From Bacteroides sp. (lineage in GTDB: Bacteria > Bacteroidota > Bacteroidia > Bacteroidales > Bacteroidaceae), in assembly GCA_017472925.1 (NCBI GenBank), contig JAFUNS010000006.1, forward strand, positions 1 through 55,016: DNA of 55,016 nucleotides, read 5' to 3'. Position numbers and translations under genes: made by a program. This document shows positions 1 through 55,016 of the stretch, piece by piece (position 1 is the stretch's first letter; the number at the start of each line of letters is the position of its first letter). The notes under the pieces are model-generated. The model ran no database searches. It was not told the DNA's origin and saw only the letters and a list, made by a program, of their open reading frames with translations.

Positions 1-16
1 GCTAATTGGAAAAGTT

Positions 17-1603
17 ATGAAATACCCTATCGGAATACAGAGTTTTGACCAGATTATCAACGATGGTTATGTTTATGTAGACAAGACAGCCTTGATACAC
101 AAGCTTGTTACGGAAGGAAAGATTTATTTCCTTAGCCGTCCTCGTCGTTTCGGTAAGAGTCTGTTGGTATCTACCCTCAAGAACTATTACTTGGGAAAGA
201 AGGAACTGTTCAAGGGATTGGCCATCGATGCGTTAGAAAAAGATTGGGCGGAGTATCCGGTATTTCACCTCTCGTTTGGCGGAGAGAACTTCACACTGTC
301 AGGAACATTACGTGACAAAATAATGGACTCGTTAGGGCAATGGGAAGAACTATATGGCAAAAATCCATACGCCGATGAAATGGGAAACCGTTTCAAGTAT
401 GTACTAAAAGCCGCTTACGAAAAGACCGGCCGCCGGGCTGTAGTGCTCATCGATGAATACGACAAACCGCTATTAGATGTACTCGACACAGGATATACCA
501 CTACCGTTGAGGGGGAGAAACGCTTGTTGGAAAACCACCATCGGGAAATCCTCAAAGGATTCTATTCCGTATTCAAGGAAGCCGACGAGCATCTGCAATT
601 CGTGCTGCTCACCGGTGTCACCAAGTTCTCGCAAGTAAGTGTGTTCAGTGGGTTTAACCAACCGGCAGACATCAGCATGGATCCACGATACGAAGCACTC
701 TGTGGTATTACTACCGAGGAGTTGTATCAATACTTCGACGAACCGATTAAAATGCTGGCTCCTAAATACTGCTATACGGAAGAAGAAATGAAACAGCATT
801 TGAAATTGCAATATGACGGTTATCACTTTGGCGACAATCTAACAGACATTTACAATCCATTTAGTATCTTAAACGCTTTTGCGTCACAACGAGTGGACGA
901 CTACTGGTTCCGAAGCGGTACACCCTCTTACTTGATACGGTTACTCAACCATACTCAAGAGAATCTGAACGAACTGACAGGGAAGTACTACGATCCAAGT
1001 GAGTTCATCGATTACAAGGCGGATGTAGAAAAGCCACTACCCATGATATTCCAAAGCGGATACCTTACCATCAAGGGGGTAAACTTACGAAGAAATACGT
1101 ATCTGCTCGATTTCCCAAACAACGAAGTGAAGAACGGATTCGTGACTATGGTAGCCAACGATTACCTCAAGTCACGTACCAATGTTAACAGTTGGACACA
1201 AGAGGTAGTAGATGCCTTGGAAGCTGGCGATACGGAAAAGTTCCGCAAACTGCTCACCTCATTCCTGGCCGACATCCCTTACACCATGCGACGCAAGGAA
1301 GACGAACGCGAGCGTGAACGCTACTTCCACTATACGTTCTACCTGCTGATGCGCATGATAAGTTGCTATACCGTCTATACCGAAAAACAACAGAGCGAAG
1401 GACGGGTAGACTGCATCGTAGAAACTCCCGACTACATCTACATTTTCGAGTTCAAATTAGACGGAACAGCCGATGAAGCTTTGGCGCAAATCGAAGAAAA
1501 AGGTTATGCCCGCCCCTACGAGGCGGACAATCGCCCATTATACCAAATTGGTGTCAGTTTCTCTTCTGAAACGGGAACGGTGAATGACTGGAAAGTGAAA
1601 TAG
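17..1603 (+). CDS. AAA-ATPase-like / PD-(D/E)XK nuclease family protein
   Basis: This 528-residue protein matches the Bacteroidales family that joins an AAA-ATPase-like domain (PF09820 type) to a C-terminal PD-(D/E)XK nuclease-like domain (PF08011 type). The N-terminus has the family opening YPIGIQSFDQIIN and then VDKT. Residues 41-50, RPRRFGKSLL, form the P-loop-like motif, and AVVLIDEYDKPLLD near residue 140 is the Walker B. Near the C-terminus, GRVDCIVETPDYIYIFEFK supplies the D...ExK nuclease pattern. The length is normal for the family and no signal peptide is seen. These proteins occur in many, often near-identical copies per genome; their role is unknown, with mobile-element or defence functions suspected. 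It converges on the MscS gene, and the two share a hairpin terminator. The family call is firm; the function is not known. Confidence 0.88.
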   Translation: MKYPIGIQSFDQIINDGYVYVDKTALIHKLVTEGKIYFLSRPRRFGKSLLVSTLKNYYLGKKELFKGLAIDALEKDWAEYPVFHLSFGGENFTLSGTLRDKIMDSLGQWEELYGKNPYADEMGNRFKYVLKAAYEKTGRRAVVLIDEYDKPLLDVLDTGYTTTVEGEKRLLENHHREILKGFYSVFKEADEHLQFVLLTGVTKFSQVSVFSGFNQPADISMDPRYEALCGITTEELYQYFDEPIKMLAPKYCYTEEEMKQHLKLQYDGYHFGDNLTDIYNPFSILNAFASQRVDDYWFRSGTPSYLIRLLNHTQENLNELTGKYYDPSEFIDYKADVEKPLPMIFQSGYLTIKGVNLRRNTYLLDFPNNEVKNGFVTMVANDYLKSRTNVNSWTQEVVDALEAGDTEKFRKLLTSFLADIPYTMRRKEDERERERYFHYTFYLLMRMISCYTVYTEKQQSEGRVDCIVETPDYIYIFEFKLDGTADEALAQIEEKGYARPYEADNRPLYQIGVSFSSETGTVNDWKVK

Positions 1604-1625
1604 GTACCGGTAGGGTATATGGTAT

Positions 1626-1653
1626 AAAAAAGAGGAGCGAACTCCTCTTTTTT
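1626..1653. terminator. Bidirectional rho-independent terminator
   Basis: A 12-base A-run/GAGGAG arm (1626-1637), a CGAA loop and a perfectly complementary CTCC/T-run arm (1642-1653) lie between two convergent genes. The T-run on each strand suits termination from both sides. Confidence 0.85.
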
Positions 1654-1654
1654 C

Positions 1655-2485
1655 TTATCCTTGATGCACAGTCAGTTGTGGGAATGGGAACGAAATGCCA
1701 CGTTCGTTGAAAGTTGCATATACGTTCTTGTTCATGTCGAAGTTCACATCCCAATAGTCGGCGGCCTTCACCCATACACGGACAGTGATGTTCACACTGC
1801 TTTCGGCCAATGCACCTACTTCGACAAATGGAGCAGGGTCCTTCAGGATGCGGCTGTCCTTGTTGATGACTTCCATCAAGATGGCTTGTGCCTGCTTGAA
1901 GTCAGTGCCATATTCCACTCCAAAAGAGAAATCCACACGACGTACATCCTTGCGGCTATAGTTGGTTACCACCGCACCGCTCATGGCACCGTTCGGGGCA
2001 AAGATGACCTTGTTGTCCGGAGTAGTCAGTACGGTGTGGAAAATCTGGATGTCGGTCACGGTGCCCGATGCGCCGGTTGAGGCTTCGATGTAGTCGCCCA
2101 CCTTGTACGGACGGAACACGAGAATGATGACACCACCGGCAAAGTTGGACAGGTTGCCGGAAAGAGCCATACCGATTGCCACGCCGGCAGAAGCCAATAG
2201 TGCAGCAAAACTGGTCAACTCGATACCTAACTTGCCGATCACCGCCAGGAACAGTAAGACCAATAGGGTGATGTTGACAATGCTCTTCAAGAAGCTTTGG
2301 ATGCTGGGTTCTACCTTACGCTTGTTCAGCATCTTGGCGAAGAGTTTGTTGACCCAATTGACGAGCAGCTTACCGATGATGAAAATAATCAATGCACCGA
2401 GGATTCTGCCCCCTATGTCGATGCTTCCTGCAATCAGTTTGTTGATGATTTCATTGATTTGTTCATTTGAAATGAATAAAAACAT
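1655..2485 (-). CDS. Small-conductance mechanosensitive channel (MscS family)
   Basis: A 276-residue membrane protein of the MscS family, predicted to open under membrane tension and release solutes during hypo-osmotic shock. Three hydrophobic segments lie in the first ~125 residues. The third, rich in Gly and Ala (GVAIGMALSGNLSNFAGGV), is the pore-lining TM3. The beta domain follows (VILVFRPYKVGDYIE and the family motif TPDNKVIFAPNGAMSG), then the alpha/beta C-terminal vestibule. The length is close to E. coli MscS (about 286). It starts 42 bases downstream of the YrdC-family gene on the same strand, so the two are probably co-transcribed. Confidence 0.93.
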   Translation of the reverse strand: MFLFISNEQINEIINKLIAGSIDIGGRILGALIIFIIGKLLVNWVNKLFAKMLNKRKVEPSIQSFLKSIVNITLLVLLFLAVIGKLGIELTSFAALLASAGVAIGMALSGNLSNFAGGVIILVFRPYKVGDYIEASTGASGTVTDIQIFHTVLTTPDNKVIFAPNGAMSGAVVTNYSRKDVRRVDFSFGVEYGTDFKQAQAILMEVINKDSRILKDPAPFVEVGALAESSVNITVRVWVKAADYWDVNFDMNKNVYATFNERGISFPFPQLTVHQG

Positions 2486-2527
2486 AATACCTTAATTTAA
2501 TTGGTTAATAATATAGTTTTTGTTTGT

Positions 2528-3139
2528 TTATTCTTCTAACCATCCTTTCCCTTGGCGTACTATCTCCGCATCTCCTTCCACACAATTCACAATGGTAGAA
2601 GGCTCGGTTTCGCCGATGCCTCCGTCGATGATGATATCAGCTTCCCGTCCGAATTTCTCCTCAATCAATTCGGGTGTGGTGATGTATTCTATTTCTTCAC
2701 CCTCTTCCAAAGGGAGGGTGGTGGTAAGGATAGGTGCATCGAGTAGCTGACAGATTTCCATGATGATGGGATGGTCGGGCATACGGATTCCCACTTCCTT
2801 CCGATTTTTGAAAATCTTTGGGAGTTTGCTACCGGTAGGAAGTATGAAAGTGAAGGCTCCCGGTAGGTTGCGCTTCATCAGTTTGAAAGTGGCATTGTCT
2901 ATCTTGGCATACTCACTGATGTTGCTCAGATCGTAGCAGATGATGGACAAATGTTGTTTCTTCGGGTCAATGCCTTTCAGCTTGCAGATGCGCTCGATGG
3001 CTCTTTCCTTCAAGGCATGACACCCAATGGCATACATCGTATCGGTAGGATAGATGATGATGCCTCCGTCTTCCAATGTCTGGATGATTTTTTCCAGATC
3101 TTTGGGGTTGTTGTTCTTTTCGTAGAGTTTTATCAACAT
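2528..3139 (-). CDS. Sua5/YciO/YrdC family L-threonylcarbamoyladenylate synthase-like protein
   Basis: A 203-residue YrdC-fold protein. The conserved opening GGIIIYPTDTMYAIGCHA and the motifs KGIDPKKQHLSIIC, LPGAFTFILPT and VGIRMPDHP are all present. Characterised members make threonylcarbamoyl-AMP from threonine, bicarbonate and ATP for t6A modification of tRNA. The length and the KGIDPKKQH wording are closer to the YciO subgroup than to full-length Sua5, so the exact role in t6A synthesis is not certain. It lies upstream of the MscS gene in a likely two-gene operon. An intergenic palindrome sits directly upstream. Confidence 0.88.
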   Translation of the reverse strand: MLIKLYEKNNNPKDLEKIIQTLEDGGIIIYPTDTMYAIGCHALKERAIERICKLKGIDPKKQHLSIICYDLSNISEYAKIDNATFKLMKRNLPGAFTFILPTGSKLPKIFKNRKEVGIRMPDHPIIMEICQLLDAPILTTTLPLEEGEEIEYITTPELIEEKFGREADIIIDGGIGETEPSTIVNCVEGDAEIVRQGKGWLEE

Positions 3140-3153
3140 GTTGTTTTTGTTCT

Positions 3154-3237
3154 TTGGCGCGGATTACACGGATTTCACGGTTTCTGTTGATGGATACATA
3201 CATTAAAGACCGTGTTAATCCGTGTAATCCGTGCCAA
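3154..3237. repeat. Dispersed intergenic palindrome, family A, copy 1
   Basis: Two ~27-base arms (3154-3180 and 3210-3237) are imperfect reverse complements built from the repeated word GGATTACACGG. The ~29-base loop resembles the loop of a second copy at 24242-24329. It lies between the helicase and YrdC genes, both on the minus strand. It could act as a transcript stem-loop or a miniature mobile repeat. Confidence 0.8.
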
Positions 3238-3242
3238 AATAA

Positions 3243-5243
3243 TTATTCCTTTTTCTTTTTCTCCCTTAATCGTTCGGCAATGGCCCAATGCAGGGCGGCT
3301 TCGTTCTCTTTACCCGCTTGCATCAAGGCATCGCCGAAGAATTCGTGTGCCTTGGGGTGTTCGGGCTTCAGTGAGGTAGCCTTGTCGAAATCGGCTAAAG
3401 CGCCTTCGATGTTATGGATGGCCAACCGGTTCTTCCCTCGATTGTAGTAGGCCTTGAACAAGGTAGGGCTTAAGCGGACAGCTTCATTCAAACATAGCTC
3501 GGCTTCGTAATAATCCTTATTATTATATAAGGTAATGCCTTTCCGAACCCAAGCATCGGTGTATTGCGGATATAGTTCGATGGCTTTTTCGTAATTGGCC
3601 AATGCTGCCCGTATGTCGTGGGCTTGGGTGATGCAATCATTTCCCATCTGATAATATTCGTGGGCGTACTTCTCCAAATTCTTACGTTGTACACGCATTT
3701 GGTCTTTCAGCTTCTGGTTTTCGGCTTTCAGTTGGTTAATGATGCCCAGCTTCTTACGGATAAACCGCTTGTTTACAGGCTTCTCTATATCGTAACGTGA
3801 GTGGATGGCTTTGAAGAATTGGTCGAGGAATCCTTCAAAATTACCTTCGTCAAATAGTTTGATGGCTTCGTTGTATTGAATATCGGCTTGCGCTTGTTTC
3901 AATGCCTTGTCAATGGCTTGTTGGTTATTGAAACGTTGGGCGAAGTTAACTATTTCGGGGCGTACAAAGATATCGCCCCTTGAAATTTGTTTCTTCAATT
4001 GGATACCGTCGAGTGAGGTGCATCGGCTCAATGCCACATAGGCTTGTCCGCCGGCAAAGACTCCTCCGCTAAAGTCGATGACTACCCGACTGAAGGTCAG
4101 CCCCTGACTCTTGTGAATGGTAATGGCCCATGCCAATCGGATAGGATATTGGATAAATACCCCCAATTCCTCTTCTTCAATTTTCTTTTCTTGTTCGTTG
4201 TATCGATAGCGGATATTACTCCATTTGTCCTTCTTGACATCAAATTCGCGCCCGTCTTCAGTGATGATGTAAAGGGTATCCTCTTCGTCTATGCCTGAGA
4301 TAGTACCTATGGTGCCATTCACCCATCGCTTGTCGGGATCGTTCTTGATGAAGATAATCTGTGCGCCCGGCTTTACTTCCAGTTCCATTTGGGTGGGAAG
4401 ACTGCTTTCTGGGAATTCACCTTTGATCTCTCCTTCCAGTGTAACGGCATCGCCCGGAAGTTCGGCCAATTTCTTTTCGTTGATGTAATTCACCACATCC
4501 CTTCGAGTGGCCAAGGTGATGTACATATCGCTTTCGCTTTCTTCGATGTGGGTATCGTAGCGGGTATTCAGCAGTTGCAGGTCGGCAGCTGTAGCTGTAT
4601 TGTTGCGGATGTGGTCGAGTACATTCACAAAAACAGGATCGCTTTGGCGATACACTTTAGTCAGCTCGATAGATACCAATTCCATTTCGTTGAATACTCG
4701 GGCCGAAAAGAAATAGGGAGTGGGGTAGAAGCGGTTGAGTATTTCGCGTTCATCACTTTTTACCACCGGCTCCAATTGGTATACATCGCCTACCAATAAC
4801 ACTTGTTTGCCTCCAAAAGGCTCACGCATGTTTTGTGAATACACGCGTAATACCTTGTCTATAAAGTCAATGATGTCGGCCCGTACCATCGAAATCTCGT
4901 CGATGATGACTAATTCTATCTCTTTAATCAGTTTTCGATGCTCCGATGAATATTTCAGAAAACTATGTAGCTTACCGCCTTTCAAGCTGAAATTGGGGTC
5001 GTCGGGCAACAAAGGATGAAAAGGAAGTTTGAAGAAACTATGCAAGGTACTACCTCCTGCATTGATGGCTGCTATACCGGTTGGTGCCAATACTACATGT
5101 TTCTTCTTGGTATTGGCGCATACATACTTCAGAAAGGTGGATTTACCCGTACCTGCCTTCCCCGTCAGAAATACCGACTGGCGGGTGTACTGAATGAGAT
5201 TCAATGCATCTTGAAATTCTTTGTTACGGGTATCTACTTGCAT
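3243..5243 (-). CDS. PIF1-like superfamily 1 helicase with C-terminal TPR repeats
   Basis: A 666-residue ATP-dependent DNA helicase of the PIF1/RecD type. Walker A is LTGKAGTGKSTFLKYV (about residues 26-41). VIIDEISMVRADIID is the DEXX box and QVLLVGDVYQLEPV motif III. AITIHKSQGLTFSRVVID and AYVALSRCTSLDGI are the UvrD_C_2 motifs V and VI. A coiled-coil-like stretch (about 495-530) is followed by three to four TPR motifs to the end (for example AALANYEKAIELYPQYTDAW), which should mediate protein contacts. A reverse-strand TATATTTG box at 5264-5271 fits a start at 5243. It is divergent from the SPFH operon. Fusions of this kind are common in Bacteroidales, but the partner of the TPR region is unknown. 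Confidence 0.9.
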   Translation of the reverse strand: MQVDTRNKEFQDALNLIQYTRQSVFLTGKAGTGKSTFLKYVCANTKKKHVVLAPTGIAAINAGGSTLHSFFKLPFHPLLPDDPNFSLKGGKLHSFLKYSSEHRKLIKEIELVIIDEISMVRADIIDFIDKVLRVYSQNMREPFGGKQVLLVGDVYQLEPVVKSDEREILNRFYPTPYFFSARVFNEMELVSIELTKVYRQSDPVFVNVLDHIRNNTATAADLQLLNTRYDTHIEESESDMYITLATRRDVVNYINEKKLAELPGDAVTLEGEIKGEFPESSLPTQMELEVKPGAQIIFIKNDPDKRWVNGTIGTISGIDEEDTLYIITEDGREFDVKKDKWSNIRYRYNEQEKKIEEEELGVFIQYPIRLAWAITIHKSQGLTFSRVVIDFSGGVFAGGQAYVALSRCTSLDGIQLKKQISRGDIFVRPEIVNFAQRFNNQQAIDKALKQAQADIQYNEAIKLFDEGNFEGFLDQFFKAIHSRYDIEKPVNKRFIRKKLGIINQLKAENQKLKDQMRVQRKNLEKYAHEYYQMGNDCITQAHDIRAALANYEKAIELYPQYTDAWVRKGITLYNNKDYYEAELCLNEAVRLSPTLFKAYYNRGKNRLAIHNIEGALADFDKATSLKPEHPKAHEFFGDALMQAGKENEAALHWAIAERLREKKKKE

Positions 5244-5302
5244 AATTTGTTTGTTTACGTCTGCAAATATAGCGAATTATGCTGAATAACATAGAATACT
5301 CC

Positions 5303-5335
5303 CTTGTTTTTCTTGAAAAAAAGTTTGTATCTTTG
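5303..5335 (+). promoter_or_regulatory. Bacteroidales-type promoter of the SPFH operon
   Basis: CTTG at 5303-5306, a 21-base spacer and TATCTTTG at 5328-5335 fit the -33 TTTG / -7 TAnnTTTG consensus. The start codon follows about 32 bases downstream. Confidence 0.65.
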
Positions 5336-5367
5336 TGATATCAAAATAATATCAAATAATAAAGTGT

Positions 5368-6312
5368 ATGAAAACAAATGAAGTTATTTTTAATGGTATG
5401 AAAGTCAATGGATTCTTGGCTTTGTTTATCAATTTGGTAGTGATTCCTGCATTGGCTGTATTGACTATCTATTATGCAGGCTCATTAGTCGTGCTTATTC
5501 CTGTATTGGTGGTGTTGGCCTTGGCTTTCTTTATTATGATGGCCGGTTACTTCTCACAAGAACCGAACGAAGCCCGCGTCATGGTATTCTTTGGTAAATA
5601 CAAAGGAACCTTTACCGATACCGGTTTCTATTGGGTGAATCCGTTTATGGACAAGAAGAAACTTTCGCTTCGTGCCCGTAACCTCGATGTAGAACCTATC
5701 AAGGTAAACGATAAGATTGGTAACCCCATTCTCATTGGCTTGGTATTGGTATGGAAATTGAAGGATACCTACAAGGCGATGTTCGAAATCGATGCGCAAA
5801 CCATGGCCGATAAAGGAAATGGTAGTTTGGGCGTTACGGTAGCTGGACGAATGAATGCATTCGAAGACTTTGTACGTGTACAGAGTGATGCGGCTCTTCG
5901 TCAGGTGGCCGGACAATATGCTTACGATGATAACGAAAACGAAAGCGAAGAGCTTACCCTTCGTGGTGGAGGAGAAGAAATCAACGACCAATTGGAAAAA
6001 CAATTGAACGAACGTCTTGCCATGGCTGGTATGGAGATTGTAGAAGCTCGTATCAACTACTTGGCTTATGCTCCGGAAATTGCGGCCGTTATGCTCCGTC
6101 GCCAGCAAGCAAGTGCCATCATTACGGCTCGCGAAAAGATTGTAGAAGGAGCCGTGTCTATGGTGAAAATGGCACTCGACAAGCTTTCTGCTGAAGAGAT
6201 CGTGGAATTGGACGAAGAAAAGAAGGCGGCTATGGTCAGCAATCTGCTCGTTGTACTTTGTGCCGACGAACCTGCTCAGCCGGTCATCAATTCGGGTACT
6301 CTGAATCATTAA
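5368..6312 (+). CDS. SPFH/Band 7 domain membrane protein
   Basis: A 314-residue SPFH-family (stomatin/prohibitin/flotillin/HflK-C) protein. The N-terminus holds two hydrophobic segments (about residues 13-35 and 40-62). The Band 7 core follows, with [26 protein letters not shown], then [33 protein letters not shown]. The C-terminal part is charged, with alanine-rich helices typical of SPFH oligomerisation. Such proteins form membrane-anchored ring or cage assemblies and often modulate proteases. It is the first gene of a tight operon with a small ribbon-helix-helix protein and a DUF1648 membrane protein. Confidence 0.9.
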
Positions 6313-6327
6313 TAAGGATAGGCATCT

Positions 6328-6519
6328 ATGGCAAAGAAGGAAACAATAAAAAGTTTTGTCTTAAGGGTGGACGCAGATACCATGGAAGCCATAGAAAAAT
6401 GGGCCGCGGACGAGTTTCGCTCCACCAACGGACAATTGCAATGGATCATTGCTGAGGCCTTGCGCAAAAGTGGAAGAATGAAGAAAAAGCGTACTAAAAC
6501 AGAGGAGGAAGAAATATGA
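6328..6519 (+). CDS. Small Arc-like ribbon-helix-helix protein
   Basis: A 63-residue basic protein. IKSFVLRVDADTMEAIEKWAADEFRSTNGQLQWIIAEALRKSG fits an Arc/MetJ-type ribbon-helix-helix: a short beta strand (FVLRV), then two helices with the usual N-G turn. The lysine-rich tail is probably disordered. It starts 15 bases after the SPFH gene and its stop overlaps the next start as ATGA, so translation is likely coupled. Its target DNA is unknown. It could autoregulate the operon, but no operator was identified. Confidence 0.75.
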   Translation: MAKKETIKSFVLRVDADTMEAIEKWAADEFRSTNGQLQWIIAEALRKSGRMKKKRTKTEEEEI

Positions 6520-7052
6520 TAAGATTGAGATGGTTTAATTTCGATGTAAGTCGTGACCGAAAGAACAATCCCATTACGGTAGTAGACCGAATCTTGGAAA
6601 TAGCAGCTGCTATGATGGCTGTAGGAATATTGATCTTGACAGCGGTGCTTTACACCCAAGCGCCTGATACCGTTCCTTCTCATTTCAATGCGATGGGTGA
6701 GGCTGATGATTGGTCGGACAAATCCATTTATTGGTTTATGGCAGTGGTATTCATTGTGGGCATGATTATTTGTGCTACGGCTGCCTATAACCGGAAGATG
6801 GTCAATCTCCCTATTCGTTTGAAAGAACCGGTGTTTTATCGGCAGATAGGATTGATAGGGCGTATGTGCCGCATCATGACATTGGCTATGGGATGCATTT
6901 GGCTGGCTGTAGTCTTGTCCTTGTCATCCGACTTCTTGGGTATACCCTCGTGGGGATGTGCAGTGATGTTTGCGGTTAGTCTTACGCTGATTTTGGGAAC
7001 CGCCTTCTTCTATACCTTAAAAATTTGGTGGATTGGACGGAATTGTCATTAA
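6516..7052 (+). CDS. DUF1648 domain-containing membrane protein
   Basis: A 178-residue integral membrane protein. Four hydrophobic segments are visible (about residues 27-47, 69-88, 117-135 and 147-167). The loop after the first contains YTQAPDTVPSHFNAMGEADDWSDKS, the hallmark of DUF1648, which is also the N-terminal part of SdpI-type immunity proteins. No SdpI C-terminal domain is present. It overlaps the ribbon-helix-helix gene by four bases and ends the SPFH operon. The molecular function is unknown. Confidence 0.82.
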   Translation: MIRLRWFNFDVSRDRKNNPITVVDRILEIAAAMMAVGILILTAVLYTQAPDTVPSHFNAMGEADDWSDKSIYWFMAVVFIVGMIICATAAYNRKMVNLPIRLKEPVFYRQIGLIGRMCRIMTLAMGCIWLAVVLSLSSDFLGIPSWGCAVMFAVSLTLILGTAFFYTLKIWWIGRNCH

Positions 7053-7070
7053 TTGACCGATTTTTACCTT

Positions 7071-7119
7071 AAATAGCCGGATTATTCGATGTTATTATGG
7101 AATAATTCGGCTATTTTTG
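7071..7119 (+). terminator. Hairpin terminator of the SPFH operon, overlapping the next promoter
   Basis: Arms 7071-7087 and 7100-7116 (17 bases, one G-U pair) flank a 12-base loop and run into TTTTTG. The same bases at 7112-7119 read TATTTTTG, a -7 box for the BNR gene that starts at 7145, so terminator and promoter share sequence. Confidence 0.75.
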
Positions 7120-7144
7120 CATTTGTATTAGTTTAAAATTTATC

Positions 7145-8425
7145 ATGAAAAACTTTTTGACTCTTTTGATTTTATTGTGCGGTATCTCTTCTTGTACGAA
7201 AGCTCCCCGTCTGGTGGAAGTGGACAAGGGATATAGCAGCACTTCTGTGAATACCACTATTTTCCGTAACAGTTCTTTAGCGTCTTTCGAAGGGAAGCAA
7301 TACATTGCCTATTATGATGCTGAAGGATGGATGGTGATAGGTAGTCGTCTCTTGAATGAAGATACATGGACATTGAAGCGTTCTCAGTACAAAGGAAATG
7401 TAAAGGATGCCCATAATATCATCAGTCTGATGGTGGATGGTGAAGGCTATTTGCACGTAGCGTTTGACCATCACGGACATCCATTGAATTATTGCCGAAG
7501 TGTGGCTCCCCATTCGTTGGAATTAGGCGATAAAGAGTCCATGACCGGAGTAGATGAAAAGGATGTGACTTATCCTGAATTCTATCGTTTGGCGAATGGC
7601 GATTTGTTGTTTGCTTATCGCTCGGGAGCATCAGGCCGTGGCAATTTAGTGCTCAACCGTTATTCGTTGGAAACCCGTCAATGGGAACGTGTACAAGATA
7701 TCTTGATTGATGGTGAAAACTTGCGCAATGCCTATTGGCAATTGTATGTAGATGCCAAAGGAACCATTCACCTTTCATGGGTATGGCGTGAAACCTGGTT
7801 GGTTGAAACCAATCACGACTTGTGTTATGCCCGTTCGTTTGATGGAGGAGAAACCTGGTACAAGACTACCGGCGAGATTTATGAACTTCCCATCCGTTTG
7901 GATAATGCTGAATATGCTTGCCGTATCCCCCAAAACAGTGAACTCATCAATCAGACAAGCATGAGTGCTGATGCAGAAGGAAATCCGTTTATTGCGACTT
8001 ATTGGAGAGATCAGGATAGTGACATACCACAATATCGATTGGTATGGTTTGATGGCAAGCAATGGCAAAGCCAACAGGTGTCCAATCGTACCACTCCATT
8101 CTCTTTGAAGGGGGGAGGTACCAAAATGATTCCGATTTCACGTCCTCGTATGGTGGTTGACAAGAATGAAGCTTACTATATCTTCCGCGATGAAGAAAGA
8201 GGCAGTAAAGTGTCTATGTATTATACAAAGAACATGAAGGAAGGAAAGTGGGAAGTGAAGGATTTGACCGAATTCGCTGTCAATGCTTGGGAACCCAGTC
8301 ATGACTCCGAATTATGGAAATCCGACAAGAAGCTTCATTTGTTTGTTCAAGATACCCGCCAGGGTGATGGCGAACGCCAAATGCAAACAGAACCACAGAT
8401 GGTATATGTACTCGAAATAAAGTAA
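7145..8425 (+). CDS. BNR_4 beta-propeller lipoprotein, putative uronate-specific polysaccharide lyase
   Basis: A 426-residue lipoprotein (LLCGISSC lipobox, Cys17) of the BNR_4 (PF15892) seven-bladed propeller type. The blocks FDHHGHPLNYCRS, DVTYPEFYRL, LLFAYRSGASGRGNLVLNRY and IHLSWVWRE...NHDLCYARS resemble PL24/PL25 ulvan-lyase-type and related propeller lyases. His90, His110, Tyr143 and Arg159 reproduce the spacing of the His/His/Tyr/Arg active site I recall for PL25 (20 residues between the histidines, 16 between Tyr and Arg). That comparison is from memory. It directly precedes a GH105 gene, whose family removes the unsaturated uronate a lyase would leave. That pairing supports lyase activity, but the substrate is inferred only. 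Confidence 0.78.
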   Translation: MKNFLTLLILLCGISSCTKAPRLVEVDKGYSSTSVNTTIFRNSSLASFEGKQYIAYYDAEGWMVIGSRLLNEDTWTLKRSQYKGNVKDAHNIISLMVDGEGYLHVAFDHHGHPLNYCRSVAPHSLELGDKESMTGVDEKDVTYPEFYRLANGDLLFAYRSGASGRGNLVLNRYSLETRQWERVQDILIDGENLRNAYWQLYVDAKGTIHLSWVWRETWLVETNHDLCYARSFDGGETWYKTTGEIYELPIRLDNAEYACRIPQNSELINQTSMSADAEGNPFIATYWRDQDSDIPQYRLVWFDGKQWQSQQVSNRTTPFSLKGGGTKMIPISRPRMVVDKNEAYYIFRDEERGSKVSMYYTKNMKEGKWEVKDLTEFAVNAWEPSHDSELWKSDKKLHLFVQDTRQGDGERQMQTEPQMVYVLEIK

Positions 8426-8446
8426 TAACTAAAATAAATTAGGAAC

Positions 8447-10759
8447 ATGAAGAACATCTTGAAAAAAGCAATGCTCTGCTTAGGTATGCTCTGTATGGTG
8501 GGCATGCTGTCTGCTAAGCCGACAGAAGCAGAAGAAGTGAGAAAAATCATCGACAAGGTGAATACGTATTGGCAAACCCATAACAAGCCGGAAGTGCGTT
8601 CGTTCTGGGATAATGCCGCTTACCACACCGGTAACATGGAAGCGTATTTCTTGACTGGTAATGAAACCTATCGTGCCTATTCGGAAGCTTGGGCCAAGCA
8701 CAATGAATGGAAAGGTGCCAAGAGTAACAACAAGGCCGAATGGAGATATTCATACGGTGAAAGTGACAAGTATGTATTGTTTGGCGACTATCAGATTTGT
8801 TTCCAGACTTATGTAGACCTTTATAACATCTTGCCCGATAATTATAAGATTGCCCGTGCCCGTGAGGTAATGGAATATCAGATGAGTACCCCGAAGAACG
8901 ATTATTGGTGGTGGTCTGATGGTCTTTATATGGTTATGCCGGTAATGACCAAGATGTATCATGTAACCGGTAACCACAAGTATTTGGAAAAATTGTATGA
9001 ATACATCCAGTTCTCGGACAGCATTATGTATGATTACGAAACAGGTTTGTATTATCGCGATGCCAAGTATGTATATCCCAAGCATAAGAGTGCCAATGGC
9101 AAGAAGGATTTCTGGGCTCGTGGCGATGGTTGGGTGCTTGCTGGTTTGGCAAAGGTTTTGAAAGACCTTCCAGAAGAATACGAACACCGTCAGTTCTTTG
9201 TTGACAAGTATGTCAAGATGGCAAAGGCAGTAGCTTCTATCCAACAACCGGAAGGATACTGGACACGTAGTATGATGGACCCTGAACATGCTCCAGGTCC
9301 TGAAACCAGTGGTACAGCATTCTTTACTTATGGTTTCTTGTGGGGTATCAATAATGGTTATTTGGATGAAGCCACTTACATGCCGGTCGTAAAGAAGGCA
9401 TGGAACTATCTGAAGAAGACTGCTTTGCAGAAGGATGGTAGAGTAGGTTATGTACAACCTATCGGTGAAAAGGCTATTCCTGGACAAATCGTTAATGAAA
9501 ATTCAACTGCCAATTTTGGTGTAGGTGCTTTCTTGTTGGCTGCTTGTGAATATGTACGCTATTTGGAAGCTCCGGTAAATAAGGATCGTGCTTATTGGGC
9601 AAATTTGCTTTATAACATGGCTAAGCCTGTATTGAGCAATATGGCCGAAGGTAACTTGCAGAAGAACATGCAAGTAGAGGTAAGCCCTAATTGGGATGGA
9701 CGCGATAAGAAGGTGACTTACATGGAAGCATTCGGTCGTTTGATGGCCGGTGTAGCTCCTTGGTTGTCTTTGCCGGATGATGATACAGAAGAAGGAAAGA
9801 TGCGTAAGCAACTTCGTGAATGGGCTTTGAAGAGCTATGTACATGCTGTAGATCCGAATAGTCCCGACTATTTGTTATGGCGTGGCCATGGTCAGGCGTT
9901 GGTTGATGCTGCTTATGTGGCAGAAAGCTTCCTCCGTGCTTACGACCAATTGTGGATGCCGTTGGATGATACTACCAAGAAGCGTTATATTGAAGAATTC
10001 ACCCAATTGCGTAGAGTAGATCCTCCTTATACTAATTGGTTGTTGTTCTCTTCTACTATTGAATCATTCTTGGCTAAGGCAGGAGCATCATACGATGAAT
10101 ACCGTGTTAATTCTGCTATTCGTAAGGTAGAAGAATGGTATACAGGTGACGGATGGTATGCCGACGGTCCTTCGTTTGCTTTCGATTATTACACCAGCTA
10201 TGTATTCCATCCTATGTATTTGGAAACCTTGCAAGGTATGGTAGATGCTAAGGCATATACTCGCATACATTACAAGAACTATTATCGTCGTGCCTTGAAG
10301 CGTGCGCAAAAGTTTAGTATTGTACTCGAACGCCTCATTTCTCCGGAAGGTACATTCCCTGTTTTCGGTCGCTCTATCCCTTATCGTATGGGTGCCATGC
10401 AACCGCTTGCTTTGATGGCTTGGTACGAAAAGCTTCCTGCTGGTTTGACTTACGGACAAGTTCGTAATGCGTTGACTTCAGTTATGCATAGCATGTTCGA
10501 TGGTAAGGAAAATTTCAACGAAGGTGGTTTCTTGACCATTGGTTTTGCTGGTCGTCAACCGAATGTAGCCGATTGGTATACCAACAACGGTAGCTTGTAT
10601 CTGACTTCTTTGGGATTCCTTCCGTTAGGTTTGCCGGCTACACATCCTTTTTGGACTGATGCAGCCTTGCCTACAACAAATCAAAAGGCATGGGGAAGCC
10701 AACCGTTCCCGAAGGACCATCACTGGTCGGATGATATCCGTACTCGTGATTTGTTCTGA
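8447..10759 (+). CDS. GH105 unsaturated glycuronyl hydrolase fused to DUF2264
   Basis: A 770-residue exported protein (signal MKNILKKAMLCLGMLCMVGM...SA). Residues ~25-375 are a GH105 (YteR-like) alpha/alpha barrel with the signature WARGDGWVLAGLAKVL, Asp227 being the likely catalytic acid, and HAPGPETSGTAFFTYGFLWG. Residues ~385-765 are DUF2264 (PF10022), with PNWDGRDKKVTYMEAFGRLMAGVAPWL and YTGDGWYADGPSFAFDYYTSYVFHPMY. GH105 enzymes hydrolyse 4,5-unsaturated uronyl residues. DUF2264 has an (alpha/alpha)-type fold of uncertain activity. It starts 21 bases after the BNR gene, so lyase and hydrolase are probably co-expressed. Part of PUL1. Confidence 0.88.
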   Translation: MKNILKKAMLCLGMLCMVGMLSAKPTEAEEVRKIIDKVNTYWQTHNKPEVRSFWDNAAYHTGNMEAYFLTGNETYRAYSEAWAKHNEWKGAKSNNKAEWRYSYGESDKYVLFGDYQICFQTYVDLYNILPDNYKIARAREVMEYQMSTPKNDYWWWSDGLYMVMPVMTKMYHVTGNHKYLEKLYEYIQFSDSIMYDYETGLYYRDAKYVYPKHKSANGKKDFWARGDGWVLAGLAKVLKDLPEEYEHRQFFVDKYVKMAKAVASIQQPEGYWTRSMMDPEHAPGPETSGTAFFTYGFLWGINNGYLDEATYMPVVKKAWNYLKKTALQKDGRVGYVQPIGEKAIPGQIVNENSTANFGVGAFLLAACEYVRYLEAPVNKDRAYWANLLYNMAKPVLSNMAEGNLQKNMQVEVSPNWDGRDKKVTYMEAFGRLMAGVAPWLSLPDDDTEEGKMRKQLREWALKSYVHAVDPNSPDYLLWRGHGQALVDAAYVAESFLRAYDQLWMPLDDTTKKRYIEEFTQLRRVDPPYTNWLLFSSTIESFLAKAGASYDEYRVNSAIRKVEEWYTGDGWYADGPSFAFDYYTSYVFHPMYLETLQGMVDAKAYTRIHYKNYYRRALKRAQKFSIVLERLISPEGTFPVFGRSIPYRMGAMQPLALMAWYEKLPAGLTYGQVRNALTSVMHSMFDGKENFNEGGFLTIGFAGRQPNVADWYTNNGSLYLTSLGFLPLGLPATHPFWTDAALPTTNQKAWGSQPFPKDHHWSDDIRTRDLF

Positions 10760-10771
10760 TAAAATTTAAAC

Positions 10772-10852
10772 GTGTCATTCTGAGCGAAAGCGAAGAATCT
10801 GTAAACATAAAGTAAATGCATACAGATTCTTCGCTTTCGCTCAGAATGACAC
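10772..10852. repeat. Perfect 32-base inverted repeat, dispersed palindrome family B
   Basis: Arms 10772-10803 and 10821-10852 are exact reverse complements around a 17-base loop. The core word GAGCGAAAGCGAAGAATC recalls GAGCGAAGCGAAG-type intergenic repeats seen across Bacteroidota. It lies between the convergent GH105 and regulator genes. It may stop transcripts from both sides but lacks a long T-run. Confidence 0.85.
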
Positions 10853-10904
10853 AATTGTATTAGCATATCGAGGATGACCTATGTGTAATCCGTGCCTAAA
10901 AATA

Positions 10905-13900
10905 TCAATGAGATTTGATATACTCCGTTGGTGACATACCAAACTCATCCTTGAAGCATTGGCGGAAATAGGCCGAACTACTGAATCCAAGCGTATAGGC
11001 TATTTCTGATATACTATAACCGTCCTTCATCAGTTCTATACTCTTACGCATCTTGATCTTACGAATGAATTCGTTGGCCGACATCTCTGTCAAGCCTTTT
11101 ATCTTACGGTAGAGGGTAGAGTGACTCATACACATCTTTTCGGCAATAAAGGCTATATCCAGTTTGTCTGTGCCTAAATTCTTTTCAATGATTTCCGTAA
11201 CCTTTTGTAGGAATTCATTGTCAAGGCGGGTCAATGGTTGGTTGTCAGTTTCTTTCTCTTCTTGAGAAGCCTGTGCGGCATTCGATGTAACCACGGTGGC
11301 AATCATCTTACGGGTTTCCAAAATGTTGTTGATTCTACTATGCAGCAAGTTGGCACTGAATGGTTTGGTCAAATATGAGTCGGCTCCTGCGGCATATCCT
11401 GCTTCCTTGTCCTGCAACGAATCCTTGGCGGTAAGCAATACTACCGGAATGTGACAGGTAAGTATGTCTTTCTTCAGCAGTCTGCATAACTCCAGACCAT
11501 CCATAATCGGCATCATAATGTCGCTCACTATAATGTTTGGAATTCGTTTTTGGGCTATTTCCAGGCCTTCTTTGCCGTTTCTGGCCGTAATAATCTCAAA
11601 GACTTCACCTAAAGCACTTTGTACATATTCACAAATGTCCGCATTGTCTTCTACTAACAATATGATAGGTCGCTCATCGCCTTGAGTATCCTTTTCGGGC
11701 GTTTCTATAACCGATTGCTGCTTGCTTTCCTTCTTTTCCGGATGAGAGGCATTCGGATACGTGTTATTGGTAAGCAGACGGAGACTGAAGGTGGTTCCTA
11801 CTTCCAATTCACTTTCTACGGTGAGTATCCCTTCATGCAAGTCGGCCAAGCTTTTTACTAAAGCTAATCCAATGCCTGAACCTGCCATCTGGTGCTCGCT
11901 ATTAGCCTGATAATAACGGTCAAATATATGAGGCAAGGCTTCTTTAGCTATTCCGTAGCCCGTATCGCTTACACTGATTTCTGTGTATTTCAATTGGTTT
12001 TCTTCTACTGAACGGAGTCGTAGATATATGTCGCCTTCCGCTGTATATTTACCCGCATTGCTCATCAGATTGTCCAATATCATGTTTATCATGTCTCTGT
12101 CAAAGAACAATTCGGTGTCTTCTGTCGCGATTTCGGTGTGGTAATTCACCTGCGGGTTTTGGTTCAGTTCCTTGTATTTCAGCCCAATTTCTTGAACCAG
12201 AAAACTGATGTCCTCTTTCATTACAGCCAATTTTCTGTTTTGCGTTTGTGTTTTTCTGAATTCCAATATGTGATTGATCAAATCCAGCAACCGCAAGGAA
12301 CTGTTGTGAATAATACTGATTTTCTTGTTATGCTTGGCCGATAGGGTGCTGTCGCCCAACAAATCTTCCAACGGACCCAATATTAAAGTGAGTGGTGTAC
12401 GCAGTTCGTGGGTAATGTTGGTAAAGAAACGCAAGCGTTCGTCATTCAGTTCCTGAATGTTCTTTTCTTTTTCCTGTTGTAGCTTAAGGGTGCTTTCCAA
12501 TACTAATCTTCGCTTATAGAAGGTCAGGAGCATATAGATAAAGGCGCATACTACCAAAAAATAGAACAATTTGGCATACCAGGTCAACCAGAAAGGAGGG
12601 GCTATATTAATATGTAATAGCGCGACGTGGTCATCCCATTCCTGATTACGGAAGCGTGCTTTCACCTTGAATGTATAGTTCCCGTGTGGAATATTGCGGA
12701 AGGTAACCTGATGTTCTCCTATAGTGTTGAACCATTCGTTGGACAGTCCTTCGAGCTGGTAGGTAAATTCCACTTGTTTACTTTGGGAATAATCGAGTAC
12801 ATTGAATGATATGTCGAATGTGTTCTGTTCGTGGGCCAATTGAATATGCTTGTTGTCTAAGGGCAGCGAGTGGCTGCTTTCCATATCGTCTGTATTATGG
12901 TTGTAGACAACGAATTGGGTGATGGTAGCCGGTGATACCTTTCGGTTGCTGACCAACTCATTCGGGTTGAAGTAACACACCCCATTTTGAGAACCGAAGT
13001 GGATTACTCCTTGCGAGGTAATACAGGCCGAACCGTCCATAAAGTCTCCCATAGGTACACCGTCGTGGTGGTTGTAATTGTAGAATTTGCGAGCTTCTTC
13101 GTCCAATCTTGAAATTCCCCCATTGGTACTGATCCAAATGTTTCCGTTCAAGTCTTCCTGTATGGCGCGTACTTGGGTGTTGTTAAGCCCTTCTGCTCTA
13201 CTATAATGGATATAGTTCTGTGGATTGTCTATGTCGGGAAACAAGATAAGTCCTTCGCGAGTGGCTACCCATATTCTTCCTTTTGAGTCTTCTATCATGT
13301 GGTTCACAGCATTGGAAGGGAATTTGTTGTCTCCTCTGGTGAAGGAATAAATCAGTTGGTTGTCTTGATTGAATATGTTCACTCCCTTGCTGAAAGTACC
13401 TATCCACATCCGTCCGTTCTTGTCTCTTAATATACCATGTATGTTTCTGTCGGTCATTTGGATTACAATCCCGTTTTCTCTGGTCCATTTGTCTTGGTAG
13501 GTAAACAACCCTTGTTCGGCACCAATCCATATCTTTCCGTCATGGTCTTCATATAGGCATCTGATGTCCAAATCCTTGGAGTGGCTATCACCTATACGGT
13601 GGAACCTTTTAGTCTTCGTGTCGTAATAAGCTATTCCGTCTTTATACAATCCCGTCCACACCCGTTGTTGCTTGTCTTTCAAGATAACATTGATATGGGT
13701 TTGTGGATTTATATTGATTCCTAAAAGTTTGTGAATCAAAATGTTATTTCCTTCTGTTCCTAAAGCGTGTTGAGCCAATTCGTTCTCGCTGCCAATCCAA
13801 ATGTGCTCGTTGTCGGCATATAATCCCCATACTTGTTTATATTCGGCTTTTCCGTATTGGTCGGAATAATAGTCTATGTTATTGAAGAGGGGTTGGGCGT

Positions 13901-14933
13901 GACTGATAAAATCAATTCCTCCCCGGAAGTTTCCTATCCAAATGTTATCAAATGCATCTTGTAGGATACATCGGGCATTGGGACTGGACAAACCGTGGTT
14001 GTTATTGCTGGCCGGTATATTGAAGAACAACACTTCATCAGGCGAGGCAAAAACGTTGCTCTGTAGGTTCAGTATACTCACACCTCCCATATTGCTGCAT
14101 ATCCAGAGAGTTCCGTCCTTCATTTGACCGATGTCGTATATTTGGTCGGAAAGGAGGGAGAATTCATTCTCCTCGGAATGTTTGAAGGTAGTGAACCGTT
14201 CATTTTGTGGGTTGAACAAGGCCAAACCTTTGTCGGTTCCTACCCATACATTTCTGTTGTTGTCTATATATATGGTACGAACAATGTTACTGGGCAGACT
14301 GTATGGGTCGTTCGGATTATGTCGGAAGTTGCGAGCTTTCTTGTCTTTCAATGAAATAATGCTCAAACCCTGCCCGTCGTGTCCCACATACAAGTTCCCT
14401 TGTCCGTCTTCTTCCGATGTCCAACAAAAGCCTTCCAAACCTTCCACTTCTCTAAATGAATAAGGTGTGATGGTTTGGGTACTTCGGTCGTAGTAGTCTA
14501 TTCCGTAGTGATAATGGGTTATCCAAATACCCTTATCGGTACTTTCGGTCAAGTCGGTAATGTCATTGGTCAACAATCCGTCTTTTGATGAATACGTGGA
14601 AATTTCACCGGTTGCATAGTCATATATACACAAACCGTCCCGTTGGGTACCTATCCACACCTTGTCTTCTATCGGGTCGGCCAGTACGGCGTTCAGCTCG
14701 TTGCTGCTGAGGCCGGAATTGTATTTGGTATATACGGTGAAGGTGTGTCCGTCGAAACGGTTCAATCCCGTTCCGGTAGCTATCCAAATATAGCCTTTGT
14801 GGTCTTGAACCATGTCGATGGTATAATTGCTTGATAGGCCATGCCCCATATGGAAGTTCTCTATAATATAGGATTGGGCGAACCCTATCAGACAGAATAC
14901 GTATAACAAAAAGGTAGCAAATATTCTTTTCAT
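10905..14933 (-). CDS. Hybrid two-component system sensor/regulator (HTCS) of PUL1
   Basis: An inner-membrane protein of about 1342 residues combining sensor kinase, receiver and transcription factor. A signal sequence (MKRIFATFLLYVFCLIGFAQS) leads into periplasmic Reg_prop propeller repeats (IWIATGTGLNRFDG and many copies) and a Y_Y_Y domain. A TM segment (WYAKLFYFLVVCAFIYMLLTF) follows. The kinase phospho-acceptor is His842 (ITHELRTPLT), with ATP-binding motifs DTGYGIA and GSGIGLALVK. The receiver Asp is Asp1138 (VSDIMMPIMDG), and a C-terminal AraC-type helix-turn-helix ends the protein. I chose 14933 because a reverse-strand TATATTTG box occupies 14957-14964, so an upstream start at 14957 would lie at the promoter. 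It is divergent from SusC and should activate PUL1 when it binds a released oligosaccharide. Confidence 0.94.
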   Translation of the reverse strand: MKRIFATFLLYVFCLIGFAQSYIIENFHMGHGLSSNYTIDMVQDHKGYIWIATGTGLNRFDGHTFTVYTKYNSGLSSNELNAVLADPIEDKVWIGTQRDGLCIYDYATGEISTYSSKDGLLTNDITDLTESTDKGIWITHYHYGIDYYDRSTQTITPYSFREVEGLEGFCWTSEEDGQGNLYVGHDGQGLSIISLKDKKARNFRHNPNDPYSLPSNIVRTIYIDNNRNVWVGTDKGLALFNPQNERFTTFKHSEENEFSLLSDQIYDIGQMKDGTLWICSNMGGVSILNLQSNVFASPDEVLFFNIPASNNNHGLSSPNARCILQDAFDNIWIGNFRGGIDFISHAQPLFNNIDYYSDQYGKAEYKQVWGLYADNEHIWIGSENELAQHALGTEGNNILIHKLLGININPQTHINVILKDKQQRVWTGLYKDGIAYYDTKTKRFHRIGDSHSKDLDIRCLYEDHDGKIWIGAEQGLFTYQDKWTRENGIVIQMTDRNIHGILRDKNGRMWIGTFSKGVNIFNQDNQLIYSFTRGDNKFPSNAVNHMIEDSKGRIWVATREGLILFPDIDNPQNYIHYSRAEGLNNTQVRAIQEDLNGNIWISTNGGISRLDEEARKFYNYNHHDGVPMGDFMDGSACITSQGVIHFGSQNGVCYFNPNELVSNRKVSPATITQFVVYNHNTDDMESSHSLPLDNKHIQLAHEQNTFDISFNVLDYSQSKQVEFTYQLEGLSNEWFNTIGEHQVTFRNIPHGNYTFKVKARFRNQEWDDHVALLHINIAPPFWLTWYAKLFYFLVVCAFIYMLLTFYKRRLVLESTLKLQQEKEKNIQELNDERLRFFTNITHELRTPLTLILGPLEDLLGDSTLSAKHNKKISIIHNSSLRLLDLINHILEFRKTQTQNRKLAVMKEDISFLVQEIGLKYKELNQNPQVNYHTEIATEDTELFFDRDMINMILDNLMSNAGKYTAEGDIYLRLRSVEENQLKYTEISVSDTGYGIAKEALPHIFDRYYQANSEHQMAGSGIGLALVKSLADLHEGILTVESELEVGTTFSLRLLTNNTYPNASHPEKKESKQQSVIETPEKDTQGDERPIILLVEDNADICEYVQSALGEVFEIITARNGKEGLEIAQKRIPNIIVSDIMMPIMDGLELCRLLKKDILTCHIPVVLLTAKDSLQDKEAGYAAGADSYLTKPFSANLLHSRINNILETRKMIATVVTSNAAQASQEEKETDNQPLTRLDNEFLQKVTEIIEKNLGTDKLDIAFIAEKMCMSHSTLYRKIKGLTEMSANEFIRKIKMRKSIELMKDGYSISEIAYTLGFSSSAYFRQCFKDEFGMSPTEYIKSH

Positions 14934-15231
14934 AGTATCATTTTTGATTTTATACACAAATATAGCGTTTTTTTATTGAATATAATTAAAAAATAGGGTG
15001 TGAATTGTTCAAATAGGAGTACTAATCTTGCCTTATATAAAATTTCGTCAAAAAGCATCTAAAAAATCGTCATGACCGTTTTTTGTAAGATACTGCTTAT
15101 TTATTAAAGGAAAATTTGCGTTTAAAAATATTAATTTGCATCGGTTTAAAAGGCTGTAGGCTTTTTAGACCATTGGATTGGAATTATTTAATCCTTTTTA
15201 GTAATATTAATCTAATAAAAAACGGAAAACG
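14934..15231. promoter_or_regulatory. Divergent HTCS / SusC intergenic control region
   Basis: 298 bases without a gene. TATATTTG on the minus strand (14957-14964) is the probable -7 of the regulator gene. The plus-strand half near 15110-15140 has TTTG words and a near-consensus TTAATTTG, but no clean pair. The regulator presumably binds here to control susC. No operator repeat could be defined by eye. Confidence 0.5.
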
Positions 15232-18200
15232 ATGAAGTTAAATTCGTTATCAAAAAATCAGAAAGCTTTGATTGCTTTGATGGTTTGTGCCGGCTATATG
15301 ACGGTACAGCCTATGACTGCGATGGCAGATGATTCTGTCGCTTCCGTACAGGCTGTTCAACAAAAACAGTCCGTTTCGGGTGTAGTGAAAGATGCAACAG
15401 GTGAACCTGTAATCGGAGCCAGTATCGTAGAAAAGGGTACTACAAACGGTACCATTACCGATTTTGACGGTAATTTTAGTTTGGAAGTTGCTAACGGGGC
15501 AACTTTGGTTATCTCCTTCATTGGATACCAAACACAGGAAGTGGTGGTTACTCCAGGTAAGGCTTTGAACATTACTATGAATGAAGACACTGAAGTGTTG
15601 GAAGAAGTGGTGGTAGTTGGTTACGGTTCTATGCGTAAGAAGGACTTGACCGGTTCTGTTGTTCAAATTAATGCCGAAAAAATGGCCGACCAAAATCCAG
15701 GTACAGTATCAGACTTACTTCGTGGTACTCCTGGTTTGCAGATTGGATATAATACCTCTGCAAAAGGTGGTTCAAGTATTCAGTTGCGTGGTCAAAACTC
15801 ATTGGGTACAAGTACTTCACCATTGATTATTTTAGATGGTATGCAATTCTATGGTGAATTGTCAGAAATCAATCCAGACGATATCGGTCAAATCGACGTA
15901 TTGAAGGATGCTTCTTCTGCATCTGTTTATGGTGCTAAAGCTGCCAATGGTGTTATCATCATTACAACCAAGAAAGGTAAGGAAGGTAAGCCGGTTATTA
16001 ATATTAGTGCTAACCTGGCAGCTAATACAAAAGCTACTTATCGTGATGTATACGGTGCAGAAGGTTATTTGAAATATCGTGAAGATTGGTTCAAGGCTGG
16101 TACTTATGGTTATCGTGCTGATGGTACATGGGGCTATTATAGTACAAATAGTAATATTCCTGAAGGTTATTATGATCATTTTAGTAATGCTTCAAACCAA
16201 GATGCATGGGCTACTTCTGGTCCGTTGACTTTAGGTGCTGGTGAGAGCCTTAAGGAACTGTATGGTCGTCGTATGGGCTTGGATGTGGATGCAGCTTTGG
16301 TTTACCAAAACTTCTTAAATGACAAAACATATAATTGGGAAGATGCTACTTTCCGTACCGGTTTTAACCAAGACTACAACGCAAGTATCTCTGGTGCTAC
16401 TGATAAGATGAACTACTACTTCAGTTTTGGTTATTTGAATAACGAAGGTGCCATCCAAGGTGATGATTACCATGCATTCCGTTCAAACATGAAGTTGAAT
16501 GCTAAGATTACTGATTGGCTGGAAATTGGTGCCAATGTAAACTTCCAGGATCGTAGTGATGAATCAAGTCCTGTAGGTTTAGGTGGTAACTATTGGGATG
16601 ATAACCAAATGCGTGAATCACCATTCTCTTCTCGTTACGATGAAAATGGCAATGAAATTCAGTATCCTCGTAATGGTAATCCAACCAATCCAGGATATAA
16701 CTACCATTTTAATCAACAATACATTGACTTGGAAAAGGGTTATACTGTATTGAATACTATTTTCAATGCTAAGGTGACATTGCCATTCGGCTTTACATAT
16801 TCATTCAATATTGCTCCTCGTTACCAATGGTTCTATGACCGCTACTTTATGTCAGCTGAATTGCCTAATAGTGTAGCAGCTAATCGTGGTGCTAATAGAA
16901 AGAGTTCTAAGAGTTTTGATTGGAACTTGAATAACACCTTGACTTGGGACAAGACTTTCGGTGATCATCGTTTCACTGTAACTTTGGTACAAGAAGCTGA
17001 AGAAAACCGTTATTGGAGTGATAATATTGAAGCTCGTAACATTACTCCGACCGATGTGTTGGGATTCCATTACATTAGTGGAGCAAATAAGGAACAATCT
17101 TCATTCTGGACTTCAGACAGTCATTCTACTGCAGCTGCATATTTGGGTCGTTTGTTCTATAGCTACAAAGATCGCTATATGTTTACCGGTACAGTTCGTC
17201 GCGACGGTTATTCTGCATTCGGTCAGAACAATCCATGGGCTACATTCTGGTCAATCGGTGGTAGCTGGGTATTCTCAGAAGAAAAGTTTATGGATGGTAT
17301 AGATTGGTTGAACACCGGTAAGTTGCGTGTATCTTACGGTACAAATGGTAACCGTTCATTGGGTGACACTTACTTGGCTTTATCAAACTTGAGCAACGGT
17401 GGTGTAATGGCATATTATAATAATGGCTCTTCTGCAATTGTAAATGCGTTGAAAGTTAATCGCTTGGGTAACCCGAACTTGGAATGGGAAAAGACTACTG
17501 CATATAACGTAGGTTTGGACTTTGCCGTATTGGATTATCGTTTGACCGGTAGCATTGAAGTGTACCACAAGAAGACTCATGATATGATTATGGCTAAACG
17601 TTTGCCTAACTTTATTGGTTTTAGCAGCATTACTACCAACTTGGGTGAAGTACAAAATACTGGTTTTGAATTGACATTGAATTCTTCTAATATCCAACGT
17701 GAAAACTTTACTTGGGATACTTCATTCGGCTTCTCTTACAACAAGAACAAGATTAACCACTTGTATTATGAATACGATGAAAACGGTAAGGAAAATGATG
17801 ATACCAGCAATGGTTGGTTCATTGGTAAGCCTATCGGTGAAATTTGGGACTTCGAAGTAGACGGTATCTGGCAATTGGACGAAGCTGAAGAAGCTGCTAA
17901 GGTTGGTCAAATGCCGGGTGACCCGAAGGTAATCAACCACTATACAGCTGACGATAATGCTGATGGTACACCTGTTTACAATGATAAGGATAAGGTATTC
18001 CATGGTACAACAGCTCCTCCAATTTATTGGAATTTGCGTAACGACTTTACCTTCTTCAAAAATTGGAAGTTCTCTTTCTCTATGTATTCATACATGGGGC
18101 ACAAGAGCCGTGCCGGTTACTATTTGAATAATGATAACTCAGGTTCTATGTTTACTCAAACATGTAATACATTCGTAAAAGAATATTGGACACCGGATAA

Positions 18201-18474
18201 TCCTACTAATGATTATGGTCGTTTGAACGCTGTTGGTCCTAAGGGCGCAACAGGTGTAAACAAGGTGTATAATCGTAGTTTTGTTCGTTTGGATAACATC
18301 TCTTTGGGTTATACATTGCCGAAAGAATGGACTCGTAAGTTTGCTATGGAAAGAGTTCACTTGACAGCTGGTATCAACAATGTATTTACATTGGATAGCT
18401 GGGAATACGGTGACCCTGAAACAGGTGACTTTGCTAACCGTCAGTTCCAATTTGGTATTAACGTAACACTCTAA
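15232..18474 (+). CDS. SusC/RagA-family TonB-dependent outer-membrane transporter (PUL1)
   Basis: A 1080-residue TonB-dependent receptor. A signal sequence is followed by a CarboxypepD_reg-like domain (about residues 47-120) with GVVKDATGEPVIGASIVEKGTTNGTITD, then the TonB-box-like EEVVVVGYG. The plug follows (QNSLGTSTSPLIILDGM; ISVLKDASS-type IDVLKDASSASVYGAKAANGVIIITTKKG) and then a large beta barrel ending in an aromatic-rich strand (FQFGINVTL). It imports oligosaccharides across the outer membrane with its SusD partner, encoded 17 bases downstream. It has no STN domain, which fits control by the hybrid two-component protein rather than by sigma/anti-sigma. The substrate is inferred only from the PUL enzymes. 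Confidence 0.95.
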   Translation: MKLNSLSKNQKALIALMVCAGYMTVQPMTAMADDSVASVQAVQQKQSVSGVVKDATGEPVIGASIVEKGTTNGTITDFDGNFSLEVANGATLVISFIGYQTQEVVVTPGKALNITMNEDTEVLEEVVVVGYGSMRKKDLTGSVVQINAEKMADQNPGTVSDLLRGTPGLQIGYNTSAKGGSSIQLRGQNSLGTSTSPLIILDGMQFYGELSEINPDDIGQIDVLKDASSASVYGAKAANGVIIITTKKGKEGKPVINISANLAANTKATYRDVYGAEGYLKYREDWFKAGTYGYRADGTWGYYSTNSNIPEGYYDHFSNASNQDAWATSGPLTLGAGESLKELYGRRMGLDVDAALVYQNFLNDKTYNWEDATFRTGFNQDYNASISGATDKMNYYFSFGYLNNEGAIQGDDYHAFRSNMKLNAKITDWLEIGANVNFQDRSDESSPVGLGGNYWDDNQMRESPFSSRYDENGNEIQYPRNGNPTNPGYNYHFNQQYIDLEKGYTVLNTIFNAKVTLPFGFTYSFNIAPRYQWFYDRYFMSAELPNSVAANRGANRKSSKSFDWNLNNTLTWDKTFGDHRFTVTLVQEAEENRYWSDNIEARNITPTDVLGFHYISGANKEQSSFWTSDSHSTAAAYLGRLFYSYKDRYMFTGTVRRDGYSAFGQNNPWATFWSIGGSWVFSEEKFMDGIDWLNTGKLRVSYGTNGNRSLGDTYLALSNLSNGGVMAYYNNGSSAIVNALKVNRLGNPNLEWEKTTAYNVGLDFAVLDYRLTGSIEVYHKKTHDMIMAKRLPNFIGFSSITTNLGEVQNTGFELTLNSSNIQRENFTWDTSFGFSYNKNKINHLYYEYDENGKENDDTSNGWFIGKPIGEIWDFEVDGIWQLDEAEEAAKVGQMPGDPKVINHYTADDNADGTPVYNDKDKVFHGTTAPPIYWNLRNDFTFFKNWKFSFSMYSYMGHKSRAGYYLNNDNSGSMFTQTCNTFVKEYWTPDNPTNDYGRLNAVGPKGATGVNKVYNRSFVRLDNISLGYTLPKEWTRKFAMERVHLTAGINNVFTLDSWEYGDPETGDFANRQFQFGINVTL

Positions 18475-18490
18475 AATCGTAAGAATCAAT

Positions 18491-20521
18491 ATGAAACAAT
18501 ATATTAACAATTTCTGCAAAGGTAGTGCTTTGGTAGCTGCATTGGCTACCATGACCGCTTGTTCCGATTCGTTCCTGGCACAAGATCCGCTCTCTTTCTA
18601 TGAGCCAACCACTACCTATTCTACCGAAGAAGGTTTGAAGTCAGCTATGGCTATGTGTGACCAAGCGTTCAAAGGCTATATTCTTGATGGTAACTGGAAC
18701 AATGTTGGTTTGGCTACCAACTATTATTTGACTGATGTGGGTATGTATGCCAAGACCGATATGGGAGGTGGTTTCCAAGATAACTTTGATGCCAAGTTAA
18801 CTCCAACATCAGGTATGGGTACTGGTGGCGATGGTAACTACATGCAACGTTTCTGGAATGAAGGATATAATATTGTAAAGTATGCCAATTCTGTACTCTC
18901 TTATGTAGATAAAGTAGAAGGCTTGGATGAGGCTACACAGAATGCATATAAAGGTCGTGCACTTTTCCACCAATCTTATGCTTATTACAATTTGGCACTT
19001 CAATTTGGTGATATACCTTTGGTGACTAAATTGCCTGAGGTTCCTAAGCAGAATTATACTTCAACCAGTAAGGCTGCTATTTTCCAAATGTTGCAGGAAA
19101 ACTTGGAATTCGCTATCAAATGGGTTCCAACTAAAGCAAATACCCCATATCTTGGTATGATTACTAAAGAAGCTTGTTTGCACTTATTAACAAAAGTGTA
19201 TTTGGTGAATGGTGAATATGCTAAAGCTGAACAAACTGCTACTGATTTGATTAATAATTATGGTTTGAAATTGATGACCGAACCTTTCGGTGTTTGGCAA
19301 CCTTCTGGTAACGAGGAAACTTGGAAGGTAACCCGTAACGTAATTTGGGACTTGCACCGTACACCAAACGTATGTCATGCAGAAAACAAGGAAACAATTT
19401 TGCCAATTATTAATTCAAATGACCAGTCTTTCATTCGTATTCAAACCATGCGTGCTATGTTTGCGCATTGGAGTAACAGCGTAATTCGTGATCCTCACGG
19501 TTTGGCAGCACCGGGTAATACGATTGCACGTAATAATAAGGATTATGATCCAACACTTGACTGGACTCGTGCTATCGGTCGTGGTATCGCATTGAATCGT
19601 ACTTCATATCACTATAATAAGACTATCTGGTCTTATGATGGTGAAACAGATTGGCAGGACCTTCGCCATAATCGTGAAGTAGGTAACTGGTTGGAAATGG
19701 AAGATATCAAGTACAATAATCCTAAGTCTTCTTGCTATGGTCAAAATTTCCAATTGTATGCAACTGAAGATTATGGTTGGAATGAAGAAACGGGAAAACC
19801 AATAGTTGCTAAAGGTGAAATTCTTTGTTCAGATACTATCCGTAGTTGGTATCCTACACCGTTGTATCAACTTTATATTCTTGATGTACCTAATGAAAAT
19901 AATATGGGTGCAACTCAGTTCCATGGTGCTTCAGATAAGGGCGCTAACGGTGACTGGTATTTGTTCCGTTTGGCTGAAACCTATTTGCTACGTGCAGAAG
20001 CTAAGTTCTACCAAGGTAATGCAAGTGGTGCTGCTGAAGACGTTAATGCTGTTCGTCGTCGTGCTAACGCCAAGAAAATGTACACCACTGTAACTATCGG
20101 TGACATCATGGATGAACGTGCTCGTGAATTGTATTTGGAAGAATTCCGTCAGGCTGAAATGGTACGCGTTTCTTGGTGTTTGGCTAAGAGCGGTAAGCCA
20201 GATGAATGGGGTGAAACTTACGATATCAATACTTGGGACAAGCAAGAAGGTACCGACTTGAATGGCGGTAGCTACTGGTTCAAGCGTTGTACCCGTTACA
20301 ATGTATTCAACCAACCTTATGGTAAGGGTTCACAAGGTAATCAACAATTTGAATACAAGGTGAACAAGCATAACTTGCATTGGCCTATTCCTAATTCAGC
20401 TATCACTGCTAACATTAATGGTGTTCTTCGTCAGAACTACGGTTACGACGGTTATGATGCTTCTGTTGCTATGTGGACTGATTGGAAAGATGCAGTAGCC
20501 GATGAAGATAAAATTGACTAA
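18491..20521 (+). CDS. SusD/RagB-family surface glycan-binding lipoprotein (PUL1)
   Basis: A 676-residue SusD homologue with lipobox ATMTACSD (Cys24). TPR-type helices (ALFHQSYAYYNLALQFGDIPLV) and the C-terminal SusD/RagB family pattern are present: WYLFRLAETYLLRAEAKFYQGN, then AAEDVNAVRRRANAKKMY and DIMDERARELYLEEFRQAEMVRVSW. SusD proteins form the lid of the SusC transporter and bind glycan at the surface. It follows susC by 17 bases. A strong terminator sits 40 bases after the stop. The PUL enzymes on the same strand begin only after about 2.5 kb of unrelated cargo. Confidence 0.95.
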   Translation: MKQYINNFCKGSALVAALATMTACSDSFLAQDPLSFYEPTTTYSTEEGLKSAMAMCDQAFKGYILDGNWNNVGLATNYYLTDVGMYAKTDMGGGFQDNFDAKLTPTSGMGTGGDGNYMQRFWNEGYNIVKYANSVLSYVDKVEGLDEATQNAYKGRALFHQSYAYYNLALQFGDIPLVTKLPEVPKQNYTSTSKAAIFQMLQENLEFAIKWVPTKANTPYLGMITKEACLHLLTKVYLVNGEYAKAEQTATDLINNYGLKLMTEPFGVWQPSGNEETWKVTRNVIWDLHRTPNVCHAENKETILPIINSNDQSFIRIQTMRAMFAHWSNSVIRDPHGLAAPGNTIARNNKDYDPTLDWTRAIGRGIALNRTSYHYNKTIWSYDGETDWQDLRHNREVGNWLEMEDIKYNNPKSSCYGQNFQLYATEDYGWNEETGKPIVAKGEILCSDTIRSWYPTPLYQLYILDVPNENNMGATQFHGASDKGANGDWYLFRLAETYLLRAEAKFYQGNASGAAEDVNAVRRRANAKKMYTTVTIGDIMDERARELYLEEFRQAEMVRVSWCLAKSGKPDEWGETYDINTWDKQEGTDLNGGSYWFKRCTRYNVFNQPYGKGSQGNQQFEYKVNKHNLHWPIPNSAITANINGVLRQNYGYDGYDASVAMWTDWKDAVADEDKID

Positions 20522-20561
20522 TAACCAGTTGTATTAGTTTTTTAAGGAAAAAGATTAAGAG

Positions 20562-20590
20562 AAAGGCAGCTCATTTGAGCTGCCTTTTTT
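20562..20590 (+). terminator. Terminator after susD
   Basis: A 12-base perfect stem (AAAGGCAGCTCA at 20562-20573; its complement at 20576-20587) has a 2-base spacer and a run of T. It marks the end of the susCD transcript. Confidence 0.88.
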
Positions 20591-20599
20591 AGTAGTATG

Positions 20600-20785
20600 A
20601 CGGGCATGTCATACATCTATGGTGGAAGTCCACTCGGGGGGTAGTTGTCGACGAACCCCATATCGACTTGCATGTTTCAAATGGTGACATTTGGGAGAGA
20701 AGAAGCAATTTAAATCTCAGTAAACCGCACGTCACGTGCGGTGGTGTGAGAGGGAAGGTGCTCTATCCTTGTGGTTACGAGTTAC
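20600..20785 (+). ncRNA. Probable group II intron RNA remnant without ORF
   Basis: The stretch holds blocks that resemble bacterial group II intron RNA. CTATGGTGGAAGTCCACTC near 20620 recalls the GGTGAAAGTCC motif of domain I. A near-perfect hairpin ACCGCACGT/ACGTGCGGT at 20723-20741 is followed by GGTGTGAGAGG, the wording typical of the domain V 3' strand and V/VI junction. No reverse transcriptase ORF is present and the total length is far below an intact ribozyme, so it is a fragment if the call is right. The assignment is by eye and is uncertain. A covariance-model search against the Rfam group II D1-D4 and Intron_gpII models would decide it. Confidence 0.42.
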
Positions 20786-20864
20786 GGTTACTAAATTAAC
20801 CCAACTATTAGGAATTCTCGTAAATTCTTTGTTATTTTGCAAGAGAAATATTAAGAGGAAAATT

Positions 20865-21074
20865 ATGACACAGGTTACTTTACAGTTTGAAAATAATACC
20901 ATCAAGAATCGATTGCTTAAAATTATAGAATTGATGGATGGAATTTCTGTTGTAGAAACCAAATCTACAAAGAAGAAAAATACAGGTTTGGACAAAGCCT
21001 TGGAAGATGTAGAAGCTGGTCGTGTAACCGAATATGCATCAGTTGACGATTATTTTCAAAAAATGGGCATATGA
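20865..21074 (+). CDS. RelB/DinJ-like type II antitoxin
   Basis: A 69-residue protein starting at the ATG at 20865, which follows a good AAGAGGA ribosome-binding site; an upstream in-frame start at 20736 lacks this and reads through the intron-like sequence. The C-terminal half (KNTGLDKALEDVEAGRVTEYASVDDYFQKMG) is typical of antitoxins paired with YafQ/RelE toxins, and the N-terminal strand-helix part may bind DNA. Its stop overlaps the toxin start as ATGA, so the two are translationally coupled. It should neutralise the toxin and repress the pair. Confidence 0.82.
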   Translation: MTQVTLQFENNTIKNRLLKIIELMDGISVVETKSTKKKNTGLDKALEDVEAGRVTEYASVDDYFQKMGI

Positions 21075-21349
21075 GTTATATACTTCGTACCACAAAGAAG
21101 TTTGATAAGTCTGTCAAGCTTTGTATTCGTAGGAATTATCCAATGAACGAATTGCGCGAAGTTATGTCTATATTAGTCGAAACAGGTACTTTACCTTCAA
21201 AGTATTATCCGCACAAATTGAAAGGGAAAAAGGGAAATGATATATGGGAATGTCATATTCGTCCTGATTGGTTGCTTGTATGGGAGCAAATAGATGACGA
21301 TTTGATTATGTTGATGCTCGATACCGGAACGCATTCTGATTTATTCTAA
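21071..21349 (+). CDS. YafQ/RelE-family mRNA interferase toxin
   Basis: A 92-residue protein of the RelE/YafQ fold. TTKKFDKSVKLCIRRNYPMNELREVMSIL gives the helical start. LPSKYYPHKLKGKKGNDIWECHIRPDWLLVW holds the YafQ-type motif with His, Lys and the strand W-E-C-H-I-R-P-D-W-L-L. The C-terminal LMLDTGTHSDLF ends with the usual T-G-T/S-H-S-D-L-F, where His is catalytic in YafQ. Such toxins cut mRNA on the ribosome. It is coupled to the upstream antitoxin. The pair is part of the cargo between susD and the PUL enzymes and could stabilise that insertion. Confidence 0.87.
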   Translation: MSYILRTTKKFDKSVKLCIRRNYPMNELREVMSILVETGTLPSKYYPHKLKGKKGNDIWECHIRPDWLLVWEQIDDDLIMLMLDTGTHSDLF

Positions 21350-21392
21350 TTCCTTTCGTACATTGCTTCCTCGTTGATTAATAATAGAATTA

Positions 21393-21413
21393 GGCTGCTC
21401 ATTGTGGGCAGCC
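21393..21413 (+). terminator. Hairpin after the toxin-antitoxin operon
   Basis: GGCTGCTC (21393-21400) pairs with GGGCAGCC (21406-21413) around a 5-base loop, about 40 bases after the toxin stop. No strong T-run follows. Confidence 0.5.
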
Positions 21414-21860
21414 CAATTTGTTGTATGCCCAGCATGGGCATGTTCTAAAGTATTTATAGTTTTCATAGTGACCTCATTTATGGGATTAGCTGCAATCTAT
21501 ATTCTTAATTGCTGCTTAATCGTGTAAAACTATGAAAACGTCGTTTTATAAACCGTAAAACGGTGTGTTCGGTATGACAAACCATCGATTATTATTTTTT
21601 AAGTTCAAAAATAAGTTTCACAAGTTTCACGCATGTATAAAATGTTAATAATCAATTTGTTTTGGTGAAACGAGAGCGCTTTCACGAAGATTCACATGTT
21701 TCACACTGTCTCCCGAATGTGAAACTTGGTGAACCCTTCGTGAAGCCTGTGAATTCACTTCTATACGCTATATATCAATGGTTTACGATTCGGTGAAGCT
21801 TGTGAAGGCTGTTTTTACACTTTACTTTTTGGGAGTTGATTCCAAAAATATCCTAACTTT
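21414..21860. other. Non-coding stretch with many GTGAA/TTCAC words
   Basis: No plausible gene is seen here. From about 21612 to 21830 the words GTGAA(A/G) and TTCAC recur in both orientations (about a dozen, for example GTTTCAC, GGTGAAAC, GTGAAGC) at irregular spacing, forming several possible small hairpins. The function is unknown; it could be a protein-binding array or the relic of an element end. Confidence 0.55.
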
Positions 21861-21892
21861 TTTGGAAAATAACTGTTTGTCTTGTATATTTG
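21861..21892 (+). promoter_or_regulatory. Consensus Bacteroidales promoter of the Rpn-type nuclease gene
   Basis: TTTG (21861-21864), a 20-base spacer and TATATTTG (21885-21892) match the consensus exactly. The start codon is 52 bases downstream. Confidence 0.8.
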
Positions 21893-21943
21893 CGACTATT
21901 AAAGAGGTAAGGTTAGAAGGTAATAACTTCAAAAAAAGTCACT

Positions 21944-22864
21944 ATGAACGAGAATAATAAATTTGTACGATTTGATTGGGCTGCGAAACGAATGTTGCGC
22001 GATAAGGCTAATTTTGGTGTTATTGAAGGCTTGCTTACCGTTTTGATTGGTGAGAAGATTACTATTGAACAAATGCTGGAGAGCGAAAGCAACCAGAATG
22101 CACGTGATGATAAATTTAATCGTGTTGATATCAAAGCACTTAATAGTAAAGGTGAAATTATCATAGTTGAGATTCAACTGACACGTCAGTTGTATTATTT
22201 GGAACGTATCCTATTTGGCGTTTCCAAGGCTATAACTGAACATATTACATTGGGAAGCAAATATGACAATGTAAAGAAGGTATATTCCATCAGTATCCTT
22301 TATTTTGATTTAGGAAAAGGTTCGGATTATCTCTATCATGGTAAGACCAGCTTTATAGGTGTGCATACAGGAGACCGACTTCAAGTTAGCGCTAAGGAAA
22401 AGAATGCCATTAGTATGCGGGCACCCGAAGAAGTCTTTCCTGAATATTATATCATCCGTGTAAATGAGTTTAACCAAGTGGCAACCACTCCCTTGGAAGA
22501 ATGGATAGCCTATCTGAAAGATGGTAGTATCCGAGAGGATACGCAAGCTCCAGGCTTGGCAGAAGCTCGTAACAAATTGCAATATCTAAAAATGTCTAAG
22601 AAAGAACGTCAGGATTATGATCGCCATATCGATGCAATCATGACTCAAAATGATGTATTAGATACGGCAAAAATGGAAGGTCGTGCAGAAGGTCGTGCAG
22701 AAGGCCGTGCTGAAGGTCGTGCTGAAGGTCGTGCGGAAGGTCGTGCAGAGGGTCGTGCTGAAGGAATAAAGACTACAGCTTTGAACTTGAAGAAAATGGG
22801 AATGACCGTGGAACAAATTATGGAAGCTACAGGTTTGACAAAACTTGAAATAGATACTTTGTAA
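21944..22864 (+). CDS. Rpn-family PD-(D/E)XK nuclease / putative transposase with GRAE repeats
   Basis: A 306-residue member of the PD-(D/E)XK nuclease family transposase group (PF12784/Rpn type). The start FVRFDWAAKRMLRDKANFGVIEGLLTVLIGE is the family signature. The core is NQNARDDKFNRVDIKALNSKGEIIIVEIQLTRQ, with Asp and the E-x-Q variant of the catalytic E-x-K. Residues ~245-272 are seven GRAE units encoded by a 12-base tandem repeat (22676-22759), followed by a C-terminal helix pair (LKKMGMTVEQIMEATGLTKLEI). E. coli RpnA is a DNA nuclease that promotes recombination. It has its own consensus promoter and terminator, so it is an independent unit placed inside PUL1. Confidence 0.87.
   Translation: MNENNKFVRFDWAAKRMLRDKANFGVIEGLLTVLIGEKITIEQMLESESNQNARDDKFNRVDIKALNSKGEIIIVEIQLTRQLYYLERILFGVSKAITEHITLGSKYDNVKKVYSISILYFDLGKGSDYLYHGKTSFIGVHTGDRLQVSAKEKNAISMRAPEEVFPEYYIIRVNEFNQVATTPLEEWIAYLKDGSIREDTQAPGLAEARNKLQYLKMSKKERQDYDRHIDAIMTQNDVLDTAKMEGRAEGRAEGRAEGRAEGRAEGRAEGRAEGIKTTALNLKKMGMTVEQIMEATGLTKLEIDTL
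22676..22759 (+). repeat. Seven 12-base tandem repeats inside the nuclease gene
   Basis: The unit GAAGGTCGTGCN repeats seven times with few changes, mostly at third positions. Because the unit is a multiple of three, gain or loss of copies keeps the frame and changes only the length of the Gly-Arg-Ala-Glu linker. Confidence 0.95.
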
Positions 22865-22889
22865 GTAAAATATAATATTATATATTGAG

Positions 22890-22927
22890 AAAGGGGAGAG
22901 ATAATATGCGTGTTACTCTCCCTTTTA
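22890..22927 (+). terminator. Terminator of the nuclease gene
   Basis: AAAGGGGAGAG and CTCTCCCTTT (one bulged base) flank a ~15-base loop and are followed by a T/A-rich tail. Confidence 0.7.
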
Positions 22928-23030
22928 TTATATATTTGAAACATTGACGAGTAATTCCTTATAATTGAACGATTCTTAATCCTTTTATTGATAAATAATC
23001 TGTTTATTTGCAGAAACAAAAGTTGGTTAT

Positions 23031-24176
23031 ATGATGAAGTTTAAGAATTTAGGAGTTGTTGCTTTGCTGATGATGGCATTGGTTGCATGTCAGAAAGAAC
23101 CGGCAAAGCCTATTGTATCTGGGGAAATTTGGCCGGATAACGAAGGTGTTCATGTTAATGCCCATGGAGGCGGAGTGTTGTATCACAACGGTACCTATTA
23201 TTGGTACGGAGAGCACAAGAGTGAAAAGACAAGTAGCGCACTGGTAGGTGTTATGTGTTATTCATCCAAGAACTTGACTGATTGGAAGAATGAAGGTGCC
23301 GTGCTGAAAGTTGTTGATGATGAAAACAGTGACATTGTACGTGGTTGTGTATTGGAACGTCCTAAGGTTATCTATAATGAAAAGACCGGTAAGTTTGTGA
23401 TGTGGTTCCATTTGGAACTCAAGGGTAAAGGTTATAGCGCAGCTCGTGCCGGTGTAGCAGTGAGTGATTCTCCTACAGGTCCTTTTGAATTCATTCGTTC
23501 AGGACGTGTAAATCCAGGTAAAACACCTGTTAATATGGATGAAGCAGCGTTGGCAGCTATGGATTCATTGAATTTGGAAGACTATAAAGAATGGTGGACA
23601 CCCGAATGGTACAAGGCCATTGATAAGGGATTGTTTGTAAAGCGTGACTTGGAAGGTGGACAAATGAGCCGTGACATGACGCTTTATGTAGATGATGACG
23701 GAAAAGCTTATCATATTTTCTCTTCAGAAGATAATTTGACTTTGAATATTGCCGAATTGAGTGATGATTATCTGTCACATACTGGAAAGTATGCCCGTAT
23801 GGCTCCGGCTGGACATAACGAAGCTCCGGCTATCTTCAAGAAAGATGGTAAATATTGGATGATTACATCGGGATGTACCGGTTGGGCTCCTAATGAAGCC
23901 CGTATGCACTCGGCTACTGATATTATGGGTCCATGGACCAAACATCCGAATCCTTGTGTAGGTCCGAATAAAGACTTGACTTTTGGAGGTCAGAGTACTT
24001 ATATCTTGAAAGTGCCAGGTAAGAAAGATGCATTTATCTTTATGGCTGACATTTGGCGCCCGAAGCATCCGATTGATGCACGTTACATTTGGTTGCCTAT
24101 TCAATTCCAGGAAGACGGTACTCCATTTGTAGAATGGATGGACAGTTGGACAATGGATTGGTTTGATCAGAAATAA
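23031..24176 (+). CDS. Glycoside hydrolase family 43 lipoprotein (AHGGG type)
   Basis: A 381-residue lipoprotein (lipobox MALVAC, Cys20 or Cys19 depending on which of two adjacent ATG codons starts it). It has the GH43 five-bladed propeller pattern of the group that opens HVNAHGGGVLYHNGTYYWYGEHKSE. Other blocks are CVLERPKVIYNEKTGKFVMWFH, SRDMTLYVDDDGKAYHIFSSEDNLTLNIAELSDDY and GHNEAPAIFKKDGKYWMITSGCTGW, whose Glu is the likely general acid. The canonical N-terminal Asp base of GH43 is replaced by the His-Gly-Gly block, as I recall for exo-beta-1,3-galactanases of subfamily 24 and relatives such as subfamily 34. Activity could be galactanase or arabinofuranosidase; sequence reading does not separate these. 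A terminator follows. Confidence 0.87.
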   Translation: MMKFKNLGVVALLMMALVACQKEPAKPIVSGEIWPDNEGVHVNAHGGGVLYHNGTYYWYGEHKSEKTSSALVGVMCYSSKNLTDWKNEGAVLKVVDDENSDIVRGCVLERPKVIYNEKTGKFVMWFHLELKGKGYSAARAGVAVSDSPTGPFEFIRSGRVNPGKTPVNMDEAALAAMDSLNLEDYKEWWTPEWYKAIDKGLFVKRDLEGGQMSRDMTLYVDDDGKAYHIFSSEDNLTLNIAELSDDYLSHTGKYARMAPAGHNEAPAIFKKDGKYWMITSGCTGWAPNEARMHSATDIMGPWTKHPNPCVGPNKDLTFGGQSTYILKVPGKKDAFIFMADIWRPKHPIDARYIWLPIQFQEDGTPFVEWMDSWTMDWFDQK

Positions 24177-24212
24177 TTTTTCATACTACAATAATAAGTT
24201 AGACAGGTGGAA

Positions 24213-24241
24213 GTGGGTGTGCGAGATGTGCATCCACTTTT
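24213..24241 (+). terminator. Terminator after the GH43 gene
   Basis: AGTGGGTG and CATCCACT pair (one G-U) and are followed directly by a run of seven T. Confidence 0.75.
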
Positions 24242-24329
24242 TTTAGGCACGGATTACACGGATTACACGGAAATAGTTGCTGTAAACATACACTAAAAAC
24301 CGTGTTAATCCGTGTAATCCGTGCCTAAA
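24242..24329. repeat. Dispersed intergenic palindrome, family A, copy 2
   Basis: Arms 24242-24270 and 24300-24329 are reverse complements apart from one extra base, with GGATTACACGG repeated twice in each arm. Arms and loop match copy 1 at 3154-3237. An 18-base fragment, GTGTAATCCGTGCCTAAA, recurs at 10883-10900. Confidence 0.85.
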
Positions 24330-24399
24330 TTATATAATGATACACTCTTATTTAATTAATCTAAGACCTAATGTCCTCTAATTTTGATGTAATCATCCT

Positions 24400-24430
24400 C
24401 TTGCTAATTCAAAATAAAGTGCTATTTTTG
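24400..24430 (+). promoter_or_regulatory. Promoter of the five-gene glycosidase operon
   Basis: CTTG (24400-24403), a 19-base spacer and TATTTTTG (24423-24430) fit the consensus, 36 bases before the GH97 start. Confidence 0.7.
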
Positions 24431-24466
24431 TAAAAAATAAAAATTAAATATAATTAATAGATAACC

Positions 24467-26416
24467 ATGAAGAACATAACAGGAATTTTACTCCTCTGCT
24501 GGATGGCTCTGTTGCCCTTGTCGGCTGGAAATGTAAAGGTAAGTAGTCCCGATGGAAAACTACAAGTAGATGTGTTGACTCCTAAAAACGGGAAAGTTTA
24601 TTATACGGTAACTTACAATGGTAAGAAGATGCTCGAAGAGTCACCGTTAGGATTGAATGTAAACTATGCTGACTTTACCAAGGAATTGAGATTGATAGGA
24701 CAGGAGTCAAAAGCGATTGACAAGACCTATCGACAGGATCGTATCAAACAATCGGAAATCCGTTATCAGGCGAATGAAGTGACTTGCTCATTCGAAAATA
24801 TCCGTAAGCAGAAGATGGATATCACTTTCCGGGTGAGCAACAACGATGTGGCTTTCCGTTATACCCTTCATAAAGCCGGTGAAACAGGTAGTGTGGTGGT
24901 GAAAGACGAAGCTACCGGTTTCTGTTTTCCTGAACAAACTACTACGTTCCTCACTCCTCAGAGTGATGCCATGATAGGATGGAAACGGACCAAGCCCAGT
25001 TATGAAGAAGATTATGTAGCCGATGCTCCGATGAGTCAGGCTTCTCAATATGGTCATGGATTTACTTTCCCTTGTCTTTTTAAAATAGGCGAAGATGGTT
25101 GGGTGTTGGTTAGCGAAACCGATGTGGACAGTCGTTATTGTGGTTCCCGCTTGAGCGATGTGAAGCATGGCAACTATTATAAGCTGGAATTCCCCATGCC
25201 TGAAGAAAACAATGGTAATGGTACGGTGGAACCTGCTTTTGCTTTGCCCGGTTCTACACCCTGGAGAACGTTGACTGTTGGTGAAACATTGAAACCTATT
25301 GTGGAAACTACCATTCCTTGGGATGTAGTGGAACCTCGTTATAAAGCTTCTTGCGATTACCAAATGGGATGTGGTACTTGGAGCTGGATTTTGTGGCAGG
25401 ATGGTAGTATCAATTATGATGATCAAGTGAAGTACATCGACTTGGCTGCTGCTATGGGATTTGAATATGTGTTGATAGACAACTGGTGGGATACCAATAT
25501 CGGTTATGAAAAGATGGAACAACTCTTCAAGTATGCCAAGAGCAAAGGAGTAGATCCTTTTGTATGGCATAGCTCCAGCGGTTATTGGAATGATATTGTT
25601 CAAGGACCGGTGAACTTGATGGATAACCCTATCCAACGCAAAAAGCAGATGAAATGGTTGAAGGAAAATGGCGTGAAAGGTATCAAGGTGGACTTCTTTG
25701 GTGGTGACAAGCAGGAAACCATGCGTTTGTATGAAGCTATTTTGAGTGATGCCAACGATTATGGATTGATGGTTATTTTCCATGGATGTACATTGCCACG
25801 CGGTTGGGAACGCATGTATCCAAATTATGTGGGAAGTGAAGCGGTATTGGCTTCTGAAAATTTAATCTTTACCCAACGTTCTTGTGACATGGAAGCTTAC
25901 AATGCTACTCTCCATCCATTTATTCGCAATACGGTAGGTTGCATGGAATTTGGTGGAACTTTTTTGAACAAGCGTATGAATAAAGGCAACAATGGAGGAA
26001 ATCATCGTCGTACTACTGATGTATTCCAATTGGCAACAGCTGTATTGTTCCAAAATCCGATTCAGAATTTTGCTTTGGCACCCAATAATCTGACTGATGC
26101 TCCTCAACTCTGTTTGGACTTCTTGAAGGAAATTCCGACTGAATGGGATGAAGTGAAATACATTGATGGTTATCCGGGTAAATATGTAGTTTTGGCTCGT
26201 CGTAGCGGTGACAAGTGGTATGTAGCAGCTATCAATGCCGAAAAAGAAACATTGAAACTGAATGTGGATTTGTCCTTCTTGGGAGACCAGACCGTAAAAT
26301 GGTATGGTGATGACAAGAACCAACAACCTCAATTGACGGATAAAAAACTGAAGGCTGGTAAGCCGGTGGCTTTGACCATTGCTTCGCAAGGTGGTGTAGT
26401 AATTGTAGCTGAATAA
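24467..26416 (+). CDS. Glycoside hydrolase family 97, retaining type
   Basis: A 649-residue exported enzyme with a signal peptide (GILLLCWMALLPLSAG). The N-terminal beta-sandwich (SSPDGKLQVDV...) precedes the (beta/alpha)8 barrel (CGTWSWILWQDGSINYDDQVKYIDLAAAMGFEYVLIDNWWD) and a C-terminal sandwich. The motif GVKGIKVDFFGGD places Asp409 where retaining GH97 enzymes have the nucleophile. Inverting SusB-type members use Glu instead, so a SusB-like alpha-glucosidase is unlikely. Known retaining GH97 activities are alpha-galactosidase and beta-L-arabinopyranosidase. The arabinose-rich neighbourhood favours the latter, as an inference. First gene of a tight operon of five. Confidence 0.92.
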   Translation: MKNITGILLLCWMALLPLSAGNVKVSSPDGKLQVDVLTPKNGKVYYTVTYNGKKMLEESPLGLNVNYADFTKELRLIGQESKAIDKTYRQDRIKQSEIRYQANEVTCSFENIRKQKMDITFRVSNNDVAFRYTLHKAGETGSVVVKDEATGFCFPEQTTTFLTPQSDAMIGWKRTKPSYEEDYVADAPMSQASQYGHGFTFPCLFKIGEDGWVLVSETDVDSRYCGSRLSDVKHGNYYKLEFPMPEENNGNGTVEPAFALPGSTPWRTLTVGETLKPIVETTIPWDVVEPRYKASCDYQMGCGTWSWILWQDGSINYDDQVKYIDLAAAMGFEYVLIDNWWDTNIGYEKMEQLFKYAKSKGVDPFVWHSSSGYWNDIVQGPVNLMDNPIQRKKQMKWLKENGVKGIKVDFFGGDKQETMRLYEAILSDANDYGLMVIFHGCTLPRGWERMYPNYVGSEAVLASENLIFTQRSCDMEAYNATLHPFIRNTVGCMEFGGTFLNKRMNKGNNGGNHRRTTDVFQLATAVLFQNPIQNFALAPNNLTDAPQLCLDFLKEIPTEWDEVKYIDGYPGKYVVLARRSGDKWYVAAINAEKETLKLNVDLSFLGDQTVKWYGDDKNQQPQLTDKKLKAGKPVALTIASQGGVVIVAE

Positions 26417-26431
26417 TAAGATAAGGAATTT

Positions 26432-28432
26432 ATGAAAAAGAGTCTATTATTGATGGTTTGCCTATTGGCAGCTCTGACCTCCTGTACGACAGGAAAGAAA
26501 CAATTGACCGAAGAGGACATGGGAGCTTATCTTTTCGTGTTCTTTAGTGATCCAACTCATAGTTTGTTTATGGCAACCAGCCATGATGGCTATACGTTTA
26601 CAGCGGTAAACGATGGAAATCCGGTAATAGCCGGTGATACCATTGCCGAACAACGAGGCATTCGTGACCCACACATTACACGTGGACCTGATGGAGCCTT
26701 TTATTTGGCGATGACCGACTTGCATATCTTTGGGCAGCGTGTTGGTATTCGTAAAACCCAATGGGATCGTGATGGGGATGCTTATGGTTGGGGAAACAAC
26801 CGCGGATTGGTGTTGATGAAATCATTTGACTTGATTAATTGGACACGTAGCAATGTGCGTGTGGACAAGGCCTATCCTGAAAAATTTGGTGATATAGGTT
26901 GTGCTTGGGCACCCGAAACCGTATATGATGCCAAAGAAGGTAAGATGATGATTTATTTCACCATGCGTATCGGTAATGGCAAGAGCCAATTGTATTACGC
27001 TTATACAGATGATGACTTTACCAAATTGGTGACAGAACCGAAGGTGTTGTTTGAATATCCCGATCCTAAAGTTCAGACATTGGATGCAGATATTACTGCA
27101 TTGCCCGACGGACGTTTCTGCATGATGTATGTGGCACAAACCGGTGAAAGCGGTGTTAAGATGGCCATGTCGGATTCTATCAATGGTGGTTATCAGTTCG
27201 AAGAACGTTGGATTGACTTTGAACCTCGGGCTTGTGAAGCTCCGAATGTATGGAAACGTATCGGTGAAGACAAATGGGTAGTAATGTACGATATCTTCAG
27301 TATTCATCCACATAACTTCGGCTTTGCTGAAACAACCGACTTCAAAAACTTCACTCATTTGGGACATTTTAATGAAGGTGTAATGAAAGCTGTGAACTTC
27401 CAATCGCCGAAGCACGGTTCTGTAATTCAAATTACTAAGGAAGAAGCTACCAGATTGGAAAACTATTGGAAGGAACAAGCCAACAAACCGAAGAAAACAC
27501 GTCGTTTTAGAACAGACATTCCGTTGGATTCTATCCGCTTGAGCGACCCTTGTATTTTGGCTGACAAGAAAACCAATATGTACTATATGACAGGTACCGG
27601 TGGTATGTTGTGGAAGAGCAAGGATTTGGCCTTGTGGGAAGGCCCTTATGAAGTGGCTGCTACTAATCCGGAATCGTGGATGGGAAGAAGACCACAGATT
27701 TGGGCTGCAGAGTTGCACCAATATAAGGATAAATATTACTATTTTGCTACGTTTACCAATAATGCTGTACGTATTGACTCTGTGAAAGGAAATGTGATAC
27801 CTCGTCGTGCCAGTCATGTATTGGTAAGTGATAAGGCTGAAGGACCGTACAGACCGATGGAAGATCCTACTTACTTGCCGGCTCATATGCCGACATTGGA
27901 TGGTACTTTCTGGGTGGATACAGATGGTAAACCTTATATGGTGTATTGCTATGAGTGGTTGCAGAACTGGAACGGTACAATCGAAAAGATTGAGTTGAAG
28001 CCTGATTTGAGTGGCTCGGTGGGAGAAGGCAAGCTTTTGTTCAAGGCCAGCGATTCTCCATGGAGCAAAGAAATGGAGAATGGAAAAGAAATCTTTAACA
28101 AGGTTACGGATGGTCCTTGGTTGTTCAAGACCGGTACCGGTCGTTTGGGTATGATTTGGACCAGTTGGATTTACAAGGATTATACACAAGGTGTGGCCTA
28201 TTCGGAAAGCGGTACATTGGATGGACCATGGGTACACGAGCCGGAACCTATTACTCCTCCTAACTATGGTCATGGTATGTTGTTCCAAACATTGGAAGGC
28301 AAATGGCTGATGTCTGTACATAGCCATAAAGATGTAAATGGAAGATATGTTCGTATTCCACGTCTGTTTGAAGTGGATTTGTCGGGCGACAAGTTGGTAT
28401 TGGGAGAACCTTATCATCCTAAGTCTAAATGA
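26432..28432 (+). CDS. Double GH43-type beta-propeller lipoprotein
   Basis: A 666-residue lipoprotein (lipobox AALTSC, Cys19) made of two GH43-like propellers. Domain 1 (about residues 30-340) starts AYLFVFFSDPTHSLFMATSHDGYTF and has GIRDPHITRGPDGAFYLAMTD, where Asp is the canonical base. Domain 2 (about 365-660) starts SIRLSDPCILADKKTNMYYMTGTGG and contains HMPTLDGTFWVDTDGKPYMVYCYEW and NKVTDGPWLFKTGTGRLGMIWTSW. GH43 enzymes with this architecture are mostly exo-acting alpha-L-arabinofuranosidases or beta-xylosidases. It lies 16 bases after GH97. Its N-terminal module resembles those of the next two genes. Confidence 0.88.
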   Translation: MKKSLLLMVCLLAALTSCTTGKKQLTEEDMGAYLFVFFSDPTHSLFMATSHDGYTFTAVNDGNPVIAGDTIAEQRGIRDPHITRGPDGAFYLAMTDLHIFGQRVGIRKTQWDRDGDAYGWGNNRGLVLMKSFDLINWTRSNVRVDKAYPEKFGDIGCAWAPETVYDAKEGKMMIYFTMRIGNGKSQLYYAYTDDDFTKLVTEPKVLFEYPDPKVQTLDADITALPDGRFCMMYVAQTGESGVKMAMSDSINGGYQFEERWIDFEPRACEAPNVWKRIGEDKWVVMYDIFSIHPHNFGFAETTDFKNFTHLGHFNEGVMKAVNFQSPKHGSVIQITKEEATRLENYWKEQANKPKKTRRFRTDIPLDSIRLSDPCILADKKTNMYYMTGTGGMLWKSKDLALWEGPYEVAATNPESWMGRRPQIWAAELHQYKDKYYYFATFTNNAVRIDSVKGNVIPRRASHVLVSDKAEGPYRPMEDPTYLPAHMPTLDGTFWVDTDGKPYMVYCYEWLQNWNGTIEKIELKPDLSGSVGEGKLLFKASDSPWSKEMENGKEIFNKVTDGPWLFKTGTGRLGMIWTSWIYKDYTQGVAYSESGTLDGPWVHEPEPITPPNYGHGMLFQTLEGKWLMSVHSHKDVNGRYVRIPRLFEVDLSGDKLVLGEPYHPKSK

Positions 28433-28447
28433 TAATTATAAGTATTT

Positions 28448-30367
28448 ATGAAGAAAATATTGATGACATTGGCTTGCGCCTTATCTATGGGTGGAGGAAT
28501 GCAAGCGGCTAATCCGGTTGAAGACCAGTGTGTAGCCTATTTGTTTACCTACTTTACAGGTAATCATATCAGTCAAGAAGCAGTATGTTATGCGGTAAGT
28601 ATGGACGGATATTCATATTGGGCATTGAATGATAACAAACCGGTGTTAGATTCGAAAGTAATCAGTTCTACCGGTGGAGTGCGCGACCCTCATATCCTTC
28701 GTTGCGAAGACGGTAAGACATTCTATATGGTATTGACTGATATGGTATCGGACAACGGTTGGTCATCCAACCGTGCCATGGTGATGCTGAAATCTACCGA
28801 CTTGGTAAACTGGAGCCATTCTGTAATCAACATGCAGAAGAAATATGCCGGTCAGGAAAGACTGAAGCGTGTATGGGCACCACAGACCGTTTACGATGCA
28901 GAGGCCGGTAAGTACATGGTATATTGGTCGATGTTGCATGGCAATGGAGCAGATATTATCTATTATGCGTATGCTAACGAAGAATTTACCGATTTAGAAG
29001 GTGAACCGAAACCGTTGTTTTTGCCTAAAAACGGAAAGTCGTGCATCGATGGAGATATCGTTTATAAGGACGGTGTGTACCACATGTTCTATAAGACCGA
29101 AGGTCATGGCAATGGCATTAAAGTCGCTACTACCAAGTCTTTGACTTCCGGTCAGTGGGAAGAACAAGATGACTACAAGCAACAAACTAAAGATGCCGTA
29201 GAAGGAGCCGGAACCTTTAAATTGATAGGACAAGACAAATACATCTTGATGTATGATGTATATATGCGAGGTAAATATCAGTTTACAGAAACGACCGATT
29301 TGAAGAACTTTAAGGTGATAGATAATGATGTGAAGATGAATTTCCATCCTCGTCATGGTACCATTATTCCTATCACTCGTGCTGAATTGAAGCGAATTAC
29401 AGACAAATGGGGCAAGCCGGCCGAATTGGGTGAACTTCCACAGAACCCCATCTTGCCGGGATTTCATGCCGACCCTGAAATTCTTTTCTCCAAGCAGACA
29501 GGTAAGTATTACATCTATTCTACTACCGATGGTCAACCCGGTTGGGGAGGTTGGTATTTTACCGTCTTTTCTTCAAGCAACTTGAAGGATTGGGATTATG
29601 AAGGAGTGATGTTGGATGCTCGTTCTACTCAAGTGCCATGGGCCAACGGAAATACTTGGGCACCCTGTATTGAAGAAAAAATGATTGACGGTAAGTATAA
29701 ATATTTCTTCTATTACAGTGCCAACCCGATTGCCGGAGGTGGCAAACAAATAGGTGTGGCTATAGCCGACCATCCAACAGGTCCGTTCAAGGATTTGGGA
29801 CATCCTATCATTACAGAATCTCCTGTAGGAAGAGGACAACAAATTGATGTGGATGTGTTTACAGATCCAGTATCTGGCAAACCTTACTTGTATTGGGGTA
29901 ACGGATATATGGCCGGAGCAGAGTTGAATACAGATATGGTTTCAATTAAAAAGAATACCATTACCGTCATGACTCCGAAGGGTGGTACATTGAAGGATTA
30001 CGCCTTCCGTGAAGCGGCTTATGTATTCTATCGCAACGGATTGTACTATTTCTTATGGTCGGTAGATGATACCGGTTCACCCAACTATCATGTGGCATAC
30101 GGAACATCGACTTCTCCATTAGGACCGATTAAGGTAGCCAAAGATCCGATAGTATTGATACAAGATGCCAAGAAGGAAATTTATGGACCGGCTCATAATT
30201 CGGTTATCCGAATCCCGGGTACAGATGAATGGTACATTGTATATCACCGTATCAATAAGAACTTTATTGAACGCGAGAAAGGACCGGGATGGCATCGCGA
30301 AGTTTGTATTGACAAATTGGAATTTAATGAAGATGGTACCATCAAACGAGTGGTGCCAAGTAAGTAA
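28448..30367 (+). CDS. Double GH43-type beta-propeller protein
   Basis: A 639-residue exported protein (signal ending about MGGGMQAA). Domain 1 (about residues 28-330) starts CVAYLFTYFTGNHISQEAVCYAVSMDGYSYW and has GGVRDPHILRCEDGKTFYMVLTD. Domain 2 (about 340-635) is a canonical GH43 catalytic unit: NPILPGFHADPEILFSKQTGKYYIYSTTDG (Asp base), WAPCIEEK, FTDPVSGKPYLYWGNG, and FREAAYVFYRNGLYYFLWSVDDTGS with the likely acid Glu. It starts 16 bases after the preceding GH43 gene. It probably releases terminal arabinofuranose or xylose, and both domains keep catalytic Asp positions. Specificity cannot be read from the sequence. Confidence 0.88.
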   Translation: MKKILMTLACALSMGGGMQAANPVEDQCVAYLFTYFTGNHISQEAVCYAVSMDGYSYWALNDNKPVLDSKVISSTGGVRDPHILRCEDGKTFYMVLTDMVSDNGWSSNRAMVMLKSTDLVNWSHSVINMQKKYAGQERLKRVWAPQTVYDAEAGKYMVYWSMLHGNGADIIYYAYANEEFTDLEGEPKPLFLPKNGKSCIDGDIVYKDGVYHMFYKTEGHGNGIKVATTKSLTSGQWEEQDDYKQQTKDAVEGAGTFKLIGQDKYILMYDVYMRGKYQFTETTDLKNFKVIDNDVKMNFHPRHGTIIPITRAELKRITDKWGKPAELGELPQNPILPGFHADPEILFSKQTGKYYIYSTTDGQPGWGGWYFTVFSSSNLKDWDYEGVMLDARSTQVPWANGNTWAPCIEEKMIDGKYKYFFYYSANPIAGGGKQIGVAIADHPTGPFKDLGHPIITESPVGRGQQIDVDVFTDPVSGKPYLYWGNGYMAGAELNTDMVSIKKNTITVMTPKGGTLKDYAFREAAYVFYRNGLYYFLWSVDDTGSPNYHVAYGTSTSPLGPIKVAKDPIVLIQDAKKEIYGPAHNSVIRIPGTDEWYIVYHRINKNFIEREKGPGWHREVCIDKLEFNEDGTIKRVVPSK

Positions 30368-30378
30368 TGAGTCTTTTT

Positions 30379-30411
30379 CGTGTCATCCCAAGCATGGCGA
30401 GGAGTGACACG
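30379..30411. repeat. Short palindrome related to family B, between operon genes
   Basis: CGTGTCA (30379-30385) and TGACACG (30405-30411) enclose CCCAAGCATGGCGAGGAG, similar in wording to the family B repeat at 10772. The GH51 frame is open through it, which creates a false upstream start. Confidence 0.55.
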
Positions 30412-30426
30412 ATTATTTATAGGATT

Positions 30427-32943
30427 ATGAAAAGAATGAGGAAGTTTATTTTAGGTTGTTTGGCTTGCTTGGGAATCTTACCTGTCTCGGCCAGCGTGAA
30501 CGGGGTGATGAATGAACCCGATTCGGTGTATTTATTCTCGTATTGTACGACTTTTGATGAAGGTAAGAGTGGCTTGAAGTTTGCTTGGAGCCAAGGTGAT
30601 GACCAATGGTTCAGTGTAGGCAACGATTGGGCCTATGTGAAGAGTGACTTTGGTCCTTGGGGCAGTTTTAAGAATATGTATAAACCTCACTTGCAACAAA
30701 GTAAGGAGGATGGAACATGGTATTGTACTTGGTATTTGACAAAGGAAGAAGATGCCATGGCTAAAGTGGCATCGAAAGATTTGCTGAAATGGAAATCGCA
30801 ACAATACTTCATGACTTCCGATAAGGGAAAGTATGCAGAGAAGAACTGTTACCCTACCGAAGAAAAGACCATTGTACTGAATGGACAGCAGTTGACCGGT
30901 TGGGCGCAAAAGGTGGCTTATAAACAAGTGCTGGATATGATTCGTTTTGCGGAGCACAAGATGTATCGTGCCCAATTGAATGATGAGCGTACCGAACAGG
31001 ATGGTGTGCGTTTTGCAGGTCTTAAACCGGTAGAAGTTAGTGTAAAGGTGAATGGTGATAAGGCAAAACCCATCAGTGAACACTTGATTGGAATTTTCTT
31101 TGAAGATATCAATTATGCGGCCGATGGTGGCTTGTATGCCGAATTGGTACAGAATCGTGACTTTGAATATTCATCAAATGACCGTCGCAACTGGAATAAT
31201 CAATATGCATGGAGCATAAAGAATGGTAAGGCTGATTTGACCATTGGGGTTGAAAATCCGATTCATGCCAACAATTCACACTATGCGGTATTGGATGTTC
31301 AGCAACCGGGCGCAGCTTTGGTGAATGAAGGCTTTGATGGCATTGTTGTGAAGAAAGGTGAGAAGTACGACTTTTCTTTATTCGGCAAAATGCTGGGAGG
31401 TAAAGGAGGCTTGGTGAAAATAGCCGTATTGAATAAGGATGGAAAAGAAATTGCGCAATCCAAAGTGAAAATATCTTCTGCTGACTGGAAGAAACAGAAA
31501 ACTGTATTGGTTGCAACAGAAGATGCTGCGGATGCCGTGTTGGCTGTTATTCCACAAACGGGTGGTAAGTATGCGTTGGATATGATTTCTTTGTTCCCTC
31601 AAAATACATTCAAGGGACGTAAGAATGGGCTTCGCGCCGATTTGGCACAGGCATTGGCCGATATGAAGCCTCGCTTTGTTCGATTCCCGGGTGGTTGTGT
31701 TGCCCATGGAGACGGTATAGACAATATCTATGACTGGAAAGGATCGGTTGGCGCTTTGGAAGAACGTAAACCGTTGCGTAACCTTTGGGGGTATCACCAG
31801 ACACGTGGATTGGGATATTTTGAATACTTCCAGTTCTGTGAGGATATAGGTGCAGAACCAGTGCCGGTGGTAGCAGCCGGTTTACCTTGCCAGAACTCGG
31901 GTACATGTGCGCATCATTCTCATAATTTGGTAACTTGCAAAGGTCAGCAAGGAGGTATTCCGATGGATGAAATGGATGAATACATTCAAGATGTGCTCGA
32001 CTTGATAGAATATGCCAATGGTGATGCTAAGAAAACCAAGTGGGGTAAGAAACGTGCAGAAGCCGGTCATCCCAAGCCATTCAACTTGAAGTATATCGGT
32101 ATAGGTAATGAAGATATGATTACCGAAGTGTTCGTGGAACGCTTTACTATGATTTATAATGCGGTGAAAGAAAAACATCCCGAAGTGACCATTATTGGTA
32201 CAGTGGGACCGTTCTATGAAGGAACCGATTATGAAGAAGGCTGGGAACTGGCTACCAAGATGGGTATTCCGATGGTGGACGAACATTATTATAATACGCC
32301 GGGATGGTTTATCAATAACCAGGACTTCTATGACCGCTATGACCGCAACAAGTCTAAAGTGTATTTGGGTGAATATGCAGCCCATTTGCCGGGACGTCCT
32401 AATAACATTGAAACAGCATTGGCTGAGGCCTTGTATCTGACTTCGGTAGAACGAAATGCAGATGTGGTAACCATGACATCGTATGCTCCTTTGTTGGCTA
32501 AGGAAGGATATACCCAATGGAATCCCGACTTGATTTATTTCAACAATACGGAAGTGAAACCCACGGTGGGTTATTATACTCAATTGCTTTACGGACAGAA
32601 TGCCGGAACAGAATATTTGGCATCGGATGTTAGAGTAAAAACACGTCAGGATGCTGTGAAGAAGCGTATCGGTGTATCTGTGGTTCGTGATGAGCATACA
32701 GGCGATTTGATTGTAAAGATGGTGAATTTGCTACCGGTCAGCGCTAAGGCCGATATTGCACTTCCTTCGTTGGACGGTATGAAGAAAACAGCCGTGAAGA
32801 CCGTATTGGCAGGCGATCCGAAAGATAAGAATGCCCGTCCGGTAGAATCGGCCATGGAGGTGAATGAAAAGTTCGTATACGAATTGCCTGCTTATTCGTT
32901 TACGGTTATTCGTATACAAAAAGAAATTATAAAGAAGAAATAA
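30427..32943 (+). CDS. GH51 alpha-L-arabinofuranosidase with vestigial GH43-like N-terminal module
   Basis: About 838 residues. I chose the ATG at 30427 because a signal peptide (MKRMRKFILGCLACLGILPVSAS) begins there; an upstream start at 30367 would translate a repeat. Residues ~30-145 (SVYLFSYCTTFDEGKSGLKFAWS...DDQWFSVGNDWAYVKSDFGPWGSFKNMYKPHL) resemble the start of the N-terminal GH43 modules of the two preceding genes but stop after a blade or two. From ~205 comes a GH51 enzyme: ISEHLIGIFFEDINYAADGGLYAELVQNRDFE, RFPGGCVAHGDGIDN, acid/base Glu562 (IGIGNEDM), nucleophile Glu649 (YLGEYAAHL) and a C-terminal beta-sandwich. It should cleave terminal alpha-L-arabinofuranosyl linkages. Confidence 0.9.
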   Translation: MKRMRKFILGCLACLGILPVSASVNGVMNEPDSVYLFSYCTTFDEGKSGLKFAWSQGDDQWFSVGNDWAYVKSDFGPWGSFKNMYKPHLQQSKEDGTWYCTWYLTKEEDAMAKVASKDLLKWKSQQYFMTSDKGKYAEKNCYPTEEKTIVLNGQQLTGWAQKVAYKQVLDMIRFAEHKMYRAQLNDERTEQDGVRFAGLKPVEVSVKVNGDKAKPISEHLIGIFFEDINYAADGGLYAELVQNRDFEYSSNDRRNWNNQYAWSIKNGKADLTIGVENPIHANNSHYAVLDVQQPGAALVNEGFDGIVVKKGEKYDFSLFGKMLGGKGGLVKIAVLNKDGKEIAQSKVKISSADWKKQKTVLVATEDAADAVLAVIPQTGGKYALDMISLFPQNTFKGRKNGLRADLAQALADMKPRFVRFPGGCVAHGDGIDNIYDWKGSVGALEERKPLRNLWGYHQTRGLGYFEYFQFCEDIGAEPVPVVAAGLPCQNSGTCAHHSHNLVTCKGQQGGIPMDEMDEYIQDVLDLIEYANGDAKKTKWGKKRAEAGHPKPFNLKYIGIGNEDMITEVFVERFTMIYNAVKEKHPEVTIIGTVGPFYEGTDYEEGWELATKMGIPMVDEHYYNTPGWFINNQDFYDRYDRNKSKVYLGEYAAHLPGRPNNIETALAEALYLTSVERNADVVTMTSYAPLLAKEGYTQWNPDLIYFNNTEVKPTVGYYTQLLYGQNAGTEYLASDVRVKTRQDAVKKRIGVSVVRDEHTGDLIVKMVNLLPVSAKADIALPSLDGMKKTAVKTVLAGDPKDKNARPVESAMEVNEKFVYELPAYSFTVIRIQKEIIKKK

Positions 32944-32968
32944 TTTGAACTATTGATGAATTAATCTA

Positions 32969-35311
32969 ATGAAAGTAACAAGAATTTTAAGTGTAGCAAT
33001 GGTATTGGCGGCTTCTTTACAAGGAGCTGCCCAAATACCTGTAAAAGTTGAGAGCTTTCCAATCAGTAATGTCCGCCTGACGGCAAGTCCGTTCAAACAT
33101 GCCGAAGAGTTGGACATTCAGTATCTATTGGGTATCAATCCCGACCGTTTGTTGGCTCCTTACTTGAAAGAAGCCGGCTTGCAACCGAAAGCGGACAATT
33201 ATACCAATTGGGAGAACACCGGATTGGATGGACACATCGGTGGTCACTATGTGTCTGCCTTATCGTATATGTATGCCGCAACGGGTAATCAGGAAATCAA
33301 GCGTCGGTTGGATTATATGATCAGTGAATTGCAACGTTGCCAGGATGCAGATGGTTATCTGAGTGGGGTAGTGAATGGTCGCAAGGTATGGAAGGAAATC
33401 AAGGAAGGAAATATCCGTGCATCCGGATTCGGTTTGAACGACGGGTGGGTACCTTTATATAATATCCATAAGATTTTTGCGGGCTTGCGCGACGCTTATC
33501 TGATCGGTGGTAAGGTGGAAGCCAAGGATATGTTGGTAAAGCTTACCGACTGGATGATTGGTGTGGTGGAAAATTTGAGTGACGAACAGATGCAGGATAT
33601 GCTCCGTAGTGAACATGGAGGCTTGAATGAAACCTTTGCAGATGTGGCGGCCATAACAGGCGACAAGCGTTATTTGGAGTTGGCTCATAAATTCTCTCAT
33701 CAACTGGTGTTGCAACCTTTGTTGAAGAAGGAAGACAAACTTACCGGTATGCATGCCAATACACAGATACCTAAGGTGATTGGTTACAAGCGTATGGCCG
33801 ATTTGGAAGGTAATCAGGATTGGAGTGAAGCGGCCCGTTATTTCTGGGAAACGGTGGTAGAACATCGTAGTATCAGTATCGGCGGAAACAGTGTACGCGA
33901 GCACTTCCACCCGGCAACCGATTTCAGTAGTATGCTTACCAGTGAACAAGGCCCGGAAACTTGTAATACCTATAATATGCTTCGATTGACGAAGATGTTG
34001 TACCAAACCAGTGCACAAGTATCGTACATGGATTACTATGAACGAGCTTTGTATAATCACATCCTTTCTACCATCAACCCGATACAAGGTGGTTTTGTGT
34101 ATTTCACTCCCATGCGCTCAGGCCATTATCGGGTGTATTCACAACCGCAAACCAGTTTTTGGTGCTGTGTAGGTTCGGGTATGGAAAACCATGCACGTTA
34201 TGGCGAAATGATTTATGCGCATAAGGACAAGAACTTGTATGTAAACTTGTTTATTCCTTCTACTTTGGATTGGAATGGAACGATGATTGAGCAACAGACT
34301 GCTTTCCCCGAAGAAGAAGGTACTACTTTGGTGGTTTCTCCTGAAAAGGGAAAGAAAGCGTTTGCAATGCATGTGCGTATTCCCGAATGGGCAGATAAGT
34401 CTTCAGTGAGTTTGTCAGTGAATGGCGAATCACAGAAAGTGGAAATAAAGGATGGATATGCAGTAGTAAACCGTACTTGGAAGAAGGGTGACAAGTTGCA
34501 TGTAGCTATGCCGATGCATCTGTATACATTGGGCTTACCGGATGGTTCTTCTAATTATTCCATTATGTATGGTCCGATTGTATTGGCTTCTTCATTGGGT
34601 AAGCAACAACAGGATGGTATGTATGCTGATGATAGTCGTGGCGGTCACATTGCTAACGGTCCCCGTTGGTCATTGCAGAATATGCCGGTCATTGTAGGCG
34701 ATAAGGATAAAGTGATTGAAAAGATACAGAAGGTAGAAGGAAAACCGTTGACTTTCAAACTGTCTGGTGTATATCCGGATAATTACGAAGGAATGGTATT
34801 GCAGCCTTTTTATCAGTTGCACGAATGTCGCTATATGGTGTATTGGCCCGTTATCTCCGAACAAGAATTGGCCGCACGTTTGGAACGTTTGGCGCAAGAA
34901 GAGAAAGAACGTATTGCTCTGGATGCCATTACTACTGATAAGGTAATCTGTGGGGAACAGCAACCGGAAAGCGATCACTTCGTGAAGATGGAACGTTCTA
35001 ATATGGGCGATGACGAGGGAGTGCATTGGCGCGAAACTGCCGGATGGTTCAGCTATCAGATGAAGACCAACGGTAAGAAAGTAAGCAAAGTGCGTGTACT
35101 GTACGGCGCAGATGCCCGACGTGATGCTTATGTCTATGTGAATGACCAACAAATTGGTTCGTTCCCTACTTCTGAAGGAAGAGGGACAATGGTTGCCGAA
35201 TTTGAAATTCCTGCATCCTTGGCTGGACTTTCACAACTGACAGTTAAGATTGCTAAGGGTGAAAAACGGGTTACTCCACATATCTACGAAGTACGATTGA
35301 TAGCAGAATAA
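32969..35311 (+). CDS. GH127 beta-L-arabinofuranosidase
   Basis: A 780-residue exported protein (signal MKVTRILSVAMVLAASLQGAAQ) of the DUF1680/GH127 family. The catalytic zinc site known from Bifidobacterium HypBA1 (Glu, Cys, Cys, Cys, with one cysteine as nucleophile) is fully kept: Glu330 and Cys332 in GPETCNTYNMLRL, and Cys399-Cys400 in FWCCVGSGMENHARYGEMIYAH. N-terminal blocks NPDRLLAPYLKEAGL and GLDGHIGGHYVSALSYMYAATGN match the (alpha/alpha)6 barrel. The C-terminal ~200 residues (from SDHFVKMERSNMGDDEGVHWRE) are an added sandwich domain. It is the last gene of the operon, 25 bases after GH51. The role would be removal of beta-L-arabinofuranose from side chains. Confidence 0.92.
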   Translation: MKVTRILSVAMVLAASLQGAAQIPVKVESFPISNVRLTASPFKHAEELDIQYLLGINPDRLLAPYLKEAGLQPKADNYTNWENTGLDGHIGGHYVSALSYMYAATGNQEIKRRLDYMISELQRCQDADGYLSGVVNGRKVWKEIKEGNIRASGFGLNDGWVPLYNIHKIFAGLRDAYLIGGKVEAKDMLVKLTDWMIGVVENLSDEQMQDMLRSEHGGLNETFADVAAITGDKRYLELAHKFSHQLVLQPLLKKEDKLTGMHANTQIPKVIGYKRMADLEGNQDWSEAARYFWETVVEHRSISIGGNSVREHFHPATDFSSMLTSEQGPETCNTYNMLRLTKMLYQTSAQVSYMDYYERALYNHILSTINPIQGGFVYFTPMRSGHYRVYSQPQTSFWCCVGSGMENHARYGEMIYAHKDKNLYVNLFIPSTLDWNGTMIEQQTAFPEEEGTTLVVSPEKGKKAFAMHVRIPEWADKSSVSLSVNGESQKVEIKDGYAVVNRTWKKGDKLHVAMPMHLYTLGLPDGSSNYSIMYGPIVLASSLGKQQQDGMYADDSRGGHIANGPRWSLQNMPVIVGDKDKVIEKIQKVEGKPLTFKLSGVYPDNYEGMVLQPFYQLHECRYMVYWPVISEQELAARLERLAQEEKERIALDAITTDKVICGEQQPESDHFVKMERSNMGDDEGVHWRETAGWFSYQMKTNGKKVSKVRVLYGADARRDAYVYVNDQQIGSFPTSEGRGTMVAEFEIPASLAGLSQLTVKIAKGEKRVTPHIYEVRLIAE

Positions 35312-35328
35312 CCCGATTGGTAGTGTTT

Positions 35329-35964
35329 TTATACGCCAAACTTCTTCTTGTAATAAGATTGGGCGGTATATAATGCTGCGGCCGGATTGTTTCCTGTTAC
35401 CCTGTCTTTGGTGACTAAGGTGGTAACATAAGCATCCGAATATTTATAGAACAAACTATCATGACCTACGCACAGACCGATGACAACATTCAAGTCGGTC
35501 TGTGCTTCGTTTAACAAACGGGCTTGAAGGATGGGGTTGCACATGGCGGCGCCTATTTCCTCACATTTTTCAGGTATGCCGATAGAAGACTTTGCCTTAC
35601 CTGCCACTTTGCAGATGATGGCATACGCCTCGAATCCGTTGGCACGGAGAATCTTGGCAAAGATACGCGCTTCGTTGATGAGGCCGATGCAGTTGGCAAT
35701 ACCAATCTTCTTCGCCCCAATCTTACGGGCAAACTCCATAATCTCTTGTACACGGGTCCATTGGCAATAGCCCTCGTATTCCACTTCGGCACTTGCCACC
35801 ATGATGTCGTGGTTACGTCCTTCTTCGTATCTTTCCAAGGCCCATTGCAAATCCTCTTTCTTTAAGTGGGTGGTAGGGCAGAACTCCGGATAAGTGCGGA
35901 CTTTGAACTTACAGTTCTGTGTGCCGCAATTCACACATGTATGCTGCATTTCTTTTTCTTTCAT
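35329..35964 (-). CDS. DUF1847 domain-containing protein
   Basis: About 211 residues from the ATG at 35964; an in-frame start at 35997 adds eleven residues and cannot be excluded. The N-terminus HTCVNCGTQNCKFKVRTYPEFCPT is a Cys cluster likely to bind metal. The core IGIANCIGLINEARIFAKILRANGFEAYAIICKVAGKAKSSIG and NVVIGLCVGHDSLFYKYSDAYVTTLVTKDRVTGNNPAAALYT is the DUF1847 pattern with further conserved Cys and His. No signal peptide is seen. The function is unknown. It converges tail to tail with GH127 (17 bases apart), so it is not part of PUL1. Confidence 0.85.
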   Translation of the reverse strand: MKEKEMQHTCVNCGTQNCKFKVRTYPEFCPTTHLKKEDLQWALERYEEGRNHDIMVASAEVEYEGYCQWTRVQEIMEFARKIGAKKIGIANCIGLINEARIFAKILRANGFEAYAIICKVAGKAKSSIGIPEKCEEIGAAMCNPILQARLLNEAQTDLNVVIGLCVGHDSLFYKYSDAYVTTLVTKDRVTGNNPAAALYTAQSYYKKKFGV

Positions 35965-36030
35965 GATTTTGGGTTGTTTTACTTCCACTCGTTCCAACGA
36001 TGTGCTAATTGATTTTATATTAGATTGTTA

Positions 36031-36075
36031 GGGGTGGAAGGAGACACGAAAAACTCCTTCCACTCCTTCCACCTT
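36031..36075. terminator. Hairpin with CCTTCCAC repeats after the HU-like gene
   Basis: GGTGGAAGGAG and CTCCTTCCACC-type words pair across a loop, and CCTTCCACT is also directly repeated. It lies just past the stop of the minus-strand HU-like gene and likely ends its transcript. Confidence 0.5.
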
Positions 36076-36076
36076 T

Positions 36077-36685
36077 TTATTTCCCGTAAAATCCATCTCC
36101 CGGCATATAGACAGGACTATTGTCGGCTCCTATATTCTTTAACTTTCCTGCTTCTGCTAATTTCTTGATGGTACGGCAGGCGGTGGCTCTGAGTTGTCCG
36201 GTCAGTTGTTGGAAATCTCGTCGGGTTATGGTTGGGCTCACTTCAAAATACTTGGTCAACAGTTTGTCTATGCTTGCATCCGTTCGTTTGCGCGAGTGCG
36301 ATTTTTTGGTCGTTCGCTTAATTTTCTGTTTCCTCAATTTCTCTTTTAGAGTATTGTCTGCCCGGAAAGAAACGGATTTGAACTCGATGTTTTCTGCCCT
36401 TGCACCACGAGGGTCGCGTATTTCTTCCTTGCAACGCAGGTTTACCTGGAAATAGCCTACATTTTCCAAGTATACTTTCTTTCCCTCTCCTAAATAATCG
36501 GCCAGTTTCTCGGCAAAACTTATTAAGACATCTTTCACTGCACCGGCCGATAAGCCACTTCTTGCTTCAATATCTTCGGCCAATTGTTCGGTGGTGATGT
36601 TGCTATAGCTCACTACGCGGGCATGATAGCGTTTCTTGTTCGATCCGTCGGGATTGGGGTTCTGATAAAGTTCGTAATCAATCAT
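36077..36685 (-). CDS. HU-like DNA-binding protein with C-terminal winged-helix-like extension
   Basis: A 202-residue protein of the Bacteroidales HU-like family (PF18291 type). Residues ~1-125 (MIDYELYQNPNPDGSNKKRYHARV, ITTEQLAEDIEARSGLSAGAVKDVLISFAEKLADYLGEGKKVYLENVGYFQV) match the HU fold. A basic linker (KQKIKRTTKKSHSRKR) leads to ~65 residues (ASIDKLLTKYFEVSPTITRRDFQQLTGQLRATACRTIKKLAEAGKLKNIG) that look like a winged helix. A reverse-strand TAAATTTG box lies at 36768-36775. It may act as a nucleoid or mobile-element architectural protein. The exact role is unknown. Confidence 0.85.
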   Translation of the reverse strand: MIDYELYQNPNPDGSNKKRYHARVVSYSNITTEQLAEDIEARSGLSAGAVKDVLISFAEKLADYLGEGKKVYLENVGYFQVNLRCKEEIRDPRGARAENIEFKSVSFRADNTLKEKLRKQKIKRTTKKSHSRKRTDASIDKLLTKYFEVSPTITRRDFQQLTGQLRATACRTIKKLAEAGKLKNIGADNSPVYMPGDGFYGK

Positions 36686-36767
36686 AAGGGAGGTTCTATA
36701 AATTCATTTTCCATTAGCGAGTAGTCAGAACCTCATTAAGGCTACCGCTAATGTGTTATTGTTTTCG

Positions 36768-36775
36768 CAAATTTA
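36768..36775 (-). promoter_or_regulatory. -7 box of the HU-like gene
   Basis: Reads TAAATTTG on the minus strand, about 83 bases upstream of the start. The leader contains an 8-base inverted repeat (CATTAGCG at 36712, CGCTAATG at 36746) that could form a stem in the mRNA. A clean -33 element at the usual distance is not seen. Confidence 0.45.
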
Positions 36776-36829
36776 GCAAAACTTTTTCTAATTTATACGC
36801 AAATTTCAGTGTTTTTTTTGGGTGGGTAA

Positions 36830-37990
36830 CATACTGAATATCAATAGTATAAACTTTGATATTTACACAGTTATCCACTCCTTATGGTATCTATAAATTT
36901 GTATTAAGCGTGCTATGTTGTAGGTGAGGTTTGTCATTGCAACATTCGCCTTTGCTCTAACAATGCCAATTCCTCGAAACACAAGACCACCCATCGAACG
37001 CTCTATAAACCCGAACACGTGTTCTACGTGACAACGAATCTTTGATTTAGAGCGATTGTTTTGTTTTTGCTCATCATTTAATGGATGTCCACGAAAACCT
37101 TTCTCGCAGATGACAGGAGTAACAGACTTGTTTGCAAAGCCATCCTCCGTTCCCACATAACCGGCATCAAGCCAAAACATTTCGCCTACCGCATCATTGT
37201 CATCAACCAATTCAGCACCTCGTTTCGAGTCGTGAACAGATGCCGATGTCGTGTCATAACCTGTTATCAGTTTGGTCTTACAGCATACCTTTGCGTGGTT
37301 TTTATAACCGTAGAACGTATCTCCGCCCTTCTTTGTCCAGCGAGCATCAATATCTTTATGGCACTTCTTGTGAGGATTGTCGTTCCACAAACTATCCCTC
37401 TCACCTTTCTTAATTGCCTTGTTCTCCTCTCGTGTATTTCGTTGGCGAGGGGATACGACGAAACTTGCATCTATTATCTTCCCTTCGTTGACAATCAGGC
37501 CAAGGCTCTGCAGATATGCGTAGAAATGCTTGAACAACTCATCATACGCTCCGCATCGTGTCAGCTCTTCTCGATACTTCCATATCGTTCGAGCATCAGG
37601 GACATCATCGACACTGCAAATGCCTATGAAATCACGAAAACTGGTGCGGTCTTTTATCTGGTATTCAGCCTGTTCGTCGCTCAACCCGTATAATCGCTGC
37701 ACAAACATCACCTTGAACATCAATACGGGTTTATGGGGCGACGACCTGCATTGCTCTTGCGTTCTAAAGTTTGCAGTTTGCTCTCAAGAATGGGACGGAA
37801 CATTTCGAAGTCAATCATCTCGGATATAAATTCCAGAGGATTCCCTTGCTTGGATAATGCTTCGAGGGTTTGGGCATGCTCAAACAAACTGCTGCTTGAT
37901 TGATTGCGGCGATAATGAGAACCTTTTTTCATATTCTGTCTTATTTTTGCACAAAGATACAAAATAATTTACTGATTAGCAAGCGATTAA
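36830..37990 (-). mobile_element. IS5-type insertion element, ends not defined
   Basis: The extent is estimated from the transposase frames plus promoter. I looked for terminal inverted repeats in 36780-36880 and 37960-38060 and found no convincing pair; GGGTAA words occur on both sides but the match is too weak. The element lies between the HU-like gene and PUL2. Confidence 0.6.
36863..37932 (-). pseudogene. IS5-family transposase, frameshifted
   Basis: Two reading frames together make one IS5-type DDE transposase. The first (37932-37720) gives KGSHYRRNQSSSSLFEH through RRPINPY and then stops. The second (37723-36863) continues MFKVMFVQRLYGLSDEQAEYQIKDRTSFRDFIG with DAxxF- and Y-x-E-type motifs to the end. 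At the junction the coding strand reads CCGTATTGATGTTC; one more T would restore NPYLMFKV, so a one-base deletion in a T-run (TTT to TT) is the simple explanation. Programmed frameshifting is a less likely alternative. A TATCTTTG -7 box (37952-37959, minus) with CTTG 20 bases upstream fixes the start at 37932 rather than 37962. Confidence 0.85.
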
Positions 37991-38241
37991 TTTATAGAAC
38001 TTTCCTTTAGAAATTCTGATTACCCGTTTCCCAACCCTTTCGGCCAAATAGAATAGCCCCCTTTGGCTTTAATATGATTGACCCTTTTGGGTAAAATAAG
38101 ATTAACCACTAGTTGCAAGCATTATTAGATTTATTTTTGTGTAGATTTGAATTCTAAAAAATCCTCTTCCTTGAAAATTATTGGATTTTTACATACGTTT
38201 GTAATATTTAAATTGTATTTTTGCAGTCTAATATTTAAATC
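37991..38241 (+). promoter_or_regulatory. Upstream region of the PUL2 sigma-factor operon
   Basis: 251 AT-rich bases without a gene. TATTTTTG at 38216-38223 is a good -7 box, 18 bases before the start of the sigma gene, which implies a very short leader. A TTTG lies 14 bases upstream of it, closer than the consensus spacing. Confidence 0.5.
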
Positions 38242-38859
38242 ATGGCAAGTGCAGCAGTTTATTTGAATGACGAACGTTCTTTGGTTCTCCGTTTGATAAA
38301 CGGGGACGAGGATGCTTTCTGTGAACTGTATGCTGCTTACAAGAACCGTCTGATTTTTTTCGCTATGCGCTTCTTGAAGTCACGTGAATATGCAGAAGAT
38401 ATATTTCAGGAAGCTTTTATTGCTGTGTGGCAGAGCCGCCGTTTTATCAATCCGGACTCGTCTTTCTCCACCTATTTATATACGATTGTACGAAACCGGG
38501 TGTTGAATTGCTTGCGCGATTGGGAAAACGAGGGAAAGTTGCGTGAATATATCCTTTCTCATGCGGTAGACTATACGGATAATACGAAGGAAGAAATATT
38601 GGTCAACGACTTGCATAGACTTATTTCCCGTGCTCTTCAGCGCCTTACTCCCCGCCAACGGGAGATATTTACCATGAGCAGGGAGAATCAAATGTCGCAT
38701 CGGGAGATAGCGGAAGCCTTGGGCATATCTGTCAATACTGTACAGGAATCCATTTCTGTCTCGTTGCATACTCTCCGAAACTATGTGGAGAAATATTCTG
38801 CAGGACATGCAGATCTTGTCGTATTGTTGGTATGTATAGATCCGGTAATAGGCATTTAA
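38242..38859 (+). CDS. ECF RNA polymerase sigma factor (PUL2)
   Basis: A 205-residue extracytoplasmic-function sigma-70 factor of the Bacteroidales type. Region 2 spans about residues 15-85 (INGDEDAFCELYAAYKNRLIFFAMRFLKSREYAEDIFQEAFIAVWQSRR). Region 4 spans about 130-185 (LQRLTPRQREIFTMSRENQMSHREIAEALGISVNTVQESISVSLHTLR). Such factors pair with a FecR anti-sigma and an STN-domain SusC to sense substrate at the outer membrane. Both partners are downstream, but a phosphatase gene lies between sigma and anti-sigma. The C-terminal tail (AGHADLVVLLVCIDPVIGI) is hydrophobic, which is not rare in this group. Confidence 0.93.
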   Translation: MASAAVYLNDERSLVLRLINGDEDAFCELYAAYKNRLIFFAMRFLKSREYAEDIFQEAFIAVWQSRRFINPDSSFSTYLYTIVRNRVLNCLRDWENEGKLREYILSHAVDYTDNTKEEILVNDLHRLISRALQRLTPRQREIFTMSRENQMSHREIAEALGISVNTVQESISVSLHTLRNYVEKYSAGHADLVVLLVCIDPVIGI

Positions 38860-38967
38860 TCTTAAAAGAAGTTAACGACACCCCTGTATCTTCTCCTTTC
38901 TGTGTATATCTTCATGTAAACGGTACAATAGCCGTTCCATGAAAAGCAATTTGTTATAATAAGGTAT

Positions 38968-40359
38968 ATGAAACGTTTTTTCTTATTGATGGCTTTGGTT
39001 GTTTGGGTGGCACTTGCTTCCGCCCAACGTGCAAAGTATGTATTCTATTTTATCGGTGATGGAATGGGATTCAATCAAATCAACTCCACCGAAATGTATT
39101 TGGCATCCCAAAAGGGATACATCGGTGCGGAACCATTGCTGCTTTCTTCTTTCCCGGTTACGGGATTTGCTACAACTTTTTCTGCAACTCACCCGGTAAC
39201 AGACTCGGCTGCTGGTGGTACAGCATTGGCGGTAGGTGAAAAAACATATAACGATGCCATCGGAATGGATACATTGAAGCATCCTTTGTACTCCATAGCG
39301 GTCAAGGCAAAAGAAGCGGGAAAGAAGGTTGGAATTACTACGACTGTGAGTATCGATCATGCTACTCCGGCTGCATTTTACGCCCATCAGATACATCGCA
39401 ATATGTATTACGAGATTGCACTTGATTTACCTGTGGCAGGATTTGATTTTTATGGTGGAGGCGGTTTCGTCAATCCAAACACAACTTATGACAAGAAGAA
39501 GGCTCCGAGTATTTATTCAATTTTCGATGAAGCGGGATATACGGTTGCTCGCGGCTTGCAGGAATACAAGGAAAAAAGTAGTGGTGCCCACAAAATGATA
39601 TTGATGCAACGCAATGAGGTGGTATCTGCCGACTTGCCTTTTGCCATTGACCGTACGGCAGACGATTTGACTTTGGCGCAAATTACCGAAAGTGCAGTTT
39701 CTTTCCTTGCTAAAGACAATAAGGGATTTTTTCTGATGATAGAAGGCGGACGGGTAGATAAGGCTTGTCATGGCAACGATGCCCGGACGATGTTCGGAGA
39801 AGTGATGGATATGGATGAGGCAGTGAAGGTAGCATACGAGTTTTACAAAAGGCATCCGAAGGAAACATTGATAGTGGTAACAGCCGATCACGAAACGGCA
39901 GGGTTGGGTATTGGCGCAGGCCCTTATACATTGAACTTAGCGGCATTGAGTTACCAAAAACAGTCGGTGAACGAACTCTCACGCGCTATTACCACACTTC
40001 GCAAGGATGGAAAGGCTACTTGGGAACAGGTGAAGAATCTGCTTTCGGAAAAGATGGGGTTCTGGAGCGAGCTTGTTCTGACTTGGGAACAGGAGAAAAT
40101 ACTGCGTGATGAATTCGAAACTTCGTTTGTGAAGCGTAAGGTGAAGTTTGAAGAGACACTTTATGCCAAAACAGAACCATTGGCAGCTGCAGCTCGCAAA
40201 GTGATTAATCAGATAGCAGGATTGGCATGGTGTTCTACCGGACATTCTGCCGCTTATGTTCCGGTATTTGCCGTAGGCGTAGGGGCGGACTTGTTCGCAG
40301 GCAAAATGGATAATACGGAAATTCCCCGTCGTATAGCCAAGGCGGCGGGATATAAATAA
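38968..40359 (+). CDS. Alkaline phosphatase, exported
   Basis: A 463-residue periplasmic alkaline phosphatase (signal MKRFFLLMALVVWVALASA). FYFIGDGMGFNQ carries the metal-binding Asp. THPVTDSAAGGTALA has the nucleophile Ser80. DHATPAAFYAH, EGGRVDKACHGNDARTM, VVTADHETAG and CSTGHSAAYVPVFAVG supply the remaining metal ligands, so the active site looks complete. It hydrolyses phosphomonoesters, for example glycerol 3-phosphate to glycerol and phosphate. It lies 108 bases after the sigma gene and 10 bases before the FecR gene. That position, within the regulatory cassette of a locus with two GDPD enzymes, argues for a role in the same pathway rather than general phosphate scavenging. Confidence 0.94.
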   Translation: MKRFFLLMALVVWVALASAQRAKYVFYFIGDGMGFNQINSTEMYLASQKGYIGAEPLLLSSFPVTGFATTFSATHPVTDSAAGGTALAVGEKTYNDAIGMDTLKHPLYSIAVKAKEAGKKVGITTTVSIDHATPAAFYAHQIHRNMYYEIALDLPVAGFDFYGGGGFVNPNTTYDKKKAPSIYSIFDEAGYTVARGLQEYKEKSSGAHKMILMQRNEVVSADLPFAIDRTADDLTLAQITESAVSFLAKDNKGFFLMIEGGRVDKACHGNDARTMFGEVMDMDEAVKVAYEFYKRHPKETLIVVTADHETAGLGIGAGPYTLNLAALSYQKQSVNELSRAITTLRKDGKATWEQVKNLLSEKMGFWSELVLTWEQEKILRDEFETSFVKRKVKFEETLYAKTEPLAAAARKVINQIAGLAWCSTGHSAAYVPVFAVGVGADLFAGKMDNTEIPRRIAKAAGYK

Positions 40360-40369
40360 AGGTGATTGG

Positions 40370-41350
40370 ATGAAGAAACATTCGGAAGAAAGTTTTTTGT
40401 TGCGTCGTTATGTAGATAATCTTTATACTACAGAAGACGCACGCAAATTGTTGAAAACCATTCATGCTCCGGAATGTGAAGAAGTTTTGGATGGATTGAC
40501 CTCCGATGTCTGGGAAGAATCGGAGGCTCAAACATTGTTGACTGGTGTGGAACATGAGCGTTATAAAAAGGAAGCCCGCCAACTGTTGAAACGTATCGAG
40601 CACAAAAAACGTTTCTATTTTCGTCGCATAGCGGTAGCGGTGGCAAGTATGGCGGCTATGTTTTGTCTGGTATGGGGAGGCGTGAAATATGTGGATTATT
40701 TGAAAGTACAACAGGTGGTATGGAAAATTGTGTCCACAACATATGGAGAGAAGAAAAACATTGTATTGCCTGATGGAACGATGCTGGTTCTGAATTCCTG
40801 CTCCAAGGTACGATATCCTATTCGTTTTGTTTCGGATGAAAGGAAAGTGGAGCTGGAAGGGGAAGGATATTTTCAGGTGGCACGTAACGAGGAACAGCCT
40901 TTCATCGTAAGTACTTCTCGTTTTGATGTACGGGTACTGGGTACCAGTTTCAATATTAAATCCTACAAAGCGGACGAATTGGTTTCGGTCGATGTGGAGA
41001 GCGGGAAAGTGCAGGTGGACTTGCCTGAAGCGATGATGCGTCTTCGTGCTAAGGAGAAGATGCTGTTCAATACGCATACAGGAAATTACAATAAATCATC
41101 GATGGAACAGAAAATTGCCTTATGGAGAAAAGGAATACTCTGTTTCAACCAGACTCCAATTCGTGATGTAGCGAAAGAGCTGGAGCGAATTTATCAGTGC
41201 AGGATTACTTTTGCAGACGGACAGAGTTTTGACAATCTAATTACCGGCGAACATGAAAATCCTAATTTGGAGTCGGTACTTCGTTCTATTCAGTATGCCA
41301 GTAGTATATACTATAAAAGAAACGGAAACAGTATTCTATTGTATAAATAA
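40370..41350 (+). CDS. FecR-family anti-sigma factor (PUL2)
   Basis: A 326-residue FecR/PupR-like protein. The cytoplasmic N-terminus (LLRRYVDNLYTTEDARKLLKTI) should bind the sigma factor. A single TM follows (FYFRRIAVAVASMAAMFCLVWGGV, about residues 85-108). The periplasmic FecR domain has KKNIVLPDGTMLVLNSCSKVRYP, VELEGEGYFQVARNEEQPFIVSTSRFDVRVLGTSFNI and a C-terminal STN-like contact domain (FNQTPIRDVAKELERIYQCRITFAD). It should hold the sigma factor inactive until the STN-domain SusC signals. It starts 10 bases after the phosphatase stop, so those two genes are likely translated from one mRNA. Confidence 0.92.
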   Translation: MKKHSEESFLLRRYVDNLYTTEDARKLLKTIHAPECEEVLDGLTSDVWEESEAQTLLTGVEHERYKKEARQLLKRIEHKKRFYFRRIAVAVASMAAMFCLVWGGVKYVDYLKVQQVVWKIVSTTYGEKKNIVLPDGTMLVLNSCSKVRYPIRFVSDERKVELEGEGYFQVARNEEQPFIVSTSRFDVRVLGTSFNIKSYKADELVSVDVESGKVQVDLPEAMMRLRAKEKMLFNTHTGNYNKSSMEQKIALWRKGILCFNQTPIRDVAKELERIYQCRITFADGQSFDNLITGEHENPNLESVLRSIQYASSIYYKRNGNSILLYK

Positions 41351-41543
41351 TGATGTTTAACCTTTAAAAGATTCAGTCTATGAGAAAAACACCACCTTGA
41401 TTACAAAAGAGGAGAACATTTCGGTGAAATGCTCCCCTCAACGTAATGCGGATGACTGTTCATGCGGGTCGAAACGAATGTACTTGCCATCCTCCATTAC
41501 TTCGTTTTAATTAAATTTACTAATTTAAAAAACGTACAAATTT
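41351..41543 (+). promoter_or_regulatory. Leader region of susC2
   Basis: 193 bases without a clear gene. A stem (GAGGAGAACATTT near 41409 against AAATGCTCCCCTC near 41427) has a short loop. A tiny frame, ATG AGA AAA ACA CCA CCT then stop at about 41381, precedes it. Either could serve in regulating the SusC mRNA; no consensus -7 box was found. Confidence 0.35.
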
Positions 41544-44500
41544 ATGAAATATATATTTGACGCAGAAAAGAAAAGCAAGAAAGCAGGAACGTTTTTAGTT
41601 TTTTTACTATTTGTATGCTTGTCGTTTACATCAGTATATGCGCAAGCTCAAGAGAAAACGGTTACACTTAACGTACAGAATGTAGCGGTGGAAAACGTTT
41701 TCAGTGCTATCAGCAAACAGACAGGAGTGAAGTTCTTTTACGATCAGGAAGTGGTGGCGGATGTACCCCACGTAACGTTGAACGTATCAATGCCTCTCAA
41801 AAAAGTATTGGATAAAGTCGCTTCACAGACTAAATTAGTTTTCAATAGGGATAATAATACAATTACTGTAGGCAAACAAGGAAGCGCAAAAGCAGTTAAA
41901 CAAACCAAAAACATAAACGGACAGGTGGTAGACAATACGGGTGAACCGGTGATTGGTGCCAATGTGGTGGTAAAAGGTACAACTAATGGTGTGATTACCG
42001 ACTTTGACGGTAATTATACACTGAATGATGTGCCGGTAGATGCTACAGTGCAAATTACTTATATTGGTTATCAGACAGTGGAACTGAAAGCAGGAAGTTC
42101 TGTTCTTGCCAAAGTTACTTTGAAGGAGGATGCCGAGATGTTGTCAGAAGTGGTGGTTGTAGGTTATGGCTCGCAGAAACGTGCCAATTTGACGGGTGCC
42201 GTTTCCACCATTACGGCAGACGACATCAACAACCGTCCGGTGACATCTGCTGCCGGTGCTTTACAGGGTGCTGACCCTTCTTTGAACTTGACATTCGGTT
42301 CTGGTGCGTTGGACTCTGACTATAGCATCAACATCCGTGGTGTAGCTTCTATCAATGGGGGTTCTCCTTTGGTCTTGGCTGATGGTATGGAAGTAAGTTT
42401 GAACCAAATTAACCCGAACGATATTGAGTCTATTTCTGTATTGAAGGACGCTTCAGCTTCGGCTGTTTATGGTGCTAAAGCTTCTTCCGGTGTCATTTTG
42501 ATTACGACCAAGAAAGGTAAGGATACCAAAGGAAAGGCAACCGTCACTTACAATGGCCGTATGGCATGGAAACAGAATACGACTTCTACAGACTTCATTT
42601 CTACCGGTTACGATTATGTAAGCCTCGTAAACCAGTTTTATGAAGCCTATCAGGGCAAGCAATGGCTGACTTACGATGAAGAAGACATGCAGATGTTGTA
42701 CGACCGTCGCAATGACAAAACGGAAAATGCTGACCGCCCTTGGGTCTTGACAAATGATGCAGGAAAGTATTTGTATTATGGTAACTTTGACTGGTATGGT
42801 TATTTGTATAGAAGGACTCGTCCGGAACAGGAACACAATGTATCAGTGACCGGCGGTACAGACAAAGTCAATTATTTTATCAGTGGTCGTTTGCTTGACC
42901 AGGATGGTGTATTCAATATCTATGAAGACAACTACAAGAATTACTCGTTCCGTGCCAAAGTCAATGCCAAGTTGACCGACCGTTTGAACTATACGGTCAA
43001 TCTGAACTTCAACTCCAATACATATAAGTATGGAGGTATGTATAATGAGCAGCAGGGTATGTACTTTTTGGCATACAATGTATTCCCGACCGTTGTCCCA
43101 AGAAATCCCGATGGAACTATCGTACAGTACATCAATCAGATGAGCTCATCGTCACCGATGGGTGGCGGACATGCCGGTTTCTTGACCGCAGATGTGGCAC
43201 GAAACAGCCGTAAGAATGAAGACTGGGTATTGTCGAATGAATTGAACTTTAAGGTGTTCGATGATTTGACTCTTACTGCCAGTTATGCTTACAAGAATCG
43301 GGGTCGTCTGTACAAGTACAGAAACAACACCTTCGAATATTCCCAGCAGGAGGGTGTGACCAAGACTTTCAAATCGGGTACGATCTACGATTATTATCAG
43401 GAAACCCACCGCACTATTGAAGACCATAATGTGAATGTATATGGTACTTACGAACATCAGTGGAACAAGAAGCACAACTTCAAGGCAGTGGCAGGTATGC
43501 AATTCGAGGATTATCGCAGTGACCAGCATTCTGTTAAGAGAACAGACTTGTTGAGCGATGATTTGAGTACGTTGGGGGTAGCCACTGGCGAAGCGATTAT
43601 CACACAGGATATCTCTGCATGGCGTACCTTGGGTTTCTTCGGCCGTGTAAACTACGACTATATGGGTAAATATTTGTTGGAGGTCAGTGGACGTTGTGAT
43701 GGCTCTTCGCGTTTCGCTTCGGAGGATCGTTGGGGTTTCTTCCCATCTGCATCTTTCGGTTGGAGAGCCAGTGAAGAAAAATTCTTCGAACCTTTGAAGG
43801 ATTTCTGGAATAGTGCGAAAGTACGTTTCTCTGTAGGTAGCTTGGGTAATCAACAGGTGGATAACTATGCTTATTTCGATCAAATATCCACAGACAATCA
43901 GATGTCTTATACTTTCGATGGTTCGACCAAAGCTTATTATGCTTCGGTGACGGCTCCTAAGTCAGCACATTTGGGATGGGAAACCGTAACCACTTACGAC
44001 TGGGGCCTTGATTTTGGCTTCTTTAATAATCGGTTGAATGTGACTGCAGACTATTTTATCCGTTATACCAAGGATATGTTGACCACTTCTTTGACATTGC
44101 CGTCTGTATATGGTGCAAGTACACCGGAAGCGAATTGTGCAGATCTTCGTACCAATGGCTGGGAAATTGCCATAAACTGGAACGATCAGTTTGAATTGGC
44201 AGGAAAGCCGTTTAAATACAATGTATCTGCGAGTTTAGGTGACTACAAACGTGTGATTACCAAGTATAACAATCCGGATAAATTACTTTCAGACTATTAT
44301 GAAGGTAAGGAATTGGGTGAAATCTGGGGATATAGGACAGCCGGCCTGTTTGCTACGGATGAAGAAGCGGCTGCTTATCAGGCACAAATCAATGACAAAG
44401 CAGTAAATAATCGTGTTTACGTGTCTAAGAACGACAACTATTTGCGTGCCGGTGATGTGCATTTCCTTGATTTGGACGGCGATAAGGTTATTTCCGAAGG

Positions 44501-45074
44501 TTCAGGAACAGTGAACGACCCGGGTGATATGCGGGTGATTGGTAACACTACACCCCGCTACAGCTATTCGTTCCGTTTGGGTGCCGACTATTGCGGTTTC
44601 GATTTCTCTGCGTTTTTCCAGGGAGTAGGCAAACGCAACTGGTGTCCCGGTCAGTATGCCTACGATTTCTGGGGACCGTATGCTATTCCTTCTGTATCCT
44701 TCATTCACGAGGATTTTCTGGATAACTGCTGGAGTGAGGATAATACGGATGGTTACTTCCCTCGTCAGCGTGGTTATCAGTCATATAGTTCCGGAGCATT
44801 GGGAGTGAAAAGCGACCGTTACATGCAGAATGTGGCTTATCTTCGTCTGAAGAATCTGACTTTGGGCTATACGCTTCCTATTAACAAGAAGATTGTGAAT
44901 AAGGTAAGAGTGTATGTAGCCGGTGAAAACCTTTTCTATTGGTCTCCTTTGAAGAAATATACAAAGACATTGGATCCGGAAATGGCTGTTTCCAGTTCTT
45001 CTTACTATTCCAATTCTGGTTTGGGATATACTTATTCCAAATCATTCTCAATAGGTCTTGATGTTACATTTTAA
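41544..45074 (+). CDS. SusC-family TonB-dependent transporter with N-terminal STN domain (PUL2)
   Basis: A 1176-residue outer-membrane receptor. After the signal sequence (TFLVFLLFVCLSFTSVYAQ), residues ~35-110 are an STN domain (EKTVTLNVQNVAVENVFSAISKQTGVKFFYDQEVV...MPLKKVLDKV), the part that contacts an anti-sigma factor. CarboxypepD_reg-like (INGQVVDNTGEPVIGANVVVKGTTNGVITDFDG), the TonB-box-like SEVVVVGYGSQK, plug (ISVLKDASASAVYGAKASSGVILITTKKG) and barrel follow. The STN domain together with the upstream sigma/FecR genes shows trans-envelope signalling control, unlike PUL1. It should import the locus substrate with SusD2, 14 bases downstream. Confidence 0.95.
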   Translation: MKYIFDAEKKSKKAGTFLVFLLFVCLSFTSVYAQAQEKTVTLNVQNVAVENVFSAISKQTGVKFFYDQEVVADVPHVTLNVSMPLKKVLDKVASQTKLVFNRDNNTITVGKQGSAKAVKQTKNINGQVVDNTGEPVIGANVVVKGTTNGVITDFDGNYTLNDVPVDATVQITYIGYQTVELKAGSSVLAKVTLKEDAEMLSEVVVVGYGSQKRANLTGAVSTITADDINNRPVTSAAGALQGADPSLNLTFGSGALDSDYSINIRGVASINGGSPLVLADGMEVSLNQINPNDIESISVLKDASASAVYGAKASSGVILITTKKGKDTKGKATVTYNGRMAWKQNTTSTDFISTGYDYVSLVNQFYEAYQGKQWLTYDEEDMQMLYDRRNDKTENADRPWVLTNDAGKYLYYGNFDWYGYLYRRTRPEQEHNVSVTGGTDKVNYFISGRLLDQDGVFNIYEDNYKNYSFRAKVNAKLTDRLNYTVNLNFNSNTYKYGGMYNEQQGMYFLAYNVFPTVVPRNPDGTIVQYINQMSSSSPMGGGHAGFLTADVARNSRKNEDWVLSNELNFKVFDDLTLTASYAYKNRGRLYKYRNNTFEYSQQEGVTKTFKSGTIYDYYQETHRTIEDHNVNVYGTYEHQWNKKHNFKAVAGMQFEDYRSDQHSVKRTDLLSDDLSTLGVATGEAIITQDISAWRTLGFFGRVNYDYMGKYLLEVSGRCDGSSRFASEDRWGFFPSASFGWRASEEKFFEPLKDFWNSAKVRFSVGSLGNQQVDNYAYFDQISTDNQMSYTFDGSTKAYYASVTAPKSAHLGWETVTTYDWGLDFGFFNNRLNVTADYFIRYTKDMLTTSLTLPSVYGASTPEANCADLRTNGWEIAINWNDQFELAGKPFKYNVSASLGDYKRVITKYNNPDKLLSDYYEGKELGEIWGYRTAGLFATDEEAAAYQAQINDKAVNNRVYVSKNDNYLRAGDVHFLDLDGDKVISEGSGTVNDPGDMRVIGNTTPRYSYSFRLGADYCGFDFSAFFQGVGKRNWCPGQYAYDFWGPYAIPSVSFIHEDFLDNCWSEDNTDGYFPRQRGYQSYSSGALGVKSDRYMQNVAYLRLKNLTLGYTLPINKKIVNKVRVYVAGENLFYWSPLKKYTKTLDPEMAVSSSSYYSNSGLGYTYSKSFSIGLDVTF

Positions 45075-45088
45075 TTGAATAGAACGTT

Positions 45089-46840
45089 ATGAAAATGAAA
45101 TATAATTTGAACCTTATGGCAATCCTGTTGGTGGCAGGATGTTTTAGTGCGTGTGACAGTCTGCTGGATATGGCTCCCGAGGATACATTGAGTCCCGATA
45201 CATATTTTGCCAATGAAACCCAGTTGGAACTGTGGACCAACCAGTTCTATTCACAGTTTGATGCGGCTGATGATGCGGCGTTGACTGAAGCGGAAGATGT
45301 GGTGGATACCAATTTGGGAACTTTGCTTATGGGACAACGAATGGCTTCGAACGAATCTGGCTGGAGTTGGACTATGTTGCGAAAAATCAACTATTATCTT
45401 CAGAACTCTTATCATTGCAAAAGCGAATCGGTTCGTAATGAATACGACGGCGTGGCATACTTTATGCGTGCTTATTTTTACTATATAAAGGTACGTCGTT
45501 ACGGGGATGTTCCTTGGTATAATCAGGTGTTGGATTCAGATGATACCGAGTATCTGTATCAGGCACGGGATGACCGTGGATTGGTGATGGATTCTATCAT
45601 GAGTGATTTGGACAAGGCTATCGATATGTTGCCTACAGCTAAGGATAAACTTCATGTAACCAAGTGGACGGCTTTGGCGTTCAAGAGCCGTGCGGCACTT
45701 TACGAGGGCACTTATCGCAAATACCGTAATATGGACAATGCTGACAAGTATTTGAAGTTGGCTGCTGAAGCTGCCGAAAACTTCATAGCAAACAGCGGAT
45801 ATAAACTGTACACTTCAGGGGCAGAGCCTTATCGCACTTTGTTCAACAGCATTGATTGTGTAGATCAGGAAGTGATTCTGACACGCAAGTATGGTACGGA
45901 AGCCAATGTAATGCATAGCATCCAGTTTAATATCATTAACCAACGTCAGGGTCTGAGCAAACGGATGATGAATCACTACCTGATGGCGGACGGTTCTCGG
46001 TTTACCGAACAGGAAGGATGGGAAACAATGGAATATGTGGACGAAGTGAAGAACCGTGACCCTCGTTTGGAACAGACAGTACTGTGTCCGGGGTATGTGC
46101 AGATTGGAAATAAGGACATTTCTGTCAACGACTTGACTTCCATTACCGGTTATCGACCCATTAAGTTTGTAAATGCATCGGCTTACGACGGTTCTTTGAA
46201 GGCATATACAGACTTCCCCTTGTTCCGTGCTCCGGAAGTTTATTTGAACTTTGCGGAAGCGAAAGCTGAACTGGGAACTTTGACACAAGACGATTTAGAT
46301 AAATCTGTCAATGTTATCCGTGCCCGCGCCAATATGCCAAGCCTGAATATGGTGGAAGCCAATGCCAATCCGGATGCTTTGTTGAAAGAATACTATCCGA
46401 ATGCCACTTCGAGCAGCAATACAGGTGTGATTCTGGAAATCCGCCGTGAACGTGTGGTGGAACTGGTTATGGAGGGTTTCCATTTGTGGGATATGTTCCG
46501 TTGGAAAGAAGGACAGCAGTTCACCAAGCCTTTCTATGGTATGTATTTCCCCGGTCCGGGTCAATACGACATGGACGGTGACGGTACTACTGATGGAAAA
46601 AATGACTTGTTGCTCTATACCGACAGCAAGGGAAGCTTCAAAGGTACTGCCAAAAAGATTGGTTCCGAAGTCATTCTTTCGGAAGGCGACAAAGGATACT
46701 TGTGGGTACATAGTAACATCACTGTATCTTGGGATGAAACCCGTGACTATTTATGGCCGATTCCTGCCGATGAACGTGTGTTGACCGGTGGTGTCTTGAC
46801 GCAAAATCCTGGCTGGACGGACAGTACCAACTTTGATTGA
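45089..46840 (+). CDS. SusD/RagB-family surface lipoprotein (PUL2)
   Basis: A 583-residue SusD homologue with lipobox GCFSACDS (Cys21). TPR-like helices appear in GVAYFMRAYFYYIKVRRYGDVPWY. The family pattern near the C-terminus is FPLFRAPEVYLNFAEAKAELG and VILEIRRERVVELVMEGFHLWDMFRWKEG. It is shorter than the PUL1 SusD but within family range. It should bind substrate at the cell surface and close the SusC2 channel. A hairpin lies between it and the next gene (46848-46874), which may set the relative mRNA levels. Confidence 0.94.
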   Translation: MKMKYNLNLMAILLVAGCFSACDSLLDMAPEDTLSPDTYFANETQLELWTNQFYSQFDAADDAALTEAEDVVDTNLGTLLMGQRMASNESGWSWTMLRKINYYLQNSYHCKSESVRNEYDGVAYFMRAYFYYIKVRRYGDVPWYNQVLDSDDTEYLYQARDDRGLVMDSIMSDLDKAIDMLPTAKDKLHVTKWTALAFKSRAALYEGTYRKYRNMDNADKYLKLAAEAAENFIANSGYKLYTSGAEPYRTLFNSIDCVDQEVILTRKYGTEANVMHSIQFNIINQRQGLSKRMMNHYLMADGSRFTEQEGWETMEYVDEVKNRDPRLEQTVLCPGYVQIGNKDISVNDLTSITGYRPIKFVNASAYDGSLKAYTDFPLFRAPEVYLNFAEAKAELGTLTQDDLDKSVNVIRARANMPSLNMVEANANPDALLKEYYPNATSSSNTGVILEIRRERVVELVMEGFHLWDMFRWKEGQQFTKPFYGMYFPGPGQYDMDGDGTTDGKNDLLLYTDSKGSFKGTAKKIGSEVILSEGDKGYLWVHSNITVSWDETRDYLWPIPADERVLTGGVLTQNPGWTDSTNFD

Positions 46841-46847
46841 TAACTGA

Positions 46848-46874
46848 GGAGGGTGGACGTTGGTCCATCCCTCC
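46848..46874 (+). other. Intra-operon hairpin between susD2 and the GDPD-SGNH gene
   Basis: GGAGGGTGGA (46848-46857) pairs with TCCATCCCTCC (46864-46874) with one bulge. There is no T-run, so it is better read as an mRNA-stabilising or processing stem than as a terminator. Confidence 0.5.
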
Positions 46875-46890
46875 TAAACAGTGCAAAACC

Positions 46891-48822
46891 ATGAAACGAC
46901 ATTTGTTTATATTGTGCTTGCTATGCTCATTGACATCATGGGCACAGCCAAGTAAATTGGATTTCATCCTCGAAAAACTTTACGATGGAGGAAAGTCCGA
47001 TTATGTGATGATCTTCGCACATCGTGGAGATTGGCGCAATGCTCCCGAAAACTCGATTCAAGCTTATCAGAATTGTATTGATGCCGGTTTCGACGGTATC
47101 GAAGTGGATGTACAGATGACCAAGGACAGTGTATTGGTCATGATGCACGACCGTACACTTGACCGTACCACCACTGGCAAGGGATTGGTTTCCAATCATA
47201 CGTTGGCAGAATTGAAGGAACTTTATCTGCGGAGTCCTATCAATGTGGTGAGTCGTCAGCGTATTCCTACTTTCGATGAGGTGCTGGAACTGGCTAAAGG
47301 GAAGATTCTCCTGCAAGTGGATAAATGGTCTTCGGTGGCTGAATTAGTCATCGAAGCCGCCAAACGTCACGATTGCGAGAATCAGATTGTCTTGCGGAGC
47401 ACCAAAAGCAGCAAACAGCTGGCTGCCGAGTACGGTGATTTGCTTTTGAATGTGATTTATTGTCCGGTAGTCTTTTGTAACGGTAAGAATGATGACGAGA
47501 AATTGGATGACTTTATGGATAATATCAAGACTCCGGTGATTGGTATTTCATTCAAGCAGGAAGGCTACAAGGTTTTGGATAGAGTGCAGGAAATGAATGA
47601 TAGAGGTTTCCGTGTATGGTATAATTCCCTTTGGGCTACTTTCAATGCCGGACACGATGATGAAATGTCTGTCAATAACCCTGAAAATGGATACGGTTAC
47701 TTGTTGGATAAAGGGGCGAATGTCATCTTTTCCGATCATCCGTTCCTGTTGGATGCCTATCTGAAAAAGGTGGGGCGTAGAAATAGGGAAAAGAAAGTGG
47801 AAAGGAAAGGGGTGGTTTATACGGATGCTTCTTTATTGGGCATGGTAAACAAACCGCAGGCAGGAGGACCTCTTTATCATCGGATGGATGTAGCTCGTTA
47901 TCCTGAGCTGAATACTACAGTAAACCGCTATTATCAGTTCTCTACCGGACTTGCTGTGACATTCCGTACCGATAGTAGGAACATTTATGCCCGTTGGACT
48001 ACACTGAATAAAAGCAATCGTTTTGAAACGCCTTTGATAGCACAGAAAGGGTTGGATTTGTACATAAAGAAAAACGGTGAATGGATATTTGCTGGGACAG
48101 GTACTCCCAATCATTCTGCAGAACATGATGCGCCGTTGATTCAAAATATGGAGGAAGGTGTGAAGGAATGTTTGCTTTATCTGCCATTGTTCGATAATGT
48201 GGAGAAATTAGAGATTGGCGTGGATACTTCATCCATGCTCGAAGCCTTGCCTAATCCTTTCAAGCATAAAGTTGTGGTGATAGGTTCCAGCATCACACAT
48301 GGAGTGGGTGTCAGTCGTCCGGGTATGGCCTATCCGGCACGATTGGAGCGGGCTATGGATATGGAGTTCTGTAATCTTGGTGCAAGCGGGCAGTGCAAAT
48401 TGGATATGTTTTATGCGAGGATAGCCGCCGAGACAGAAGCGGATGCCTTCGTGTTCGACACGTTTTCCAATCCCAATGCCAAGCAGATAGAGGAGCGCCT
48501 GGCGGATTTTGTAGCTCGTATTCGTACCGCTCATCCGAATACTCCGCTTATATTCTTACAGACGGAAGTACGTGAAACGGGTAATTTTAACCTGAAACGT
48601 CGTAGCTTTGAACAAGACAAACGGACTGCAGCGGAAAGAGGATTGGAAGAGTTGATGAAGAAGGATAAGAATATCTATTTCATCAATCCGGGTATGCCGT
48701 TGGGGGATGACCATGAGGCGACTGTCGATGGGGTACATCCTACCGATATGGGGCATGAACGGATATTGGAACATATTCAACCGAAAATAGAAAAGATTCT
48801 CCGGAAACATGGAGTGAAATAA
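46891..48822 (+). CDS. GDPD phosphodiesterase fused to GxDLY and SGNH esterase domains
   Basis: About 643 residues. The ATG at 46891 starts a signal peptide (MKRHLFILCLLCSLTSWAQ); an upstream start at 46837 adds a non-signal stretch. Residues ~38-285 are a glycerophosphodiester phosphodiesterase: FAHRGDWRNAPENSIQAY with His44, GIEVDVQMTKDSVLVMMHDRTLDRTT with Glu, Asp and His, and a C-terminal SDHPFLLDAYL. Residues ~300-430 match the GxDLY domain (KGLDLYIKKNGEW). Residues ~455-640 are an SGNH/GDSL hydrolase with Ser466 (GSSITHG) and Asp613/His616 (DGVHPTDMGH). GDPD enzymes split glycerophosphodiesters into glycerol 3-phosphate and an alcohol; the SGNH part should remove an ester-linked acyl group. 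Both active sites look intact. Confidence 0.9.
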   Translation: MKRHLFILCLLCSLTSWAQPSKLDFILEKLYDGGKSDYVMIFAHRGDWRNAPENSIQAYQNCIDAGFDGIEVDVQMTKDSVLVMMHDRTLDRTTTGKGLVSNHTLAELKELYLRSPINVVSRQRIPTFDEVLELAKGKILLQVDKWSSVAELVIEAAKRHDCENQIVLRSTKSSKQLAAEYGDLLLNVIYCPVVFCNGKNDDEKLDDFMDNIKTPVIGISFKQEGYKVLDRVQEMNDRGFRVWYNSLWATFNAGHDDEMSVNNPENGYGYLLDKGANVIFSDHPFLLDAYLKKVGRRNREKKVERKGVVYTDASLLGMVNKPQAGGPLYHRMDVARYPELNTTVNRYYQFSTGLAVTFRTDSRNIYARWTTLNKSNRFETPLIAQKGLDLYIKKNGEWIFAGTGTPNHSAEHDAPLIQNMEEGVKECLLYLPLFDNVEKLEIGVDTSSMLEALPNPFKHKVVVIGSSITHGVGVSRPGMAYPARLERAMDMEFCNLGASGQCKLDMFYARIAAETEADAFVFDTFSNPNAKQIEERLADFVARIRTAHPNTPLIFLQTEVRETGNFNLKRRSFEQDKRTAAERGLEELMKKDKNIYFINPGMPLGDDHEATVDGVHPTDMGHERILEHIQPKIEKILRKHGVK

Positions 48823-48850
48823 TTAGTAATGTATTTAAATGTAAATAACC

Positions 48851-49753
48851 ATGAACAAAAGATATTGTCTGTCATTGCTGGCTGTGGTGGTCTGTACCCT
48901 CCAGCTTGTGGCACAAGACCGGGTGAGTGTCATCCGTGAAAAGTTATTGAACCGCGACGAAAGCAGCGTCATCGTGGCCTCACACCGGGGCGACTGGCGC
49001 AACTTCCCCGAAAACTCCCTGGCGGCTATCGACAACGCCATCAGGATGGGAGTGGACATTGTGGAACTGGACGTACAGCGCACCAAGGACGGTGTGCTCA
49101 TCCTGATGCACGACGGCACGCTCGACCGTACCACTACGGGTAAGGGCAAGATTGCGGAAGTGACGATGGACTCCATCGCCAAGCTGAAGCTGAAGAACGG
49201 TTGCGCCATCCGTACCGTCCATAAGGTGCCCACTTTGGAGGAAGCCCTTCTCCATGCCAAGGGCAAGATTATGCTGAACCTCGACAAGGCCGACCGCTAT
49301 TTTGAGGAGGTGTATGCCCTGATGCAGAAGACGGGCACCACCAAGCAGGTCATCATGAAGGGCAACAAGTCTGCCGCCGCCGTAAAGAAGCAGTTCGGCA
49401 AATACCTGGATGATGTCATCTACATGCCGATCGTGAACCTTGACAAGAAGAACGCCAGGGAACAATTGGAGATATTTTCCGAGGGCCTGAATCCGGTGGC
49501 TTACGAGCTCCTGTTCGTCAAGGACAGCAATCCGCTTCCGTTGGAGGTGAAGAAGATGCTGCGCGGCAAGTCGCTTATCTGGTACAACACGCTTTGGGAC
49601 ACCATGGCCGGCGGTCACGATGACGACATGTCGCTTCAGGACCCCGACAAGGGCTACGGCTATCTGATTGACACGCTGGGCTGTCGTATCATCCAGACGG
49701 ACCGTCCGCAATACCTGATTGACTATTTGAGGAAGCGTGGCCTTCATGATTAA
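48851..49753 (+). CDS. Glycerophosphodiester phosphodiesterase
   Basis: A 300-residue exported GDPD (signal MNKRYCLSLLAVVVCTLQLVAQ). ASHRGDWRNFPENSLAAIDNAI carries His45, and DIVELDVQRTKDGVLILMHDGTLDRTTTGKG holds the metal-binding Glu and Asp and the second His. The C-terminal WYNTLWDTMAGGHDDDMSLQDPDKGYGYLIDTLGCRIIQTDRP is close to the matching region of the preceding fusion protein, so the two GDPD domains are paralogues. It would release glycerol 3-phosphate in the periplasm or at the surface. From about 48890 the base composition becomes clearly GC-richer than in the upstream genes, and this continues through the transporter gene. Confidence 0.93.
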   Translation: MNKRYCLSLLAVVVCTLQLVAQDRVSVIREKLLNRDESSVIVASHRGDWRNFPENSLAAIDNAIRMGVDIVELDVQRTKDGVLILMHDGTLDRTTTGKGKIAEVTMDSIAKLKLKNGCAIRTVHKVPTLEEALLHAKGKIMLNLDKADRYFEEVYALMQKTGTTKQVIMKGNKSAAAVKKQFGKYLDDVIYMPIVNLDKKNAREQLEIFSEGLNPVAYELLFVKDSNPLPLEVKKMLRGKSLIWYNTLWDTMAGGHDDDMSLQDPDKGYGYLIDTLGCRIIQTDRPQYLIDYLRKRGLHD

Positions 49754-49765
49754 ATCCTATGCCAC

Positions 49766-51094
49766 ATGATAAAGAGACTATTGGATTTCTATAGAATCTC
49801 CTCTCCGGCGGAAAGCCGGGGAGGGGAAGACGGCCGTTTCCGTCGCCTGCGCTGGGCGACGTTCATATCGGCCACACTCGGCTATGGTGTCTACTATGTG
49901 TGCCGTTTGAGCATGAACGTGGTCCGCAAGCCTATGGTGGATGCGGGGGTGTTCACCGAGAGCCAGCTCGGTGTCATCGGCTCGTGCCTGTTCTTCGTGT
50001 ATGCGGTGGGCAAGCTGACCAACGGCTTTCTGGCCGACCGCAGCAACGTGAAGCGCTTCATGTCCACGGGCCTTCTGTGCTCGGCACTCATCAACCTGGC
50101 ATTGGGCTTTACGGAATCGTTCTATGCCTTTGCCATATTGTGGGGACTGAACGGCTGGTTCCAGTCCATGGGCGCTGCCTCGGGTGTGGTAAGCCTTTCC
50201 CGCTGGTTCGAGCCTCAGAAACGGGGTACGTACTACGGCTTCTGGAGTGCGAGCCACAACATCGGCGAGGCGTTGACGTTCATTTCCATCGCCCTGCTTG
50301 TCAGTGCTTTCGGATGGCGGTACGGCATGATCGGTGCCGGACTGGTGGGCTTGGCGGGCTTCGCTCTGTTGGCGGTATTCATGCGCGACACTCCACAGAG
50401 CCAGGGCTATCTGCTCGGCAACGGACAAGAGACAAGGAAGCGGCAGAAGAGCGAAGACTTCAACAAGGCACAGAAGGCGGTGCTCCGCCATCCTGCCATC
50501 TGGATACTGGCACTCAGCAGTGCGTTCATGTACATCAGCCGCTATGCGGTGAACTCCTGGGGCGTGTTCTACCTCGAAGCCCAGAAAGGCTATGACACGC
50601 TCGATGCCAGCTTCATCATCTCCATCAGTTCGGTGTGCGGCATCATCGGTACGGTGCTTTCGGGTGTGATATCCGACAAGTTCTTCCGGGGCAGCCGCAA
50701 CGTGCCTGCCTTGGTTTTCGGTCTGATGAATACGGTTGCCCTCTGCATGTTCCTCCTCGTGCCGGGTGTACACTTCTGGCTGGATGTGACGGCCATGATA
50801 CTCTTCGGCCTGGGCGTCGGTGCCCTCATCTGCTTCTTGGGAGGCCTGATGGCGGTGGACATTGCTCCGAAGAATGCCTCGGGTGCCGCACTGGGTGTGG
50901 TAGGCATCGCCAGCTACATCGGTGCCGGTGTGCAGGATGTGATGAGCGGCATTCTTATCGAAGGCAACAAACAGGTGGTGGACGGTGTGGAAGTGTACGA
51001 CTTCACGGCCATCAACTGGTTCTGGATAGGTGCTGCCCTGCTTTCTACGCTGCTTGCCTTGTTGGTGTGGAATGCGAAAGCTAAAGAGTTATAA
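49766..51094 (+). CDS. GlpT/UhpT-type organophosphate:phosphate antiporter (MFS)
   Basis: A 442-residue twelve-helix transporter of the OPA family (GlpT, UhpT, PgtP). LRWATFISATLGYGVYYVCRLSMNVVRKPMVD is the OPA opening, with the conserved aromatic and Arg residues of helix 1. GSCLFFVYAVGKLTNGFLADRSNVKRFMSTGLL is the MFS loop 2-3 motif. SRYAVNSWGVFYLEAQKGYD and DIAPKNASGAALGVVGIASYIGAGVQDVMSGI are the C-half blocks. The likely substrate is glycerol 3-phosphate, given two upstream GDPD genes 12 bases and further away; hexose phosphate cannot be excluded. The N-terminal ~25 residues (ISSPAESRGGEDG) are unusual and are encoded by a GC-rich hairpin. The GC-rich codon use matches the second GDPD gene. 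Confidence 0.9.
   Translation: MIKRLLDFYRISSPAESRGGEDGRFRRLRWATFISATLGYGVYYVCRLSMNVVRKPMVDAGVFTESQLGVIGSCLFFVYAVGKLTNGFLADRSNVKRFMSTGLLCSALINLALGFTESFYAFAILWGLNGWFQSMGAASGVVSLSRWFEPQKRGTYYGFWSASHNIGEALTFISIALLVSAFGWRYGMIGAGLVGLAGFALLAVFMRDTPQSQGYLLGNGQETRKRQKSEDFNKAQKAVLRHPAIWILALSSAFMYISRYAVNSWGVFYLEAQKGYDTLDASFIISISSVCGIIGTVLSGVISDKFFRGSRNVPALVFGLMNTVALCMFLLVPGVHFWLDVTAMILFGLGVGALICFLGGLMAVDIAPKNASGAALGVVGIASYIGAGVQDVMSGILIEGNKQVVDGVEVYDFTAINWFWIGAALLSTLLALLVWNAKAKEL
49800..49824 (+). repeat. GC-rich hairpin inside the 5' end of the transporter gene
   Basis: CCTCTCCGGC (49800-49809) and GCCGGGGAGG (49815-49824) pair with one G-U around a GGAAA loop, within the first 20 codons. It encodes residues that family members lack in the N-terminal tail. 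Confidence 0.75.
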
Positions 51095-51098
51095 GGAT

Positions 51099-52934
51099 AT
51101 GATGAAGAAGGTATTATTGATGGGCTTGTTATGCGCTTCGTGCATGACTGGCTTTGCCCAATGGGCACCTGCCGGAGACAAAATCCGCACATCGTGGGCG
51201 AAAGAAGTAAATCCCAATAATGTACTTCCGGAGTATCCGCGCCCTATTATGAAACGCGCGGGCTGGAAGAACCTAAACGGTTTGTGGGAATATGCCATTG
51301 TAGACAAGCGGGTGAATTGTCCTGAAGCGTTCGACGGCAATATCCTGGTGCCGTTTGCAGTAGAATCCTCACTGTCTGGAGTAGGAAAGCGGGTGGGCGA
51401 GAACAAGGTCTTGTTCTACCGCCGTTCGTTCAGCGTTCCTGCGGCATGGAAAGGTAAACGGGTGCTGCTTCATTTCGGTGCGGTGGATTGGAAAGCGGAA
51501 GTATGGGTGAACAATGTAAAAGTGGGTACCCATACCGGAGGCTATACACCGTTTTCGTTTGATGTCACTCCGGTGCTGAGACCGGAGGGAGAGAATGAAC
51601 TGGTGGTACGTGTATGGGATCCGACAGATAGAGCCAACCAGCCGCGCGGCAAGCAGGTAACCAATCCGAAAGGAATCTATTATACTCCTGTAACCGGCAT
51701 CTGGCAAACCGTGTGGTTAGAACCGGTGGCTGAAAAGTATATCGCCAACCTCCGTATCGTGCCGGATATCGATTGCCATACGTTGAAGGTGGAAGCATCC
51801 ATTGATAATCGCACTCCTTCCGACCTGATCGAAGTCACGGTGTATGATGGCGATGAGGAAGTGGCGAAAGGTGGAAGCATCAACTACGAAGCGGTGGAGG
51901 TGCAGATGCCGAAGGATGTCAAACTCTGGAGCCCCGAATCGCCTTTCCTCTATAAACTGAAGGTGACGCTGACCCACAAAGGGAAGGCGGTGGATAAGGT
52001 GGACAGTTATGCCGCTATGCGGAAGGTGTCTGCCCGCAAGGACAAGGACGGCATCGTGCGCCTGGAGCTGAACAACGAACCTTATTTTCAATTCGGCCCC
52101 CTCGATCAGGGATGGTGGCCCGATGGACTCTATACAGCTCCTACGGATGAAGCGTTGAAGTATGACATCGAAAAGACGAAAGATTTCGGATACAACATGA
52201 TTCGCAAGCATATTAAGGTGGAGCCGGCACGCTGGTACACCCATTGCGACAGTATCGGTATCTTGGTTTGGCAGGATATGCCGAGCGGTAGCGGTCGTCC
52301 TGAATGGCAGGCACGTAAATACTTTGACGGCGTTGAACTGAACTATTCGGCTGGGGATGAAGCAACCTACCGCAAGGAATGGAAAGAAATCATGGATTGT
52401 CTGTATTCTTATCCGTGCATCGGCGTATGGGTGCCGTTCAATGAACGTTGGGGCCAGTTCAAGACCATGGAGATAGCCGAATGGACCAAAGCTTACGATC
52501 CCAATCGTTTGGTGAATCCGGCAAGCGGTGGAAACCATTATCCGTGCGGCGATATGCTTGATATTCACAACTATCCCGAGCCGCAACTTGATTTCTACGA
52601 TGCTTGTCGTGCCAATGTACTTGGAGAGTATGGAGGTATTGGATTGGTCATGAAGGGACATCTATGGGTGCCCGACAGAAACTGGGGATACGTGCAGTTC
52701 AAGTCGTCCAAGGAAGCAACGGATGCTTATGAGGAATATGCCAATATACTTTATAATCTGATTAAACGGGGTACTACGGCGGCAGTCTACACGCAGACTA
52801 CCGATGTGGAAGTCGAGGTGAACGGTCTGATGACTTATGACCGTAAAGTTGTCAAGCTGGACGAACGGCGTCTGAAGGAAATCAACCGCCGTATCTGTTC
52901 TTCACTGAATACAGATTCGAAGACGCTTCGCTAA
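51099..52934 (+). CDS. Glycoside hydrolase family 2 enzyme (PUL2)
   Basis: About 611 residues, taking the ATG at 51099, four bases after the transporter stop; it opens a signal peptide (MMKKVLLMGLLCASCMTGFAQ). The GH2 sandwich domains are visible (YPRPIMKRAGWKNLNGLWEYAI, VLLHFGAVDWKAEVWVNNVKVGTHTGGYTPFSFDVT, GIYYTPVTGIWQTVWLEPV). The barrel has acid/base Glu449 (VPFNERWGQ) and nucleophile Glu510 (VLGEYGG). The family covers beta-galactosidase, beta-mannosidase and beta-glucuronidase, but the barrel here is of the short uncharacterised Bacteroidales type and specificity is not evident. It is the last gene of the PUL2 operon, implying the substrate carries a beta-linked sugar. Confidence 0.92.
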   Translation: MMKKVLLMGLLCASCMTGFAQWAPAGDKIRTSWAKEVNPNNVLPEYPRPIMKRAGWKNLNGLWEYAIVDKRVNCPEAFDGNILVPFAVESSLSGVGKRVGENKVLFYRRSFSVPAAWKGKRVLLHFGAVDWKAEVWVNNVKVGTHTGGYTPFSFDVTPVLRPEGENELVVRVWDPTDRANQPRGKQVTNPKGIYYTPVTGIWQTVWLEPVAEKYIANLRIVPDIDCHTLKVEASIDNRTPSDLIEVTVYDGDEEVAKGGSINYEAVEVQMPKDVKLWSPESPFLYKLKVTLTHKGKAVDKVDSYAAMRKVSARKDKDGIVRLELNNEPYFQFGPLDQGWWPDGLYTAPTDEALKYDIEKTKDFGYNMIRKHIKVEPARWYTHCDSIGILVWQDMPSGSGRPEWQARKYFDGVELNYSAGDEATYRKEWKEIMDCLYSYPCIGVWVPFNERWGQFKTMEIAEWTKAYDPNRLVNPASGGNHYPCGDMLDIHNYPEPQLDFYDACRANVLGEYGGIGLVMKGHLWVPDRNWGYVQFKSSKEATDAYEEYANILYNLIKRGTTAAVYTQTTDVEVEVNGLMTYDRKVVKLDERRLKEINRRICSSLNTDSKTLR

Positions 52935-52956
52935 ATAATAAGCAGAGTCTATTTTC

Positions 52957-53051
52957 GGTTCTGATTCAATTTAGGGGCAGCCAATCCATTGTAGTATATT
53001 TTCATTCTGAGTGTTATAACAGATTGGCTGCCCCTAAATTGAATCAGAACC
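52957..53051. repeat. Perfect 30-base inverted repeat between convergent genes
   Basis: Arms 52957-52986 and 53022-53051 are exact reverse complements with a 35-base AT-rich loop. It lies between the GH2 stop and the stop of the Fic gene. No T-run follows either arm. The perfect symmetry suggests a recent miniature element or a strong bidirectional transcript stem. Confidence 0.85.
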
Positions 53052-53053
53052 CA

Positions 53054-54088
53054 TTAGAAATAAGTTTTTACGGCAAACAAATACTGGTCGATGAATATTT
53101 GCTTGAATGCTGCGATATTGTTTTGTTCGTAAAACATCAGCATCGCCTTTTTATAGTCTATGGAATCCACGGTTCTGAAAGATAGGGGACAATATCCGTT
53201 GGCTATCAGAATGGCATTACTTGTAATTCTGGCCGTCCGTTTATTCCCGTCTGTAAATGCTTGGATGTATGATAACAATACCAATGTGAGCAATGCTTTT
53301 TCAAAAACATTCTGTCTGCTATTCACCAGTAAGCAGGTATCTTCCAATGCTTCACGGATTTGGAACTCATTATCAAGTGGCCGGTAGTTGGTTCCTGTTA
53401 TGCCAACTCGGCGATGACGGATATTTCTATCAACTCCTAACTCTTTGATTAGAATTGAATGAATGTCTTCTATCCGGTGAGGGGTAAGTTCTTTTAGATA
53501 GTCTGGCATGTCAAGTACAAAATCAAGTGCATCCTTATGATTCAGCAACATGATAGCTTCTTCCTTTGTCTTTCCCGACGCTGTCTGTTTTTCCATCAAA
53601 AGCTTCTCTGTTTCTAATAAGGAATACGTGTTACCTTCTATCTGTGAAGACTTCCATGACAAATCAACACCAAGGCGTTCCATCTCCTTTCGGTATTCCG
53701 TATCAGTCATATCTGCGATATTTTTCGTGAATTGTTTCTGTGCTTCATCCAACAGGTTTTGTTCTTCATCGGTGAAAAGTTGTACATGCGGGAGTACCTC
53801 ACGAATCAGTTCAAAGTTGAATGATTTTTGAATTTCGCGCTCATCAATATCCTTGTCGAAGTAAGTGGCAAGATTTAACGGCATAGTAACCAGAGCTTGG
53901 GGGGTGAGCTTGTATTTTGTGGCAGGACCACGACCAATGGCTTCAATGCGACCATTCTTGACGGCAGCTGCAATCACTCTTTTCATGGAGCTGTCACTTG
54001 GCGCATTGGATATTCCTTGTGTTATTTCCGTCCTATTAGCCAACGGATGAAAATGCAGGAATTGTAGTATTTCAAGTTCTATATTCAT
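53054..54088 (-). CDS. Fic-family protein with atypical active-site motif
   Basis: A 344-residue protein. Residues ~1-68 look like a winged helix (EILQFLHFHPLANRTEITQGI, VIAAAVKNGRIEAIGRGPATKYKLT). A class II inhibitory helix with SSQIEGN (147-153) and a Fic domain follow (DIHSILIKELGVDRNIRHRRVGITGTNYRP). The Fic motif reads QAFTDGNKRTAR (276-287), where the consensus is H-x-F-x-(D/E)-G-N-x-R-x-x-R. The catalytic His is Gln276 (codon CAA). Canonical Fic proteins transfer AMP to target hydroxyls; without the His normal AMPylation is doubtful. A palindromic operator overlaps its promoter, consistent with autoregulation by the N-terminal domain. Confidence 0.9.
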   Translation of the reverse strand: MNIELEILQFLHFHPLANRTEITQGISNAPSDSSMKRVIAAAVKNGRIEAIGRGPATKYKLTPQALVTMPLNLATYFDKDIDEREIQKSFNFELIREVLPHVQLFTDEEQNLLDEAQKQFTKNIADMTDTEYRKEMERLGVDLSWKSSQIEGNTYSLLETEKLLMEKQTASGKTKEEAIMLLNHKDALDFVLDMPDYLKELTPHRIEDIHSILIKELGVDRNIRHRRVGITGTNYRPLDNEFQIREALEDTCLLVNSRQNVFEKALLTLVLLSYIQAFTDGNKRTARITSNAILIANGYCPLSFRTVDSIDYKKAMLMFYEQNNIAAFKQIFIDQYLFAVKTYF

Positions 54089-54103
54089 AGGACATTTTGC
54101 TTT

Positions 54104-54189
54104 ATCGGCTCAAAGATAGCAGTATTTTTTAATAAATCGGCTCAATTTAAGCCGATTTATGTGCTTTTTCTTGCTTGTTTGAGCTGATT
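54104..54189 (-). promoter_or_regulatory. Fic gene promoter with repeated TCGGCTCAA operator
   Basis: TATCTTTG on the minus strand (54111-54118) is the -7 box. The word ATCGGCTCAA covers it (54104-54113), recurs as a palindrome AAATCGGCT...AGCCGATTT (54134-54158) near the -33 position, and again as TTTGAGCTGATT (54178-54189). The four half-sites fit binding of a dimeric repressor, possibly the Fic protein itself through its winged helix. Confidence 0.65.
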
Positions 54190-54210
54190 CGTTCAAATTA
54201 GTCGTTTAAA

Positions 54211-54370
54211 TGTAGATAGTAATCGAAAAGTATACCACGATAATAATTGAAAAGTATACCACTCAATCACCGTTTTCTTCGTTATTTCGACCTTCAAGTT
54301 GCATAGCAATCAGAAGTAAACCATGATTAAGATGGATAAGAAAGAACAGATTTTACACTACATCATTGGA
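54211..54370 (+). mobile_element. IS21-family left-end remnant with first codons of istA
   Basis: TGTAGATAGT is followed by two direct copies of AAT(C/T)GAAAAGTATACCAC (54221-54238 and 54245-54262), the multiple terminal repeats typical of IS21 elements. About 70 bases later, ATG at 54332 begins MDKKEQILHYIIG, which resembles the start of IstA transposases. The similarity ends at about 54370, and the frame then runs into unrelated AT-rich sequence and stops. Only the end and 13 codons remain, so the element is dead. Confidence 0.6.
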
Positions 54371-54740
54371 AAAGTTTTATTTTGCTATTTTTTTCTCTAC
54401 ATCTCTACACAAACGGATGTAATGTATTGAAAATAAGACAATAGGCTTTGTAAAAAATAGTGTAGAGAAAGTGTAGAGAACTTTTTCTCTACACTATTTT
54501 TTTCTTGCTCCTATGTCTATAAATATACAAGAGCATATCTAAAATGTTGGTAATCAGTATGTAATTTATATTTAAAGTACATCGTCTGTATATTCAAAGT
54601 ACAGTGAATATGCAGACGAAATACATTGCCAATATGGACGATGCACTTTGAATATGCAATCCGAAGGGTGCTTGAATCTTTTGGTTGTGTAGAGAAAATG
54701 TTTTTCTTCTGTATTTTATGGAAAAATAATCCGTAAATAC
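54371..54740. other. Non-coding stretch with TGTAGAGA words and nested inverted repeats
   Basis: No gene is evident. TGTAGAGA or its complement occurs about six times (54399-54417, 54460-54502 and near 54690). A 19-base perfect inverted repeat has arms 54452-54470 and 54484-54502. A second nested set around ATCGTCTGTATATTCAAAGT lies at 54566-54658. The pattern recalls iterons or a replication-linked control region upstream of the VirE-like gene. Confidence 0.6.
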
Positions 54741-54771
54741 TTGACTTTCCCCTCTGGATTTTGTATTTTTG
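54741..54771 (+). promoter_or_regulatory. Promoter of the VirE/BT4734-like gene
   Basis: TTG (54741-54743), a 20-base spacer and TATTTTTG (54764-54771) fit the consensus, 23 bases before the start codon, with GGAG between. Confidence 0.7.
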
Positions 54772-54794
54772 TAGGAGTTTAAAGCATAAAATAG

Positions 54795-55016
54795 ATGAAG
54801 ATAGGAGTAATTAGAAAGGAAAAGGATGCAGATGTGTGTAGTACCTGTACCATGGAGACGTTCCTGGAAAGGGTGAAGAAGGAAAACAAGGGGAAGTACA
54901 TCTCGCTGTTGCGTAGCCGTCTCCCTTCCCTGCAAGGGTCGGACACCCGTTTCATTTACCTTGACAGGATCCCCCGCATCTATCCCGTGGCGGAATATCG
55001 CCGGACGGCGGACGGA
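54795..55016 (+). CDS. Probable VirE/BT4734-like replication protein, N-terminal fragment
   Basis: The frame is open from the ATG at 54795 to the window end (74 codons), preceded by a GTAGGAG site and a consensus promoter. The protein begins MKIGVIRKEKDADVCSTCTM, then ETFLERVKKENKGKYISLLRSRL and FIYLDRIPRIYPVAEYRRT. The layout resembles the N-terminal BT4734-like domain found before VirE/primase-type proteins of Bacteroidales mobile elements. This is recognition by eye on a short fragment. The GC-rich second half of the fragment contrasts with the AT-rich upstream region. Confidence 0.55.
   Translation, partial: MKIGVIRKEKDADVCSTCTMETFLERVKKENKGKYISLLRSRLPSLQGSDTRFIYLDRIPRIYPVAEYRRTADG

Follow-up and report, generated by a model that had tools for sequence, protein, structure and literature searches.

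A SusCD locus with paired predicted glycerophosphodiesterases, a fused esterase domain and a GlpT-like carrier in Bacteroides sp.

Gene content and predicted activities

The window (the whole 55,016-nucleotide stretch of Bacteroides sp. DNA that was analysed) comes from the family Bacteroidaceae. Profile searches with Pfam and NCBIfam, together with open reading frame positions, confirmed nine genes on the + strand with short gaps, as the preliminary description had proposed:

38242..38859, +, ECF sigma factor (TIGR02985, 162 bits, above cut-off)
38968..40359, +, secreted alkaline phosphatase (PF00245, 246 bits, above cut-off)
40370..41350, +, FecR anti-sigma factor (PF04773 and PF16344)
41544..45074, +, STN-SusC TonB-dependent transporter (STN PF07660; TIGR04056, 871.5 bits)
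45089..46840, +, SusD lipoprotein (PF07980, 142 bits)
46837..48822, +, GDPD-DUF4996-GxDLY-SGNH (Lipase_GDSL_3) fusion (four Pfam models above cut-offs)
48851..49753, +, second GDPD-DUF4996 enzyme (Pfam; 3i10, E=5e-102)
49766..51094, +, GlpT-like MFS organophosphate antiporter (closest solved relative 1pw4, E=1e-44)
51099..52934, +, GH2 enzyme, probable furanosidase (74% identity to 7sf2, 46% to 9j6n)
52957..53051, no strand, 37-nt inverted repeat (92% complementary, 21-nt loop), likely a two-way terminator or small mobile remnant

From the ECF gene to SusD the gaps are 108 (ECF/phosphatase), 10, 193 and 14 bp (SusC/SusD), and the alkaline phosphatase gene sits between the sigma and anti-sigma genes. 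The fusion gene overlaps SusD by 4 bp or, from its likely start at ATG 46891, follows it by 50 bp; gaps of 28 bp (fusion/second GDPD) and 12 bp (second GDPD/carrier) come next. The GH2 open reading frame is listed from GTG 51030, and ATG 51099 was taken as its start. Because only 4 or 7 bp separate the end of the carrier gene at 51094 from ATG 51099 or 51102, transcription of GH2 apart from the transporter looks unlikely.

The SusC score far exceeds the TIGR04056 cut-off of 368 bits, and a PF07980 protein adjoins it after 14 bp. Other SusCD polysaccharide utilization loci (PULs) under ECF/FecR control share the ECF, FecR, STN-SusC, SusD and downstream secreted enzymes; here, in contrast, the core consists of phosphodiesterases, an esterase and a carrier for organophosphates, and the glycosidase is not conserved.

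Both GDPDs score well above the PF03009 cut-off (100 and 98 bits versus 23.6). The C-terminal half of each is DUF4996, which corrects the earlier annotation, and the HRG..PENS, E-x-D and HD motifs are intact in both when the alignment is read by eye. Beyond the His, Glu and Asp of GlpQ, we take the GDPD and GH2 motifs to have catalytic roles. Those three residues are catalytic in GlpQ according to excerpts of PMC7086022. The solved relatives of the fusion are 3i10 and 4lhs. Its esterase part matches PF14607 and PF14606, and the Ser, Asp and His (S163, D309 and H312 in A2), presumably the SGNH catalytic triad, are invariant across 20 aligned rows. The four hydrolases of the locus begin with periplasmic-looking signal peptides, judged by eye, and the locus holds no surface endo-enzyme; thus a polymeric substrate would have to arrive pre-cut.

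The carrier likely works like GlpT. Its best solved match is the glycerol-3-phosphate transporter 1pw4, while its TIGR00712 score of 195 bits falls below the equivalog cut-off of 632.55. The Arg/Arg/His that we take to form the phosphate site look aligned. In the window's own genome a glycerol-3-phosphate dehydrogenase N-domain matched above cut-off, and no glycerol kinase did so in this 79.7% complete assembly, so glycerol made by the phosphatase may be a dead end. The glpTQ/ugp pathway of E. coli likewise pairs a periplasmic GDPD with GlpT import of glycerol 3-phosphate; the window adds outer-membrane SusCD, sigma/anti-sigma control and the esterase fusion.

A recurrent core with accessory genes

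A congeneric genome, G827, carries a sister locus (L179) in the same order (ECF-FecR-SusC-SusD-GDPD/SGNH fusion-GDPD-GlpT-like), with identities of 80% for SusC, 85% for SusD, 79% for the fusion, 87% for the GDPD and 85% for the carrier; the sigma/FecR regulator pair differs (31%). A B. cellulosilyticus DSM 14838 locus (L004) also keeps the order (SusC 66%, SusD 68%, GDPD1 69%, GDPD2 80%, GlpT-like 80%), but its GDPD1 is unfused, it has no SGNH, alkaline phosphatase or GH2, and a sulfatase-family gene lies between GDPD2 and the carrier. Finding this order again in G827, and for the most part in B. cellulosilyticus, shows that it is not due to chance; the core is older than the window's genome. 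The order is largely kept also in G811, G812 and G469, and minimal ECF-FecR-SusCD-GDPD-GlpT loci (L044, L045, L046, L050 and L115) contain no relative of the window's esterase or glycosidase.

Called open reading frames from 80 GDPD regions, each at most 20 kb long, were compared with references by BLAST: 46 regions contained SusC plus SusD, 26 a GlpT relative and 29 ECF plus FecR. Among 28 chosen genomes, 15 relatives of the ECF factor were found at 53% identity or more, and a DUF4996 GDPD lies 7-13 kb away from 10 of these. DUF4996-type GDPDs adjoin several SusD lineages: on an 80-row SusD tree the GDPD label changes 7 times, at least 3 of these forced by starred branches, against a shuffled mean of 26. 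The proposal that the SusCD locus is dedicated to glycerophosphodiester breakdown is supported by this recurrence of the core set and its order and by the pairing of GDPDs with several SusD lineages. The preliminary description called the pathway complete; the phosphatase and GH2 fall outside the conserved core. Both are absent from L179. No BLAST relative of the alkaline phosphatase occurs among called open reading frames of the 80 GDPD regions, and this gene is window-specific as far as seen. Because the GH2 is missing from L179, "SusCD glycerophosphodiester locus" is a safer name than "glycan PUL".

The GH2 is 74% identical over 584 residues to the solved GH2 protein 7sf2, although the TIM-barrel model PF02836 scores 19, under its cut-off of 21. 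It shares 46% identity over 554 residues with the Streptomyces JHA19 beta-D-galactofuranosidase 9j6n (NE and GEYGG/GEFGG motifs), and by eye its own NE and GEYGG motifs are intact; a furanosidase activity is predicted. Excerpts of PMC12243196 assign the partner entry 9J6M to GH2_18 and describe the GH2_18/19 group as acting on furanoses. These matches would suit a furanose glycan bearing glycerol-phosphate side groups and an ester, from which the GH2 would remove galactofuranose, as would the loci in which a GDPD lies between GH43 and GH3 genes (L113, L114) and a distant GH2 (36-43%) beside an opposite-strand GDPD in G325. Bifidobacterial lipoglycan, a galactofuranan with glycerol phosphate and alanine, is an example. 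We consider such a substrate unlikely, however: L179 has the whole core without GH2, and the 20 regions around close GH2 relatives hold HTCS genes in 15 cases and a detected GDPD in none, nor was one found in six further stretches. One such home (G627), followed downstream, has SusCD and three GH43 genes, which suggests arabinan-type substrates. The earlier idea that the GH2 would remove a beta-linked sugar from teichoic acid is weakened by the same absences and by its galactofuranosidase-like sequence.

Association of the esterase and SusD with phosphoesterases

The GDPD-SGNH fusion is present in two species, the window's and G827, whose 79% ortholog has the same domain fusion. In G019 and G025, which hold the two top SGNH matches outside the window's genome (59-60%), the SGNH adjoins a GDPD. 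SGNH and GH20 lie beside a GDPD in G560 and G548, as a GH20-SGNH fusion (L049) and as GH20 followed by SGNH (L048). No GDPD was seen at the locus of a 53-54% SGNH relative (L005). By an unbiased count the arrangement is rare, with 2 related loci in 78 GDPD regions not selected for SGNH; against a background of 69 GxDLY matches in 201 genomes, this corresponds to a Poisson P of about 0.013, a value that assumes 2.9 Mb per genome and treats as independent two loci that are not. The SGNH-GDPD association is real.

Ordinary scavenging of phosphate or glycerol phosphate through a generalist SusCD, with SGNH, phosphatase and GH2 as hitch-hikers lacking a common substrate, would account for the patchwork GC3 (0.76 for the second GDPD and 0.75 for the carrier versus 0.42-0.57 for other operon genes), the absence of phosphatase and GH2 from the sister locus and the divergent regulator pair. 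Yet conservation of the fusion at 79%, the repeated SGNH-GDPD association and the tight gene spacing make this explanation improbable.

The window SusD falls in a supported 26-row clade whose neighbours are GDPD (10), calcineurin-like (7), Exo_endo_phos (5) or none of these (4). Such a phosphoesterase (any of the three types, same-strand and no more than 7 kb away) accompanies 16 of 19 examined relatives of the window SusD, found without using GDPD and with 29 lower-ranked matches outside the count, versus 0 of 12 control SusDs. This contrast adds support for a phosphodiester ligand. The Exo_endo_phos and calcineurin-like neighbours could be a sign of nucleic acid or nucleotide cargo.

Candidate substrates and significance

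Our tentative reading, to which we give somewhat less than even weight, is that the window carries a SusCD acquisition locus for an O-ester-bearing glycerophosphodiester, most likely alanylated poly(glycerol phosphate) fragments (teichoic or lipoteichoic acid) from Gram-positives. Alanylated teichoic acid would be the best single candidate. ECF/FecR would sense the ligand via the STN domain of SusC, and SusD/SusC would bring fragments in. In the periplasm the SGNH domain would clear the glycerol C2 hydroxyl of its blocking ester, after which the fused and second GDPDs would free glycerol phosphate from the ends. Uptake of sn-glycerol 3-phosphate by the GlpT-like carrier would feed central metabolism via glycerol-3-phosphate dehydrogenase. 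As recent additions, the alkaline phosphatase would salvage phosphate from species that GlpT cannot take, and the GH2 furanosidase would trim a furanosyl side group.

The B. subtilis teichoicase GlpQ, which shares the GDPD catalytic motif, cuts glycerol-phosphate diesters; excerpts of PMC7086022 state that it requires an unmodified C2 hydroxyl and halts at alanylated or glycosylated units, a block that would account for the link between esterase and GDPD. GlpQ works on the wall of the cell that makes it (PMC7086022, same excerpts), whereas the window's GDPDs carry an additional DUF4996 half. It does not cut intact lipoteichoic acid (Gro1P) (PMC7086022, same excerpts), so DUF4996 GDPDs acting on that polymer would have to differ from it in stereospecificity. 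The B. cellulosilyticus locus, with no SGNH and a sulfatase-family gene, argues against teichoic acid, as do the minimal loci with neither esterase nor glycosidase relatives.

SGNH/GDSL enzymes can also be lipases. The locus could instead serve phospholipid breakdown products, with the SGNH as a lysophospholipase, the GDPDs cutting the head group, GlpT importing glycerol 3-phosphate and different loci of one genome serving different head groups. Consistent with this are the minimal loci without the carbohydrate enzymes sought, the single genome G814 in which the GDPD 3i10 has seven matches, and the sugar-isomerase-like TIM barrel and beta-lactamase-fold protein added in some loci, which might process inositol. 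Deacylated head groups are, however, small for a SusCD system, and SGNH relatives are fused to, or neighbours of, GH20, GH3 and a carbohydrate esterase of the CE2 type. The conserved SGNH could itself belong among the carbohydrate esterases. GlpQ-type enzymes do split several head-group diesters (excerpts of PMC7086022). We regard phospholipid products as somewhat unlikely, although the gene content, as far as sequence can tell, is alike for teichoic acid and ester-bearing phospholipid-derived diesters and favours neither.

Osmoregulated periplasmic glucans of Gram-negatives carry phosphoglycerol and succinyl groups, and one locus (L062) combining SusCD, Exo_endo_phos, GH3, SGNH, GDPD and GlpT would fit such a substrate. 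For the window it is very improbable: its locus has no beta-glucosidase, none was detected among annotated G827 genes, and the GH2 is not glucosidase-like.

A broader version of the teichoic acid proposal, which we hold as a speculative possibility, is that Bacteroidaceae own modular "phosphodiester loci" that forage Gram-positive wall polymers, combining a specialised SusCD with interchangeable phosphoesterases, SGNH and exo-glycosidases, the fusion being an "unblock-then-cut" enzyme for alanylated poly(glycerol phosphate). The phosphoesterases would be GDPD-DUF4996, Exo_endo_phos and calcineurin-like; the exo-glycosidases (GH20, GH3, GH89 and GH2) would match varied teichoic acid decorations. 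Papers that link teichoic acid to SusD or to polysaccharide utilization, by titles and abstract openings in a collection outside which most subscription journals lie, describe no such locus, nor do the matches listed for SusC together with glycerophosphodiesterase or glycerophosphate.

Should teichoic or lipoteichoic acid prove to be the substrate, the locus would give gut Bacteroidaceae a dedicated way of feeding on wall polymers of the Gram-positive bacteria around them. This nutrient link might also have an immune effect, lipoteichoic acid being an immune ligand. The locus offers concrete enzymes for testing. Even if a phospholipid product is taken up, this recurring combination of SusCD, GDPD and GlpT, with its fusion of GDPD and esterase, would widen SusCD uptake from glycans to glycerophosphodiesters.

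Gene order and composition of the operon

Gene calls and Pfam/NCBIfam matches bore out the nine genes of the preliminary description in the operon at 38242..52934 (+): ECF sigma, alkaline phosphatase, FecR, STN-SusC, SusD, a GDPD-DUF4996-GxDLY-SGNH fusion, a second GDPD (GDPD2), a GlpT-like carrier and a GH2, all present in an assembly of 2.8 Mb in 79 contigs that is 79.7% complete. The feature is real and conserved. Judged by eye, the four hydrolases look periplasmic, with signal peptides of a type I-like form; SusD has the look of a lipoprotein. When 61 genomes of the genus were searched, the GDPD-SGNH fusion turned up once more, in a congeneric genome (G827, 79% identity). This sister locus (L179) has the order ECF-FecR-SusC-SusD-GDPD/SGNH-GDPD-GlpT, with identities to the window of 80% for SusC, 85% for SusD, 79% for the fusion, 87% for GDPD and 85% for GlpT, while its ECF and FecR are only 31% identical to the window's pair. 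Both the alkaline phosphatase and GH2 are absent from L179 and the adjoining 10 kb. At the Bacteroides cellulosilyticus DSM 14838 locus (L004) and in genomes G811 and G812, the order is ECF, FecR, SusC, SusD, GDPD1 (the unfused counterpart in L004), GDPD2, a sulfatase-family gene and the carrier; genome G469 (locus L047) has the same type of order without the sulfatase. The B. cellulosilyticus genome is of the window's family, Bacteroidaceae, and of another genus. Because L179, L004, G811/G812 and L047 share this order, the GDPD pair and the carrier are, as far as gene order indicates, the old part of the locus. Fusion of SGNH to GDPD was seen, among the loci compared, in the window's genus only, and the alkaline phosphatase and GH2 were apparently gained in the window's lineage. 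We rejected an assembly error as the source of the gene order, which recurs in G827 and B. cellulosilyticus, and a plasmid origin, for which the sole match was weak and confined to GH2 (74%, covering 13% of the query).

The operon is a patchwork. GC3 is 0.76 in GDPD2, 0.75 in the carrier (48851-51094 for the two genes) and 0.57 in GH2, compared with 0.42-0.54 in the remaining operon genes and 0.32-0.63 in the other window genes measured. Since this jump is not seen in the GDPD2 and carrier orthologs of L004, L047, L107 and L179, the two genes were likely replaced from a GC-rich donor. A DDE transposase ORF (PF01609, PF05598) without a clear start lies at 36863-37723 (-), 0.5 kb upstream of the ECF gene, and is a possible recent insertion beside the operon. 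A 37-nt inverted repeat, 92% complementary, lies at 52957-53051 between GH2 and a convergent Fic gene.

The alkaline phosphatase had been proposed as a core member of the pathway, a role not borne out by the 80 GDPD regions that we fetched, whose called ORFs include no relative of it. The window's assembly has a match over the cut-off to glycerol-3-phosphate dehydrogenase and, at 79.7% completeness, none to glycerol kinase. The productive route is thus more likely to be import of glycerol 3-phosphate through the carrier than full dephosphorylation.

GDPD genes, SusCD pairs and phosphoesterase neighbours

Relatives of GDPD2 (E ≤ 1e-40) occur in 60 of 399 family genomes, and relatives of the solved GDPD structure 3i10 (1e-50) in 55 of the 158 genomes of the genus that includes G548. 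We dropped 3i10, presumably from B. thetaiotaomicron, as a route to a named locus of that species, there being no identical match among the 158 genomes. The 80 GDPD regions contain SusC and SusD in 46 cases, a GlpT relative in 26 and ECF with FecR in 29; another 29 have no SusC/SusD, GlpT or ECF with FecR, and 5 more have no match of any kind. These counts are approximate because greedy ORF calling misses genes (it recovered GDPD as an ORF in 73/80 regions and missed the GH2 of region L143 in its own region); the first 20 regions were selected because their GDPDs are highly identical to those of the window, and some regions overlap or share one genome. On an 80-row SusD tree, a quick tree in which several branches were flagged as long, 7 changes are required to explain the GDPD label, of which at least 3 are forced by well-supported branches, compared with a mean of 26 when labels are shuffled (0/500 shuffles as low as 7). 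On this tree, therefore, GDPD appears to be coupled to SusCD in several lineages.

Six regions (L061, L065, L066, L071, L084 and L117) share a recurrent cassette between SusD and GDPD-GlpT, comprising a PQQ/PKD surface protein, a xylose-isomerase-like TIM barrel and a beta-lactamase-fold protein, which might process an inositol-like head group. In L113 and L114, GH43 and GH3 genes flank a DUF4996 GDPD, with BT_3987-like/DUF4973 proteins nearby.

To avoid selection by GDPD, we also searched with the window's SusD itself and examined the top 24 of 53 matches, namely the window, 4 in regions from the GDPD set (L047, L074, L079, L082) and 19 in new regions. Three of these 19 repeat other rows and were removed (in L159, L162 and L173; the L159 SusD repeats an L082 row, labelled none since the L082 region stops short), and ORF calling missed one more (G605), which left 15, or 19 with the 4; one 32% SusD in L155 and 29 lower matches (32-43%) were left out. 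Of the 15 distinct new-region SusDs (36-48%, BLAST), 12 have a same-strand phosphoesterase gene no more than 7 kb away, which is Exo_endo_phos in 5 cases and calcineurin-like in 7, and those of L165, L170 and L172 have neither within that distance and strand; 4 further SusDs of the top 24 lie beside GDPDs. Thus, 16/19 relatives of the window's SusD have phosphoesterase neighbours versus 0/12 SusDs from regions chosen for GH2, with Fisher values of 3.7e-5 and 3.2e-6 that overstate the evidence because the two families were picked after the loci were viewed and because, among related SusD rows, the seven with calcineurin-like genes cluster tightly. This supports a phosphoester as the probable cargo of SusDs of the window's type. 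A nucleic acid or nucleotide is a possible alternative cargo at these loci, where matches to nuclease models are weak and below the cut-off. Two Exo_endo_phos loci also carry GH89 and GH3, one of them with a GH20-like gene, and resemble loci that would target phosphodiester glycans containing alpha- and beta-linked sugars:

L156 (fetched region), 7001-19419: SusCD relatives of the window pair, Exo_endo_phos, GH89, GH3 and a GH20-like gene
L158 (fetched region), 4647-16357: SusCD relatives of the window pair, Exo_endo_phos and a GH89-GH3 fusion

The SGNH esterase and the GH2

In an order-wide search, the two best SGNH matches outside the window's own genome (59-60%) both adjoin a GDPD 70-72% identical to GDPD2, one with GH3, Exo_endo_phos and a carrier (L062, genome G019) and the other with a CE2-type esterase (L063, genome G025). 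In two genomes, GH20 and SGNH directly adjoin a DUF4996 GDPD and SusCD genes: G548 has them as separate genes, GH20 first (L048, 12940-16529), and G560 as a single GH20-SGNH protein (L049, 3445-6942, minus strand). Having been picked for a joint SGNH and GDPD match, L062 and L063 were excluded from the SGNH density test. SGNH lies beside GDPD in 2/78 regions not chosen for SGNH, a modest excess over a background of 69 GxDLY matches in 201 genomes (P ~0.013 at an assumed 2.9 Mb per genome). An Alistipes MAG region with an SGNH relative of 53-54% (L005) has no GDPD ORF within 10 kb, the SGNH itself also being missed as an ORF. In three Bacteroidales MAG regions (L007-L009), SGNH relatives of 36-38% adjoin GlpT-like genes of 47-49%, with no GDPD detected nearby. 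An excerpt of PMC7086022 states that GlpQ acts only where the C2 hydroxyl is free and halts at glycerol phosphate units that bear alanyl or glycosyl groups; an esterase tied to a GDPD would make sense given such a block. The ester removed could alternatively be acetyl, succinyl or fatty acyl.

The GH2 is 74% identical to the structure 7sf2 and 46% to a Streptomyces beta-D-galactofuranosidase (9j6n); an excerpt of PMC12243196 assigns 9J6M to GH2_18 and has GH2_18/19 acting on furanoses. A literature search on bifidobacterial galactofuranan gave nothing relevant. Around GH2 relatives of ~67-73%, 15/20 regions have an HTCS gene, and the called ORFs of these 20 regions and six further stretches include no GDPD, Exo_endo_phos, calcineurin-like, GlpT or SGNH relative. 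The one GH2 home traced downstream (G627) continues with SusCD, then three GH43 genes; in G325, a more distant GH2 adjoins a GDPD on the opposite strand. Given this HTCS and GH43 company without GDPD, an arabinan-type locus is the probable source of the GH2. The gene says little about the substrate, and as an argument for teichoic acid with glycosyl groups it is weakened by its absence from the sister locus and by relatives that lie elsewhere.

Upstream of the operon, 10905-35311 is a separate arabinan-type locus with HTCS (minus strand), SusC, SusD, three GH43, GH97, a GH51-type arabinofuranosidase and GH127 (Pfam). A BNR_4 protein and then a GH88-DUF2264 fusion occupy 7145-10759.

Regulation and candidate substrate

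The Bacteroides -33/-7 promoter pattern, in the form that we take to be the consensus, had no match upstream of ECF or SusC, and a generic promoter and terminator scan gave results at shuffle level. The window's ECF is 64-77% identical to the ECFs of other GDPD-GlpT loci versus 31% to the sister's, so regulator cassettes apparently pass between loci of this kind. Relatives at ≥53% identity number 15 in 28 chosen genomes, most of them already known to carry GDPD; 10 lie 7-13 kb from a DUF4996 GDPD, 3 at 21-31 kb and 2 elsewhere. Such an exchange of regulators would suggest a common type of inducer across these loci.

Among the literature matches listed (titles and abstract starts), none describes a teichoic-acid SusCD locus. 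Genomic context supports well the assignment of the core as a glycerophosphodiester uptake and digestion locus. Teichoic acid is a plausible substrate and the best single candidate. The case for it comes chiefly from the joining of esterase and GDPD in one protein and from relatives of the locus that carry hexosaminidases; neither the GH2 nor the phosphatase adds to it.
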